Of a stretch of 64,000 nt of DNA, positions 1 through 64,000 are shown piece by piece (the stretch's first letter is position 1; every line of letters starts with the position of its first letter). This stretch comes from Rhipicephalus microplus. Lineage: Eukaryota; Arthropoda; Arachnida; Ixodida; Ixodidae. Below the pieces are notes generated by a model that ran no database searches, was not told the origin of the DNA, and saw only the letters and a program-made list of their open reading frames with translations. A program made the position numbers and the translations under genes. The DNA lies in contig NC_134710.1 of NCBI RefSeq assembly GCF_043290135.1, positions 278,214,776-278,278,775 of the forward strand, read 5' to 3'.

Positions 1-149
1 GCACGAATGAAGACGCAAGCAGTTCAGCAAGCTCCCTCTCAGTGATGTTTCTCGCAAGGGCTTGCAAGGACTGGATAGCTCGACACTTTCGGGTTAATTA
101 TGCGCATGATATGCCAGCCATGGCGACAGCGGCGTGGGTCATTCAGAGA

Positions 150-1160
150 ACAACAGATGTCATGGGAAGAGTAGAGCATAGCGAAGCGAGGGGGTGGGAA
201 AGTGAAGTGAGGGTGAGGAGTGAATGGTGACATGAAGAGTGAAGCGAGCGATGAGAAAGTGAAGCACGGATGAGAAGGAGAAAAAGGTGATGGGAAGAGT
301 AGAGCACAGTAAAGCGAGGGGGTGGAAAAGTGAAGTGAGGGTGAGAAGGAAAAGTGGGATGGGAAGAGTGAGGGCAAGTTGGTAGGACCCAACTCAACAA
401 ACGAACTGTGCAACCTAGAAGTAGTTACAGCGTAACTACGGAAGCGAAAAACTATTGCTTTTTCACTTCCGCAGTTACGCCGTAACTACGGTAGGTTGCG
501 CTGTTCGTACATTCAGTTAAAGTGTAGTAAAGGAAGAGGTGAGAAAGCGATGTGAGTGTGAGGAGGGAAATGTGACGGGAAGAGTAAAGCGAGCGAGGGG
601 GTGAGAAGGTGTAGTGAGAGTGAGAAGGAGGGGAAGGTAATGGGAAGAGTAAAGCATATTGAAGCGAGGGGGTGGGAAAGTGAAGTGAGGGTGAGGAGAA
701 AAGAAACGTCATCAGAAGAATATAGCACAGAAAAGCGAGAGGTTGGAAAGTTAAGTGAGTGTGAGGAGGAGAGAAAGGTGTCAGGAAGTGTAAAGCATAG
801 TAAAGCAAGGTGGTGGGAAAACGAAGTTGAGGGAGGAGGAGGAAAAGGTAACGGGAAGAGTAAAGCATAGTAGAGTAAGGGGCGGTAAAGTGAAGTGAAG
901 TTGAGGAGGGAAAGGTAACTGGAAAAGTATAGTATGGCGAATGGGTGAGAAAGAAAAGTGAGGGTGAGGGGAATGTGACGGGAAGACTGAGGCATTGGAA
1001 AACGAGGGGGCAGGGAATCGAAGTGAGGAGGACGGAAAGGTAACGGGAAGAATAAAGCATAGTGAGGGGACGGGAACCTGAAGTGAGGGTAAGGAGGAGG
1101 GAAATGCATAGGAGAAGAGTAAAGCATGGTAAAGCGAGGGGGCGAGAAAGCAAAGTGAGG
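150..1160. repeat. G-rich minisatellite, unit about 65-70 bp
   Basis: Degenerate tandem repeat, interrupted at about 380-540 by a foldback. Each unit contains GGGAAGAGTAAAGCATAG, then AAGCGAGGGGGTGGGAAAG, then GTGAAGTGAGGGTGAGGAGG. Unit starts are visible near 575, 645, 715, 785, 855, 925, 978, 1042 and 1110, so the period drifts between about 63 and 70 bp. The strand composition (G+A versus C+T) removes stop codons, which opens several long frames of 160-233 codons on the minus strand. Those frames are low-complexity and are not genes. Related units lie at 28380-28570 and, more degenerate and inverted, at 26340-26830. Confidence 0.85.
404..508. repeat. Foldback / MITE-like palindrome (family 1, copy 1)
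   Basis: Near-perfect inverted repeat of about 105 bp with arms of about 45 bp and a loop of only a few bases around 455. The arms run GAAC..GCAACCTA, then GTAGTTACNGCGTAACTAC, then GGAAG.GAAAAA, and are mirrored on the other side. The core GTAGTTAC..GTAACTAC is itself a palindrome and recurs in the foldback at 3807-3922, so the two are probably one small family. It sits inside the minisatellite. No coding capacity. Confidence 0.75.
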
Positions 1161-1164
1161 GTGC

Positions 1165-2600
1165 GATTTGTGTTTTAGACGTTGTTGTATAGTATGATTT
1201 GCTGGCAAGACATGCAGAAAGTTTGAAACGGGTAGTTTCTATTTTAAGGCAGAATACATTTTCCATCTACGCAACCACAAGGAAATAGGAAGCTTGCCTG
1301 TGCCTCGCCGTCACTGTATTGCACGTCAATTCAAAGACCCAGCGGAAGCTCTTTGATAGCAGACAATGCATACCATAGAAATGCTTGCCATTGGTTTCAG
1401 TAATGCTGCTGCACAGAACGTCAGAAAGGGTCAAGACCGCTTATTTTATAGAACGATATCGTCTCCTGTGGATATATTCAACTGGTTTAAAGTTACAATG
1501 GACAAAATTAAAATGCAGTATATGGCCTGCGGCGCCGTATTGGGGCGTTGTCTTTTAAAAAGCCTGTTTATTGAAACAATGAGCCACATTTGAATTTAAC
1601 TTGCTGAGCGGTTGTTTCGACAATATTTTTGCGTTTTACGCGACTCGTTAAACTGGGGCTGCAGTCCCGTAATGTTTCTTTAAGAAGCTCTGAATAGAAA
1701 AAAGCAATGTCTGACCAGGCAGACACACAAATGCAAAGGCCCTAATGCGTCTGTATGCGCTGAGCGAACGTGAAAGAGCCAAGAGCATGGAAGCACCCCG
1801 CGTATTTCTTCTCATTAAATGGATAGTTCTGGCTTCAGTCGCAGTTTTCTGGCACCGATGTTCATACTGCAGATAAAGCAGAAACTAGAAACTGACCTGT
1901 TGAGACAATGTGAAAGTGAAACTGAAGCTCCTGCCCCGAAGGAACGCGCTCTCTAGGCTGACACTGAGGGCTCATGAAACGCGCCGGCAAACGAAACTCT
2001 ACACCAGCGACAATGTTGCTTGAACGCGAATGTTCTAGCGACAAAAGCTAACAGAGCTAGCGTTCAATATATTGCTACGTAAAATGAGACGGGACGTGAC
2101 TATTTGGCACTGTATTTACACCGATAAATACGGAGCGCAGCACACAGACCAAGTAAACCAGTCTTCTTCGTCTTCTGATCATAGAATGGTTCACCTTTTA
2201 TGCGATAGCTACGTAGCAATATCAATGTTAGTCACAGCTGAACCATCTTCTTTTTTTTGGGGGGTAGTGCGCGTCATGCACCTACTGTGCCGTACGGAGA
2301 TGCCGCGCGAGAAATGGTAGTGGTCAGCACTCATGCTAAAACTCGGCGCGAGATTAAGGTGACTCTTCCGCCGATATATATAAATGCTGCAACAAGGAAC
2401 CAATCCGAAAAAGAACAAGCCAACCCAGCCGTTCGGTATCAGATTGTATGCAGACCAGCTTACCTCTACCACCCAAGGCAAGGCTGCACCTCTCAGCTCG
2501 GATGTCGGCAGCGCTGTCCGGTCAGTATCGCGTCCAAATGTTTGAACGAGACCACGAAGGCGCAGGTGCCTCGAGCTTCACCTGCTCGCGTGGCCAATAG
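1165..2600. other. Unassigned DNA
   Basis: No recognisable gene or repeat. The longest open frames (1366-1593 on plus, 75 codons; 2072-2320 on plus, 82 codons) have no motif I recognise and no splice or promoter context. I treat them as chance. Confidence 0.5.
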
Positions 2601-2779
<179 letters not shown>

Positions 2780-3229
2780 GTGGAATATTTATGGTGTGCA
2801 CCCAAAAAAGAAAAGTAGCCTCGCGCGCGGGTGGCAGGAGGATGCATTACGAGCATAGCACAAATTACACATTCAGACGACCTTATCGAAAGTGCGCTGT
2901 CAGAATAAAGGTAATTGAGAACTTAGGTACTGAGGTTGATCTTGTTCAAGAACCAACACAGTTAGTGACCCAGCTCTCATAGTCACTGCATGCCCGCACA
3001 AATCAAGGATTGTCATAATGATCATCAAGTCTTTCTAAGGCACGTAGCCCTCCAAGAAATACAATTTATTAATAATGGGAATATTAGAAATGTAATTGCG
3101 ACAAATGACACGAATTGTAATCTTATAATTGAATATGATACTATTTTTCCCCAAAACGTCACGTTCCAGTCTGTCAAATATTGAAATAACATATTAAGAG
3201 ATTACAAGGTGCATGCAGAAACAAGTTAT

Positions 3230-4130
3230 ATAATACCAACAGATGCTTCAGTGAATAATCAAAAGACAGAAGTAGGCATTGCTTGGGATTTACTTGACTG
3301 GTCCTTCTCAGTGTGACTGTCTGAATTTACTGCAGTTTTTGAATCTGAGCTCGTGGCGGTTTTTTAGCACTTCCAATACTTCTGTCTAATCAAGACAGCG
3401 CAGTCATAATGACGGATTCCCTTCAGGCTGTGATGCCCTGACAGCTTCTGGGAACTCTCGAACTCTAAGGACATTCCGAACATTAGTACTGCCGCTGTCG
3501 AGACACCTGAGGTTACTGTGGGTTCCAGGACACTGCAGATTAAGACCAAATGGATTAGACCATTCCTTAGCACGAGCCGTGCTTGATGGTCCAATATTAT
3601 TCGTACTACGAGAAGTCTATTACATTGCCACAATTAAATATCGAAAATCAGCAATCTGCACTGATACAATAGCAACAATAACTAGATGGAGAGAATATGA
3701 TCACCACAAGTTTCCATGGCGACCCCAGTAGTCAATCCAGAAAGCTCGAAGTTTAGATTACTAGATTTTGATGCCATGTGCCCCCTCTAAACCTATCATT
3801 GCACAACGCAAGACTACGTGTAGTTACGACGTAACTACAGAAGAAGATACATGGACAGAAAAAGCGCTCTTTCTGTCCTTGTCTCTTCTTCTGTAGTTAC
3901 GTCTTAACTACTCGTCGTCTTGCACTGTGGAAATATATTGACTTTCAATCACCAACTAGCCCAAGCATCTGTCCTATATTTACACAGAGCTGGTCAGGTG
4001 ATATCACCCCTCTGCGCATTTTGCGCAGAAATAGAATCAATTAATCATTATCTTTTATCTTGTCGCCGATACTCTATACTTAAAAAAAGACCTTTAGTTA
4101 TTCCCTTTCTGTTAGGTTGACAGTGGTACC
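3230..4130 (+). pseudogene. Dead LINE 3' part: RNase H and C-terminal Cys/His region
   Basis: Remnant of the ORF2 C-terminus of an RNase H-bearing non-LTR retrotransposon. Around 3240 the plus strand reads an RNase H start (a TDAS-like 'DAS'). Near 3520-3590 it reads the end of the domain (WVPGHCRLRPNG, then LARAVLDGP, compared with the usual VPGH.GI.GNE.AD.LA). At 3985-4060 a CAFC...H.LLSC motif matches the C-terminal Cys/His cluster of these ORF2 proteins. The frame is broken by several stops and shifts and by a foldback at 3807-3922. A 64-codon frame just upstream (2990-3184) may belong to the same remnant. Element class is established knowledge; clade is not resolved. Confidence 0.7.
3807..3922. 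repeat. Foldback / MITE-like palindrome (family 1, copy 2)
   Basis: About 116-bp palindrome with a loop near AGCGCT at 3861-3868. Arms start GCAAGAC and contain GTAGTTACGACGTAACTAC, then AGAAGAAGA, then GGACAGAAA. It shares the GTAGTTACG..GTAACTAC core with 404-508. It splits the LINE remnant, whose reading resumes on the far side, which fits an insertion. Confidence 0.75.
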
Positions 4131-4659
4131 TGTACTAAACATTGATGCCTCAGTTTTCGGGCATTGCCACAGGAATGCTTTCAGTGCCGTCTGCGATTAT
4201 ATTCAGGCATCCAAACGTATTACATTATAATTCCTAGTGAAATATTTATTATTCTGCATCATCAAAAAGTGTTTTAACATTGATTCTGAATATTTAGGTG
4301 AAGTAAACTAACCTGTGTGGTCAACTCAACAGCTGAAATCTCAAAATTTCTGAAATAGATTTTTCTACTTTCCCCCCTTTTTGTCGCTTTTTAAATATTA
4401 CACATAGTTGTAATGCTCACAAAAACAGCACACTACGTTTTCTTGCCCAAGCCCGCTGAGTGGGTGTGAGCCACAATTTCATGAAAACAAACAAACAAAG
4501 AAAGTCTAGCGAAGTTGATTTTGAATGGGCCTGAGCCCCAGCGTAGGCATCGGCCACGAGCTCTTGGGCTGGGGCGGCTTCCTCGGCTTGCTGGACGGCC
4601 TACAGTTGTTCTAAGAAGGAGCTGGGCAGAGCCTCCTTCTACGCGCCCTGTGGTCTGAA

Positions 4660-5671
4660 ACTGCCTCCTTGTGGTTTTACCGTTCGTTTTCTGTAGAAGT
4701 ATCACGTCCGGTTGCTTCTTGTTAATGAGGAACTGTTGTAGGTGTCCCTGCTTACAAGCGTATCCTCTACAATTGCATTGCCAAATTACACAATTCTTGT
4801 ATTCCTGAGTGACAGCGAATATAATAGTTTTCCGGTGTTCTCCCATGTCTCTGCGTTCTCTGATCTGCGGTATGGTTTCCCAGCTGGTTTCAAGGGTGAC
4901 GATAGTTATAGTGCGAGAACAAAACGACGACACAGTCTCTGTGTCATCGTTTTGTTCTCGCACTATAACTATTGTCATGCCATACCAACTAGCCCAAGCT
5001 GCCACACTTCTTGGTTTCAGGGGCGTGCAGCGGATAGCTGGTAGCTTTCGGCTGATTGGTTTCGACCCTTATGTGCAGGGTGGCGAGTTGTTGCTTTATT
5101 TGCTGCATTGCAGTCGTTAGCTGCTGCATCGCGTTTGTAAGCTAAATAAGCATTGCTTCCATTTCTGCCTTATGCGTGTTTTGTCTTCCTATATTTTTTT
5201 CCGAATTGTCCTCATGTCTTCTTCGACATAAGCTTCTCGTCTATCGTGTCATTTCCTGTTGTTTCTTCTGTTTTCTGTGTTTGACTCTCAGCTTGCGCCA
5301 GGTCCACTTCTACTGCCCTACGTTTCGAGGGGGTAGGCAGCGTTTCGTTCACAGAAAGCACGTCCCCTGTATTTTCTCCAAATAAAATCATTGCGCCTTT
5401 TTTAGATACCTCGGTTTTTAGACTAGCATTTTCTTCCCTAAGTTCATATATTACGTTTTTCTATTTACTGTTATCCTTTTCCAATTGCTCGAATGGTTTT
5501 TGGATTCGCATGATTATGTCGTGTTCCCTTTGACTGTTAGATAAGACAATGCCAGACCCCACACGCTCCCCGGAAGTGGCTTCCGCCTAGCTCACTCTGA
5601 AGGCTTTGGGTAGACTGTCAGTATTACAGGGTCTGCCAGCTCGCGTTGCTGTGGTGTCGGCACTGGCTGTA
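4660..5671 (-). pseudogene. LINE A, second half of ORF1 and start of ORF2 (endonuclease)
   Basis: Read on the minus strand. From 5671 down to about 5200 the frames give the coiled-coil C-terminal half of a LINE ORF1 protein (for example ELREENASLKTE). Around 4790-4690 follows the start of ORF2: WQCNCRGYACKQGHLQQ, then PDVILLQKTNGK. These correspond to the first conserved blocks of the APE-type endonuclease (usually W.WN.RG and PD.I.LQE); here the catalytic E is replaced by K in LQK. ORF2 stops being recognisable below about 4660. The frame is continued upstream at 13356-14544, beyond the inserted TIR element. A foldback (4897-4979) and stops show it is dead. Confidence 0.8.
4897..4979. repeat. 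Foldback with 3-nt loop (family 2)
   Basis: Inverted repeat with arms of about 38 bp (starting GATAGTTATAGTGCGAGAAC, then AAAACGA.GACACAG) and a loop of only about three bases. Its sequence is unrelated to the foldbacks at 404 and 3807. It lies in the degenerate ORF1/ORF2 junction of LINE A. Confidence 0.75.
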
Positions 5672-5862
5672 CACAGTAAAAATTTTTGCACCCAAAAGGG
5701 TGTAAAAAGGTTGCTTTTACGAGAAAGCACCCTTTGCAACACCCTTTAACACCCATAAATGGTCGATTGAAAAAAAGCACCCCTTTGTTTGGGTGCTTGC
5801 CTCGATAGCACCCTAAAATGGGCTCTAAGGGTGCTTTTGTGCCTTAAAGGGTGTAGGTGCCG
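5672..5862. repeat. TIR plus subterminal AAGGGTGC array, outer end of copy 1
   Basis: After the terminal CACAGTAAAAATTTTT come roughly ten copies, in both orientations, of a short motif of the type AAAGGGTGC / GCACCCTT (around 5690-5850). Arrays of short transposase-binding motifs just inside the TIRs are known from CACTA-type and some other DNA transposons. Binding here is inference. Confidence 0.8.
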
Positions 5863-5904
5863 ATTCATCAGATGGAATATGCAGCATAAGAAGAACACAT
5901 AATT

Positions 5905-6135
5905 ATAATATTTGGGATTTTACGTCTCAAAAACCTCGATATGATTATGAGGGCCGTTGTAGTGGAAAGCTGCAGAGATTTTCACCATTTGGTGTTCTTT
6001 AATGAGCGCTCATATCGCACAGTGCAAAGGCTTCTACCTTTTCGCCTCCGCCTTAATTCAACTGCCACGGCCGGCATCGAACCCGCGACCTTCGGATTTG
6101 CGGCCGAGCAGCGCAGCTACTGCACGAATATGTGG
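5905..6135 (-). repeat. SINE fragment inside TIR element copy 1
   Basis: Minus-strand copy of the tick tRNA-derived SINE. Its tail (GGGATTTTACGTCTC, then CATATCG-like) lies at 5910-5960, the body with TTCTTTAATGAGCGC at 5998-6012, and the B-box-like GGTTCGATGCC equivalent near 6070-6085. It is more diverged than the copies at 32786 and 40237. The same SINE is found at the mirrored position in copy 2. Confidence 0.7.
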
Positions 6136-6329
6136 ACCTTGCGTTATATGACGGCCTAATTGACTTAGAATGTGTGAAGGTGCTCTCCGAATACAGCAGA
6201 ATGTCAGCAGAAGCAAATCGCGTTTCATCTATAATGGCAATTAACTGCAATCCATGTTACGAAAGCTTTCCTTAGCGTTGGTTATAAGCTGCATGTTTGC
6301 TATGGATTATATACACACAAATAATGTTC

Positions 6330-6598
6330 GCCCGAGTATGGGTGCGTGTGCGTGTAAGCGCGATTGTGTGTACACCCGTGCATGTGTGCGTGAGCGTGTA
6401 TGTGCGAGTCCGTGCTTGTGTTAAGCGTGCCTGTGCACATGTGTACGCCCATGCATGCGTGCGTTTACGGTCGCGTGTGTGTGTGGCCGCTTGTGTGTAT
6501 ACGTGTATGTGTGTGCACCTGTGAATAAGTATGCGTGTGTATCAGCCCGTGCGCCCTAGAATTTCGTGTGTGTGTGTGTGTGTGTGTGTGTGCGGGGG
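6330..6598. repeat. Degenerate (TG)n microsatellite, copy 1
   Basis: TG/CG-rich tract, pure from about 6567 to 6591 and followed by a G run. The mirrored tract in copy 2 (about 21300-21560) is shorter and contains CCC interruptions. This accounts for most of the small length difference between the two copies. Confidence 0.85.
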
Positions 6599-7650
6599 GG
6601 AGGCACTGCTTCTTATTGTTTAAGGTCCCACACCTGTTGAGACTGGGAGTCTATATGGGAGGTGGCTTAAGGAATGGCGGTGGTCAACGCACTGTACACG
6701 GACTATTCAGTACATGGAAATCAGCTGCACATTTTCGTACTTGATCGTTGCTTACGAACTTGAACTTGCTGTGGTAGCTGATTAGGTCCGCTGAGGTGCT
6801 TCTATGCCCGAAAACGTGGGTTATGACCAATTCCCACGGAAAGCTGTCCCTGCATTTATGCACAACCATCGTCTATATTAACAACGTTTAACAAGAACGT
6901 GCCGTGCCTTTGCTACAGGTGCTTAGCTAGCTCATTGGGTAACCATATGGAATTATGTGCTGATCATGTGGTCAGCAAAAAGTTTGTTATAACAACCTCG
7001 GCACGTTTCGTGGTGCGTGACAAGCCTTCTAAACATCCGCGACTGTGGATTAATTTGTTCCAGCTTCGACTAAGCATTCAGTGTTTGCGGCACCATACGC
7101 GGAAGCGCCGGACACAGACAATGCAAAAAGAAATTCCTCTGGAAAAAGCTGTAGCGATGCTCTCCCGCTAATGCCACCGAGGACGAAATAATTATTGTTT
7201 CTGGCCATTCCATGGTGCACTTTGTTTTCCACAAGTTTTGCTTCACTATTTTTCGCCCACTGCAATCGCATTCCGTCAAAATACTCAAGGAACCTGAGGC
7301 TGGTAAATACCTACGTCGCTGTGAGACTGACTGGAACGAGAGTTGCCATTTACAAGGAGTCATTCGGCGTCGAACGGCCGTCCGCCGTATGCGCCATAGC
7401 GTTTGCCTTTCGGCGCCGTCCTGGCGGGTTTCCCGCTCCGCCCCCCCCGCTCACCCCGGCCAGCGTAGCTCCCACAACGGCGGCGTAGATAAGCGAATAG
7501 TTGCGTCACCGAACACCTGCGTCGACAGCTGCGGCGCCGCCGCTCCTTCTCTCTCTCAACGTCGCTCTCTGTCTCATCGTCTTTCAAATGCGTTGCGTTG
7601 GTCTGGGGTCTTGGTCGCTGTGTGTGTTCTAGCGAACAGGCGCATATTCA

Positions 7651-7743
7651 ATGGTGGTCACGCATGACACCGTGTTCGAAGTGACGCTCGGATTAAGGAA
7701 TATTCATGGAGTGGCGGACACGGACAACGTGGGCCTGTTAACG
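7651..7743 (+). other. Exon-like block 1 of a possible captured gene, copy 1
   Basis: An ATG at 7651 opens exactly 31 codons (MVVTHDTVFEV..., ending ..DNVGLLT) that run without a stop into a consensus 5' splice site (ACG|GTGAGT). Upstream 7360-7640 is CpG- and GC-rich, unlike the A/T-rich neighbourhood, and could be a promoter or first-exon region. The peptide is not recognised. The junction to the next block is uncertain: with phase 0 the next exon-like block reads a stop after 14 codons, so another exon may lie between or the coding claim may be wrong. It is conserved in copy 2 (20154-20246). Confidence 0.4.
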
Positions 7744-9078
7744 GTGAGTGTACTGTTTTCGTAGGTAGTAATCATACAGCGCTAGCTGGGCGTCTGCAGC
7801 AGCTCTGCCGAAGTAGGCTGCCAGCCATTTACAACAGCATGCGTTCGCGGGCCTGTTGCAGATGCCCGATTAAACGTGTGACTTAACGAATTCACAGTGC
7901 TATGCGCGATGTTGTGTAAGTGCCTGCATCACTCATACAGTGAGTGATGTGATCACTTAACAAGGGCGGGATTAGTTGCTGATCGCACATTGTCTCTACA
8001 CTGCACAAAGTGATTGATATTGTTTTAAGATGTGCTTTGGGCTACATCGTAATAACATTTCTATTAATACTCAAATGTGCAACGTGCTTCTGTAGGTGTA
8101 AGCGTAAAAAAAGAAAGAAAAAGCAAAAATTATGTACAGAGGCGCACTGTACGAAATGGCTTTTTTTTTTGCTTAAAGACGGTATAGTTGGAGGTGCTGA
8201 TATGCCGCAATGCTCCCAGCACGTGCGCCTCGGTCTTTTAAGCTATTTAGGACAAGTGCCACCAGCAACAGGGAAAGATCTAGCAGACTTCCAAAGGCGC
8301 GTTGTTGTGGCCATCGCCGTGCGTTGTTTTCCCTCGTTTCTGTTTGCTGTTTTCGTGCTTCGGTTTCATCTGCGATAATGTTCGGCGTTATAACAGAATC
8401 GAGAGAGTATACGTGACTGTTGGAGCTATGTGTGGTTGCTCTAGCATAAGCCATGGCTGCTGCAACGTAGTCGGCGTTCGCGCGCGTTGGTGTCGTTCGA
8501 ACGCTCTTACTTGCGTGATTGTGTTTAACTGAGTATTTAGGCACGGGCTGCGTTTGTAAATCCCGTAGTCAATAATCGCTAATAGCGTGCCTCTGATTGC
8601 CATCAGAGGATGGGCTTGGTTGTCGAATTATGCCAGACGCTTTTTCTGAAAGCAAGCTTTGAATTTTTTTTTCAAAGAAGTACTTTCATACGTGCATGGC
8701 AGCACCTATTGCAGGCCCGCAACTCATTAAAAACTGGACGAGCTATCACATTTTTTATCAAATTACAATGAATTAAGATGATTGAATTATAGATGATTGA
8801 ATTATAGATGACGAATTTCTGTGCTAGATTAGGTGCACAAAACACATGTTCGCAGCCCTACGTCTAGAAAGCAGGCAAATAGGAAGCACAGCGTCAAATT
8901 TGGATTAGATTCCATTGACGGAGCGTCTTGTGAGGGTAGAAAGAACGAGAAAATTGTTCATTTTTGATGCCCTTATAGAGGCAGTCAGAATCGCACTGAT
9001 CGGTGACTTGTAACAATTCCTCAGATTGTTAGAGGCGTGATTAAAGTCAGTAAATCTTTTACTTTTTTTTTTTTGCAG

Positions 9079-9164
9079 ACCTCTTCGCTAGTGCCACGCC
9101 GAAGATCATTTGTTCTCATGTAAAAGAGAAAGCAGAGATGTCTTCACTGTTTGTACATGAAGAG
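9079..9164 (+). other. Exon-like block 2, copy 1
   Basis: An 86-nt block preceded by a T-rich tract and TTTTGCAG and followed by GTAAGT, a textbook internal exon outline. One frame is fully open and contains an internal ATG (MSSLFVHEE at the end). It runs in phase into the next block. No homology recognised. Confidence 0.45.
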
Positions 9165-9528
9165 GTAAGTTTCTTGTGCATTTTGATTAATGTTACATGT
9201 TCTGAACGTTGTACTTTAGGAATTGTTTTTCACACTGGCTCACTACCCTAGAAGGAATTTGATTCTTAGGTGAGTTCAAGCTTTCGTAAGTGCCATTTTT
9301 GAGCTGTAGTCTTACACTTCACCTCATTTCGGGAATTTGCTGTATGCTGGAAAACCCTTATCTTTATCATACGAAATTATTGGAATGTATGGGTTGTATG
9401 CTTTGAGTTCAGTGTAATGTCAATTACACGCCATTTCGAAGGATACACACTACACATTCTTTATATATGGTGCTGCCAGAACAGCACGAACATCATTTTA
9501 TGAGAAGTCATATTTGCTTTTATTACAG

Positions 9529-9680
9529 GATGAGAGGGTGCCGCTGACGTCCTGCGTAGTCTACCCCCCGACCCCAGCCTAGCTAGAGCAAGCCTACTTC
9601 CTGAACCTCCACATGGATAACCGAAAAATCTTCCGTGTCAGTAATGACGAAGAAGGAGTGACAGCACTGATGAGTTGATT
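9529..9680 (+). other. Exon-like block 3 (possible last exon), copy 1
   Basis: Begins after TATTACAG. Continuing the open frame of block 2, it reads DERVPLTSC..PTPA and stops at 9580-9582. A second frame reads LEQAYFLNLHMDNRKIF... and stops at 9676-9678. The three blocks together look like a spliced gene or gene fragment carried by the element. Function unknown. Confidence 0.4.
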
Positions 9681-9776
9681 TTTTTTATTTTCAACATTGT
9701 CTACGGCCGCAAGGCCTTTAACAACCACCGTGATTGAGCGGCTTTTTCTCGGCGTGAGTTTGGAGTTTATCAAAGA

Positions 9777-9830
9777 AGTTGTTCAGGCAGTACGACGCTG
9801 AAAATTTTAGTGTCACAATGCCTGAACAAC
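9777..9830. repeat. Strong hairpin, copy 1
   Basis: GTTGTTCAGGCA at 9778 is matched by TGCCTGAACAAC near 9818-9829, and the interior GACGCTGAAAA / TTTTAGTGTC also pairs, giving a stem of about 25 bp. It lies just downstream of the exon-like blocks. It could be a terminator-like or small-TIR remnant; the role is unknown. Mirrored near 18070-18123. Confidence 0.6.
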
Positions 9831-10460
9831 TTTTTTTCGAGTGTGGTCATGGTAGATGAACAAACATTGTTATTTGTGTAAGTTATTTTGCTTAGATATA
9901 GCTGGACCATTCCATGCCAAACGTCCCAGCCACTTTGGCGACCATCTGAATTGTATTTGAAAAAAAAAAGTGCTGGCTTACTGCGTTGAAAACAGTGAAC
10001 TGCTAGAATATTTCAGCGAGAAAAAAAGTTTGTTCATGTGGCTGGCTTATAACTTCCTGGCATAATGCCGTCTGTGTGCTGTTTGTGGAAAATTTTGTTT
10101 TAAAACTACCGCTTATTTTTTCTAAAGCAAATTCGGTCTACCTGTTAAGTAAATGTGCTTCTGTAAGGTATTTGAAGGTCAATAATAATAGTGCAATTTT
10201 TTTGCCACATTCGCTTCCAAGAATAAAGCCAAAATGTGTTATGTATGCATTTTTTATTGCAATATTGCACTTTGTATGAATATCTGAGCAGTGAATACTT
10301 ACTCCACAGAAGGTATATTTTGAGGAAAAAATATCTTTAGACCTCTCAAGCTGCTGAAGTATACGAGAAAATATCACAAATTTCACAAAATTGTGATTTT
10401 TGTCCGTATTGAGATGCAATTTGCTCCATGTTGTGATATAATAAAAAGTTATCATTATAC

Positions 10461-11210
10461 CTAAATTGTAAGAAAATGAAATTCTTTCTGTAATAAAAAT
10501 CTTATTGCAAAAAGGACAGGAAAGAGCGCTGTCAACTGAATTTTATTGAAGGTTCTACGAGCGTTTTTATACTGAACACAAGACCAGGGCTCATCTGCAA
10601 CAACACATGTGTGACCATGACAAAATAATTTTAACCGAGAAAAGAATACTCTTTTTCGGAAAAGATAAGTGAAGGTGTACTGATGCATTGATCCTTGACC
10701 TTCCTGATAGAGTTCTAAAATCTCTCATTTTTCTGCTTGCTTTTTTTTTCAAAAACCGTGTTTTATGAAACCTAGGACTACACTTACATTCTTTACGGTG
10801 TCCGGCCATGAGACTACTATAGCCCTTCTTAACATTTAAAGCATGCTGTCTTGCTTGATCATTGAAGCATTGCGCAGTTTGTCCTATGTTTACTTTTCCA
10901 CATGTTAGCGGTGTGTTATACAAAGTAGATTGGCATTCAGTAAACCTATTCTAGTGACGAATGGTGCAAGATTGACTGTTCCTGTTGCTGTAAGTACATG
11001 CACTTTTGAAAGCTTGAAAGGGGTGGAAAACAACAATGTCATATCTGCTGGCTCTTTTCCTAAAATTGTGAGACACCTTATGTACGTAGTACCGTGTGAC
11101 ATGCAAAGGTGATTGGTCATTCTCTTTTTCTTTTGGTCCTGTTTGCTTTAACTTTACTTTCTGCAGGAGGGTTTCGCAAACAAGTGTGATGATGCTGTTG
11201 GGGTATTGGC
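10461..11210 (-). pseudogene. Penelope-like element 3' part with GIY-YIG endonuclease, copy 1
   Basis: Read on the minus strand from about 11210. The order is a reverse transcriptase/linker end (KTLLQKVKL-like), a linker (VSHNFRKRASRYDIVV), then at 10923-10700 a block YNTPLTCGKVNIGQTAQCFN, GHRKECKCSPRF, KTRFL. This is the GIY-YIG-type endonuclease signature of Penelope-like elements (usual form Y.IPL.CGK.YIGQTGRC.N..L.EH). The 3' tail follows to about 10461. The frame contains shifts and the element lacks its RT core, so it is a fossil. Confidence 0.8.
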
Positions 11211-11344
11211 TGGTGCTATCAGCCCAGGAGTGCTAAGAATGTTCTGCCTTTTGATAGTGGGCATTCAAAATTAGTAGAAAGAGGAATTGATACCACATGT
11301 ACTCAGGCCACCCTTCAGAAGTCATGTTAGCACAAGGGTGAGGT

Positions 11345-11895
11345 CAGGTTTAAAAACCAGATTAAAAGACTAAAAGATGCTGGGTATCCCAACAGAATCA
11401 TCACACCCGTTTGCAAAACCCTCCTGCAGAAAGTAAAGTTAGACAGGACCAACAAAAAACAATGACCAAAACCTTTGCATGTTATACCACATCATGTGTC
11501 TCACAATTAAAAAAATAGCCAGCAGATATGATATTAGCGTGTTGTTTTCCACGCCTTGAAAGCTTTCAAAAGTGTGTGTACTAAACAGCAACAGGAATAG
11601 TCAATATTGCCTTATTCGTCACGAGAATAGGTTTACTTAATGCCAATTTAACGTTTGTAGAAGTATTTTTTATCAGGTAAACCAATGATCAGTGCATCAC
11701 TACACGTTCACTTATCCTTTCCGAGAGGGAGTATTCTTTTCACAGTTAAAGATTATTTTGTAGTGCTCACACGTGTCGTCGCGCATGAACACAGTTCTTG
11801 TACTCCGTATAAAAGCGCTCGTAGCACATTCATTAAATTCAGTTGACGGTCGGTGCTCTTTCCTGTCCTTTCTGTCTCTTCCTAAAGTTGTCATG
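11345..11895 (+). pseudogene. Penelope-like 3' part, opposite strand, GIY-YIG deleted, copy 1
   Basis: The plus strand reads RLKDAGYPNRIITPVCKTLL near 11368, then KVKLDRTNKK, which is the RT C-terminal/linker region of a Penelope-like element, followed by a degenerate linker. The part corresponding to the GIY-YIG domain is missing: homology jumps from near 11650 to near 11680, where the partner copy has some 230 bp. The 3' tail (AATTCAGTTGACGGTCGGTG near 11837) then resumes. Together with the minus-strand copy it forms a head-to-head pair. Confidence 0.7.
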
Positions 11896-12195
11896 CTGTG
11901 ACTAGCACACAACCACGATGAACCAACTCTCCCAAATTAAGCTCTTGTTACGTAACACGTAGACCGAATTTTGTATGAAAAGAAGGAGCGGTGCTTTTAA
12001 AATAAAATTTTTCACATACAACACCTAGACGGCATTCCAGGAAGTTCAGAAGGCAGCCACGTGACCAAATATTTTTCCTCTCCTAAATATTCCAGAAGTT
12101 CACTATTTTCAATGCAGCACGAGTTTTTCGAATACATTTGAGATGGTTGCCAAAATGGCTGGGACATTGGCATAAAGTGACCCAGCTGTGTCATT

Positions 12196-13094
12196 AGCCA
12201 TAATTATGCATTATCTCTTTTGTTTTTTGTGTGTTTTGACTCAGTTTTGTGTTCGTTTTTAGCTTATTGTGTTTCTGATCATTGTATTGGTTTCTTAACT
12301 ATTCGCTAAAGTTATATGTGCGAACTTGTATATGTTTGCATGTACATCATTTCTCATAACCAATTGTTATACATCCAGGAATACAAAGCTTAATCCACTG
12401 TGATTGTATACATTTGAAAACACTATCCATATATATTTTCGTGTGGATCACTTCTTGGGAACGATTGTGTACATGAAGGCGTATATAGTGAAATCATGGT
12501 GATTGTATATATTTGAAAGAATCATAAGTATATATTTGCCTGTATTTCATTCCTATTAACCGATTGTGTACATGAAGGAGTATTAAACTGGAAACCACTG
12601 GGATTGTAGGTACTTGAAAGAATTATAGGGATATATTAGCGTATATTTCATTTGTAGTCTCTATGTACTTGAAGCAGTATACTAAACTGAAACCAGTGTA
12701 ATTGTATGTTGCAAAGAATTGTCAATGAAGTGAAACTGAATAAATATAATAAACATTTGAGGTTGTTGCATGTGTAGTGTACGTATACGTGAACGTATAT
12801 CTGGTGAAAAAGTTGTGTGGCAGAAGAAAAGTTTATGTTTTATTTGCCTATTAAATAAACGCAATATGCAAGGGCAGCAAGACTTCATTTTCTGTAACGC
12901 GCATTATGCATATACTGTGAAGTATATATAGATCCAGCACAAGTTCATACACGATAGTACGCATTTATATTTTTGCCCAGACGCAATGAATGGAGCTCGA
13001 CAGGTGGCGCACCATTGATAATGAGGACCACTTTCTTCAAGTAGTGTGTAATCAGTGCATGCTGATATCTATTAGTGCAGTCTAAAAGAATACT
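12196..13094. other. A/T-rich inner part of copy 1
   Basis: No gene recognised. Contains several imperfect repeats of ATTGTGTACATGAAGG..GTAT spaced about 80 bp apart (around 12465, 12565, 12650), each followed by AAACCACTG..ATTGTA. It looks like a short degenerate tandem repeat with a period of about 85-100 bp. Confidence 0.45.
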
Positions 13095-13355
13095 GGCACC
13101 CCTGCCATGGGCACTCAACACCCTTGTGCACCCTTCTCGCACCCTCCTCAGAGGGTGCTAAAAAGTGATGGACATCGAAGGCACCCTTCCTTAAGGGTGT
13201 TTTTTTAACACCCTACAGTTTTTTTACATGTACACCCTATTCTAAGGGTGCATGAAAAAGCACCCTTTTTGGAAGGTGCTGAATTAACACCCTTAGGGTG
13301 TCGTCCACGGGACAAGCTCATTTACACCCTTCTGGGTGTAAAAATTTTTACTGTG
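13095..13355. repeat. TIR plus subterminal AAGGGTGC array, inner end of copy 1
   Basis: Repeated CACCCTT / AAGGGTG motifs (about twelve in both orientations) leading to the terminal ..GGGTGTAAAAATTTTTACTG. This is the inverted counterpart of the array at 5672-5862. Confidence 0.8.
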
Positions 13356-14544
13356 TAGACGTGCCCTGGGACTTGGGTCTGTTCTAGGCACCAGCACCGA
13401 GTCTAGGTTGGCGCTAGTGCGGATCGTCCAAACGTGAGGCGGATCGTCCTCGTCTCTCTCTCTGCAGCGCCGAACAATCATGTCCTCTTTCTCCATAGAT
13501 TGTATGGTCCTTGTCTGCTTCTTCTTCACGTTGCGTTCATTCCCACTGGCGTTTCTTCACTATGTAAAAAGTGTTGTACTTAGCGTGGCATTTTTTGTGT
13601 CTGGTTGGATCATCCTTGCAGCAAAGAGACATCTCGGTTCACAGTGGTGATATTTCGATGAATCATTGCAGCCACAACATCTGCATCTTTTACTTACTGG
13701 GTTGGGGCGAACGTCGGATTAATGTCCGAGTCGGCGACATGCGTAGCACGTCTGGTATTGCTTCTTGTATAGCACGCAATGGTGCTTCATTCCGTTGTAG
13801 TTGATGTGCGGTACTACACTTCCTTCGAATACGACGATAGCGTTTGCCATGTTTCCCATCATCTTCACATGCAATAACATCGGGTTGTGCTTGCTGCCGA
13901 TGTGTCTCACTATAATTTCAGGGGAGTCTTCGTCGGGTATCCCACGTGTGATGCCCTTGGTTGTATTTCTGGCGTGGCTGCGTACGCGCTCGCTGCGTAT
14001 TCTTTGTCTCCCATGCGTAGTTTCGAGGTTTCACAGTATCTTCTAGTTCTCCCTTCTGATGGGGTGCTTACTACTATTATAATATGTCTTTCGTTGACAG
14101 AAAGATAATGCATCTTGTTTCTTCTTGCTTCAGTCCAGTTGCGGAGCGTATGCTGTCGCCGATCCGAGCAGCATGCTAAGTCGAGGTGCTGAAGCCATCT
14201 GCAGGACGTAAGATGACCTTGATGTCGCCCACTGGCCAATTCGGTTTCTTGGTCGTTATGTTGAGTCTTCGCACGTTTCTAGGTGCTCATTTTACATACC
14301 TGTATTGATCGGTCATCGTGTAAGCTGTCTGCTCAGCAGAGTGAGTGCTTCCGACGCATGTTTTGCTTCCCTTGTATTTGGCCCGTACTTCAAACCACCC
14401 CTTCTTTTTTGAACCTCCATCGGCGATATTTCTTCACCGTAAACGTGGAAAACTTCCATTGGGGTCATAAATAGAACCGTTAAGCAAGTAGTAAGAGGGC
14501 GTCACTCTGCTCACTTTGCTCGGCCTAGTCGCTCACCGTGTCTG
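13356..14544 (-). pseudogene. LINE A, first half of ORF1 (spacer between the two TIR copies)
   Basis: The minus strand from about 14480 reads a broken LINE ORF1 protein. Near 14270-14215 is RLNITTKKPNWPVGDIKVIL; at 13890-13740 is IVVFEGSVVPHINYNG and then a zinc-knuckle-like CYACRRLGH; at 13690-13640 a Cys-rich block. A basic/acidic linker and PRTDPSPRARL follow at the edge of TIR copy 1. The frame resumes at 5671. Stops and shifts are present. Domain order (N-terminal domain, zinc knuckles, coiled coil) matches ORF1 of RNase H-bearing arthropod LINEs. Confidence 0.75.
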
Positions 14545-16009
14545 CACAGTAAAAATTTTTACACCCAGAAGGGTGTAAATGAGCTTGTCCCATGGACGAC
14601 ACCCTAAGGGAGTTAATTCAGCACCTTCCAAAAAGGGCGCTTTTTCATGCACCCTTAGAATAGGTCGTACATGTAAAAAAACTGTAGGGTGTTACAAAAA
14701 CACCCTTAAGGAAGGGTGCCTACGATGTCCATCACTTTTTTAGCACCCTCTGAGGAGGCTGCGAGAAGGGTGCACAAGGGTGTTGAGTGCCCATGGCAGG
14801 GGTGCCAGTATTCTTTCAGACTGCACTAATAGATATCAGCATGCACTGATTACACACTACATGAAGAAAGTGGTCCTGATTATCAATGGTGCGCCACCTG
14901 TCGAGCTCCATTCATTTCGTCTGGGCAAAAATATAAACGCGTACTATCGTGTATGAACTTGTGCTGGATCTATATATACTTCACAGTATATGCATAATGT
15001 GCGTTACAGAAAATGAAGCCTTGCTGCCCTTGCATATTGCGTTTATTTAATAGGCAAATAAAACATAAACTTTTCTTCTGCCACACAACTTTTTCACCAG
15101 ATATACGTTCACGTATACGTACACTACACATGCAACACCTCAAATGTTTATTATATTTATTCAGTTTCACTTCATTGACAATTCTTTGCAACATACAATT
15201 ACACTGGTTTCAGTTTAGTATACTGCTTCAAGTACATAGAGACTACAAATGAAATATACGCTAATATATCCCTATAATTCTTTCAAGTACCTACAATCCC
15301 AGTGGTTTCCAGTTTAATACTCCTTCATGTACACAATCGGTTAATAGGAATGAAATACAGGCAAATATATACTTATGATTCTTTCAAATATATACAATCA
15401 CCATGATTTCACTATATACGCCTTCATGTACACAATCGTTCCCAAGAAGTGATCCACACGAAAATATATATGGATAGTGTTTTCAAATGTATACAATCAC
15501 AGTGGATTAAGCTTTGTATTCCTGGATGTATAACAATTGGTTATGAGAAATGATGTACATGCAAACATATACAAGTTCGCACATATAACTTTAGCGAATA
15601 GTTAAGAAACCAATACAATGATCAGAAACACAATAAGCTAAAAACGAACACAAAACTGAGTCAAAACACACAAAAAACAAAAGAGATAATGCATAATTAT
15701 GGCTAATGACACAGCTGGGTCACTTTATGCCAATGTCCCAGCCATTTTGGCAACCATCTCAAATGTATTCGAAAAACTCGTGCTGCATTGAAAATAGTGA
15801 ACTTCTGGAATATTTAGGAGAGGAAAAATATTTGGTCACGTGGCTGCCTTCTGAACTTCCTGGAATGCCGTCTAGGTGTTGTATGTGAAAAATTTTATTT
15901 TAAAAGCACCGCTCCTTCTTTTCATACAAAATTCGGTCTACGTGTTACGTAACAAGAGCTTAATTTGGGAGAGTTGGTTCATCGTGGTTGTGTGCTAGTC
16001 ACAGCATGA

Positions 16010-16560
16010 CAACTTTAGGAAGAGACAGAAAGGACAGGAAAGAGCACCGACCGTCAACTGAATTTAATGAATGTGCTACGAGCGCTTTTATACGGAGTAC
16101 AAGAACTGTGTTCATGCGCGACGACACGTGTGAGCACTACAAAATAATCTTTAACTGTGAAAAGAATACTCCCTCTCGGAAAGGATAAGTGAACGTGTAG
16201 TGATGCACTGATCATTGGTTTACCTGATAAAAAATACTTCTACAAACGTTAAATTGGCATTAAGTAAACCTATTCTCGTGACGAATAAGGCAATATTGAC
16301 TATTCCTGTTGCTGTTTAGTACACACACTTTTGAAAGCTTTCAAGGCGTGGAAAACAACACGCTAATATCATATCTGCTGGCTATTTTTTTAATTGTGAG
16401 ACACATGATGTGGTATAACATGCAAAGGTTTTGGTCATTGTTTTTTGTTGGTCCTGTCTAACTTTACTTTCTGCAGGAGGGTTTTGCAAACGGGTGTGAT
16501 GATTCTGTTGGGATACCCAGCATCTTTTAGTCTTTTAATCTGGTTTTTAAACCTGACCTC
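16010..16560 (-). pseudogene. Penelope-like 3' part without GIY-YIG, copy 2
   Basis: Mirror of 11345-11895. The same internal deletion of the endonuclease region is present, so the deletion predates the duplication of the 7.7-kb element. Confidence 0.7.
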
Positions 16561-16689
16561 ACCCTTGTGCTAACATGACTTCTGAAGGGTGGCCTGAGTA
16601 CATGTGGTATCAATTCCTCTTTCTACTAATTTTGAATGCCCACTATCAAAAGGCAGAACATTCTTAGCACTCCTGGGCTGATAGCACCA

Positions 16690-17440
16690 GCCAATACCCC
16701 AACAGCATCATCACACTTGTTTGCGAAACCCTCCTGCAGAAAGTAAAGTTAAAGCAAACAGGACCAAAAGAAAAAGAGAATGACCAATCACCTTTGCATG
16801 TCACACGGTACTACGTACATAAGGTGTCTCACAATTTTAGGAAAAGAGCCAGCAGATATGACATTGTTGTTTTCCACCCCTTTCAAGCTTTCAAAAGTGC
16901 ATGTACTTACAGCAACAGGAACAGTCAATCTTGCACCATTCGTCACTAGAATAGGTTTACTGAATGCCAATCTACTTTGTATAACACACCGCTAACATGT
17001 GGAAAAGTAAACATAGGACAAACTGCGCAATGCTTCAATGATCAAGCAAGACAGCATGCTTTAAATGTTAAGAAGGGCTATAGTAGTCTCATGGCCGGAC
17101 ACCGTAAAGAATGTAAGTGTAGTCCTAGGTTTCATAAAACACGGTTTTTGAAAAAAAAGCAAGCAGAAAAATGAGAGATTTTAGAACTCTTTATCAGGAA
17201 GGTCAAGGATCAATGCATCAGTACACCTTCACTTATCTTTTCCGAAAAAGAGTATTCTTTTCTCGGTTAAAATTATTTTGTCATGGTCACACATGTGTTG
17301 TTGCAGATGAGCCCTGGTCTTGTGTTCAGTATAAAAACGCTCGTAGAACCTTCAATAAAATTCAGTTGACAGCGCTCTTTCCTGTCCTTTTTGCAATAAG
17401 ATTTTTATTACAGAAAGAATTTCATTTTCTTACAATTTAG
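16690..17440 (+). pseudogene. Penelope-like 3' part with GIY-YIG, copy 2
   Basis: Mirror of 10461-11210. The GIY-YIG block (PLTCGKVNIGQTAQCFN, GHRKECKCSPRF) lies at 16977-17150. Compared with copy 1 the frame is shifted right after the lysine run near 17160, splitting the C-terminal part into a separate frame at 17171-17440. Confidence 0.8.
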
Positions 17441-18221
17441 GTATAATGATAACTTTTTATTATATCACAACATGGAGCAAATTGCATCTCAATACGGACA
17501 AAAATCACAATTTTGTGAAATTTGTGATATTTTCTCGTATACTTCAGCAGCTTGAGAGGTCTAAAGATATTTTTTCCTCAAAATATACCTTCTGTGGAGT
17601 AAGTATTCACTGCTCAGATATTCATACAAAGTGCAATATTGCAATAAAAAATGCATACATAACACATTTTGGCTTTATTCTTGGAAGCGAATGTGGCAAA
17701 AAAATTGCACTATTATTATTGACCTTCAAATACCTTACAGAAGCACATTTACTTAACAGGTAGACCGAATTTGCTTTAGAAAAAATAAGCGGTAGTTTTA
17801 AAACAAAATTTTCCACAAACAGCACACAGACGGCATTATGCCAGGAAGTTATAAGCCAGCCACATGAACAAACTTTTTTTCTCGCTGAAATATTCTAGCA
17901 GTTCACTGTTTTCAACGCAGTAAGCCAGCACTTTTTTTTTCAAATACAATTCAGATGGTCGCCAAAGTGGCTGGGACGTTTGGCATGGAATGGTCCAGCT
18001 ATATCTAAGCAAAATAACTTACACAAATAACAATGTTTGTTCATCTACCATGACCACACTCGAAAAAAAGTTGTTCAGGCATTGTGACACTAAAATTTTC
18101 AGCGTCGTACTGCCTGAACAACTTCTTTGATAAACTCCAAACTCACGCCGAGAAAAAGCCGCTCAATCACGGTGGTTGTTAAAGGCCTTGCGGCCGTAGA
18201 CAATGTTGAAAATAAAAAAAA

Positions 18222-18371
18222 TCAACTCATCAGTGCTGTCACTCCTTCTTCGTCATTACTGACACGGAAGATTTTTCGGTTATCCATGTGGAGGTTCAGG
18301 AAGTAGGCTTGCTCTAGCTAGGCTGGGGTCGGGGGGTAGACTACGCAGGACGTCAGCGGCACCCTCTCATC
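18222..18371 (-). other. Exon-like block 3, copy 2
   Basis: Mirror of 9529-9680, with the AG acceptor (TGTAATA on the plus strand) preserved. Confidence 0.4.
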
Positions 18372-18735
18372 CTGTAATAAAAGCAAATATGACTTCTCAT
18401 AAAATGATGTTGGTGCTGTTCTGGCAGCACCATATATAAAGAATGTGTAGTGTGTATCCTTCGAAATGGCGTGTAATTGACATTACACGGAACTCAAAGC
18501 ATACAACCCATACATTCCAATAATTTCGTATGATAAAGATAAGGGTTTTCCAGCATACAGCAAATTCCCGAAATGAGGTGAAGTGTAAGACTACAGCTCA
18601 AAAATGGCACTTACGAAAGCTTGAACTCACCTAAGAATCAAATTCCTTCTAGGGTAGTGAGCCAGTGTGAAAAACAATTCCTAAAGTACAACGTTCAGAA
18701 CATGTAACATTAATCAAAATGCACAAGAAACTTAC

Positions 18736-18821
18736 CTCTTCATGTGCAAACAGTGAAGACATCTCTGCTTTCTCTTTTACATGAGAACAAATGATCTTCG
18801 GCGTGGCACTAGCGAAGAGGT
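18736..18821 (-). other. Exon-like block 2, copy 2
   Basis: Same 86 nt as 9079-9164, with intact TTTTGCAG acceptor and GTAAGT donor. One substitution changes the penultimate codons (FVHEE to FAHEE). The open frame is kept. Confidence 0.45.
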
Positions 18822-20153
18822 CTGCAAAAAAAAAGTAAAAGATTTACTGACTTTAATCACGCCTCTAACAATCTGAGGAATTGTTACAAGTCACCGATCA
18901 GTGCGATTCTGACTGCCTCTATAAGGGCATCAAAAATGAACAATTTTCTCGTTCTTTCTACCCTCACAAGACGCTCCGTCAATGGAATCTAATCCAAATT
19001 TGACGCTGTGCTTCCTATTTGCCTGCTTTCTAGACGTAGGGCTGCGAACATGTGTTTTGTGCACCTAATCTAGCACAGAAATTCGTCATCTATAATTCAA
19101 TCATCTATAATTCAATCATCTTAATTCATTGTAATTTGATAAAAAATGTGATAGCTCGTCCAGTTTTTAATGAGTTGCGGGCCTGCAATAGGTGCTGCCA
19201 TGCACGTATGAAAGTACTTCTTTGAAAAAAAAATTCAAAGCTTGCTTTCAGAAAAAGCGTCTGGCATAATTCGACAACCAAGCCCATCCTCTGATGGCAA
19301 TCAGAGGCACGCTATTAGCGATTATTGACTACGGGATTTACAAACGCAGCCCGTGCCTAAATACTCAGTTAAACACAATCACGCAAGTAAGAGCGTTCGA
19401 ACGACACCAACGCGCGCGAACGCCGACTACGTTGCAGCAGCCATGGCTTATGCTAGAGCAACCACACATAGCTCCAACAGTCACGTATACTCTCTCGATT
19501 CTGTTATAACGCCGAACATTATCGCAGATGAAAGCGAAGCACGAAAACAGCAAACAGAAACGAGGGAAAACAACGCACGGCGATGGCCACAACAACGCGC
19601 CTTTGGAAGTCTGCCAGATCTTTCCCTGTTGCTGGTGGCACTTGTCCTAAATAGCTTAAAAGACCGAGGCGCGCGTGCTGGGAGCATTGCGGCATATCAG
19701 CACCTCCAACTATACCGTCTTTAAGCAAAAAAAAAAGCCATTTCGTACAGTGCGCCTCTGTACATAATTTTTGCTTTTTCTTTCTTTTTTTACGCTTACA
19801 CCTACAGAAGCACGTTGCACATTTGAGTATTAATAGAAATGTTATTACGATGTAGCCCAAAGCACATCTTAAAACAATATCAATCACTTTGTGCAGTGTA
19901 GAGACAATGTGCGATCAGCAACTAATCCCGCCCTTGTTAAGTGATCACATCACTCACTGTATGAGTGATGCAGGCACTTACACAACATCGCGCATAGCAC
20001 TGTGAATTCGTTAAGTCACACGTTTAATCGGGCATCTGCAACAGGCCCGCGAACGCATGCTGTTGTAAATGGCTGGCAGCCTACTTCGGCAGAGCTGCTG
20101 CAGACGCCCAGCTAGCGCTGTATGATTACTACCTACGAAAACAGTACACTCAC

Positions 20154-20246
20154 CGTTAACAGGCCCACGTTGTCCGTGTCCGCCACTCCATGAATATTCC
20201 TTAATCCGAGCGTCACTTCGAACACGGTGTCATGCGTGACCACCAT
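20154..20246 (-). other. Exon-like block 1, copy 2
   Basis: Mirror of 7651-7743, with the ATG and the GTGAGT donor both retained. The CpG-rich upstream segment is at about 20255-20530. Confidence 0.4.
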
Positions 20247-21299
20247 TGAATATGCGCCTGTTCGCTAGAACACACACAGCGACCAAGACCCCAGACCAAC
20301 GCAACGCATTTGAAAGACGATGAGACAGAGAGAGCGACGTTGAGAGAGAGAAGGAGCGGCGGCGCCGCAGCTGTCGACGCAGGTGTTCGGTGACGCAACT
20401 ATTCGCTTATCTACGCCGCCCTTGTGGGAGCTACGCTGGCCGGGGTGAGCGGGGGGGGGCGGAGCGGGAAACCCGCCAGGACGGCGCCGAAAGGCAAACG
20501 CTATGGCGCATACGGCGGACGGCCGTTCGACGCCGAATGACTCCTTGTAAATGGCAACTCTCCTTCCAGTCAGTCTCACAGCGACGTAGGTATTTACCAG
20601 CCTCAGGTTCCTTGAGTATTTTGACGGAATGCGATTGCAGTGGGCGAAAAATAGTGAAGCAAAACTTGTGGAAAACAAAGTGCACCATGGAATGGCCAGA
20701 AACAATAATTATTTCGTCCTCGGTGGCATTAGCGGGAGAGCATCGCTACAGCTTTTTCCAGAGGAATTTCTTTTTGCATTGTCTGTGTCCGGCGCTTCCG
20801 CGTATGGTGCCGCAAACACTGAATGCGTAGTCGAAGCTGGAACAAATTAATCCACAGTCGCGGATGTTTAGAAGGCTTGTCACGCACCACGAAACGTGCC
20901 GAGGTTGTTATAACAAACTTTTTGCTGACCACATGATCAGCACATAATTCCATATGGTTACCCAATGAGCTAGCTAAGCACCTGTAGCAAAGGCACGGCA
21001 CGTTCTTGTTAAACGTTGTTAATATAAACGATGGTTGTGCATAAATGCAGTGACAGCTTTCCGTGGGAATTGGTCATAACCCACGTTTTCGGGCATAGAA
21101 GCACCTCAGCGGACCTAATCAGCTACCACAGCAAGTTCAAGTTCGTAAGCAACGATCAAGTACGAAAATGTGCAGCTGATTTCCATGTACTGAATAGTCC
21201 GTGTACAGTGCGTTGACCACCGCCATTCCTTAAGCCACCTCCCATATAGACTCCCAGTCTCAACAGGTGTGGGACCTTAAACAATAAGAAGCAGTGCCT

Positions 21300-21560
21300 C
21301 CCCCCCGCACACACACACCCACACACACGAAATTCTAGGGCGCACGGGCTGATACACACGCATACTTATTCACAGGTGCACACACATACACGTATACACA
21401 CAAGCGGCCACACACACACGCGACCGTAAACGCACGCATGCATGGGCGTACACATGTGCACAGGCACGCTTAACACAAGCACGGACTCGCACATACACGC
21501 TCACGCACACATGCACGGGTGTACACACAATCGCGCTTACACGCACACGCACCCATACTC
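21300..21560. repeat. Degenerate (CA)n microsatellite, copy 2
   Basis: Mirror of the (TG)n tract of copy 1, shortened and interrupted by CCC. Confidence 0.8.
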
Positions 21561-21757
21561 GGGCGAACATTATTTGTGTGTATATAATCCATAGCAAACA
21601 TGCAGCTTATAACCAACGCTAAGGAAAGCTTTCGTAACATGGATTGCAGTTAATTGCCATTATAGATGAAACGCGATTTGCTTCTGCTGACATTCTGCTG
21701 TATTCGGAGAGCACCTTCACACATTCTAAGTCAATTAGGCCGTCATATAACGCAAGG

Positions 21758-21988
21758 TCCACATATTCGTGCAGTAGCTGCGCTGCTCGGCCGCAAATCC
21801 GAAGGTCGCGGGTTCGATGCCGGCCGTGGCAGTTGAATTAAGGCGGAGGCGAAAAGGTAGAAGCCTTTGCACTGTGCGATATGAGCGCTCATTAAAGAAC
21901 ACCAAATGGTGAAAATCTCTGCAGCTTTCCACTACAACGGCCCTCATAATCATATCGAGGTTTTTGAGACGTAAAATCCCAAATATTA
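21758..21988 (+). repeat. SINE fragment inside TIR element copy 2
   Basis: Mirror of 5905-6135; here the SINE reads on the plus strand, with the B-box-like GGGTTCGATGCC at 21810-21821. Confidence 0.7.
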
Positions 21989-22221
21989 TAATTATGTGTT
22001 CTTCTTATGCTGCATATTCCATCTGATGAATCGGCACCTACACCCTTTAAGGCACAAAAGCACCCTTAGAGCCCATTTTAGGGTGCTATCGAGGCAAGCA
22101 CCCAAACAAAGGGGTGCTTTTTTTCAATCGACCATTTATGGGTGTTAAAGGGTGTTGCAAAGGGTGCTTTCTCGTAAAAGCAACCTTTTTACACCCTTTT
22201 GGGTGCAAAAATTTTACTGTG

Positions 22222-22640
22222 TGCAGCGCGAGCGACGGCGTCAACCACTGCTGCGTTCGACTTAGTTCGTGTGCCAGTGTGACACCGCAATAAATGCACT
22301 GCAGTGATCATAAAAAACGGCTCACCTGCAAGAAACTTAGTATTGGCAGGGTTCGCTGACCTTCCCAAAACTGCTGAGCGATATGTCGTTGATCGGAGAG
22401 CGGAAGTTTCACCACAAACATAAAACATTCGGGGAGCCGACATGAAACCCGTACGCACTCCCTGGCCCGTCGTCGCCTCCCCCGAGGCCCTTCTGTCAAA
22501 GAAATAACGCCGCCGTCGACGTGACGTGCTAGGCAGATCAGCGGAGACATTGCCTGTTGCGGCAGCATCAACGTGCGCTGAGATCAAAATTTTAAAATGC
22601 TACCTGCGCTGTAGTTTTCCCAACAAGGGTAGGTTTCTTC
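22222..22640 (-). mobile_element. Probable 5' untranslated part of LINE A
   Basis: Sequence continuing LINE A upstream of TIR copy 2. It is GC-rich compared with what follows. A minus-strand frame (22587-22189, 132 codons) has no recognised domain. Assignment rests only on its position beyond the insertion and on the TG duplication. The outer limit of LINE A is not defined. Confidence 0.4.
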
Positions 22641-25600
22641 TTGAGGTGTGCACCTGAGAAGACTTGAAAGCACCGCGGTGCAATCACGGTTTTTGAAGTT
22701 TTATTTTATTGTAGTTCAGTGCTCAGTGGTGCAATTTAAGACATACGCATTGGGGCCCGGTGAGTGCTTTGACAAGTTTCTTTTGTGTAAAAAGCTGTGT
22801 GAAGTTTGAATTTTGAAACTTATCTTAGGAAGAGAAATCCGCTTTATTCACACAGAATGCGTCGTCCCCAGGGACTCCAAGTGAGCAGTGAACCATTCGT
22901 GCCAAGGAGCAATCGCTAGCTTCTTTTTTGTTTGATGGCAGCTTATATATAAGCTCCTACCACGTTGATCATGAGCGAGCTGGACTGAGATTTTTTGCAA
23001 GAATAAAATCCTTCACAGCCCCACAAAGTAATTTTTTGTGACCAATTCTCGCGTCTGGGTTAACCGATCCGCACATATAATAATAATGTGTTAACCAATC
23101 TGCACATAAAAAACACGAGCCGGTAAGAACTATGGGTAATAGTAGGCTTGAATGTGGTGGATGCTCATGGCGTGTGCTCTCGTGAGGCTTTCATTGGGCA
23201 AATGGCACACGCGACGCTCATTGTTAAGTGTGGTATGTCATTAAATGAAGTCGGTGCCTCACCTGGGAACACCGGGTCTGAGAGATGCGCTTCTCGGTTT
23301 GTTAGACTTTGGGCTACGTGGTGCAGTTCCTCTTTCCCAGGGTTGTCAGAGTGGGTACACACCAATCTTGTTTCAATTCAAATGGCAGAGTCGGTGCAGT
23401 CGACGGACTCCACAAGCGAGTACACCAGTCTGACGCGGAGCACCGCCTCCAGATACACAGCTGGAACTCAACACGGGGCGCTGAAACAAGGCAGAAAAGG
23501 AAGGTCTGTCTATCGAGTGATGAGTTGCCGACATTACATTGCATACTGTTATTTCATTCTCCTGTCGAATTCTGTCGAATTCTTGATGTAATGCAACACT
23601 GTCAGCGTCGCTGTCACTATCCGATGAGTCGCTCGTACAGGGACATCTTTATGACTCGGAGCTGTCTTTTCGAGCAGCAGAAGCAATTCCGACCATTCTG
23701 CCAGCTCGTCCATGTCGTCCAACCTTACCGAGAAAACGAGCGGCTACCACCGACACCCTCAAATAGACACATGTATTAAAGCTAATACGCTATGCCAAGT
23801 TCCTGTCTACTCCGCAAATTCGGTCGCAACAACTCTTCAAGCTCCACGGAGTTACTGTCGCTCTGAATGCGCTCCGGCTCTTTCACGGGAACTCTTGACC
23901 TATGCCTCAACGTGGCCCGAACTCTGTCCGTGGAACACACTGCCTCCTGAATGAGTGGAAGACTTCCGCGTGCAGCCAGCAATTCCGAGGAGAACATTGC
24001 TGCTTCAGCTTCGAGATACAATGCTCGGAGAGTACTCCAAATCGATTACTGACACGCTCGCCCTTGTGCGCTCATGAAATAATGATGCCTTTGTTCCGCA
24101 AGCTGGCCTATTTGATTGCCCACATCCATGTACATCGCTTACAACTGGTAGATTGCCTTCCTAAATCCTTTGCACATCCCGACCTCATGTGCCTTCTCCT
24201 GACGTACCTTTCTAAAAGATTACAGGCGTTTTGCGTTATGCATACGTGATTTTGGCGTCAAAACTGGTTGAGAACTTACCGAAAATGTCGCGAATCAAAA
24301 CTTTACATTTTAGTCTTTACACCTTGTTTTTACGCCGCTTTGCGGGTATTTGCTACAGAAACTTTTCCCCTCTTCAGCACAATGTTTTTGTGCCATGGGT
24401 CCTATGCTGCCGTCGTTTGGACAACTTGACTAGCGGAAGTCGTTATATAATATTTGATCGCCTTCGGGATGCATGGTGCGAGATATTCGTTCACGTAGAC
24501 TTGTTTTCTATCTATCAGTAGATGAGAGTCCTATGGTCTTAACCTTTGGTCTAGGCACGTTGTGAAGCTGTAGATACTGGCAAGTTCATTTGAATGTAAA
24601 CGAAGTAGCAACCAGTTTTAAGAAGGAGGTGTGGCATACGCTCATGTTTACCTTAACATCAAGCAATCTGTGCGAAATTGGTCACTGAGGAGACGGACAG
24701 CGCAGCGTGCGACGCCGTTTGAGTAATAACGACGATCAAACTTCCTAGAGCTTACATAAAACAAATGAATCTTACTGATAACGTGCACAGGTCCCCGGCG
24801 CCAACTTACTTAAAACGACCGACAAGTGGCCAGAACGTGCGATTTGATCATAGTTCAAATGAAAAGACCATGAAATATAGTGGCACGCCACATTCTTTTA
24901 GCGTTGTGACAATAATTTAAATCACGCAAAAATTATTAGAAATTATTTTGTTGCGCAGCTTAGAGGACAAGACTTGAACCTGGAAATATATGGAATACGG
25001 AGTTGATCACTTTGTTGGACGTTGCCGCGTAGTCGGATCCTGTCGTCTATGTTAGTTCTCGAAATGACAGTATGTAAATTATTATCCAGCCACCCTCAAT
25101 TCTGTGCTGCTTATGGCGTGAAACAAAGTGCCATGGTGAAAAGTGGCGTTGCTGTCGCGGCCGCCTGTGAACCAAATCGTGCTATGGTGCATGCATGGGC
25201 GCGGAGTGCACGCAATCGCCGTAAAACCGCTGCACTCGAACAGAACCGCCCACGCACTTACTGTTTGCAGCATGTGAGCACACGGCTTCTTATTCACAGC
25301 AGATAGAGAAAACTCGGATAACAAATTTTTTCCGGCATTTTGCACTTTACCATGCCGGGATCAGATTTTTGTAACTGGTAAGATACTCTTCATGCTGAAA
25401 CGCAATTGAAAAATAGGCACCATAAAAGGGGTTGTTGAGCGTTTTAGGATTTCTAGAAAATTATTTTTGAAAAACTTTGATAGCGTTCATGGACTGATTA
25501 CCTTTGTGAATGCAAATATAAATGCTCATATGCAGAAAGGCTGCATGATCTCCTAATGATGTATTTTTTCTCGTATACTCATGTAAATATACAAACCAAT

Positions 25601-26230
25601 GTAACATTATGTCACGTAGTCTGCCGTGAGAGACTGCGAGCACTTCACGCGGGAAGTTGTTTTGTGATACTCAGTCGCGGCGACCTGAATCAACCTTTGC
25701 GCCCACCGTGCGTGTTCTCGAAACACTTCCTTTTTATTCGACATTGTTAGTGCCACTGTAAAATGTTGCTCATAGTGAACTTACTTGTAGAATATCCTGG
25801 CGTCCTTCAGGGCTTCCGCGTGGTATTTGCGGAGAACGCCGACCGCGTTATTCTACCTAGCATGGAAGAGTGGCGCGCCCATTAAAGAGGGACTGGGTAA
25901 CTTCTACCCGTAAACATCTTTATCAACGTGACACTTGTAATCGACGTCCATGGCGGGAAAGAAGAAGCTCGTTAGTGATGCAGTGGCGACCTCTCCCATC
26001 GTCGTTTCCCGCCTCGTGGCCTTCACATATCTTCCTACTCTCTGCTTCATTTACCTCCTCCTCACTCTCAACACAGTATATCCTCAATTTCCTTTCCCAC
26101 TCTCTCTCTATCGCTGAGGACGGGTCCCTTGCCACCCCTACCCTTGCTTCTTGACTGCTGTTCATGCTGATGACGACCGTGCCACTACTCACCTAATATT
26201 TTTCTCTTCTTTCCGCTTTTCTCCCTTTTC
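22640..26230. other. Unassigned DNA
   Basis: No confident gene. At 23150-24520 overlapping frames of 60-156 codons occur on both strands. A minus-strand reading contains an acidic DSSDSDSDADS run (near 23610) and broken segments, which might be a dead transposase or host gene fragment, but no catalytic motif is visible. 24520-25860 is A/T-rich with nothing recognised. 25870-26180 has CT-rich sequence that opens frames on both strands. Confidence 0.4.
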
Positions 26231-26335
26231 CTTTCCCTGCAGGCACTGCGCCGTGCTCCCGACCGGGCTGCAGAAATAAGGTGCCTTTTCTCATCTTCTA
26301 ACCACTACAGCAACACTTCCTCCCTAAACCACGCA
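26230..26335 (+). repeat. Dispersed repeat R1, copy 1
   Basis: GGCACTGCGCCGTGCTCCC, then GGGCTGCAGAAATAAGGTGCC, then TTTTCTCATCTTCTAACCAC. The same string, inverted and slightly diverged, occurs at 58421-58510, and a shorter form at 34150-34195. Probably the conserved core of a dispersed element. Confidence 0.65.
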
Positions 26336-26339
26336 AGGC

Positions 26340-26830
26340 TACGCGTGCTTTGTATATCCTCCTATAATCCTAACTCTCACATCACTCCTCATCCTCAATT
26401 CCTATTCTCACCCCTCGCTGTACTCTACTAGATGTGTAGCTAAACTAAGCTCACCCCTTCTTCGTCATTTCTCTCCTCCCTACTTTCATGTCTAGTGAAC
26501 GCTTACATCGAATAAAAGAAGTAGTGCTCTCTTGCCACCCATTTTACTTGCGCCACAAAACTAAACTAATCGTCGTTACTTTCGCATCACTCTTCACCCT
26601 AACTTTACATCCCCAGCCCTTGCTATATGCAGTAAAACACTTAGCTATCTTCATTGTGGAATAACAAAAGCGAAATAAAGTTAGAATGCGGACATTTTGA
26701 ACCCAGGGGACACCCCTTTCTATGGCGTGCTACAAAATGCTAAGCTGTTCTTTATCCAACCCTCATTCTTCTTCCCCTGACATCCCTCCTGAATCTCAAT
26801 ATCTTTTCTAACCCCAAGCAGTGCTATCGC
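26340..26830 (-). repeat. Degenerate, inverted copy of the G-rich minisatellite
   Basis: C/T-rich sequence with recurring CTCACATCACTCCTC, TCACCCCTCGCTGTACTCTAC and CTTTACATCCCCAGCCCTTG. These are the complement of the unit seen at 150-1160, much diverged. Confidence 0.5.
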
Positions 26831-27780
26831 AACGCTAACCACACTACCTCACTGTAAGTACACAGATTTATTGTGATGAAACCACTGCTCCTATAAATGG
26901 AAAGACACTTGAGCAGCGCTTTAGCACATATACTGGTATATTTATGTGCTGCACATGCATAAGCGTTGATATGAAAAAAAAGCACGTACTGAATGTCTGG
27001 AGTACTGGACCTTTCCAGCGCTGAATTATAAATAAACCGATTTGCATGATAAAGTCGCTGGAGTGATGAACATGTACCTCTAAACTCCACACACTTTTTC
27101 AGCAGAACATATCGCATACCTGCGTTCACAGAATTTGGCGGATGGCATACTGATATGAACACAACCACGTCATTTCATAGCCGTCGGTGTCGTCACGACT
27201 GCAAATGTCATCATGCTACCGAACCCATTCACGTAGCCCATTCCAGACTTTTTTTTTTCAACATTCGCGCTGAACGTGCTTTCAATGGCCAAAAATAATT
27301 CAGACACCGTTTTAGGCGCATGCTTCTCTTAAGCCTTGCAAATCAGAACTGTGGAAAGAGGCTTAGAAGGTGTTTTGATTACTTACGCCGGTGGTGCGCT
27401 GTCGTCGTTTTGTTTTGACAGTGGCGGTACCTCTTGGCTTGGACGCCAGACATGCAACATACCATGTTTTGGTTAGCCACAGTAGAAAAATATTCAGCAA
27501 TGCAAAATAAAGGAGCTGATTGCGCCACAGCCCTGAAGTTGACTGTAGCTAGTACTTCATACTTGGATAAAACCGAACCTAATTTAGAGAATCATTATAG
27601 CCTCGTCAGTACACAAGAACGGGCTTTTGGCGGACGTTGTCGAGTTCAATCATGATGACGCAAGCAGGCTGAGAGATCAATGCACAGCGTATGCTACAAA
27701 TAGATGGGAGCTCAAATGCAGTGAATGATGACGAGTAAGTGAAGCTATAGGTTCATAATGTCTACATTGGAATCCCCGAC
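26830..27780. other. Unassigned DNA
   Basis: Nothing recognised. The longest frame, 26824-27168 on minus (114 codons), shows no motif. A 73-codon plus frame at 27434-27655 likewise. Confidence 0.4.
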
Positions 27781-27784
27781 TAGT

Positions 27785-27925
27785 ACAAAGGACGGGCAGA
27801 TGAACGGACGGGTGGGTGGACGGACACACGCATTGGAGAGACAAATAGATGCATGAACGGTTGGACGCACAAGTGGACGGACACATGCAAGCATGCACGG
27901 ACGGATGAATGGACGCACGGTTAAA
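27785..27925. repeat. Degenerate GGACGGA tandem repeat
   Basis: Variants of GGACGGAC, GAACGGACG and GGATGAATGGACG follow one another. The Cys/Ser/Pro-rich minus-strand frames across it (27677-28032) are by-products. Confidence 0.7.
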
Positions 27926-28379
27926 ATGCAAGGATGGTTGATCAGACAGGCGGTGCAGGTGTACATGTATTGTTCTGTCATATAAACGCTTGATAGATGT
28001 ACACGTACGACAGATGTACGCACAAAGTCCAATTTTTACACAGATGTTCTCGCTTTTCGTTGCACAGGTGTTCAGGCTCAGTTTTCATTTTTTTGAGCGT
28101 GACGGACGCGGACAACCACGAGGATTGGTGCCAAGGAGCGTTGCCTTTAAAGGGGTGTTTTTTCTTTTCGCCCTACATTGGCAATCGCCATGGCTTATTC
28201 GAGCACGTTGTTTGTGATCAGGGAACGCCGAGTGTTCTACGATAACAGAAAGAAAGGCACACGAGATGAAATATTATTTCTGTGGTAAAAGAAAGGCAGC
28301 CTTTTTACTTGTTATTTTAAAACGATGGGGCTGCTTAAGCTTCAAGTAGACGACGTTTCTCCACCTGACGAAGCGGGGG

Positions 28380-28570
28380 AGTGCAAAGCTATGAGAGCAA
28401 GAAGGACGAGTGTAACTACGCCATGCTAAGGCAGGAGAGGTAGGGATAAGTAAATCCACAGCAAAGTTAGGGACTAGGAAAGAGAAGTGAGGCTGAGGAG
28501 AAGATAAATGGTAGGCAAAGAGAAGCATAGTAATGCGAGGGAGAGGGCAAGTGAAGTAAGGAGGCCGCAA
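28380..28570 (+). repeat. Short block of the G-rich minisatellite
   Basis: GAGAAGTGAGGCTGAGGAG, then AGAGAAGCATAGTAATGCGAG, then GGGCAAGTGAAGTAAGGAGG are recognisable variants of the 150-1160 unit. About two units remain. Confidence 0.65.
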
Positions 28571-29078
28571 AGGCAGCCTCATATATTGGCATGATAGGGA
28601 AGGTGGGGGGGGGGGGGCGCTACGATGAACCTTCGCCCTGACCGAAGGGGAATCCTGCGCACGATGACGTTTTAAACCACGAGCAATAATGTCCGTGAAA
28701 TGTTTTCTAAGCTCCTATGCACTCACCACAAGGCCTTAAGGGAATACCCGCAGTAACGTGTTCGTCTTTTGTAATTCGGGCCGAATAAAAATCACGAAGT
28801 CGTTTTAATAACAACATGTTCTAATGCTCGATTGCAATAACGCTTGAACCACGCAATATTTCTGAAATGTTACACGTTGTATGGAGAAGTTTGTTTACAG
28901 GATGCGTGTTTGTAAAGCATCAACGTTATTTTCATCACAATTGTCAGTAGATGAGTTTTTTCTTTTAGCAGAACAGAAAGATGGGCGAGTTGGAACTTAT
29001 CCATAGTGGGCAGCGCACAAAAAATCCACCCAAAACAAAGAGACAGGATTAACGCTTGTCTAACAACTGAACATTTAT
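28571..29078. other. Unassigned DNA with G run
   Basis: A G homopolymer at about 28603-28617, then A/T-rich sequence with no gene recognised. Confidence 0.4.
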
Positions 29079-29154
<76 letters not shown>

Positions 29155-29157
29155 ATT
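29079..29157. repeat. (AT)n microsatellite
   Basis: About 38 AT units with one TATTATAT interruption near 29143. It abuts the truncated end of the Ty3/gypsy remnant. Confidence 0.95.
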
Positions 29158-29658
29158 GTGAGCGCTGACTATATACGTAATGAAACTTGTAAAATTGTAA
29201 AAACTTCTAGACCGAGCGAGGAATGAAGAGAACGCATGGGTTACCGAGGTGACGGTAAATTTGCCGGCATACTATTCCATCTTGGAGCTTGAAGCGGACA
29301 ACTTGTCGTCTTAAGCGGCTGTTTTGAGCACTTGATAAGCCAGTGAGCCGATTGATGATGGTGAGGCAGAAGATTCGGCATGTTGAAGCGAGGCGAGATC
29401 TATGGACGAAAGAAGGTCAACCGAGGAACGAACTCTTTCGAACCAGCAGTCTTGGTCACTCGGGTGGTTGGTGACGGGAAGGTGACAATTGTGCGCTTGG
29501 CGTGAGTGGGCAACGCGACAAAGTTTCGGCATCCTGGTGCTGATGAAGCGACCTATATGTGAAGCGGTAGTCATACTCTTGCAATCATAGCACCCAACGG
29601 CCAAAGCGTCCCGACGAATTCTTAAGAGACGATAACCAACCCAGAGCATGATGGTCAG

Positions 29659-31560
29659 TCAACGTTGTGAAATGCTGGTAGTATTTATTAAATAAAGGCA
29701 AAACTTTCGTACGGACCACACGATGGCGAGACATTCTTGCTCAGTGATGCTGTAATTTCGCTCAGCTGGTGAAAGAGTACGGCTCGCGTAGGCCACGACT
29801 TGTTCTTCGAAAGCGTGGTTCCACTGAATAAGGACAGCACCGATGCCAAGTCCACTTGCGTCAGTTTGTAGCACAGTAGGTGCTGCAGGGTCGAAATGGC
29901 GAAGCACAAGCCGGGACGTGAGGCATCGTTTGAGAGTGTGAAAAGTGGCTTCGCAGTCATCTGACCAGACAAAGGGCGCACTCTTGGTCAGAAGTTTGTG
30001 CAGAGGAGCCGCAACAGTAGCGATACCACGCACAAAGCGGCGTAAGTACGGCTCCAAGCCAAGGAAGCTGCCGAGGTCTTCGGGTGTGGTTGGCGTAGGA
30101 AAGTGCAGTACCGCGGCAACCTTCTCGGGATAGGGCTCAACGCCATGTTTACTGACGACGTGACCTAATACCTTGATGATGTGACTGGAAAACCGACAGT
30201 TCTTAGTGTTGAGCTGGAGACCGGCCTTAGCTAAACATGCGAGGACATCATATAGCCGGTCCAGGTGCTGCGATAAGCTGGACGAAAAGATGACGATGTC
30301 GTCCAGGTAGCAATGCCAGGTCTTTCATTTTAATTCACACAGTACCATGTCTATCACTCGTTCGATTGTGAACGGGGCATTGCATAGACCAAATGGCTTC
30401 ACATTGAATTCAGATATCCCACCCGGCGTAGAAAACGCAGTCTTCTCTGTATTGAACTCGTGTATTGGAATCTGCTATTAACCAGAGCGCAAGTCGACAG
30501 TTGAAAAGTACTCGGCCCCTTGTAAAATATCAAGAGCGTCGCCAATGCTAGGCAATGGGTAGACTTCCTTGGGAGTAATTTTGATGAGTGCTCTGTAATC
30601 AATGCGACACTGTACTGAGCCATCTTTTTTTGCTAGCACGACAGGAGAAGACCATGCGCTTGTCGAAGGCCTGATGACGTTGCGTGCAAGCGTGTCGATG
30701 ACTTGTTCTTTTATGACCTGCGTTCTGAAGCTGACACATGGTAAGGGCAGTGGCGAATTACAGGAGATCCGACGGTGTCGATACCATGAGCGGCCACTGT
30801 TGTTTCACCCAGCCCTTCGAAAAAAAAAACAACGTCAAAGCAAGTTCTGTGCTTCTACAATGGCAAGGCATCAGTTTGTGTTGGTTTGAGATGTTTACAG
30901 AAAGTAGCCTTGAGAGCAGTTGAACCTTGTGTTGGCATACATTTCCAGAATCACGAAGTAGATGAATTAGTGACGACACACTCAGGCGCTTCATATGTAA
31001 TGCTGGCAACAGTGGTCCCCTTGTCACATAGCCACGTGACAACCGCACTAAACAAAATGCGATGGCGATCGCTTGAAAAATTCAGCGCTGGCAAAGAACA
31101 ACCACTGCGCCATCATCTATATTGTCACTTGACTTGATCGTAAGGACACGTTCTTGTCCGGAAGGCAGGAGGAAATCCGCAGCTGTGACAAGGTTGGGCG
31201 ACGAAAGGTAAGCAGCAGAAGAAAGCTCAGTGTCCGTAATACGAATGAGAAGCCGACCACACGAAATTACAGCATACGCAGCTGACAAGAAGTCCCAGCC
31301 TAAGATTGTCTAATGAGCACACGAAGTGAGCACAGTTAACTGTATGTGATGACGGATTCCATCGATGAGAACTCGAGCAGTACACTGTCCGGTAGGGCAA
31401 ATTGTACTGTCATTATCACCAAATAACGTTGGACCGATATAAAGAGTTTGCCCTTTACGCAGGCGAAAACACAGTTAACGATCGATTACCGAAATGGCAC
31501 AGCTTCAGTGTCTATATGGGCGTCAACAAAATCTCCTTCCAAACAAACAGGCAACAAATT
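29659..31560 (-). pseudogene. gypsy 1 pol: protease, RT, RNase H
   Basis: Protease: HIDTEAVPF at about 31510, where the catalytic DTG has become DTE, and its C-terminal ILGWDFLS near 31300. RT: DALDILQGAEYFSTVDLRSG near 30520, KPFGLCNAPFT near 30400, and catalytic YLDD at 30298-30309 (followed by IVIFSSS). RNase H: the open frame 30057-29659 has VLQTDASGLGIGAVL (TDAS near 29855), [16 protein letters not shown] and EQECLAIVW. Stops and frame shifts lie between the blocks. Confidence 0.88.
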
Positions 31561-31628
31561 AGTTGGATGAGACGGAGGAGTTGTAACCTTTCGACAACGA
31601 GCAGTTTCCCCTTCAAATCCTGCGTCTT

Positions 31629-32237
31629 CTAGTTCCGAATGGCTGTCCAGAGAGATTGGCGCGGGACGCAGGGGTGATGACGTACACCGAAACGGTGACG
31701 GAGAACGGTGGCGAGATGAACGATAAAGATGAGGCCCGACCTGAGATTGTGGATGAGAGGGCGACTGACGGGAGGTGGACGGATACTGTGTTGGATTGTA
31801 GGCATTGGGTCTCGGGGCAAAGCTTCTTTTGTAAGCTGAATAACCACGTCGTTCATACTCTGACGGCGGTGGCAGAAACGGCATATATGACCCCTTATGT
31901 TACAGTAGAAGCAGACGGGGCGCGGAAGACACCATGTAGAATAGTGGGGTGGCCTTGGCGCCTGCGTTGTCATCGCAGCCAAATGGTCGCATTCAACGTC
32001 CGCAGGCACAGTTGAAACTGGTGCAGGGGCCCGTGATGCAACTTCTGCGTACGAAGGTGCAAAAAAAAAAAAGAGCACAGGAGAAGGGGCGAGTGCGGCG
32101 CTTGTCATCAATGCCAGTTCGTCCTTCATAATCTCACGTAGATTGGCAGAAGGATTGAGGACAGAGGCAATAGTCGGGTTGCGCGGAACAAGGCCGGAGA
32201 GTTTCTCTCTGACAATCGTGCGGATAAGGGCTTGCAA
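31629..32237 (-). pseudogene. gypsy 1 gag C-terminal part
   Basis: A 202-codon open frame. It begins QALIRTIVREKLSGLVPRNP and contains one CCHC-like zinc knuckle (CFYCNIRGHICRFC, near 31905-31865), followed by the basic/proline-rich tail usual in tick gypsy gag. An A run at 32061-32072 coincides with a frame disturbance (FFFFF). Confidence 0.75.
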
Positions 32238-32785
32238 TTCATGCTCTCCAGTAAAGGGAGCATCGCATGGAGTGCTCGAGACGCTTTAATGCACAGTTAT
32301 GGCTTAACGGAGAATGGGCGAAAGCTTGACCGATCTTGACATAACAGCTAAATGAAGCTCACAAGTAGAAGAAACGTCAACCTTCGAAAGGAAACTCCAG
32401 CCCAGTGGAAAAGCTATCTTTTAGCAGGTGCGACGGGAAACGCCCGGGCTATATAACGAAACTTCCGTAAAGTGCCACACCGCGTCGACGCCGCGTTCTG
32501 GTTCTAAAAGAAAAACAATACCCGCCGTAGTTTCCTTGTGGTTACGGCGCTTTGCTGCTGGTCCGAAAGACGTGAATTGGATCTCTGCCGCGGCCATCGC
32601 ATTTCGATCGAGAGGATACGTTCACGGGCCGTGTACAGTTTGTTTTTCACTTGAAAGAAAACTCGCAGCACGGGGCATCGTGATTCTTAAAGCGCCGAAG
32701 TCAGGCCGCGGTGAAAACACACGCATGCGCAGACGGTTGAAATTGTTGTGTTGAACCACGTCGTCTGCTGGTGAGGTGGCCCCCC

Positions 32786-33018
32786 TACGGTGGTCTAGTG
32801 GCTAAGGTACTCGGCTGCTGACCCGCAGGGCGCGGGTTCGAATCCCGGCTGCGGCGGCTGCATTTCCGATGGAGGCGGAAACGTTGTAGGCCCGTGTGCT
32901 CAGATTTGGGTGCACGTTAAAGAACCCCAGGTGGTCTAAATTTCCAAAGCCCTCCACTACGGCGTCTCTCATAATCATATAGTGGTTTTGGGACGTTAAA
33001 CCCCACATATCAATCAAT
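32786..33018 (+). repeat. tRNA-derived SINE, full-length copy
   Basis: The RNA polymerase III promoter is visible: A box TGGTCTAGTGGCTAAGG at 32791 and B box GGTTCGAATCC at 32834-32844. The conserved body follows (GGAGGCGGAAACGTTGTAGG, GCACGTTAAAGAACCCCAGG), then the tail GGACGTTAAACCCCACATAT and ATCAATCA. This resembles the Ruka-type SINE described from ixodid ticks (established knowledge; identity not computed). It is the cleanest copy in the window. Confidence 0.9.
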
Positions 33019-35158
33019 GCTAGTGAGGTGAGCGCTGGCCACTTTCACTGAAAGCGTACTACTCAGGCCTGTCTGCAGATTTTATAGCAACTGAGAAGTT
33101 TGAGCCAACTACCTCTACTAAACGTTGTACGACGCGAATCTCTCAGCCTTCACTGGCAACAGCGAGGTCCCAGAAACGTTTTCTGACCAATTGACTTGTT
33201 TTATTCTTTCTCAAAACCGGGTACTGAGAGCGCGTGCGTACATTTCTTCATTGCATGGACTACCCTAATGCACTCCGCCAAGAAAGAGGCACAAAAATTG
33301 TGCTCCCAGCGTGTTCAGTCTCCGAGCACTTTTACAAAAAGCAACATACTCCGCGACAATGGGGCCAGCGCATGGCACCTTGGCAGACGCCGTGGGTCAA
33401 GACTACGTGTTTGGAGTGTCTGTGCCTGTGCGGCCTGCTGTTGACGAATGACTTCAGCGCCCGCTGCATCGTGAGGCCGTGCGCGACGAAGTTTCCACCA
33501 ATGTAAAACAGAGCGTTCACGGACTAAAGTTTGCGTTTAAGAAGCAAGGTAGTCGAAATTCGCAGGAGCCTTTCACTAAGACCTGTCTCATGATCACGCG
33601 CATTTGGCCCTTAGAACGCGATAAGGTTTACTTTGCAGAGGCAACGCATCTTTTATTTATTTGAATGCCGGTGCAAACGTGCGCTTTTCAACGGGAGCCG
33701 TCGGTCCGCCTTAGTTAAGGGAGTGGTCTTGCCGTGACCCTTGATGAGGGGTAGCGCTGTTTGCGTCACACGTGCTTACGAGCGCTTTCCCCTGGCTACG
33801 CGATAGTCATGTGTGCCCCTCTCCAATATCACACGCCTGTAACAGTTCTTCCTTCATTCTCGTTCTTAGCGTTTAGAAGCAATGCCGCCGCCACCTCACA
33901 GCGCTATAAGTTATAGTTATGCAGCGGCGTCACCTTGACGCGTCTCCATTGGTTGCTCTCATAGCGCCACGTACGGTCACCGTATCACTTACAGAGCCAG
34001 CATTGCGAAAACGAGGAATGCAAGACGCCGCCCCACGGATTTGTACACAACTGAACAAAAATGATTCTGGTCGTGAGGCACTGTATGAAGAACTTCCTTC
34101 CTTATGAGAAAGAGAGAGAGGTTAATGAAAGAGTAAGAGATAAAAAGGACGCTATTTTCTGCCTCCCGATGCGGGAGCACGGCCCAACGCCTTTAGGAAA
34201 GGAGGATAAGGAAGTAAAGATGATAGGAAGAAGGGAGGAAGGTAAAAAAAAGTAAAAGGCATGGCAAGAGAATGTCTTGTCACTACAGTCAGTACAACAA
34301 AGTAACAGCGTCCTGATGACCGCAAAAGCACATGCGAAAGCTAGGTGATGGGCGAGGGCAGGAAAAAGCCTAGAGGAGAGGGTAGTGAACGGTTGGATAG
34401 GGCGCATCTGGTTAGAATTGTCAAAACAGAGGAGGCGCTGATATCGACGAATGAATGGTAGCAGCTCACCGTTCTTCTGCAAGTTGATGCTTCGCCAGAG
34501 CCTAACCACCTTTTTTTTTTAAGTGCGAATAATAATGAGACTCGGCCGAATGCGCTTGTCATGCGCGAGGTTGCAATGGCCAGTATCTAGCCTAAAGCAA
34601 GACGCGGAGACTAAGATGACGGCTAAGCATAGTTCGCAATAAGCACACTGCAGACAAACAAGAACGTTAAAATAAAATGAAGTGTAAGCAAGCCAGCCAG
34701 CTCTAGCGATCGGAACCTTAAGGTATACACGCAGACAGGCTCACCTTCTTTGAACAGAGTAGCTCTCGTCAGCTGGGTCAACGACGCAATCGAACGACGC
34801 GATTCCACTGTTGGAACGAGAGCACGGATGCCGCGCGCTGCGGCCTTGTATGCTGCACGTGATGGCGAATCCACATGCTGCTGTTGCGATGATGATGATG
34901 ATGAAGTATATGGCAACAAATTGCAGCAAAATACTCAAACCAGTACCACGAAAGACACTGTAAACAGAGGTTAATACATGTTTTTCCACCTTTTTTTTTT
35001 GTTGAAGATATATACTCGCTTGGTTGCCCCTTGCACATTGTGGCTGCATTAGCACGGTGACTTTGTGTTGTATTATTACAACCACGTAGCTCCGAATCCC
35101 CGGTTTGCCGGGTCCGTTTAAAAGAAGTGAGCATTTTGGGGCAGTCCAGAGGCACTTT
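33019..35158. other. Unassigned DNA
   Basis: No gene recognised. 34150-34195 has TTCTGCCTCCCGATGCGGG, then AGCACGGCCCAACGCC, a short inverted member of dispersed repeat R1. Several purine-rich stretches (34100-34260) open spurious frames. A (GAT)n run is at 34886-34906. Confidence 0.45.
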
Positions 35159-35552
<394 letters not shown>

Positions 35553-36059
35553 TTAAAAATAGTTAGAGCAAGTCCGATCTTCTTGTCAGATGGAAAAGCT
35601 GCAATTTTTTAGTTTTGCCTAAAGTGGAGTTAGCTCGTTAAAAATCAATAGTAAAAAACGACACATTAGCTTTCTTGCTCCGCTTGCATCACAATCTTTT
35701 TCATAAGCTTAATTTTTATAAATTATTTTGGTACTTCATATTGGCATTTATATTTTTATTATTTTTATTGTAACAATCTATTATTTATGATGATAAATTT
35801 TTATTCACACATTCTTCTTTTAATTTACCTTAAACTATTCGAACCTTTGTCGAAATTACAGATTAGGTATGTGCCAATGAGTCTCAGCATGTTCATCTCC
35901 GTATAGATTGAAGTAAGAACTAGAAGTTAACGTAATTTTATAAGTGGCAATCACGAAGCTGAGCTGTCGGCTGCCGAAAGTATATTTATCCTATCACAGG
36001 TTTGGTGAGGTTCCTTCTCAATTGTGCGCTTCCTGTGGCAAAAAAGAAACTACAGATTT
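35553..36059. other. A/T-rich unassigned DNA
   Basis: No gene recognised. May include the degraded 5' part of the adjoining gypsy element. Confidence 0.4.
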
Positions 36060-36112
36060 TTGTTTTATCCAACCTCATTGACGTCTTAGTAAAAAATTTC
36101 GCAACAGTCGCT

Positions 36113-36680
36113 CTTGTCGATACCGGTGCCGCTGTATCTGCAATCAATGCCGAATTTGGTCGCTGACTTTTTCAAGTCACGACGCCTCTTTTTGACTTGT
36201 CGCTTCGAACAGCAAGTGATCAGCCTCTTCAACCGACCGCAGCGTGTACAGCGCGTGTGACCAAGACATTGTGTACACGATAGTGCTTATTGTGCTTTCG
36301 TCTTGCCCCCCAAGACATCATTTTACGGTGGGACTTTCTTTCGCGCTACAATGCCACAATTGACTGTGCTCGAGCGGAGGTTGAATTCTCCTCCCTCGCC
36401 GACTTGACCTCCATCGATCATCAATCTGCCACTAAGCTTATCCTGGTGGAAGACACCCATATCCCACCGGAACTGCACGACAGGTGTCATGCAGTCCCAT
36501 ATCTGGCGGAATGGTCTTCTTCATTCCGCCTGAAAACTTTGTTACACGAAGAGCCCTTCCCCACGCCCTGTGCGGCCGGAGGGAATCCCGCATGCTGGAA
36601 CCCAATAAAGTTTATTCTCTCTCTCTCCGTTGCCTTTTGCTGCTCTTTGTTTGGCTGAAGGTTTTGACTCACTGCTCATT
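36113..36680 (+). pseudogene. gypsy 2 aspartic protease
   Basis: The active-site DTGAAVSAI is coded from 36119. A stop follows (near 36163). The C-terminal block DIILRWDFLSRYNATIDC is at about 36315-36370, where the usual ILG is ILR. A short foreign segment (about 36560-36625) with AATAAAGTTTATTCTCTCTC looks like the 3' tail of another retrotransposon inserted here. Confidence 0.75.
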
Positions 36681-36707
36681 CACAACCCTCTTTCGACACC
36701 GGTGTGA

Positions 36708-38193
36708 TTGATTCGTCGCGAGTGCCTTGGTAAAGTCGAGGTGATCGACTCTGCAAAAATTGTCTCCGTCCCTGACGAGGTATTCTCAACAGCTATGTAT
36801 GAACTGGGTGTCCTCTACACGCCTGATACAGCGTCTACGGATGTATTCAGCCCGTCAATTGCCGAAAATTTTACGCCTTCGCAGCGGTCGCAGCTCCTCA
36901 CCGTGCTTCAACACTTCCGCCCTTCATTCGACATTGCACAAGCATTACTAGGCCGTGCATGCATAGTTGAACACCGCATCGATATTGGCCCTCACTCATC
37001 ACTGCGACAACGGCCATATCGCGTGTCCTCTACAGAACGTCGGGTTATTGCAGAGCACGTCGACGACATGCTCTGCCGAGGCGTCATCCTACCTTCGCAG
37101 AGCCCATGGGCTTCTCCAGTGGTACTCGTCACAAAGAAAGATTGGTCCATCTGGTTCTGCGTCGATTTTAGGAGATTGAACAAGATCACACTAAAGGATG
37201 TTTACCCACTGACTCGCATTGACCCACTGGCTCGCATTGACGATGCTCTTGACTGTTTACAGGGTGCTGAATTCTTTTCCTCATTAAACTTGTGGACGGG
37301 CTACTGGCAGGGGCCAATGGCCGAGGTCGATTGCCCCAAAACCGCTTTTGTCATAGCTGATGGCCTGTATGAATTCACTGTCGTGCCTTTCGGACTGTGG
37401 AACGTGCCCGCTACGTGTCAAAAAAAAAACGATGGTCAACGTTCTTCGGGGTCTTAAATGGAACATCTGCTTATGTTACCTCGATGACGTCGTGGTGTTT
37501 GCCCCTAATTTTCCAACACACTTGCGCCGATTTCAGCACGTGCTTACATGCTTAACTAACGCTGGGTTACAGTTAAATCTCAAGAAATGCCGATTAGCTG
37601 TACGTCAGCTCACCATTCTCGGACACGTTGTGTGCAAGGACGACATTCTCCCGTATCCTGATAAACTGCGCGCCGTTACTGAATTTCCTAAACCCGCTAC
37701 CATCAATGAACTTCAAAGTTTCATTGGCCTATGTTCTTATTTTAGCCAATTTGCTCGAAACTTCGCGTCGGTTATATCCCATCTGACGCAACTTTTTGGT
37801 GGCACTCACGATATGTCATCGTGGTCCCCAGTCTGCGACAAGGCTTTCGCAACATTGTAACGTCTCCTTACGACGTCACCCATTCTTCGCCACTTTGACC
37901 CCCAAGCTCCCACTGAAGTCCACACCGACGCAAGTGGCGTAGGCCGGGGTGCTGTGCTCGCACAACGTCAACCTGGCCACACAGATTGCGTCGTGGCATA
38001 CGCGAGTCGCACACTCACCAAGGCCGAAAGCAACTATACAGCGTGACAGAAAAGGAGGGTTTGACCATTGTGTGGGCTCTTGGCAAGTTTCGCCCATATT
38101 TATATGATCGTTCTTTTGACGTCGTCACCGACCACCATGTGCTGTGTTGGCTTTCTACGTTCAAAGGCCCATCTGGCCGTCTTGCCCGTTAGG
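36708..38193 (+). pseudogene. gypsy 2 reverse transcriptase and RNase H
   Basis: RT blocks: QSPWASPVVLVTKKDWSIW, CVDFRRLNKIT, GAEFFSSLNLWTGYWQ, FEFTVVPFGL-like (37370-37395), and catalytic YLDDVVVFA at 37477. A frame shift at an A run (37421-37429) separates the two halves. RNase [15 protein letters not shown] from 37924, [28 protein letters not shown]. The usual E in Y..TEKE.LA is kept. A stop at 37858 interrupts the join. Confidence 0.88.
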
Positions 38194-38195
38194 CC

Positions 38196-39400
38196 TTGAA
38201 GGTCCAAGAGTACGACATACGCGTGGTTTATAGTTCAGGCTGCAAACATTCCGACGCTGACGCGCTTTCTCGCTCACCTCTCTTCCTGAAACCGACCGAT
38301 CACCCTTCGTGCGAGCGCACGTTGTGTTCGCTTGCCTTTGATAACATTGCTGTGGAACAACGCAACGACCCCTGGACGGCATCTCTCCTCGACCTTCTCT
38401 CAGATACCTCTAAAGTCCCACCATCGCTAACGCTCCGGCGCCAACTTTCCCATTTTGCGATTCGTGACAAGCTGCTCTACCGTCGCAACTATGCTCCAGA
38501 GGGGCGCGCATGGTTGCTTGTCGTACCACGAGCTTTGAGGTCAAAGATCTGCTCCTCCTTCCATACTGACCCACAGTGTGGCCACGCTGGAGTTTTCAAG
38601 ACGTATGAAAGAATTCGGCACCAATACTACTGGTGCGGTATGTATACCTTCGTTCGTAACTTCGTCCGCTTTTGCCGTGAATTCCAGCGCCGCAAGTCTC
38701 CCCCGCGCATCTCAGCCAGAGAACTACAAGCATTCCCATGCTCGTCCTGACCCTTCGATTGTGTCGGTATTGATATTTATGAGCCCCTTCTCTTCACATC
38801 TGCCAGACATCAGTGGATAATAGCAGCAGTCCACCACTTAACTCTCTATGTCGAGACTGCTGCTCTCCAGAATTTTACAGCACAAGAGGTCGCCACTTTC
38901 ATACTGCACCGCTTTGTGCTGCGTCATGGAGGTCCTCAGGAATTGCTCAGTGACCGCAGCCGCACCTTCTTGTCCGAGGTCATCGAAAAATCGCTTGCTG
39001 ACTGCGCTATTGTTTATCGCACATGCACTGCTTACCATCCGCAGACCAATGACACTACGGAGCGCTTTAATTGAACTCTTGGTGACATGCTTGCTATGTA
39101 TGTCACACCTGATCAGTATAATTGGGACCTGGTTCTTCCGTTTATAACCTACGCCTATAATACCGCGACGCAAGCCACGACCGGGTTACTCCCCCTTTTA
39201 CCTTCTTTACGGCCGTCACCCTACGCACAGGATTGACACCATTTTGCCCTATCGACCAGATGCCTCCGAATGCCGCCTATTTTGGACGCCAGCAGACACG
39301 CTAAGAATGTCACCAGCTCGCTCGCCGTTTTACTTCAGATGACCAGAACTGCTAGACAGCCATTCCCGATGCCGACAATTTGACTCCTGTTTTTCTGCTC
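38196..39400 (+). pseudogene. gypsy 2 integrase
   Basis: HHCC zinc-binding region at 38555-38700 ([19 protein letters not shown], then [12 protein letters not shown]); the second Cys of the CxxC pair has become F. Catalytic core: D in VGIDIY (about 38765), D in LSDRSRTF (about 38950), E in TERFN (about 39060), giving a recognisable DDE arrangement but with a stop right after it and shifts before. The linker after RNase H contains HSDADALSR. Confidence 0.85.
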
Positions 39401-40236
39401 GGTGACCTTGTGTGGCTGTCAGTGCCGCATCGCACACTGGGACTTTCTTCTAAACATCTTCCAAAGTACGACGGGCCTTACCGCACCCTCGAAAAGACTT
39501 CCCCGGTCAGCTACATCATTGAGCTTCTCACACCACATTCTGATATGTGACGTCGTAACCGCGAGGCCGTACACGTTTAAAGGCTCAATCCGTATCACGG
39601 TTCTACAACACCTGAAGATGACTAAGTCGCCAGGATGGCTCCTTTTTTCTACGTGGGCCTATTGTAATCAAGAAGTAAATCGGCGCATGGATAGCAGCAT
39701 CGTGTGGGCAGCGGAGGCACGAGCTAGCGGACTGGGCTCAGATCTGTGCGCGATGCAGTAAAGCTCTGGTACAATAAATCACCTTCACACCATGCACAAT
39801 CGCTGAAGCGCCGTGCATTGCAGCTGCAATAGACACTAGCGCCAGAGTTCCATTTAGGAAACTCTATGAAACAGAGTATATGCAGCTCACGATGCTCAAA
39901 TAAGCCACTGGCCGTATACTTCGGGTTTATGGTGCCGTCGTTTGGGCTTATGACAGCAGCTGTTGAGAGAACAGGGAGCGATTTCTAGCCGAGTGACAAC
40001 AATTTGTGAATTGCTGCGTGCTGCGCTATAATGTTTAGATGACGTGTTCTTACGAGTCTCGACTACCACTTTGTATCGCTTTCTAACCATGTTCATTCAA
40101 AAAGCACACGCATCTACAAGAAGTGAATCATGAGGAGTGGGTGGAGCACTGGGTATCATATCAGTAAGTAACCGTAGGTTACCCGAGCAATGTAAATTGA
40201 GTAGCAAACTGTATATAGAAATGTAAATTTATTTCA

Positions 40237-40475
40237 TTGATTGATATCTAAGGTTGAACGTCCCAAAACTATCATATGATTATAAAAGACGCCGTAGTGG
40301 AGGGCTCCGCAAATTTCGACCACCTGGGGTTCTTTAACATGCACCCAAATCTGAGCGCATGGGCCCACGGCATTATCGCCTACATTGAAAATGCAGCCAC
40401 CGCAGCCGGGACTCAATCTCGCGACCTGCGCGTCAGCAGCCGAGTACCTTAGCCACTAGACCACCGCGCCAGGGC
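40237..40475 (-). repeat. tRNA-derived SINE with 17-bp target duplication
   Basis: Minus-strand copy of the 32786 SINE: the tail is at 40237, the B-box equivalent near 40415, and the A-box equivalent TTAGCCACTAGACCACCGCG near 40449. It is flanked by AATGTAAATTTATTTCA (40220-40236) and AATGTAAACTTATTTCA (40476-40492), a 17-bp duplication with one mismatch, as expected from LINE-mediated insertion. Confidence 0.9.
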
Positions 40476-40499
40476 AATGTAAACTTATTTCAATTTATT

Positions 40500-42185
40500 T
40501 TGCCTTCCGATTGGCTTGAGCCGTTTAAGGAGAATTTAGCCAATTGCTAGAATGGTGAATACGCCACTCTTGTGAATCCAAGAACTCGCCATCTCACCGG
40601 TGGCAAGATACCATTTTATTAAGGGTAATTTGTTGGAACATATATAGTTCTCGACGTGTGCTTTTGTGTTACTGATTTTCTTGAGAAGCCCCCAACATCT
40701 AGGCACATTTCGGTAGAGCTCAACTCATCAATAGACCTTATGCAAAATTGCTGCCATATCTGTGAGCATACCACCATGTTAAATGCTCAGCGCGGCGCAG
40801 TCCGCACAGTCCACGTGTGTTTACGTATATACGTGAGACGTATCGACGTGAGGCATGTAATGGCTGATAATCACAATACCGACGTATTGCATGCTGCGTC
40901 TCTTGCTGCACACAGAGAGGATCTCAAAATGCTTAAATAAAAAAAAAGGTGAGCCGTAAACATTGCTTCTTATTTTTTTCAAGCTGACGACGTTTTTTTT
41001 TTCAGGCTGCTGCTCCCAAAAGACGTCTTTGCATTCACCTTTCTAAGCAAATAAGATTGGAGACGTGCAACAGCATTTGTACTTGTGTTCCCACAAATGG
41101 CTACACGTCGAATGTCACGAGACATTCCGTGTGCAGAAAGACTAAAGCAGCACGTGACGTCACAAACAACAAAATGGCAGTCGGCGAGGTTTATAGCCAG
41201 GAATGACTTCTGAAGGCCATTTTACGCCTAAATATTCTCGCACAGTGCATTTTTCAATATGCGTATAGGTACCACAGACCAGCTACTGATTTTCCCTGAA
41301 AACCGCTGGGTAATTGTTTCACGTTACGTTTAATTCAGCAGAGGTAGCCACGTTACAGACAGTCAACGTGTGAATGATAGCTAGTGAAGTCAGACCACGT
41401 TTTATGCCGAGTCTCGTGACAAAAGCTTCGGCCAGGGCACCCGACAGGGCACTCAAGTACAGAAGCTTGATTCGTTAACCATTAGATCCCCACAATGCGA
41501 AGGCCAGCTATAATATCGTGAGCCCTCGCTTCGAATATCAACGCCTGCGAAAGAAGCCGTCGGGACTTCCTGCCGGGTATCTTCAGCCCATCCACATCCC
41601 ATTGGAGCTCTTCTTACGTGTCGGTTCGAAAATCTCGGTCTCTTCCGAACATTTGCCTCCGGAAACAAGTGGATTGTGGTTGCTACTAATTAGGCGACCC
41701 GCTATGCAATCACTCGAGCCTTTCTAATTTACAGACGTCTCAGATTTTCTACTATGTCATCTATGCGCGGCGCCCTGGTGTAATATGCGAACATATCAAG
41801 TCCATACCTTCCTGATAAAGTGGTTGCCGTTATCCTACGTTTCAAAAGATACATTCATCCACGCTTTGATGACAGACGGCAATTTTCTTTTTGTATCGAC
41901 AACCCTTAAAAATGAAATCTTCAGCCGTTCCAGGAAGTGCACAGTCTAAGTGCATGTTCTAAGTGCACGTTTCAAAGTGCACATTGTAGAACTTACAACT
42001 GAAAGTATCGCAGCAAATGATAACTCTACAAAGTCCTACTGTTATAAGCCACAAGGGCGAAATTCTGGCAAATTCACACAAAACAGTGGCTAGAGCACCA
42101 TGTTTGCAGCTCCATTTTGCATGGAACTTCCTATAGAATCAATGACCGCAGCTTTCTCGGTTCTGTGTTCTTACAGTCGTAAAAA
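40500..42185. other. Unassigned DNA
   Basis: No gene recognised. Short open frames on both strands at 40656-40940 and 41453-41727 have no motif. T- and A-rich tracts at 40940-41005. Confidence 0.4.
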
Positions 42186-42229
42186 AAGAACACGCAAGAC
42201 ACACCGAAAGGAAAAAAAAAGTTTTGAAA

Positions 42230-42770
42230 TACTTTATTCGAACACAACAGTGCTTGTAAAACGTCTTCAAAAATAAGTCAACAAATACGATTTTTCACAA
42301 GTGGGGCTGTGCATAGAAGCACGTTATTAAAATTTGTCACGAGACTTAACTCAGTTGCCCCGTAAAAACTGTCGTTCCCACGTGATCCGAAAAGCATATA
42401 TGTTACATATTTACACGGTTCAGGCAACTTGGCTGCCACAACTGGGAATGTACACACAGTGATCGCACATCCGTGTCCGCCGACACACTACGCGTGGCGA
42501 CACGTCACGTCAGCGAGGGCTTCTGTTTGTAGAAGGATGAAGAGAACCAGCTGGAGTGGCTGAATGAATTGCACGACCACGAGAAAGACCGCGGGATGAA
42601 GAAGTCCGCCAAGGCACTCTGCGTCAGAGAGATTTGAAAAGGATGTTATACGTGCGGTTGAGTACTTTGGCGAAACGCAATTGTAGATATTTAAACACTC
42701 GTGCCCGTAATACTCCCAAGCCTTTGCCTTGATAGCAATGCTTGTGACCACGCGCAGCTAGTATTGGTGT
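42230..42770 (-). CDS. Possible last exon and 3' end of an unidentified gene
   Basis: On the minus strand a frame is open from about 42760 down to a stop at 42488. A possible acceptor (ACTAG) lies near 42758, with a T run about 20 nt further upstream. The peptide has a hydrophobic segment (HPAVFLVVVQFIQPLQLVLF) and four to five Cys. About 250 nt beyond the stop is an AATAAA (minus strand, near 42232-42237), followed by a T-rich stretch, as at a polyadenylation site. No family is recognised and the frame does not continue the sterol O-acyltransferase exons at 53-57 kb. It may be chance. Confidence 0.25.
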
Positions 42771-42785
42771 GCATTTTCAAAAAAA

Positions 42786-43078
42786 AAGTAAAATACCTTA
42801 TGCAGAGGCCACTAGCCCAAAAACGAGTTCTCATTTAGGGACCTCCCTGTCCTTCCTCATTTATTCCTCCTCCTTCTCCTCTCACTTAGGGGATCATGAA
42901 CTTAACTTTTGCCGCCGAGAATATTGACTCCACAGATAAAATACAGGTGATATGAGTAGTATTGAAAATCAGGCAAATCGGTAACGATTCATGTTTTTAG
43001 GCAAACAGCACGAAAAACGAAGACAGAGAAGTAAGAAGACACCGGACAAGCGCTGACTTATATCTGAAAGAATTAATG

Positions 43079-43080
<2 letters not shown>
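42786..43080. other. Unassigned DNA
   Basis: Nothing recognised between the possible exon and the (TA)n array. Confidence 0.4.

Positions 43081-43081
<1 letters not shown>

Positions 43082-43156
<75 letters not shown>
43082..43156. repeat. (TA)n microsatellite
   Basis: Perfect dinucleotide array of about 37 units. Confidence 0.97.
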
Positions 43157-43159
<3 letters not shown>

Positions 43160-43815
43160 TTATTTGCGCATGATCTTGCATGGTGAGGAAACTAAATACA
43201 CTAAAATAACTGCTGTAGACACGAGGAATCTTGCTCTAACACTGTTAGTGGCAATAACCTGAAAATGATAATTCTTCATCAAGGAGAGCGATTGACGGTT
43301 CACTGAAGCAGTTTTTGCATGCCTTTTGAATTCCGTAGGCTTCAAAAATTTCCCTTGTCAGCTGGTCGTGGTGGCGGAAAAGAACCGTCGTTCTCGAAAA
43401 GTGTGGGGTGCATCCACAGTCCCGGCAGCACATGGCCAATTGTGTCGAAGGTGCGATACCCCAAAGAGAATTTTGGTACTCACTCAGTCTAGAGTTGACA
43501 CTGTAGGCTCTCTGACACTCTGCCTTAGTTTATCGGGCTGTTTACCTTAACAAATGTACAGGTGATATGCAACGCTCTGGCAGTGATGGAGTTTTAGTCC
43601 TACCAGACGGTCAACACCACTCTAAAACGTCCCAACTAATCGGTATGATGTGAACGTACATCACCACCACAAAGTTTTTCACTGGAACCGCGGGAGGTGC
43701 AGCGTGCAATCTTTCTTTAAACAAAGCTGCACATCTTTTGTATACAGTGCGTTCAGAATAACGCCGGCGAGTTACATTTTAAAAGGCTGGAGCACTGCTG
43801 TGTCGGTAAAGATTG
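43157..43815. other. Unassigned DNA
   Basis: Frames of 61-85 codons on both strands show no domain; no promoter or splice context was found. Confidence 0.4.
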
Positions 43816-43819
43816 CAAA

Positions 43820-44014
43820 GGAGTCACGTTATCTTGTATCATATCGTGATACAATATATAATTATCTTTGCTCCGCCCTAGGACTAGTCGCTATAGGTTT
43901 TAGCTAAGTGTTGCTAGGCAATGTCGACGTTGATTATCAGAGCAGGGAGGTTACACCACAGCAAGCCACAGACATGACCCGGACGTCCAAACTCCACCGA
44001 GAAACTTCTCACCC
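43820..44014 (+). repeat. Dispersed repeat R2, left part (LINE B target)
   Basis: ATCTTGTATCATATCGTGAT, ATTATCTTTGC, then CCACAGACATGACCCGGACG match 62920-63085. The right part of R2 continues after LINE B at 52414. It ends with TTCTCACCC (44006-44014), the target duplication of LINE B. Confidence 0.75.
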
Positions 44015-44620
44015 GCCTCCCAGAACGAAACCGCTCGAGAGAGGGAGTTAGCAGCGCTGGTTCAGCGACAGGGAGACTTGATTAAAAGAATGGAAAACAG
44101 AATTTCAGAGATGGAGCGCGCACTTAGAAACGACGAACGGCAGGGGACACAGGCACCAGCAGTGCAAGGCCTACAGAAAGCGACGCAAGAGGCGTCTGCT
44201 GGCGTACAGGAGAGTGCAGCTATGGAAGTGGAGAATCGGAGGACAGTGAAGAGACCACTGCCGGGGGATGAGGTAGCTAACGCAAAACGATTCGCCGAAA
44301 CGTCACCAGTAGACATGCTACAGCCTGTTTTTAAAGTCATTAGTCTTAAGCCGGATGTAACAACACTTGCGGATAAAGTAGGCAAACAAGGGAAAAGACA
44401 GGATAGGTTGGAGACTCGAGTCGAAAAGATCGAAGCCAGATTAGACACAATAGAGGAGCGTCTCGGCATGCTTTCCACTGAATTTAGGGATTCCCAAACC
44501 CAGGTCATGGGCATGTTTCAGCAGCTTCATACTCTATTGGAGACAAGACTGCCTCCCGTGGGTGGCCAAGTGCCATTAGTCAACCTGGTGCCTCATCATA
44601 GCGCCTCACCAGCAAATTGA
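44015..44620 (+). pseudogene. LINE B ORF1, C-terminal part
   Basis: The frame is open from the first base of the insertion (ASQNETARERELAALVQRQG) to a stop at 44618. A heptad-rich, charged C-terminal half (KQGKRQDRLETRVEKIEARL, then DTIEERLG) predicts a coiled coil for ORF1 protein multimerisation. The zinc-knuckle part lies upstream and is lost by 5' truncation. The stop overlaps the start of the ORF2 frame. Confidence 0.8.
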
Positions 44621-45280
44621 GGTTTGGCAGTGGAACTGCAGGGGCTTTCGCCAAAAGCGGGGTAACCTGCAGTTGCACGTACAAAATCTGGACAGTAAAC
44701 CAGACATAATAGCCTTACAGGAGGCTAGTGGTTCCGTAAAATTACCTGGATTTAAGGCATTTACAGCGCCAGGAATTGATTCGAGGGGCGTATCACGTGT
44801 CTTCACAGCCGTGCTAGTCCATCGCAACATCACTGCCATTCAGCATTCCGTAGATAGCAGCAGGGAAGACTATGTCCTGCTAGAGATTTTGCCTAAACGA
44901 AAGTATGAGAAGAGTGTTTTTACTTAATGTGTATAGTTCTCCAAAAGATAAAGGATTGGGCTTGCCACAACTCCTGATTCAAACTCAACGGTTAGCAGCT
45001 CGCGCTCCGCTTATAGTGGTAGGAGATTTCAATGCGCCTCACCCGGAGTGGGGTTATATTCGAGCCAGCCCAAAGGGCAATCGGCTTTGGCAAGTTGTCT
45101 GCGATGGACGCTGGTAAATAATCCACAAGATCATACGAGGATAGGCAACAGCATAAGCATGGATACCTCCCCAGACCTTACGTTTTTTAGAGGCACCAGT
45201 AATGCAAAGTGGATTAATACGAGACAAGCCCTAGGAAGTGATCACTATATCCTTTCCACGACGTTTAGCGCTGCGTAGCA
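44616..45280 (+). pseudogene. LINE B ORF2, APE-type endonuclease
   Basis: Blocks in order: VWQWNCRGFRQKRGNLQ, KPDIIALQEA (catalytic E present), LNVYSSPKD after a frame shift near 44925, LIVVGDFNAPHPEWGY (catalytic D/N present), SPDLTFF and LGSDHYIL (catalytic SDH) after another shift near 45115. A stop at 45276-45278 closes the domain. All catalytic residues survive, but the frame is broken at least three times. Confidence 0.88.
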
Positions 45281-45799
45281 TAAAGACAAAGTGAGGGGGC
45301 ATAGAATTACAGATTGGGACAGATTTAGGAAAAACAGAGCAGCCACTCTATATGGGAAAATTAATGACCTGGATGCATGGGTACAGGCGCTCAAGGAGGA
45401 TGTAAATAATACCACTGTAGAAGTGCCAGTCGAGCAGGAGGGGTTTACCGCTGACTCGAGATTATTACACATGTAGGAAGCGCGCGCGAGTCTCTTGAGA
45501 AGGTGGAAGAGGCAAAAACATAATGGCGTCCTTCGCAGAAGGACTGCCAAGTTGGAACGTAAAATCGAAAATTATACAATTGAGTTGCAAGCCAAGCAGT
45601 GGGGCCAGATTTGTGATCGCATGAATGGACAGTTTGAATGCAAAAAGACATGGCAGCTGTTAAGGCATCTTGTGGATCCGGCAGCAACAAAATCGGCGCA
45701 ACGGGGACAAATGACTCGGTTAATGCATAAATATGAAGGCACAATTGTAGAGTTTATACAGGAACTCCGGAATCGGCACATAGCTGATGGAGTAGACGG
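45281..45799 (+). pseudogene. LINE B ORF2, linker between endonuclease and RT
   Basis: KDKVRGHRITDWDRFRKNR.. up to a stop at 45474-45476, then ARASLLRRWKRQKHNGVLRR and GQICDRMNGQFECKKTWQLL, matching the linker of related LINEs (DW..FR...., WK.QK.NR.L..RI). One in-frame stop and a shift at about 45800. Confidence 0.75.
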
Positions 45800-47016
45800 T
45801 TGCTTACCACACTATACTCGGGGGTAGAAAACTCAGACCTAGATGAAGACTTCACAATTGCGGAGGTGGAGTTTGCCATGGGGCAGCTGCGTACTACGTC
45901 TGCCGCAGGTCCGGATGAAGTTACTAATAAAATGCTGAGAAACCTAGATTTCAAATCAGTCGGGGCGATCACTGACTTGATAAATGAGTATTGGGTGGCC
46001 GGGGAGATCCCAGCACAATGGAAGCATGCTAGGATTATATTTATTCTGAAGCCAGGCAAGAAACTCTGCTTGGAAAACCTGCGCCCTATATCGCTGACAT
46101 CATGCGTGGGCAAATTGATGAAGCACGTGGTTCTCAACAGGCTTCATAATTATGCAGAGGATAAGGCCATCTTTCCCCCAACTATGATAGGTTTCAGGGC
46201 CAATTTGTCCACACAGGATGTCATGATACAGTTAAAACATGATGTAGTCGATCCCGGGCATGGCACGGGCACCAAAGCTGTATTGGGGCTTGACCTGAAT
46301 ACAGCTTTCGACATTGTTTCGCATGAGGCAATATTGAATAACCTATCGGAAATTGGCCCAGGGGTCGGGACATTTCGCTACGTCACATCATTCTTGGAGG
46401 GCCGAACCGCAGAAATTTCAATAGGTGATATCAAATCGGACTCATTCACGTTGGGAGGCAAAGGGACGCCGCAGGGTTCAGTTTTGTCACCGTTCCTGTT
46501 TAACATCGCCTTAATTAAAATACCGCCGAGGCTAGAGGAGATACCGGGACTCAAACACACATTTTATGCAGATGATATTACTCTGTGGGTAACCAGGGGT
46601 AGTGACGCGCATCTGGAAGAAACACTGCAACAGGAAGTTAATATTGTCGAAGAGTTGGCAGGGGAGGCGGGACTTTCATGCTCTCAGCCCAAGTCCGAGC
46701 TCTTTGTGGTTCGGGACAAACCCAGAGGGTTACATGCAAGACACTATATTCCGCCACCGCCATTAGAGGTAAAGGTAGGGGGTAGGCCGGTAGCTGAAGC
46801 TCAAACGATTAGAATTCTTGGCCTATATCTGCAAACTAACAGGAAGAATAGGGTGGCCCTTGAAAAACTTAAAACCACGGTCAATGCTACTGTCAGGCTA
46901 ATCAGAAGAATCGCTAACCGTAAGAGCGGGGTCAAAGAAAAAGAACTTTGTAAGCTGGTATATACAGGCGTTTGTGCTCAGCAGGATTACTTACGCGACA
47001 CCTTATATGAAGTTGG
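45800..47016 (+). pseudogene. LINE B ORF2, reverse transcriptase
   Basis: An open frame that reaches the LTR insertion. RT blocks: AAGPDEVTNKMLRNLD, PAQWKHARIIFILKPGK, LENLRPISLTSCVGKLMKH, GFRANLSTQDVM, LDLNTAFDIVSH (usually DLKGAFD; catalytic D kept), GTPQGSVLSPFLFNIAL, catalytic YADD at about 46566, and HYIPPPPLEVKVGG. The insertion separates it from the C-terminal part at 51214. Confidence 0.9.
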
Positions 47017-47021
47017 ATGCC
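47017..47021. repeat. Target-site duplication, left (ATGCC)
   Basis: ATGCC here and at 51209-51213 flank the LTR element. A 5-bp duplication is typical of Ty3/gypsy-type integration. Confidence 0.9.
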
Positions 47022-47995
47022 TGTCACAAACGACTCCAATTTTCGGAGCATCCGCGGGCCCCATCTTCCAAGGAAGGGCGTTTTTGTGTTGGGAGACGAC
47101 ATCCGGCGACTATAACGACCCAGCGTGGCGCCAGCTCGTCTTCCCTGCCCCTGACCGGAAGGGAAACCAGCGGTCTCAACAGGGAAAATTACTTCCAGAT
47201 GAGATGGGAGCACGTGGACGCCCCTGAGGAGGTTTGAACTGCATCGGAAGAGCAGTTGACGTACAGCCAGCAACAAGTGCGGTCGTCGGTGTCGCGAGTC
47301 TCGCGTAGGCGGCGAGCACGGAGTGACCCGCGCAACGTATTGAGACGGCTGCAATTCCGGGCACCCTCGTCGTCTACCAAGCCGGCGAGACCTTCAGCGG
47401 CACCCGTCAACTCCCCTACGTGCACCAAGAGCTGGCCTGGTCCGTATGAAACTTTTATTGTGACTTTTTTTTAAACTGCTAAATTGTTTTAACCAGCCTT
47501 TTTTTTAACTGTGTAGTTGTGTGCGCTGCGACGCACATAGAAATTCAAAAGCGCGACCAAGGATCATTCTGTAATTATTTCCTTGTAACCATCTTTTACG
47601 ATTTTCATCTTGTTATTTTATTAATGTTCCGCATATTTGTCGTTAGCCTGTATCTTTTGTAGTGTTTTTGGCCCATTTTGTTATGTAGCTGTTCTTTCCA
47701 TCGCGTATCAGTTTCCCTCCTTTGTTATTTTTTGTAATCTCCTGCCTTTGCCATTGTTTCAATTAAATGCTTGTTTATGTGTAATCAAACTCCGTGTCTG
47801 CTCTATGAGTGCGTCGGTCAGGCCCACACATCACCACACGTGCAACCCCGCACGGGTCGGCCAACCCGCAAATAAATTCGAAATGTGCCACTTCGAGGCC
47901 TTTCAGGCGTCGCAGGCCGAAGCGTAAAGTGGAAGCCTGCGAGTCTGCCGCACGTCGATGTTGGATCGGCGGGGCCTCACCTGAAGTGTGTGACA
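47022..47995 (+). repeat. 5' LTR
   Basis: 974 bp, TGTCACAAACG.. to ..GTGTGTGACA. Contains an AATAAA at 47871 near the 3' end and a T-rich middle. The R/U5 boundary is not determined. Several open frames on both strands in this LTR recur in the 3' LTR and are not genes. Confidence 0.93.
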
Positions 47996-48000
47996 TTATC

Positions 48001-48018
48001 TGGCGTCCGCGCGACAGG
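48001..48018 (+). promoter_or_regulatory. Primer-binding site
   Basis: TGGCGTCCGCGCGACAGG starts 5 nt after the 5' LTR; TGG pairs with the CCA end of a tRNA. The tRNA was not identified. Confidence 0.7.
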
Positions 48019-48121
48019 ACTGGCCGACCGCGTGGTGATGCCTGGGAGACTGACGTATCTCTGAGCGTGCAGTATGTAGACGTCTTTTTATTGCTTTGTT
48101 GGTGGACAACTGTTTTTAGCA

Positions 48122-49558
48122 ATGGACGACACGGAGTTTGAGAAGCTAATTGAACGGGGCAAAGCCTTTGGCTTTGTAGGCAAGCAGTTATACAATTTCG
48201 TCGAAAAGGAACGAAATAGACTTAAAGAGGAGCGCGATGCAGAACGCACTAGGTACATGCAAAATATGCAACTCGAGATGGAACGAGAGAAAGAGCGGTC
48301 CACACTCAGAATAGAAGAAGCGAAAGAGCGCTTGAAATTAGTACCGCTCACTACGCAGCCGGACCCCTGCTCAGGCTCTGGAATTTCTAATAGTGCGACC
48401 GTCCATGCCCCGAACAAGTTGGCACAGTCGTACCATGAGTACGTTGAGAAACTGCGCCTGAAGATTCAAAGCAGGCGGCGCGAGTTTGAGGCTTTTGATT
48501 TAATGTATAAAAGATGCAAAGAGCCCGAATGTGTAGAGCCGCCGAAGGCCGGGCAGGCCGGTAGTACTTGGGAGGCGGACAGTAGGTTCATTCCTGAACC
48601 TAATGTGTTAGCTGAAGAAAGCGCTTTTGTGGCAAAAGTGGCCAATGAAAGCTGGAGACATGGTGACGAGGAGCTGTGCCGGCAGGGTTCGAATGGTACA
48701 GAAAAACCCTCTGCTGGTGACTCGCCACAGCCACCATGTATGTTCGTCTCTATGGCAGCTGACACTGAAGTCCGCAGTACTACCAGATCGGCAGGCGAGA
48801 ACCCCTGTAATTACATTGGGTCAGAGCCATGTGCTGAAGTGCATTGTGGACTGGACAGTACAATTGTTGATAGTTCTTTCAGGTGCGAGCGGCGCAGCCC
48901 TGAGGAATCCATTTGCATTGTTCAGGAGCCGGTTAAGCTGTCCTCAAGTGAGGATAGCATTGATTCAAGAAGAAATAATCCCGACTGTGTTCACAGTGTA
49001 TCAATTCAGACCAACCAGAGTAGTTATGCTCAAGATTTGATGGAAGCAGACGCTTCAAAAAAGTGCACAAGGAAATGTGCCAAACGAAAAAGACGCCGAA
49101 AAGTACAGAAAGCAGCCAAGGCTGTAAGAAAACTAAAGCAAATGAGAGGCCCCAAACGTGACACAACGCAACAAAAGATTCTTTTGCGCGTGGTGACATT
49201 CGCGAGGCGAGCCCGTCCCCATGCCCCAAACCGCCCGAAGGGTAGGGGGGTGAGGCAGGCGATTGTACCTGCTGCTTGGAGGAGCCAACCCCCACCACTC
49301 CATTCTTGTGTTCGAGGAGCGGAATGCACGGGGAAGGAGCGCATTATGCCTAGACGACGCGACACGGTTGCGAAGCCCATTTACGTAGAACGCGGTGTTG
49401 ACGATGGCTTGCTACCATGGGGTAGGCTAACGGGAAACAGGCGTCCGTGTAGCGGCCGTACACGCTTTTCTCTGCCCCGTTTGTTTCGAACGGCTCCCCC
49501 AAGAGCGCGACCACCTCGAGCGCGGATAAAAGTTATGTATATGTACATAGAAACGTAA
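48122..49558 (+). CDS. Gag-like protein, 478 residues
   Basis: The only long intact frame of the LTR element, starting about 126 nt downstream of the 5' LTR. The N-terminal 75 residues (FEKLIERGKAFGFVGKQLYN, then VEKERNRLKEERDAERTR) have the form seen at the N-terminus of tick gypsy gag proteins: a short helical domain followed by a charged coiled coil. The middle is Ser/Glu/Cys-rich and not recognised. Residues about 311-340 are strongly basic (KKCTRKCAKRKRRRKVQKAA), a possible nucleic-acid-binding or nuclear-import stretch. The last 130 residues are Arg/Pro-rich and may be non-gag sequence read through. No CCHC zinc knuckle and no protease motif. Confidence 0.7.
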   Translation: MDDTEFEKLIERGKAFGFVGKQLYNFVEKERNRLKEERDAERTRYMQNMQLEMEREKERSTLRIEEAKERLKLVPLTTQPDPCSGSGISNSATVHAPNKLAQSYHEYVEKLRLKIQSRRREFEAFDLMYKRCKEPECVEPPKAGQAGSTWEADSRFIPEPNVLAEESAFVAKVANESWRHGDEELCRQGSNGTEKPSAGDSPQPPCMFVSMAADTEVRSTTRSAGENPCNYIGSEPCAEVHCGLDSTIVDSSFRCERRSPEESICIVQEPVKLSSSEDSIDSRRNNPDCVHSVSIQTNQSSYAQDLMEADASKKCTRKCAKRKRRRKVQKAAKAVRKLKQMRGPKRDTTQQKILLRVVTFARRARPHAPNRPKGRGVRQAIVPAAWRSQPPPLHSCVRGAECTGKERIMPRRRDTVAKPIYVERGVDDGLLPWGRLTGNRRPCSGRTRFSLPRLFRTAPPRARPPRARIKVMYMYIET

Positions 49559-50222
49559 ACGTAACCTTCAAGTCTAATGAGATGTTGTCTGAAATAATGT
49601 TCATTTCTGTCATTCGATTTTGCAACACATAAAAGGGTTCAGAGAATGTAGGGGCTGTATACATGAGCCGAGTCGGCGATGAGGAGGCCTGAGTGTACTT
49701 AGGTTCAATGAAACGCAGATGATCGCGTCGCGTATAGCGGCCTTTGACATTCGCTTTATTTGGTTTCTGTTTTATTCATGCCATAAGGCCGCATTTTTAA
49801 GTTTTTTGCATACATGGATACTTCGTACCTTCTTAATTTTGTCTGAAACCTTTCTGTATCACTTTGATTTAGAATTGCTCGGTATTTTTGTTTTCTCCTG
49901 GCATTGGAAGAATTATGTGTTGTGCTTATCTTGTGATCAGTGTCATGATGGCCCGAAGGGGTGCTTCGAATGCAGCTCCCTCGATTCTAGCAGTGTGTGT
50001 TTCTTCGCGTTTCATGTGTGTGTCCGTGTCGTGGTGCGCGGGGTATGACATTCATCTTATGGTGACCGTGAAGCGTAGTGTGTCAGGTGTTCTCTGCGAT
50101 GTCGTCCACGTCAGTGAAATGGTGCGCGAAAAAGAAAACACATTGGTGGACAACCGGAACACTGCAAGCTCTCGAACATTGCGCGTTTGTGATTTTCTTG
50201 AACATTACGCAGTAATATTCTT
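49559..50222. other. Internal non-coding part of the LTR element
   Basis: No pol or env domain visible. A 109-codon plus frame (49719-50048) is Phe/Cys-rich with no known motif. Confidence 0.5.
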
Positions 50223-50231
50223 AAGAAGGGG
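50223..50231 (+). promoter_or_regulatory. Polypurine tract
   Basis: AAGAAGGGG three nucleotides before the 3' LTR; primes plus-strand synthesis in LTR elements. Confidence 0.65.
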
Positions 50232-50234
50232 CTA

Positions 50235-51208
50235 TGTCACAAACGACTCCAATTTTCGGAGCATCCGCGGGCCCCATCTTCCGAGGAAGGGCGTTTTTGT
50301 GTTGGGAGACGACATCCGGCGACTATAACGACCCAGCGTGGCGCCAGCTCGTCTTCCCTGCCCCTGACCGGAAAGGAAACCAGCGGTCTCAACAGGGAAA
50401 ATTACTCCCAGATGAGATGGGAGCACGTGGACGCCCCTGAGGAGGTTTGAACTGCATCGGAAGAGCAGTTGACGTACAGCCAGCAACAAGTGCGGTCGTC
50501 GGTGTCGCGAGTCTCGCGTAGGCGGCGAGCACGGAGTGACCCGCGCAACGTATTGAGACGGCTGCAATTCCGGGCACCCTCGTCGTCTACCAAGCCGGCG
50601 AGACCTTCAGCGGCACCCGTCAACTCCCCTACGTGCACCAAGAGCTGGCCTGGTCCGTATGGAACTTTTATTGTGACTTTTTTTAAACTGCTAAATTGTT
50701 TTAACCAGCCTTTTTTTTTAACTGTGTAGTTGTGTACGCTGCGACGCACATAGAAATTCAAAAGCGCGACCCAGGATCATTCTGTAATTATTTCCTTGTA
50801 ACCATCTTTTACGATTTCCATCTTGTTATTTTATTAATGTTCCGCATATTTGTCGTTAGCCTGTATCTTTTGTAGTGTTTTTGGCCCATTTTGTTATGTA
50901 GCTGTTCTTTCCATCGCGTATCAGTTTCCCTCCTTTGTTATTTTTTGTAATCTCCTGCCTTTGCCATTGTTTCAAATAAATGCTTGTTTATGTGTAATCA
51001 AACTCCGTGTCTGCTCTATGAGTGCGTCGGTCAGGCCCACACATCACCACACGTGCAACCCCGCACGGGTCAACCAACCCGCAAATAAATTCGAAATGTG
51101 CCACTTCGAGGCCTTTCAGGCGTCGCAGGCCGAAGCGTAAAGTGGAAGCTTGCGAGTCTGCCGCACGTCGATGTTGGATCGGCGGGGCCTCACCCGAAGT
51201 GTGTGACA
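50235..51208 (+). repeat. 3' LTR
   Basis: 974 bp, about 98.6% like the 5' LTR by eye. AATAAA at 51084. Followed by the ATGCC duplication (51209-51213). Confidence 0.93.
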
Positions 51209-51213
51209 ATGCC

Positions 51214-52355
51214 GCAGAAAAAGGTAAGGTCGAGGCTATGATCCGACAAGCTTACAAGGCAGCGCTTGGGTTGCCTAACAACGCGCCTACAGAAAGGCTG
51301 TTAAAACTAGGAGTACACAACACCCTGGATGAATTATGGGAGGCGCATCTGGTGATGCAGCACGCTAGGCTTTCGACAACCAAAGCGGGCAGGATCATAT
51401 TGGAAGGATTGGCATTGGAGCAGAGGCTCCCACTGGGTACACTAAAATTCAGGTGCGGCGAGAGCTACATAAGGCCCTGTACATAAAACCTTTGCCCAAA
51501 AATATGCATCCGATTCACCATACGCAGCGCAGGCAAGCAAGAGCCAGAGCTTTACACGTTGAGTACGGCGAGTACAACGCGGCAGCCTATACAGATGTTG
51601 CGGAATATAAAGACAAAGACGCTTTTGTGATTGGGGTGGTGGACAGGCGGGGGCGCTTGGTCGCCTCTGGATCGGTCAAAACCCGCTTCTCGGAAACTGC
51701 AGAGGAAGCGGCAACAGCGCTAGCTATAACTAATTCGCAGTCAGATTTGATTTTCAGTGATTCAAAGACAGCCATCCAAAATCTGGCGAGGGGTAGAATA
51801 TCGGCGACCGCCGCACGATTTCTGCATGGGGCCACGGGACGAGAAATTAGAGAAATAGAAATTGCCTGGGTACCAGCACACTTTGGGAACCCTGGGAACG
51901 AGGCGGCTCACCTGAATGCTCGAAGTTTTGTCAGCCGGGTAGGTGAGCCGCCAGTTCCGGGGAGGTCCGCGAGAGATGGGCTGGTGTCCTTTCATGACAT
52001 AACGAATCAATATAAACTAGAGCGAAGGTTTTATCCGCCCCCGCAAAAGCGGTTGACTAAGGCGCAGGAATGCGTCTGGAGAAAACTGCAGACGCGATCT
52101 CTTCCCAACCCTTACGTGTTGAACAAAAAGTACCCGGAGGAGATTAAGCCGCAATGCAAATGGTGTCAGGCTGTGGCAACATATGATCACATACTTTGGG
52201 AATGTAGCATAGTGCCGCCGCCGGTGGATATTATGCGTGATCCCTCTCTTGAGCACTGGGAGGCCGTGTTGACCAGCTCAGACCCAGTCATCCAGTTAAG
52301 GGTCGTGGAGTGGGCCACACAGGTCGCCGCCAACCTTGTGTTGATGGCCATCTAA
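51214..52355 (+). pseudogene. LINE B ORF2 C-terminus: RNase H and Cys/His cluster
   Basis: Continues the RT frame beyond the LTR insertion (RQAYKAALGLPNNAPTERLL), then shifts near 51460 into a 300-codon frame. RNase H: AYTDVAEYKDKDAF (D), ETAEEAATALAI (E), LIFSDSKTAIQNLA (D), WVPAHFGNPGNEAAHLNAR. In the last block the usual catalytic D (..E.AD..AR) is H. C-terminal cluster CKWCQAVATYDHILWEC (52155-52205). Stop at 52353-52355. Confidence 0.88.
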
Positions 52356-52413
52356 CACGGAATCATCCTCCGCTGCTTTCTGACAAAATAAAGTTTTTCC
52401 ATCCATCCATCCA
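52356..52413 (+). terminator. LINE B 3' end with AATAAA and (CATC)n tail
   Basis: A short 3' untranslated region with AATAAAG at 52387 and a CATCCATCCATCCA tail, directly followed by the TTCTCACCC duplication. Confidence 0.8.
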
Positions 52414-52600
52414 TTCTCACCCTGAAACCAAGCACTCGCACCTCTCATAGGTCTGTATGGGTGCGTCATCATTGGCGCAGTGCTTCCATTGCTTCGGGGT
52501 GTCCTCGCAGCCACAGTCGCCTTTCCCGTTCCCTATGCTAACTGCTGTCTTCTTGCCTTTCAGTGGACCAGTGGTTACTGACAAATGAGTGCCGAAAGAC
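52414..52600 (+). repeat. Dispersed repeat R2, right part
   Basis: GGTCTGTATGGGTGCGTCAT, CTCGCAGCC.CA, GCCTTTCCCGTTCCCTATGC and CTTCTTGCCTTTCAG match 63148-63240, where the two halves of R2 are joined without a LINE. Confidence 0.75.
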
Positions 52601-53235
52601 CAACGTATACGCCAACCGCATGAGCCATACATGCATGCGCGTCTAGACGTGTCCCATAAGCCTATATACAGAATCTTGCATTCCTAGGACGACCACTGTT
52701 CACTCAGGCACTCTTACATATAAAAAACCATCGCCATACCTCGTCGGCCAGTGCATGTAAATACTGCGTCGCGCCGTTTGTGGACACATTGCATTGAGAA
52801 TATTTCCTTGAATTTGCTTAGTAAGACACACGCATTGTGTAGCATTAGGTGCTTCTTTCTCCCCCCCCCCCCCATTTTTTGTGGCGACAACCAGTGTAAA
52901 TACTTAAAAAAGGAACATTTATAACTGGACGCCACAGAATACCACGAGGGGACACCCACAACACTCACTTCGCTTCTGTATTCATGAAGCGGTGCCTATG
53001 CATGTAAGCCGTTGACTGGCCATGTACTACAAGCGCACTGCAGCGAAATAAAGATTGCAGAAGTATTCGATGAGTCTATTTCGTCTGCGTCTCTTTCTCA
53101 CATTTAGCACCCAAGTCACATGAGATCGATTGAACAAACTACGTATAGACCCCATACTTTATACACCTTTCCTAGATACAGTATAGGCTCTGCAGTTTAG
53201 GCAAGGGATCGCACTAACACGAATCGTATACGTAC
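52601..53235 (-). other. Intron or 3' part of the sterol O-acyltransferase gene; last exon not found
   Basis: The GTACGT donor of the exon at 53236-53378 opens here. I searched the minus strand for the conserved C-terminal end of the family (an aromatic/Pro-Arg-Ser-Trp-type block) and found none. A C run lies at 52861-52873. Confidence 0.4.
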
Positions 53236-53378
53236 TTTGGACGTGGGGCAGTTTATCCTGGAGTAAAATTCAACTGTGTAGAAAATGAGTATCATGCCCC
53301 ATCCAGCAATTAGCGTGATCCACAGGAACACGTTCCAGAAGCGTGCAGTCTTCTTCTTCGTCGCAAACATCAGCGCCA
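53236..53378 (-). CDS. SOAT-like: Sterol O-acyltransferase, penultimate(?) coding exon
   Basis: Minus-strand exon between TTTCCAG and a GTACGT donor. It begins in phase 1, completing the codon split with the 54360-54492 exon. It encodes VALMFATKKKTARFWNVFLW, then ITLIAGWGMILIFYTVEFYS, ending RINCPTSK. This matches the last transmembrane region of SOAT/ACAT enzymes (W..FLW..L..G.G....FY..E.Y....CP), including the conserved Cys-Pro. These ER-membrane enzymes esterify sterol with fatty acyl-CoA. Exon end in phase 0. Confidence 0.85.
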
Positions 53379-54359
53379 CTGGAAAGGAAAGCACAAAAGA
53401 CCGTTTAATATATTTGTTGACCAACGTTAGTGGCACGCGTTACATGCTTGGAGACAATTCAATTGTGGAGCATACGTTTAAGACACGACAAAATTGAATG
53501 CGGTTATCTCCCCTACGGTGGGAATAATTATCAGATCATGAAGTTTGGCACGTCAAAACGTGCGAATATAATTGCATATATTGTATACTGAAACAGCATC
53601 GGGTCTTTTTTTTTGGCAGTCTTTCTTAAGCCCTGGCGCAAAAACATCGCTATGTTACTGGTGCATGATGTGGGCCACTCACGGGAAGGTCAGTTAGAAG
53701 ATACGGTGGTGCATTCCTGCATATAGTGTGACCAGAATTCACTAGGGCGAAGCGGAACTTGCGCCGAATGCAGGTCTGGCGCGCTAGCCATGTCCACCAT
53801 GTTGTATATCTGATTTTCGGAGATCACCGAATAATAACCGTCGAGTAACATAACCGTCCACACACTAGACGACTGCGGTGGGTTATTTAACTGCAAGAAA
53901 AATCAGCTTTCAGGGTGCGTTACCTAAAAGTAGAGCTATGTTTTTCAGTTACCAAGTGGCCAGCCTTGGTACCTTCAAATCTATGATTGCTCTAATACAC
54001 GTACACAAACCGACTTGAATGCTCCATTTGTAGCATGCATCCAGTAGGAATCGTTAAGTTGGATGACAATTATTTAATTACCTCTTCTTTTAAATATCCA
54101 CAGTGGAGTACGCAGCTTACTGCAAGCACAGTTTCTTTATCTAAACAAAAAAAAAAACCTCGCTCTTGCAGCTTTCATATGTTAAACGAAAGTTGCAAAC
54201 TGAAAATTATTCCAGTTTTTTTTTTCGTTGTAGCAAGAATTACTCAAGCAGTACACACAATTGCTGGAAACTTTTTTTTATTATTGTGAAACAGAAAGGT
54301 CATTGTGTCACTGTTGCGTTAGCGCGCAATTTCATGCATAAAGTAGGGCGCTCATTTAC

Positions 54360-54492
54360 CTCCGATGGTGCCGTAGACGACAAGGACCACGGGAAAGAAG
54401 AATCGGTAGCTGAGCGCCAGGATGTACTCGTGAACCAGGGCGGAAAGGAAGAAAACAACCAGCATGGCTCGTTTCTTGTTGTAGTTGAAGGC
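54360..54492 (-). CDS. SOAT-like: Sterol O-acyltransferase, catalytic-His exon
   Basis: Minus-strand exon of 133 nt, acceptor CTTCGCAG, donor GTAAAT. It encodes AFNYNKKRAMLVVFFLSALV, HEYILALSYRFFFPVVLVVY, GTIG. The SALVHEY block contains the invariant membrane-embedded His of the MBOAT superfamily, which is the catalytic residue in SOAT. It begins in phase 0, exactly continuing the 57447-57545 exon, and ends in phase 1, matching the next exon. Confidence 0.9.
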
Positions 54493-57446
54493 CTGCGAAG
54501 AAGACACGCACTTGCGAAATTCGACGTTTCGTGCAGCGCACTTTAACGCTTCTTTGAGCACACTGACCGCATTGTGTGGCGTGCATAATGAGGAGCATCC
54601 GATTAGTGCCTCTGTGTGAAATCTAATGGCCCATCTCGGGCATACGAGGCTTTGTGAATTTCTGTGAAGGACTCGTGCTTGAGTCGTTACATTATTATCA
54701 TTGATTAACTTTGATCAGAAAACATTCGTTTTCCTTAATATAGAAGAAAAAATAACCAAAAACTTAGATTTATTCAGATGCGCGTCCATGCCATCTAAGC
54801 TTCAAGTTTTGGAGCACAGTGCATTACAGTTGTGCACAAGGTGCACTAGGTCCTATTACGGTACAGTTTTTGCATTATTTCCGTCGTTTCTGTTCCCCAA
54901 CTGCTTGTATCTTTATAAGAGGACCAGGGAGGTTCCCCTGTCAGTTTCTCTGAAACTTTGGGACCTCCTGCTGTAAAACGCTAACCGTGTAACTCAACGG
55001 AACTATTTAATAAACTTGACTTGACTTGAAATCATTCAGAAAACGGGTCTTCCGCAGTATCATGTATACGTTTTTATTAGGCCAACTGGCTCTTTCAGAT
55101 CGATATGAGCAGTTTGGGGCAGCTTTGTTGTGGATATTTGCGAAAGGTCAACTGCTCTTCTCATATCCGAAAGGCACCGTGCCAACCCCTCTTGCTTCAT
55201 TTTATAATGACTTGATATCATATGCATGCACCATGAATCACGCGAGTGAATAAAGTCGTCTCAAATACACAAACAGACAGCAAACTCTTTGCATTTGGTG
55301 AGTAACGCTTATCTTTTTTGTTCTTAAACGATAAATATAAGCGCGAAGTATCGATTGCCTGCGAGAAGTGCCACCGTTGTTCTGCCCTGATTTAACGTTG
55401 TAAGGTTAAATAAAAAATAAGAAGGATTTCAAAACTAGTTTTTGAAGGTACACTATGAAGACAAACAAACAAAACAGATCAACTCGAAATAGCACTAGCA
55501 ACACATATGTGGCTCACATTTGTATTTTAGACAAATTGCTGAATTTAACGACTGAACTCTGCAACGAAGCACCACGATTTTTTATTCGTTTTTTTTTCAT
55601 AGCTTGTCACGTGGATTTCCAGTCTGACGTAAAAGAGCGGCGGCACTTTCTGTGCACCGCTCAGTTTCGATGTCGCCTCCTCAATTTGCAACTTTTGTCT
55701 TCGTTTTTTTTTCGTGTAAGGCACAAACACTTACATAGGCATACAGAAGCGAGGTGAATTTCGATTAATATTATCTCAAGTTGCGTGTTTTTGGCGATTT
55801 CTAAAAATGGTATTGCCATAAATTGTCACCAAATGTCCTCAAGTTATCGATTCAAAGGTTTTAGTTCACCATTTCAATGTAACTTTAGGTACGACAAAGT
55901 ATTTAAGCCTCATTGTGAATAGTTGGAGTGTGCAGACGCCAGATACCCGAGTGTAATAGCATTTTCTTCGAAAAAAGTCAGTTTCGTCGCAAGGGCGAAG
56001 CAATGAATGCGATAGTAACAACTTGGAATGTAACGCTGAGAGCGGCTAGCAGATGGAAACGTGCAGCGCACCGCTCACGCACAAATGATGCGCGAAAACA
56101 ACGTGCACAGGACGTGAGCTAAATAAAAGCGTTTACAGCTGGATGCTTAACGCGCTGTTTAAGCAAAAACGACGCGCAAAGCCTAGTGCGAACTAACGAG
56201 TGTCTCAGTTGTTACATCGCTGTGTTATAAAAGCACGCTCTTTTTGAAAACGGGACCTGCCCAGCAAGCGAAGTGATTTTTGTGCGCTCAGCAACTAAAC
56301 GCAGTCTTTCCGGCTAAAGGCAAAGACACGATTCTCCCCGCTGAAGGATAAGCACGCACGCACAAGCACCTAGCCCCCCAGTACGCGTCGGAGATAAGCG
56401 CGCATTGGCGCATCGCAACGAGCTGGGCGCTGAGCGCGGGCGGCTTTTTATTGCGATAACAAATATATGTACACTCTCGGCTGGATTTTGCTGCTGGCGT
56501 CGGCGTCAACGTCACTCGCCGTAAATGTATACGTATCTCTGTACAAAATCGCAAAAAAGAAAAATAATTCAGTAAAAGAGTGCGGCGCGCGGAATCGAAC
56601 GTGGGACCTACGAGTCATGAGTGTGAGGGGTTAGCCACTGAACCATCAAGAGGCACCTCCTCTGACTGAACGTTCAAACAGCGAGATATTTATATCTACC
56701 ACTTACCGCGGGGGGCGGGCATCTCGGGGGCTATATTGTGTTTTCAGCATTACCAGCAAGATGGCGCAACGAGCGCGCGTCACCACATCGTCACGACGCG
56801 GCGACGCGCGCTCTCGTCTCACACGCGTACACTTTGCCACGCGCAGAGGGGTAGGATGGCTGCTCACGCATGCGATTATCTTGCGGTGGGGACAATCGTA
56901 GGTCTCGGCTGGCCTTGGGCTTTCACCAGAACGATTATGTTGTAGTTACCAGGCGCCAAAGGCCACTGCAATTGTTGCACAGGCTCCGTTTCCGAAAAGG
57001 GCGTGATTTTCAAACACAGTGAAGTAATAACTGAGACGCTTTTACGCGTTCATCTCTACCTGTGCTTACCTTTTGTGCGTCATTAGTGCGTGCGAAACGC
57101 GGGGCACGTTTCGATCTGCTTGCCATTCGGCGCATGACCTTCCAATTTGTTGCTATTGCATTCATTGCTCCGCCTTTCCGGCAAGCTCTGACTTTTTTCT
57201 TGAGTTTTCATATATATTGATACGTATACGGTGCAATAAAATGTTATGGTCTTAAAAAGCACCAAAAACAGCCTGTATATGCTCCTCAAAACGAAAGATG
57301 AACGCCGTTGAGTGGACAAGAAATAATTTAAGGCGTTTTCAATTGAAGTGGCCCTCACCATTCGGTGCTTGTAAACGAGAAGGAAAGCACTTATCGACGT
57401 TTTTATGTAAATGTAAATGTAAAGGTGTACTGCTGCGCACACTCAC
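54493..57446 (-). other. SOAT intron
   Basis: A 2.95-kb intron with GTGAGT donor and CTTCGCAG acceptor. Mostly A/T-rich unassigned DNA. It includes a tRNA-like SINE-head remnant (56575-56665) and a GC-richer segment at 56280-56940. No other coding block was recognised. Confidence 0.7.
56575..56665 (-). repeat. tRNA-like sequence / SINE-head remnant
   Basis: Read on the minus strand: A-box-like TGGTTCAGTGGCTAACCCC and B-box-like CGTTCGATTCC with tRNA-like spacing. The acceptor stem pairs only partly (GTGC with GCAC, then mismatches), so I read it as a tRNA-derived SINE head or tRNA pseudogene rather than a functional tRNA. It differs from the Ruka-type heads. Confidence 0.5.
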
Positions 57447-57545
57447 CTTGTACGCATCCCGGTAGACGTAATTGAAGAGCCAGTCATGGACGACCAAGTT
57501 CCAAGACCGGTAGTAGTCAGCGTAAGTAGTACTGTTCCACCAGTC
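57447..57545 (-). CDS. SOAT-like: Sterol O-acyltransferase, active-site-motif exon
   Basis: Minus-strand exon of exactly 33 codons, acceptor CGTACAG, donor GTGAGT, phase 0 at both ends. It encodes [20 protein letters not shown], then [18 protein letters not shown] is the (F/Y)..DWWN acyl-CoA-binding signature of SOAT and DGAT1. The following YYR.WN..VHDWL..Y.Y.D pattern is that of SOAT rather than DGAT1. Three further exons' worth or more of upstream coding sequence should lie 5' of this and is not seen before the window end. Confidence 0.9.
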
Positions 57546-57699
57546 CTGTACGAGTGGTGGAAGAGCACGACGCCGGAGCAGGAAACAGAATGAAGTAACA
57601 ATAAATTGGCGAAGCTTGCAATAAGTCACGCAAGGCATGAAACATTGATAATTCTAAAAATAAATCTGCTTTCTTGTACGATGTTTCTAATAATATTAT

Positions 57700-57830
57700 T
57701 TGAAGTTTAACATCCCAAAATCACCATATGATTATGACAGACGCCGTGGGCTCCAGAAATTTCGACCATGTGGTGTTCTTTAGTGTGCACACAAATCTCA
57801 GCACACAGTCTTCAGTAATTTTCGCCTCAA
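57700..57830 (-). repeat. SINE tail fragment
   Basis: Minus-strand tail and body of the Ruka-like SINE (CATCCCAAAATCACCATATG, GTGGTGTTCTTTAGTGTGCA) without the tRNA head. Confidence 0.75.
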
Positions 57831-58039
57831 TAAAAAAAAACTGTGGACCATCTCCCCTGATGGGATGCGAAGCAGCAGTGGTGCGCTCGGCGTTGACCTG
57901 GTTGAAACAGACGTCTATGCGGGTGTCAGAAGAACGGTTTGATGCGTAGCTCGGTGTAGCGTTTACTGGTGTAAACGTTTGTTTGAAACTGAAAGACACT
58001 GGGGGAGGGACGCGTTGACGACGCTTGCGCTTGGCTTCC

Positions 58040-58190
58040 ACGGCTCGCGTTTCGTCGGTGTTATCCGCAAGCCGTCTCTATCTTGGAACGCGATCGGCGG
58101 TCTTGACTCGCACCTCGTCGGTGTCGCTAGTCTTCCACTGCCGATGCCTGCGTTTGGTTTCCCTTGCTCGCACCTCGTCGGTGTTCCAGG
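58040..58190. repeat. GC-rich tandem repeat, period about 60-63 bp
   Basis: CTCGC(A/G)(C/T)(C/T)TCGTCGGTGT occurs at 58044, 58107 and 58167 with partly similar intervening sequence. The repeat keeps several frames open on both strands (57963-58336), which explains the overlapping 75-103-codon frames. Confidence 0.65.
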
Positions 58191-58420
58191 CGCGTCGTCG
58201 CCATTCGCGAACACGATCGGCTTCGCTAACCCGCAACGCCGGCGACGGCCGGGAAAGGTACGCGCACGCGCACCCTAGCGGGAAGCAGCAGCGCGTTGTC
58301 CACATTGTCGGCGCTGGGGATCCACGGCCGAGCTAGACGACGGCACGCGAACGCGCCTACCCGCGGCTTCTCGCCGACAAAGGGAGAGGTGGTGCGGTTG
58401 AGAAGATGATGGCGACGTGA

Positions 58421-58510
58421 GAAGTAGTGGTAGTGGTTAATAGAAGATGAGAAAAGGCACCTAATTTCTGCAACCCGGTTGGGAGCACGGCGCAGTGCCT
58501 AGTGAGAAGT
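58421..58510 (-). repeat. Dispersed repeat R1, copy 2
   Basis: Reverse complement of the 26230-26335 sequence (GAAGATGAGAAAAGGCACCT, AATTTCTGCAACCCGGTTGG, GAGCACGGCGCAGTGCC). Confidence 0.65.
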
Positions 58511-58700
58511 GGGCTCGAGCGATGCGAGCAGTGGAGAGGGTGAAGCGAGAGAGATGACACGCGGCGAGCGGTGACAGGCTAGGGAAAGAGTGACGTCACT
58601 GGCACGCACTGCCAGGGAAGGCGCGGCCTACTTGGCACCACCCCTGTGCGGAGGGACAGCTAGCGTTACACAGGCTAGTCAAAGAGCTGCTTCACTTTAA

Positions 58701-58786
58701 AAGCAGCCCCCGCAGTCGAGATTCGATCCCACAACCTGCGGGCCAGCAGCCGAGTGTTTTGGCCACTAAACCACCATGGCGGGGTG
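58701..58786 (-). repeat. SINE tRNA-head fragment
   Basis: Minus-strand head of the Ruka-like SINE: the B-box equivalent GATTCGATCCC near 58720, and the A-box equivalent GGCCACTAAACCACCATGGC near 58761. The body is absent. Confidence 0.75.
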
Positions 58787-58789
58787 TTC

Positions 58790-61115
58790 AAATCTTGTTA
58801 TAGGCCTTGGCTAGGTAACAAAGGTTGTTTCTAGATTGCTTTTCATAGGTCGCAGGTCTGGGCAGTATTGAAAATACATGTATTGTAGATAGGATTCCAT
58901 TTGGGTATCTTGCATCGACATCGTCATACGTATCGCAAACGGGTATCTTTACCTCTATTTCCGATATATTCAATAATGTATCGTGCACCTTAATCGACAA
59001 GAAACTTCTATCACAATACCGTGTGAAATAATGATCGCTGACTGAACTCCGTTTCTGAAGCTGGTTCGGGCGCCTCTAAGTCGCCTGAATCAAACTAAGG
59101 AATTGGACGCAAAGTTATGCCAGAGTGCAGCACCAGTGAAGGCGGGCGATGAGGTGTGCGAGTCCTTTTAGGTGAAGTGGAGCACCATGACAGTGCTTGT
59201 GCAGTCTCGACAGAAACAAGCGCGTGAGCGTAGACGTTCGCGCACTTTCCTAAGGGCCTTATTCTTTTTCTTGTAAGTTGTGTCACTGCTATGACACTTA
59301 CCCTTAGCCACTTATGAGCAAGCACTTCGTACCACAATGGGCAGAAAATCAAGTCCTTTCATTTTCTTTCTTGAATCGCTCTCTCTCAACACAATGCGTG
59401 TGGCGATCACAACACAAATTCTGATTCCGCTCTCCTGCGAGGTACTTCGTTACGGAATCTGAAGCACGGGGTTTCTAAGCATCTCGTGGCTTTCACACAT
59501 CAGTGATTTGAAGAATCTGGTAAATGTAACATTAAATTACATGCGATGAACTTACGCGCTAATAAGGCCCTAAGTATAGCATCACCAGTATCGATGCTAT
59601 ATCTAATAAAACAAGGGTTTACTTATCAGATAATAGCTCGTCGTACAATATTGCTTTCTCCCTGCTATTTATATTCATATAGCTCTTGAAATCACGATGT
59701 CATTGTTAGAACAAATGCATCCTCAGTTGTCCTCTTTCATGTTGTACATTACCTGGGGCTCTGACCTTTTTTTTTTTTTGCCTGGTAAGTGCACTATGTC
59801 TTTTTAATGCAGATAATATAAGTTTTCTGTTCTATATTTGGTGTGAACTGTTTGCTTGATTTTCATTACTCTTTACACATTTATATTCACTTGAGACTAC
59901 TCTTCTGTGAAGGTGATTTTGGCAACAAATATGGCGTTATATCTGTGTGCAACGCATATTCACCACGAAGCCTTCTGCTTACTGCCTGTTAAATGGCAGA
60001 GTGGAGTGTGCATTATAACAGTGGAAATAGTTAGGAGCCATCTAAAAGATCGAAGGGAATTCGAGAAACATTGTTCTCATACCAAATTGTCCATTTTTTT
60101 TATAAGCGTCCCAAAGAGCCATTTGAGACAATCCTCTATACGAACCGATTTTTTTGTTGTGTAAGTTAACAACTAAGTTGCACCTTCAGGCTTAGTTGTG
60201 CTAGCTATTAACAGTGCTGCTTATGTGAAGTATCTATTCTCCTCAGTCCCAAGAATTCACCAACGAAAAAGAAAGAAGCTTCTGCAAAACTGTACTCTGA
60301 CTTCCTGTCCTTAAAAAGAAGCGCAGATAAGTTATGAATTAAAAAATTTGAATGGTTGTCTGGAAATGCGATGGTACCCAATTTGATACTTCCGATCTTT
60401 AGAAGTCTCTAAATTTGAGTGCAACAAAATTAGAGCGAAATGACTTTCAATATGGTCTACAAGGAGTCTGTCGTTCAAGCTACAACTAAAAAAAAAAAAG
60501 CTTTCACTTCTCATGAGGACGCAGCGGAGCGTTCGTGCAGTGCTTAGTCATTTTTGCTGGCTCGTTTCGCAAATATGACTTAACACACAGCGCTGCTTCT
60601 CGAGGCTTTCGTGTAAGCAACTCTTCCTCAGTGTGTCAAGAGAAATTTGAACATGCGGATAGCAAACTGTGGTGATCTGTAGCCTTTAAAACAACGGTAC
60701 CCAGGGACCAAGGAGGCTATACTTATTCACCATAAATGCTTGATGTGGAACAGCTTTTTATTTTAGTCAATTTTTTTTCATTTTAGGCCTCCCAATTATT
60801 GTTTGTCTACTATTTAATGGCCATGTAACTGGTGCTTTGAGTGGCAATCGCGTGAATAGCGGCGTTTTCATGCGACAATTTGTGTGACTATACAGCCATG
60901 CACTTTATTACTATTTCTTTATTCTGATGTGATCAGGATTTAACCACAAAAATACTGTGATGCCCGCTCGGCACAAGCCACGCCACACTGTTTCGTAATC
61001 TTTGAGGCTGTCTGCCTATGTTCCGAAAGATTGCACGCAAATCCTGCCGCGGCGGCCGCAAGTTGGTGGAGGCGAACTGCTAGATGCGCACATTCCCAGG
61101 AAATGGGAACATCTG
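58790..61115. other. Unassigned DNA (probable upstream SOAT intron or intergenic)
   Basis: No coding block recognised on either strand. Frames at 59095-59352 (minus) and 59907-60164 (plus, 85 codons) have no motif. GC-rich only near 61040-61115. Confidence 0.4.
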
Positions 61116-61118
61116 AAC

Positions 61119-61545
61119 GTGGCGCTATCTATCGGCGGCAAGAACGGAAGCCGGCCGTAACTCAATGGGAAATGGGCGACAGAAACCATATCTCTTAAAA
61201 TAAGCTAGTTATCAAAAACGACTCCGGCTTATATGTAGAGAAGACACACTGGTACATTTTGGTAAAATTGCAGCACCGCACTACAAAGCGTGCACTTCCT
61301 AGGACAATCGAACACCACCCGTAGAAATATATGGGACTTCATTGTTAAACATTAAACATTCTGGAAAGCTATACGGTTTGTAGTGCGATACTCACTTTGG
61401 CATCAAACTGTTCAAATAAGTATTTGCTGTTCAGAATGGGTAGTCGTTTCTCATATCTAGCTTATTTCGTCAGATACGATTTTTTCGCCTATTTCCCATT
61501 CTGTTACGGTAGGCTGCCGCTTTGGCCGACAAGAGATGGCGCTAC
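61119..61545. repeat. Palindromic MITE, about 430 bp
   Basis: The left arm reads TGGCGCTATCTATCGGCGGC, then GGCCGTAACTCAATGGGAAA, TAAGCTAG, AAAACGACT, CGCACTACAAAGCGT. The reverse complement of the right arm reads TAGCGCCATCTCTTGTCGGC, then AGAATGGGAAATAGGCG, TAAGCTAGATATGAGAAACG, CGCACTACAAACCGT. Arms of about 200 bp, diverged, centre near 61332. No coding capacity. Termini TGGCGC..GCGCTA; the target duplication is not clear. Confidence 0.7.
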
Positions 61546-61584
61546 ATGCTGATGTCTTCAAATCCTGGTCATGTTTATTCAGAT

Positions 61585-61697
61585 ATAATTGCTCGTTAAA
61601 GAACACCCAATTTACAAACTATCAAAGTCCTGCACCATTACGACCCTCTTAATCATATCGTGGTTTTCAGACGTAAAACCCCAAAAATTATTAAGAT
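61585..61697 (+). repeat. SINE tail fragment
   Basis: CTCGTTAAAGAACACCC, CTTAATCATATCGTGGTTTT and ACGTAAAACCCCAAAAATTA match the body and tail of the Ruka-like SINE. Confidence 0.75.
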
Positions 61698-61849
61698 TAC
61701 GCACAGTACGCGCATATTATATTTATATTAGGCGAGCACCAGAGATAATGCTGGAAGCTGCGATCACTGATAAAACAGGTCACGTTCTGCTGCTGATGAG
61801 ATTACCGAAGGCTGACAACATTCATTGACGCTATCAGTGGGCGGCTTGC

Positions 61850-62114
61850 TTGCTTGATTGATTGCTCGATTGATTGATTGATTGATGTGTGGGGTTTAAT
61901 GCCCCAAAACCACCATATGATTCCGTGAGACTCCGTAGTGCAGGGCTTCGGAAATTTCTACACCATGGGGTTTTTTAACGTGCCCCCGTATCTGAGCACA
62001 CGGGTCTACAGCATTTTCACCACCATCGAAAATGCAGCCGCCGCAGCCAGGATTCAATCCCGCAACCTGCGGGTCGGCAGCCGAGTACATTAGTCACTAG
62101 ACCACCGCGGCGGT
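61850..62114 (-). repeat. tRNA-derived SINE
   Basis: Minus-strand copy with a (GATT)n tail at 61850-61885, the body (GGGGTTTTTTAACGTGCCCC), a B-box equivalent near 62052, and the A-box equivalent TTAGTCACTAGACCACCGCG near 62091. Confidence 0.88.
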
Positions 62115-62900
62115 ACTGGCTCACTTTGCTAGTACTTTCAGCTACTCAGTTTTCAGGGCACAAGTAAATTAGCCTTTATTAGACATCATCTCTACCAGAG
62201 TGACTGCCGCTTCATAGTCGCCACCATTACAATAAAATAAGGCAGGTGTTTCTGGGGTGCCCATGTTCTCTTGTTTACGAAAAAAATATTCTACATTAGT
62301 GAGCCCATGGATAACGAACACTTTGCGTTAGCAGATAAATAGAATATGAAAAGTGATTGCAGTTTTACATGCAATGCATAGGCATATGCACAATGTGCCA
62401 CAAAAAAATGAAGGGACCAGCATTGTTGCTGCTGTACAATCTCCCATTCAATATTGCAGAATGGGTCTTTCAAGGACAAGGTAAAACTGGACCCTGATAT
62501 TTGCGTCATCAGGGGAAGGATTCTTATTGAAGCCTGTGTGATCAGATGGCAAGCTCAGCAGCGACTCCCCTGCGACTCCCATCAATTATAAAAATGACAA
62601 GCCCACACCGCGGTCAGCGCAATGTCTAAGAACCTCTTATATTAAGCAGCTAAAGTTAACCCTGATAAATTTTGAATGAGTAGGCTAATTCACTCTGACC
62701 CAGAACGATAAATCTTTTTAGATACTAACAGAAATTTCAATAAAGTGAAATTAGTAACATTAAAAAATTCAGACTTTTTAGTGCACAGGCATTCATTACA
62801 TTATGGGGGTCTGTAACAACAAATTTTCGAATGTTATATCTTGAGATACAATTGTCGGGTAACGTATCAGCTACAATTTCTGCGGTATCTTGTATATATG
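62115..62900. other. Unassigned DNA
   Basis: No gene recognised. Confidence 0.4.
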
Positions 62901-62904
62901 TATC

Positions 62905-63275
62905 TCCAATACTTTTTCCAGGGTATCTTGTATCATATCACAATAAACTTTCAAATTATCTTTGCCCTGCCCAGGAACTCGTCACTAGGTATTTATCTAG
63001 GTGTTTCTGGGTGGTTTTGTACGTTGATTCTCTGCGCAGCGAGGTTCAACCACAGAAAGCCACAGACATGACCCGGGCGTCCACATTCTGAAAAAAAAAA
63101 AATTCTCCCACATTGAAAACGAGCGCCCGCACCCCAGATAGGTCTACGGGTGCGTCATCACTCCCCATTAGCTTTGTGGTATTCTCGCAGCCGACATTGC
63201 CTTTCCCGCTCCCTATGCTGCCTTCTTGCCTTTCAGCAGACCGGTAATGAGTAGTGGGTTTTACCCACTTTTCAT
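62905..63275 (+). repeat. Dispersed repeat R2, uninterrupted copy
   Basis: GTATCTTGTATCATATCACA, ATTATCTTTGCCCTGCCC, CCACAGACATGACCCGGGCG, then directly ATTCTCCCACATTG, AGATAGGTCTACGGGTGCG, GCCTTTCCCGCTCCCTATGC. Left half matches 43820-44014 and right half 52414-52600; there is no LINE between them. Confidence 0.75.
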
Positions 63276-64000
63276 GAACCATACACTCTTCTTTTAGGTT
63301 AATAGTTTTCTGGTAGGCCGCACAGTGGCACGTAACCATTAAGATGACGATAGTTTTAGGCGATCAACTCATAAGCAATGATTCGCTAAAAGGCCTCGAC
63401 GTAAAAACTTCATTGAAGAACTTTTAATCGCGAACTGAACACATCGATCCCGGAAATATCCAGGACTCCACGTTAATTAAACTAGTTGCTACGTCATCAT
63501 CATTCAGCAGCAGCAGCCTGACTAAGCCCACTGCAGGGCAAAGACATCTCTCATGTTCCGCCAATCAACTCAGTCCTGTGTTTTCTGCGGCCAAGTTACA
63601 CCTGCAAACTTCTTAATCTTACCCGCCCACCTCATTTTCAGTCACCCTCTCACGCATTTGCCTTCTCTTGGAAGTCGTTAATATACAACAAAAGGCCCCA
63701 CAAACGGCGCAGTGTGTGTGTTGAGAGGAAGAGAAGGGGGGGGGGGGGACTTCGGGTTAAATTTTGTTCGGTTTATTTACCATGACCTAGCCGGAGCTGT
63801 AGTTGTTAACGTGCACAGCTATAATAGACCTGACTGAAGCGATATTGCTTAATGAAACGGTTTCTAAGAACGATTACAGGCTTGTCTAACTGAAATTGCA
63901 CATTAAGTAAACCTCAAATTCGTGTGAGATCTCGCTGACGTGCGGACCCCCCCCCCCCCCCCATTTCGCATTCATTATCACGTTCTCACGAAGAATTTGT
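63276..64000. other. Unassigned DNA with homopolymers
   Basis: No gene. A G run at 63737-63749 and a C run at 63949-63962. A short CAGCAGCAGC is at 63505. Confidence 0.4.

Follow-up and report, generated by a model that had tools for sequence, protein, structure and literature searches.

Inverted neighbouring copies of a CACTA-like transposon in a tick genome: two independent insertions and probable gene conversion between the arms

In the window (the whole stretch of 64,000 nucleotides that was analysed) two inverted copies of a 7.7-kb transposon, arms A and B, lie side by side. They are best explained by two independent insertions followed by gene conversion of about 7 kb from A to B, a reading to which we assign a probability of roughly 0.8. 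The likeness of the arms is attributed to conversion and not to recent transposition because their inner 474 bp are as distant from each other as is typical of the family, while the rest differs by only 0.17%. The whole analysis rests on the assembled sequence.

Structure of the inverted pair

The inverted pair described in the original prediction is present and its coordinates, 5672-13355 and 14545-22221, are exact. In a self-BLAST the pair shows up as a single long inverted alignment (5666-13360 versus 22227-14540; 7,701 columns, 99.39%). By global alignment within the element 7643 of 7689 columns are identical (99.40%), the arms differing by 27 substitutions and 19 indel columns; this agrees with the predicted identity of about 99%, for which a value well below 95% had been named as the limit for refutation. 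Both copies have the predicted CACAGT..ACTGTG ends, located exactly at 5672/13355 and 14545/22221. Arm A (5672..13355, plus strand, 7,684 bp) is a full-length non-coding CACTA-like TIR element, and arm B (14545..22221, minus strand, 7,677 bp) is an inverted, chimeric full-length copy of the same family. The 5' TIR of arm A (35 bp; 5672..5706, plus strand) matches its 3' TIR (13321..13355, minus strand) at 33 of 35 positions. Subterminal CACCC/GGGTG repeats of arm A number 10 in 250 bp at the 5' end (5672..5921) and 15 in 260 bp at the 3' end (13096..13355), i.e. 25 in the terminal 510 bp versus 8 in the 7,174-bp interior. The element also contains a tandem repeat of ~100 bp (12395..12652) and an older imperfect internal inverted repeat (9914..12173, 78-81%). 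Reverse-strand matches across the latter stretch recur in the other full-length copies.

Two insertions into one LINE

The spacer consists of LINE ORF1, as predicted: 13356..14544 (1,189 bp, minus strand) is a decayed ORF1 with ~80% identity to LINE copies and a translation that by eye is zinc-knuckle-like. On the same strand the LINE continues into the left outer flank (5014..5671) and, with its upstream part, into the right outer flank (22224..22468). A further LINE-matching piece left of arm A (4676-4896) shows, by eye, the start of an endonuclease. The outer flanks, which had been called unrelated, are indeed mutually unrelated, yet both are parts of the old LINE that also forms the spacer. 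The two arms carry separate, exact 2-bp target site duplications (TSDs), TA for arm A (5670..5671 on the left, 13356..13357 on the right) and TG for arm B (14543..14544 and 22222..22223). When joined, the flanks align across both junctions to all seven fetched LINE copies, with no gap within 12 bases of either junction. Since each arm has its own TSD and the joined flanks are gapless in 7/7 LINE copies, the arms are two separate insertions into one LINE.

The inverted duplication of the original prediction is not upheld by these data, as each arm carries its own 2-bp TSD and the empty sites form continuous LINE. A single segmental inverted duplication of the element with its surroundings would fit the overall geometry, but identity ends at the transposon termini and the flanks differ. 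Together with the TSDs and the empty-site alignment, in which both sites are intact LINE, this leaves it a negligible probability and we reject it. Inversion of the spacer through crossing over between the arms is likewise rejected: the spacer is in LINE order and the TSDs match. It could also be argued that reads of one arm corrected the other during polishing, or that the junctions are misassembled, given that the arms are taken from an assembly and that some of their differences are one-base homopolymer indels. Such an artefact is very improbable in view of the four exact ends, the matching TSDs and the LINE continuity in 7/7 copies; moreover, true arms at the ~3% divergence of the family would be easily distinguished, and 27 substitutions remain.

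Uneven divergence along the arms

Base-by-base comparison covered A, B and 18 other full copies, out of at least 645, chosen from the matches to the 5' end of A. Arms A and B differ at 12 of 7197 sites (0.17%) in the outer part of A (5672..12881, plus strand), whereas they do so at 15 of 474 sites (3.16%) in its inner end (12882..13355, plus strand), which is not sister to that of B; the median for other family pairs in these 474 bp is 3.02%. So strong a concentration, 15 of the 27 substitutions within one 474-bp block, was matched by none of 20000 random placements. The ratio of inner to outer divergence is 19.0 for A and B, and 0.36-2.11 for the other 189 of 190 pairs. Gene-converted inverted repeats are recognised by arms whose likeness is too great for the age of their insertion, and this is what the 0.17% outer as against 3.16% inner divergence, with a ratio that is an outlier among 190 pairs, amounts to. 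Among the 20 copies 68 substitutions are private to A and B, and none of them falls in 12672-13355 (chance ~0.001 under even spacing). On its inner side the homogenised tract ends between 12610 and 12963.

In genome-wide searches with the 5' 0.93 kb A and B are each other's best match at 100%, the next being 98%. With the inner 476 bp of A as the query, B is missing among the 40 scored matches; with the inner end of B as the query, A ranks 30th among 40 scored matches and the best match elsewhere is 98% (C3:68522587). One may suppose a short recent hop by which A (or B) gave rise to the other, after which the inner 3' end of B was replaced from an unlinked copy. Such local transposition would account for the outer identity and for the closeness of the pair: by our own arithmetic, random placement of 645 copies would be expected to yield ~0.15 pairs no more than 1.19 kb apart, whatever their orientation, which makes chance adjacency a little unlikely. 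It requires, however, a second, ectopic event, for which no near-identical donor is found among the 40 scored matches (98% at best, the C3 copy named above), and the inner end of B has 9 private substitutions, as many as old copies have. We consider it unlikely.

Arm A has the alleles of subgroup G at 23 of 24 diagnostic sites (3 of 3 at its inner end), and arm B shares them at 20 of 21 outer but 0 of 3 inner sites. Arm B is a chimera, its outer part being A-type and its inner end not. It is from these counts that the direction A to B is drawn. The unhomogenised inner end of B (14545..15019, minus strand) carries 9 private substitutions, compared with 1 in A and 0-14 in the other 18 copies, and the remaining 7.2 kb of B has only 6; these counts suggest that B is an old copy. 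Recent copies, with the inner end of B merely mutating faster, might be suggested by the fact that B is the changed side in 11 of the 15 inner differences. This is highly improbable, as B has at 12963, 13023 and 13205 the allele of the other subgroup and not a new one, and the shared private substitutions are absent from 12672-13355.

Probable conversion from arm A to arm B

We infer that gene conversion is the mechanism and A the donor. A single old LINE ORF1 received two independent insertions of non-autonomous CACTA-like copies of 7.7 kb, at sites 1,187 bp from each other and in tail-to-tail arrangement. The insertions themselves are plain from the junctions; their time, estimated from divergence, may be about that of most sampled family copies. 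The inverted arms would have undergone homologous recombination at a much later time, and this would have replaced B sequence by that of A, from the outer 5' end of B to ~0.4-0.75 kb from the spacer, leaving the inner end of B unchanged. Within the homogenised part the differences are unevenly spread, which is a faint hint of more than one conversion event.

Several observations count against this explanation. A tract of ~7 kb is long for a single conversion. The base-by-base comparison includes 18 other full copies of at least 645, all drawn from matches to the 5' end of A; subgroup G received its name only once the trees had been inspected, and in trees of the inner 474 bp branch support is mostly modest, with near-zero internal branches. 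The 40-place match lists of the two inner ends have 19 places in common besides A, and among the 18 fetched copies just 2 resemble the inner end of B more closely than A does; B departs in this region mostly through changes of its own, together with the three subgroup sites. The inner end of A has 1 private substitution where ~5.3 are expected from its outer part (P ~0.03).

As a variant of the conversion reading, a transposase cut at the 5' end of B could have been repaired from A, so that the conversion would be coupled to transposition and not to a spontaneous break; to this we give a minor share within the main reading. The homogenised tract reaches the very 5' end of B, and donor sites are described as often regenerated by break-induced recombination (PMC8232201). 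On the other hand, a transposase-sized ORF is absent from the 20 copies, no autonomous partner turned up, and no sequence feature separates a transposase cut from an ordinary break.

The pair serves as a caution, for near-identical transposon copies are easily taken to show that activity was very recent. The original prediction had taken the element to be recent and still mobile. Recency is not confirmed: near-identity is best explained by conversion, and divergence in the inner 474 bp is 3.16%. That recent transposition caused the identity is disfavoured by the inner-end divergence and by the inner-end match lists; conversion would have reset the clock on ~94% of the length, which is why that reading fails here. 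Continued mobility is supported neither by the 18 other full copies compared, the closest pair of which is 1.25% apart in the outer part, nor by the coding content of the 20 copies, none of which has an ORF longer than 203 aa. Younger copies may have been missed, because at least 645 exist. Cruciform extrusion and the formation of double-stranded RNA, both named in the original prediction, are conceivable for such a structure.

The element family

The arms are, as predicted, members of one large TIR element family. A 39-mer from the 3' end has 645 matches in the 3.26-Gb genome, and the family has at least 645 copies. Elements were full length at 18 of 20 fetched places. All 20 full copies start with CACAGT and 19 end with ACTGTG, the exception (L011) having ACTGTA; an exact 2-bp TSD is present in 19 of 20 (14 TA, 3 TG, 2 CA), L019 failing. 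In the 12 element frames scanned no Pfam match was above cut-off, the sole one listed being EGF_MSP1_1 (E 0.0019, below its cut-off). A minus-strand frame at 10594-10950 looks Penelope-like by eye; Pfam does not support this and we do not claim it. Rfam gave no match at the gathering threshold in 5000-24000. Searches of viral_contigs and genome_contigs, which may omit the source genome, gave no exact match to the TIR pattern, and its first 16 letters were not found in the literature searched; a literature search on tick transposable elements yielded nothing but a single maize paper. The family is one of non-autonomous, non-coding, CACTA-like DNA transposons. An abundant and large TIR family without genes is thereby brought to notice, which must be moved by another element.

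Comparison with known systems

Tc1/mariner elements are known for a TSD that is always TA, and five of the 19 matching TSDs here read TG or CA. Transib TSDs are 5 bp long, and the A and B flanks have no more than 2 bp in common. We assign the family to neither. The termini, 5'-CAC..GTG-3', and the short TSD are those by which EnSpm/CACTA (CMC) elements are recognised, and the subterminal-repeat count of arm A points the same way. No DDE transposase with C(2)C and H(3-4)H motifs was seen in the element (12 frames in Pfam; ORFs of 20 copies). Likeness to non-autonomous EnSpm/CACTA (CMC/CMCT) elements, as these are described in PMC12730594 and PMC8978399, consists in the CAC..GTG ends, the short TIR and the dense direct and inverted subterminal repeats; for the CMCT clade TSDs of 2-5 bp are stated (PMC12730594), a range that includes the 2 bp of the tick family. 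Differences are that no transposase was found in the compared copies and that the host is tick-like. The EnSpm families treated in PMC12730594 have a 3-bp TSD, unlike the TA, TG or CA of the tick family. ESTA, an EnSpm-like group of fungi with TA TSDs (PMC12730594), is similar in that the tick TSD is also 2 bp and mostly TA, but 5 of 19 matching TSDs are not TA and the comparison is made without a transposase.

Non-allelic conversion between transposable element copies is known (reviewed in PMC8232201). What sets the tick pair apart is that its copies are inverted neighbours and that the tract has a visible inner edge. X-chromosome palindromes likewise have inverted arms of >99% identity around a non-homologous spacer and owe this likeness to gene conversion; in the primate set of PMC8981503 the median arm is 37 kb, while the tick arms are 7.7 kb, gene-less and derived from two transposon insertions. 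X linkage of the tick contig is putative. Transposon insertions might seed new palindromes on the tick X by repeated arm-to-arm conversion of inverted neighbours of this family, which is a speculative and rather doubtful idea; if true, the pair would show how a sex-chromosome palindrome of an XO species looks early in its formation. The process is of a known kind, and its footprint here is clean: the pair offers a clear case, from a tick-like genome, of inverted repeats with a long conversion tract between them.

Results

Comparing the window with itself yields a single long match in inverted orientation, 5666–13360 against 22227–14540, at 99.39% identity. Global alignment of arm A (5672–13355, forward strand) with arm B (14545–22221, reverse strand) has 7643 of 7689 columns equal (99.40%), with 27 substitutions (11 transitions and 16 transversions) and 19 indel columns, several of them within homopolymers or a GT run. 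All coordinates of the near-identical inverted arms in the original prediction are exact, and the CACAGT..ACTGTG termini it described are present at both ends of A (5672 and 13355) and of B (14545 and 22221). The terminal inverted repeat (TIR) of arm A is 35 bp long, with 33 positions matching, and CACCC/GGGTG repeats number 25 in its terminal 510 bp vs 8 in the 7,174-bp interior. Judged from sequence, a cruciform or double-stranded RNA from the arms is possible in principle; the gap between their nearly perfect parts is about 2.1 kb (the spacer plus two inner ends).

Each arm has its own target site duplication (TSD), TA/TA around A and TG/TG around B, and the spacer (13356–14544) matches LINE copies at about 80% identity. 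After removal of both elements and of one TSD copy, the left flank, spacer and right flank were put together; this reconstructed empty site aligned as one stretch to all seven fetched LINE copies (2,123–2,124 columns, 79%), and in none of the seven does a gap fall within 12 bases of either junction. Therefore A and B are both inserted in one old, decayed LINE ORF1, 1,187 bp apart and tail to tail. The outer flanks, which had been called unrelated, are indeed dissimilar to each other, simply because each derives from a different part of that LINE. The inverted duplication originally proposed is ruled out by the separate TSDs (TA for A, TG for B) and by LINE continuity across both junctions; these are separate insertions.

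Divergence between the arms is uneven. Fifteen of the 27 substitutions fall in the 474 bp adjoining the spacer, and none of 20,000 random placements was so tightly clustered. At 5672–12881 the arms differ at 12 of 7197 sites (0.17%), while the other 18 copies are all at least 2.23% from A. At 12882–13355 they differ at 15 of 474 (3.16%), which is ordinary for family copies (median of other pairs 3.02%); here 15 of the 18 others are nearer to A than B is, and two are nearer to B than A is. The inner/outer divergence ratio is 19.0 for A–B vs 0.36–2.11 for the remaining 189 of the 190 pairs of 20 copies. Substitutions common to A and B and absent from the 18 others number 68, none of them in 12672–13355. 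The trees concur with this split: A and B are sisters in the outer part (support 1.0, very short tips, long stem), and in the inner part A groups with the family copies L009, L010, L012, L013, L014 and L025 and B with L022, support being mostly modest. Over the 5' 0.93 kb, A and B are mutual best matches at 100%, the next being 98%.

Subgroup G, named after the trees, has six copies and was contrasted with the other twelve at 24 diagnostic sites, which were chosen for this contrast, so the allele counts are descriptive. A carries the G allele at 23 of 24 sites; B carries it at 20 of 21 outer and 0 of 3 inner sites. Site 8664 is the single exception common to both. A is coherent and B chimeric, so A is likely the donor. 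Private substitutions of B number nine in the inner 474 bp (0–14 in the other 18 copies) and only six in the outer 7.2 kb; B's insertion thus looks equal in age to the other copies, most of its body having been rewritten afterwards. One detail fits this account less neatly: the inner end of A carries one private substitution, where its outer part predicts 5.3 (P about 0.03). Private sites shared by A and B run as far as 12610 and the first clear subgroup mismatch is at 12963, which places the edge of the tract between these two positions. Inside the homogenised part, 9489–12881 has no A–B substitutions, a run noticed post hoc and equalled or exceeded in 108 of 20,000 random placements, which hints at more than one conversion event.

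In genome-wide searches, the 40 scored matches to the inner 476 bp of A do not include B, and A ranks 30th of the 40 for B's inner end. Besides A, 19 places are common to both lists, so what separates the inner ends is chiefly the changes private to B, together with three subgroup sites, and no deep split.

Twenty family places were taken from the 5'-end match list of A. Eighteen hold full-length copies (7,656–7,714 bp, about 95–97% to A); at L015 and L016 the match ends inside the element and other mobile elements apparently come next. An exact 2-bp TSD flanks 19 of the 20 full copies, A and B included (14 TA, 3 TG, 2 CA), the copy at L019 being the only failure. The 5'-end 32-mer has 118 exact genome matches, and the 3'-end 39-mer 645 at up to three mismatches (reversed control 0). 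There is no ORF above 203 aa in the 20 full copies or above 163 aa in the column majority, and no Pfam match above cut-off in 12 element frames scanned, so this large, abundant TIR family is apparently non-coding and needs transposase from elsewhere.

At L016 (G000:C2:188372200-188382100) a different element end, CACAGTAAACCGATTCTGACCC..., begins inside the family copy at oriented position 2815, directly after TA. CACCC/GGGTG repeats come next, and its other end lies outside the fetched stretch. The 7,087 bases beyond this end contain no ORF longer than 114 aa; there may thus be several large families of such gene-less elements. In arm A, 7272–7671 (mirrored in B) is CpG-rich, with 43 CpG per 400 bp, and splice-site-like borders were seen by eye beyond it, near 7745, 9082 and 9165; together these might represent a host promoter and exons that the element captured.

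Elsewhere in the window, an LTR-retrotransposon-like element (47022–51208; 975-bp direct repeats 98.6% alike, 5-bp TSD ATGCC) apparently sits within LINE ORF2. Its 492-aa ORF (48080–49558) is gag-like by eye, without a Pfam match. A SINE-like repeat has three copies about 86% alike (32788–33019, 40235–40466 and 61877–62107). There are also a TTA-type trinucleotide repeat of about 180 bp (2601–2779), a short tandem repeat with a 4-base period, about 390 bp long and open in more than one frame (35160–35553), and a perfect self-complementary stretch of 74 bp (43082–43155). Judged by its repeats, the window looks metastriate-tick-like: within arm A, a further short repeat at about 5905–6130 seems similar to the tick SINE Ruka. 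Ruka has been reported from Rhipicephalus (PMC3160391).

Discussion

We infer that B suffered a break and that its inverted neighbour A served as the repair template, so that about 7 kb would have been copied as far as the 5' end of B, the limit of homology. Such conversion was possibly coupled to transposase cutting; this sequence does not tell coupled from uncoupled repair. The main rival is a local hop, after which B's inner end was replaced from a third copy, but the best 40 scored copies include no near-identical donor for that end (best 98%). By our own arithmetic, random placement of 645 copies in 3.26 Gb would yield about 0.15 pairs no more than 1.19 kb apart; the adjacency is therefore somewhat lucky yet requires no special process. 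That the family is recent and still mobile, as the original prediction had it, does not follow, as the nearest two of the other 18 copies are 1.25% apart (outer part; 18 of at least 645 copies compared).

The window (G000:C11:278214776-278278775) belongs to a genome of 3.26 Gb in 1,202 contigs, and its contig, C11, is at 513 Mb the longest among ten with size shown. The X is described as the longest chromosome of Dermacentor andersoni, which is an XO species (PMC13105059); C11 may therefore be the X chromosome. Arm-to-arm conversion is already known from X palindromes (PMC8981503), and so is conversion between transposable element copies (PMC8232201).

Searches of an open-licence paper library gave no description of this element family. 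We call it CACTA-like rather than a proven CACTA member because no transposase was found in it. CMCT elements are described as having mostly CA..TG ends and TSDs of 2–5 bp (PMC12730594), and subterminal repeats are given as a CACTA/EnSpm feature (PMC8978399); the ends, subterminal repeats and TSD of the present family all fit that group.
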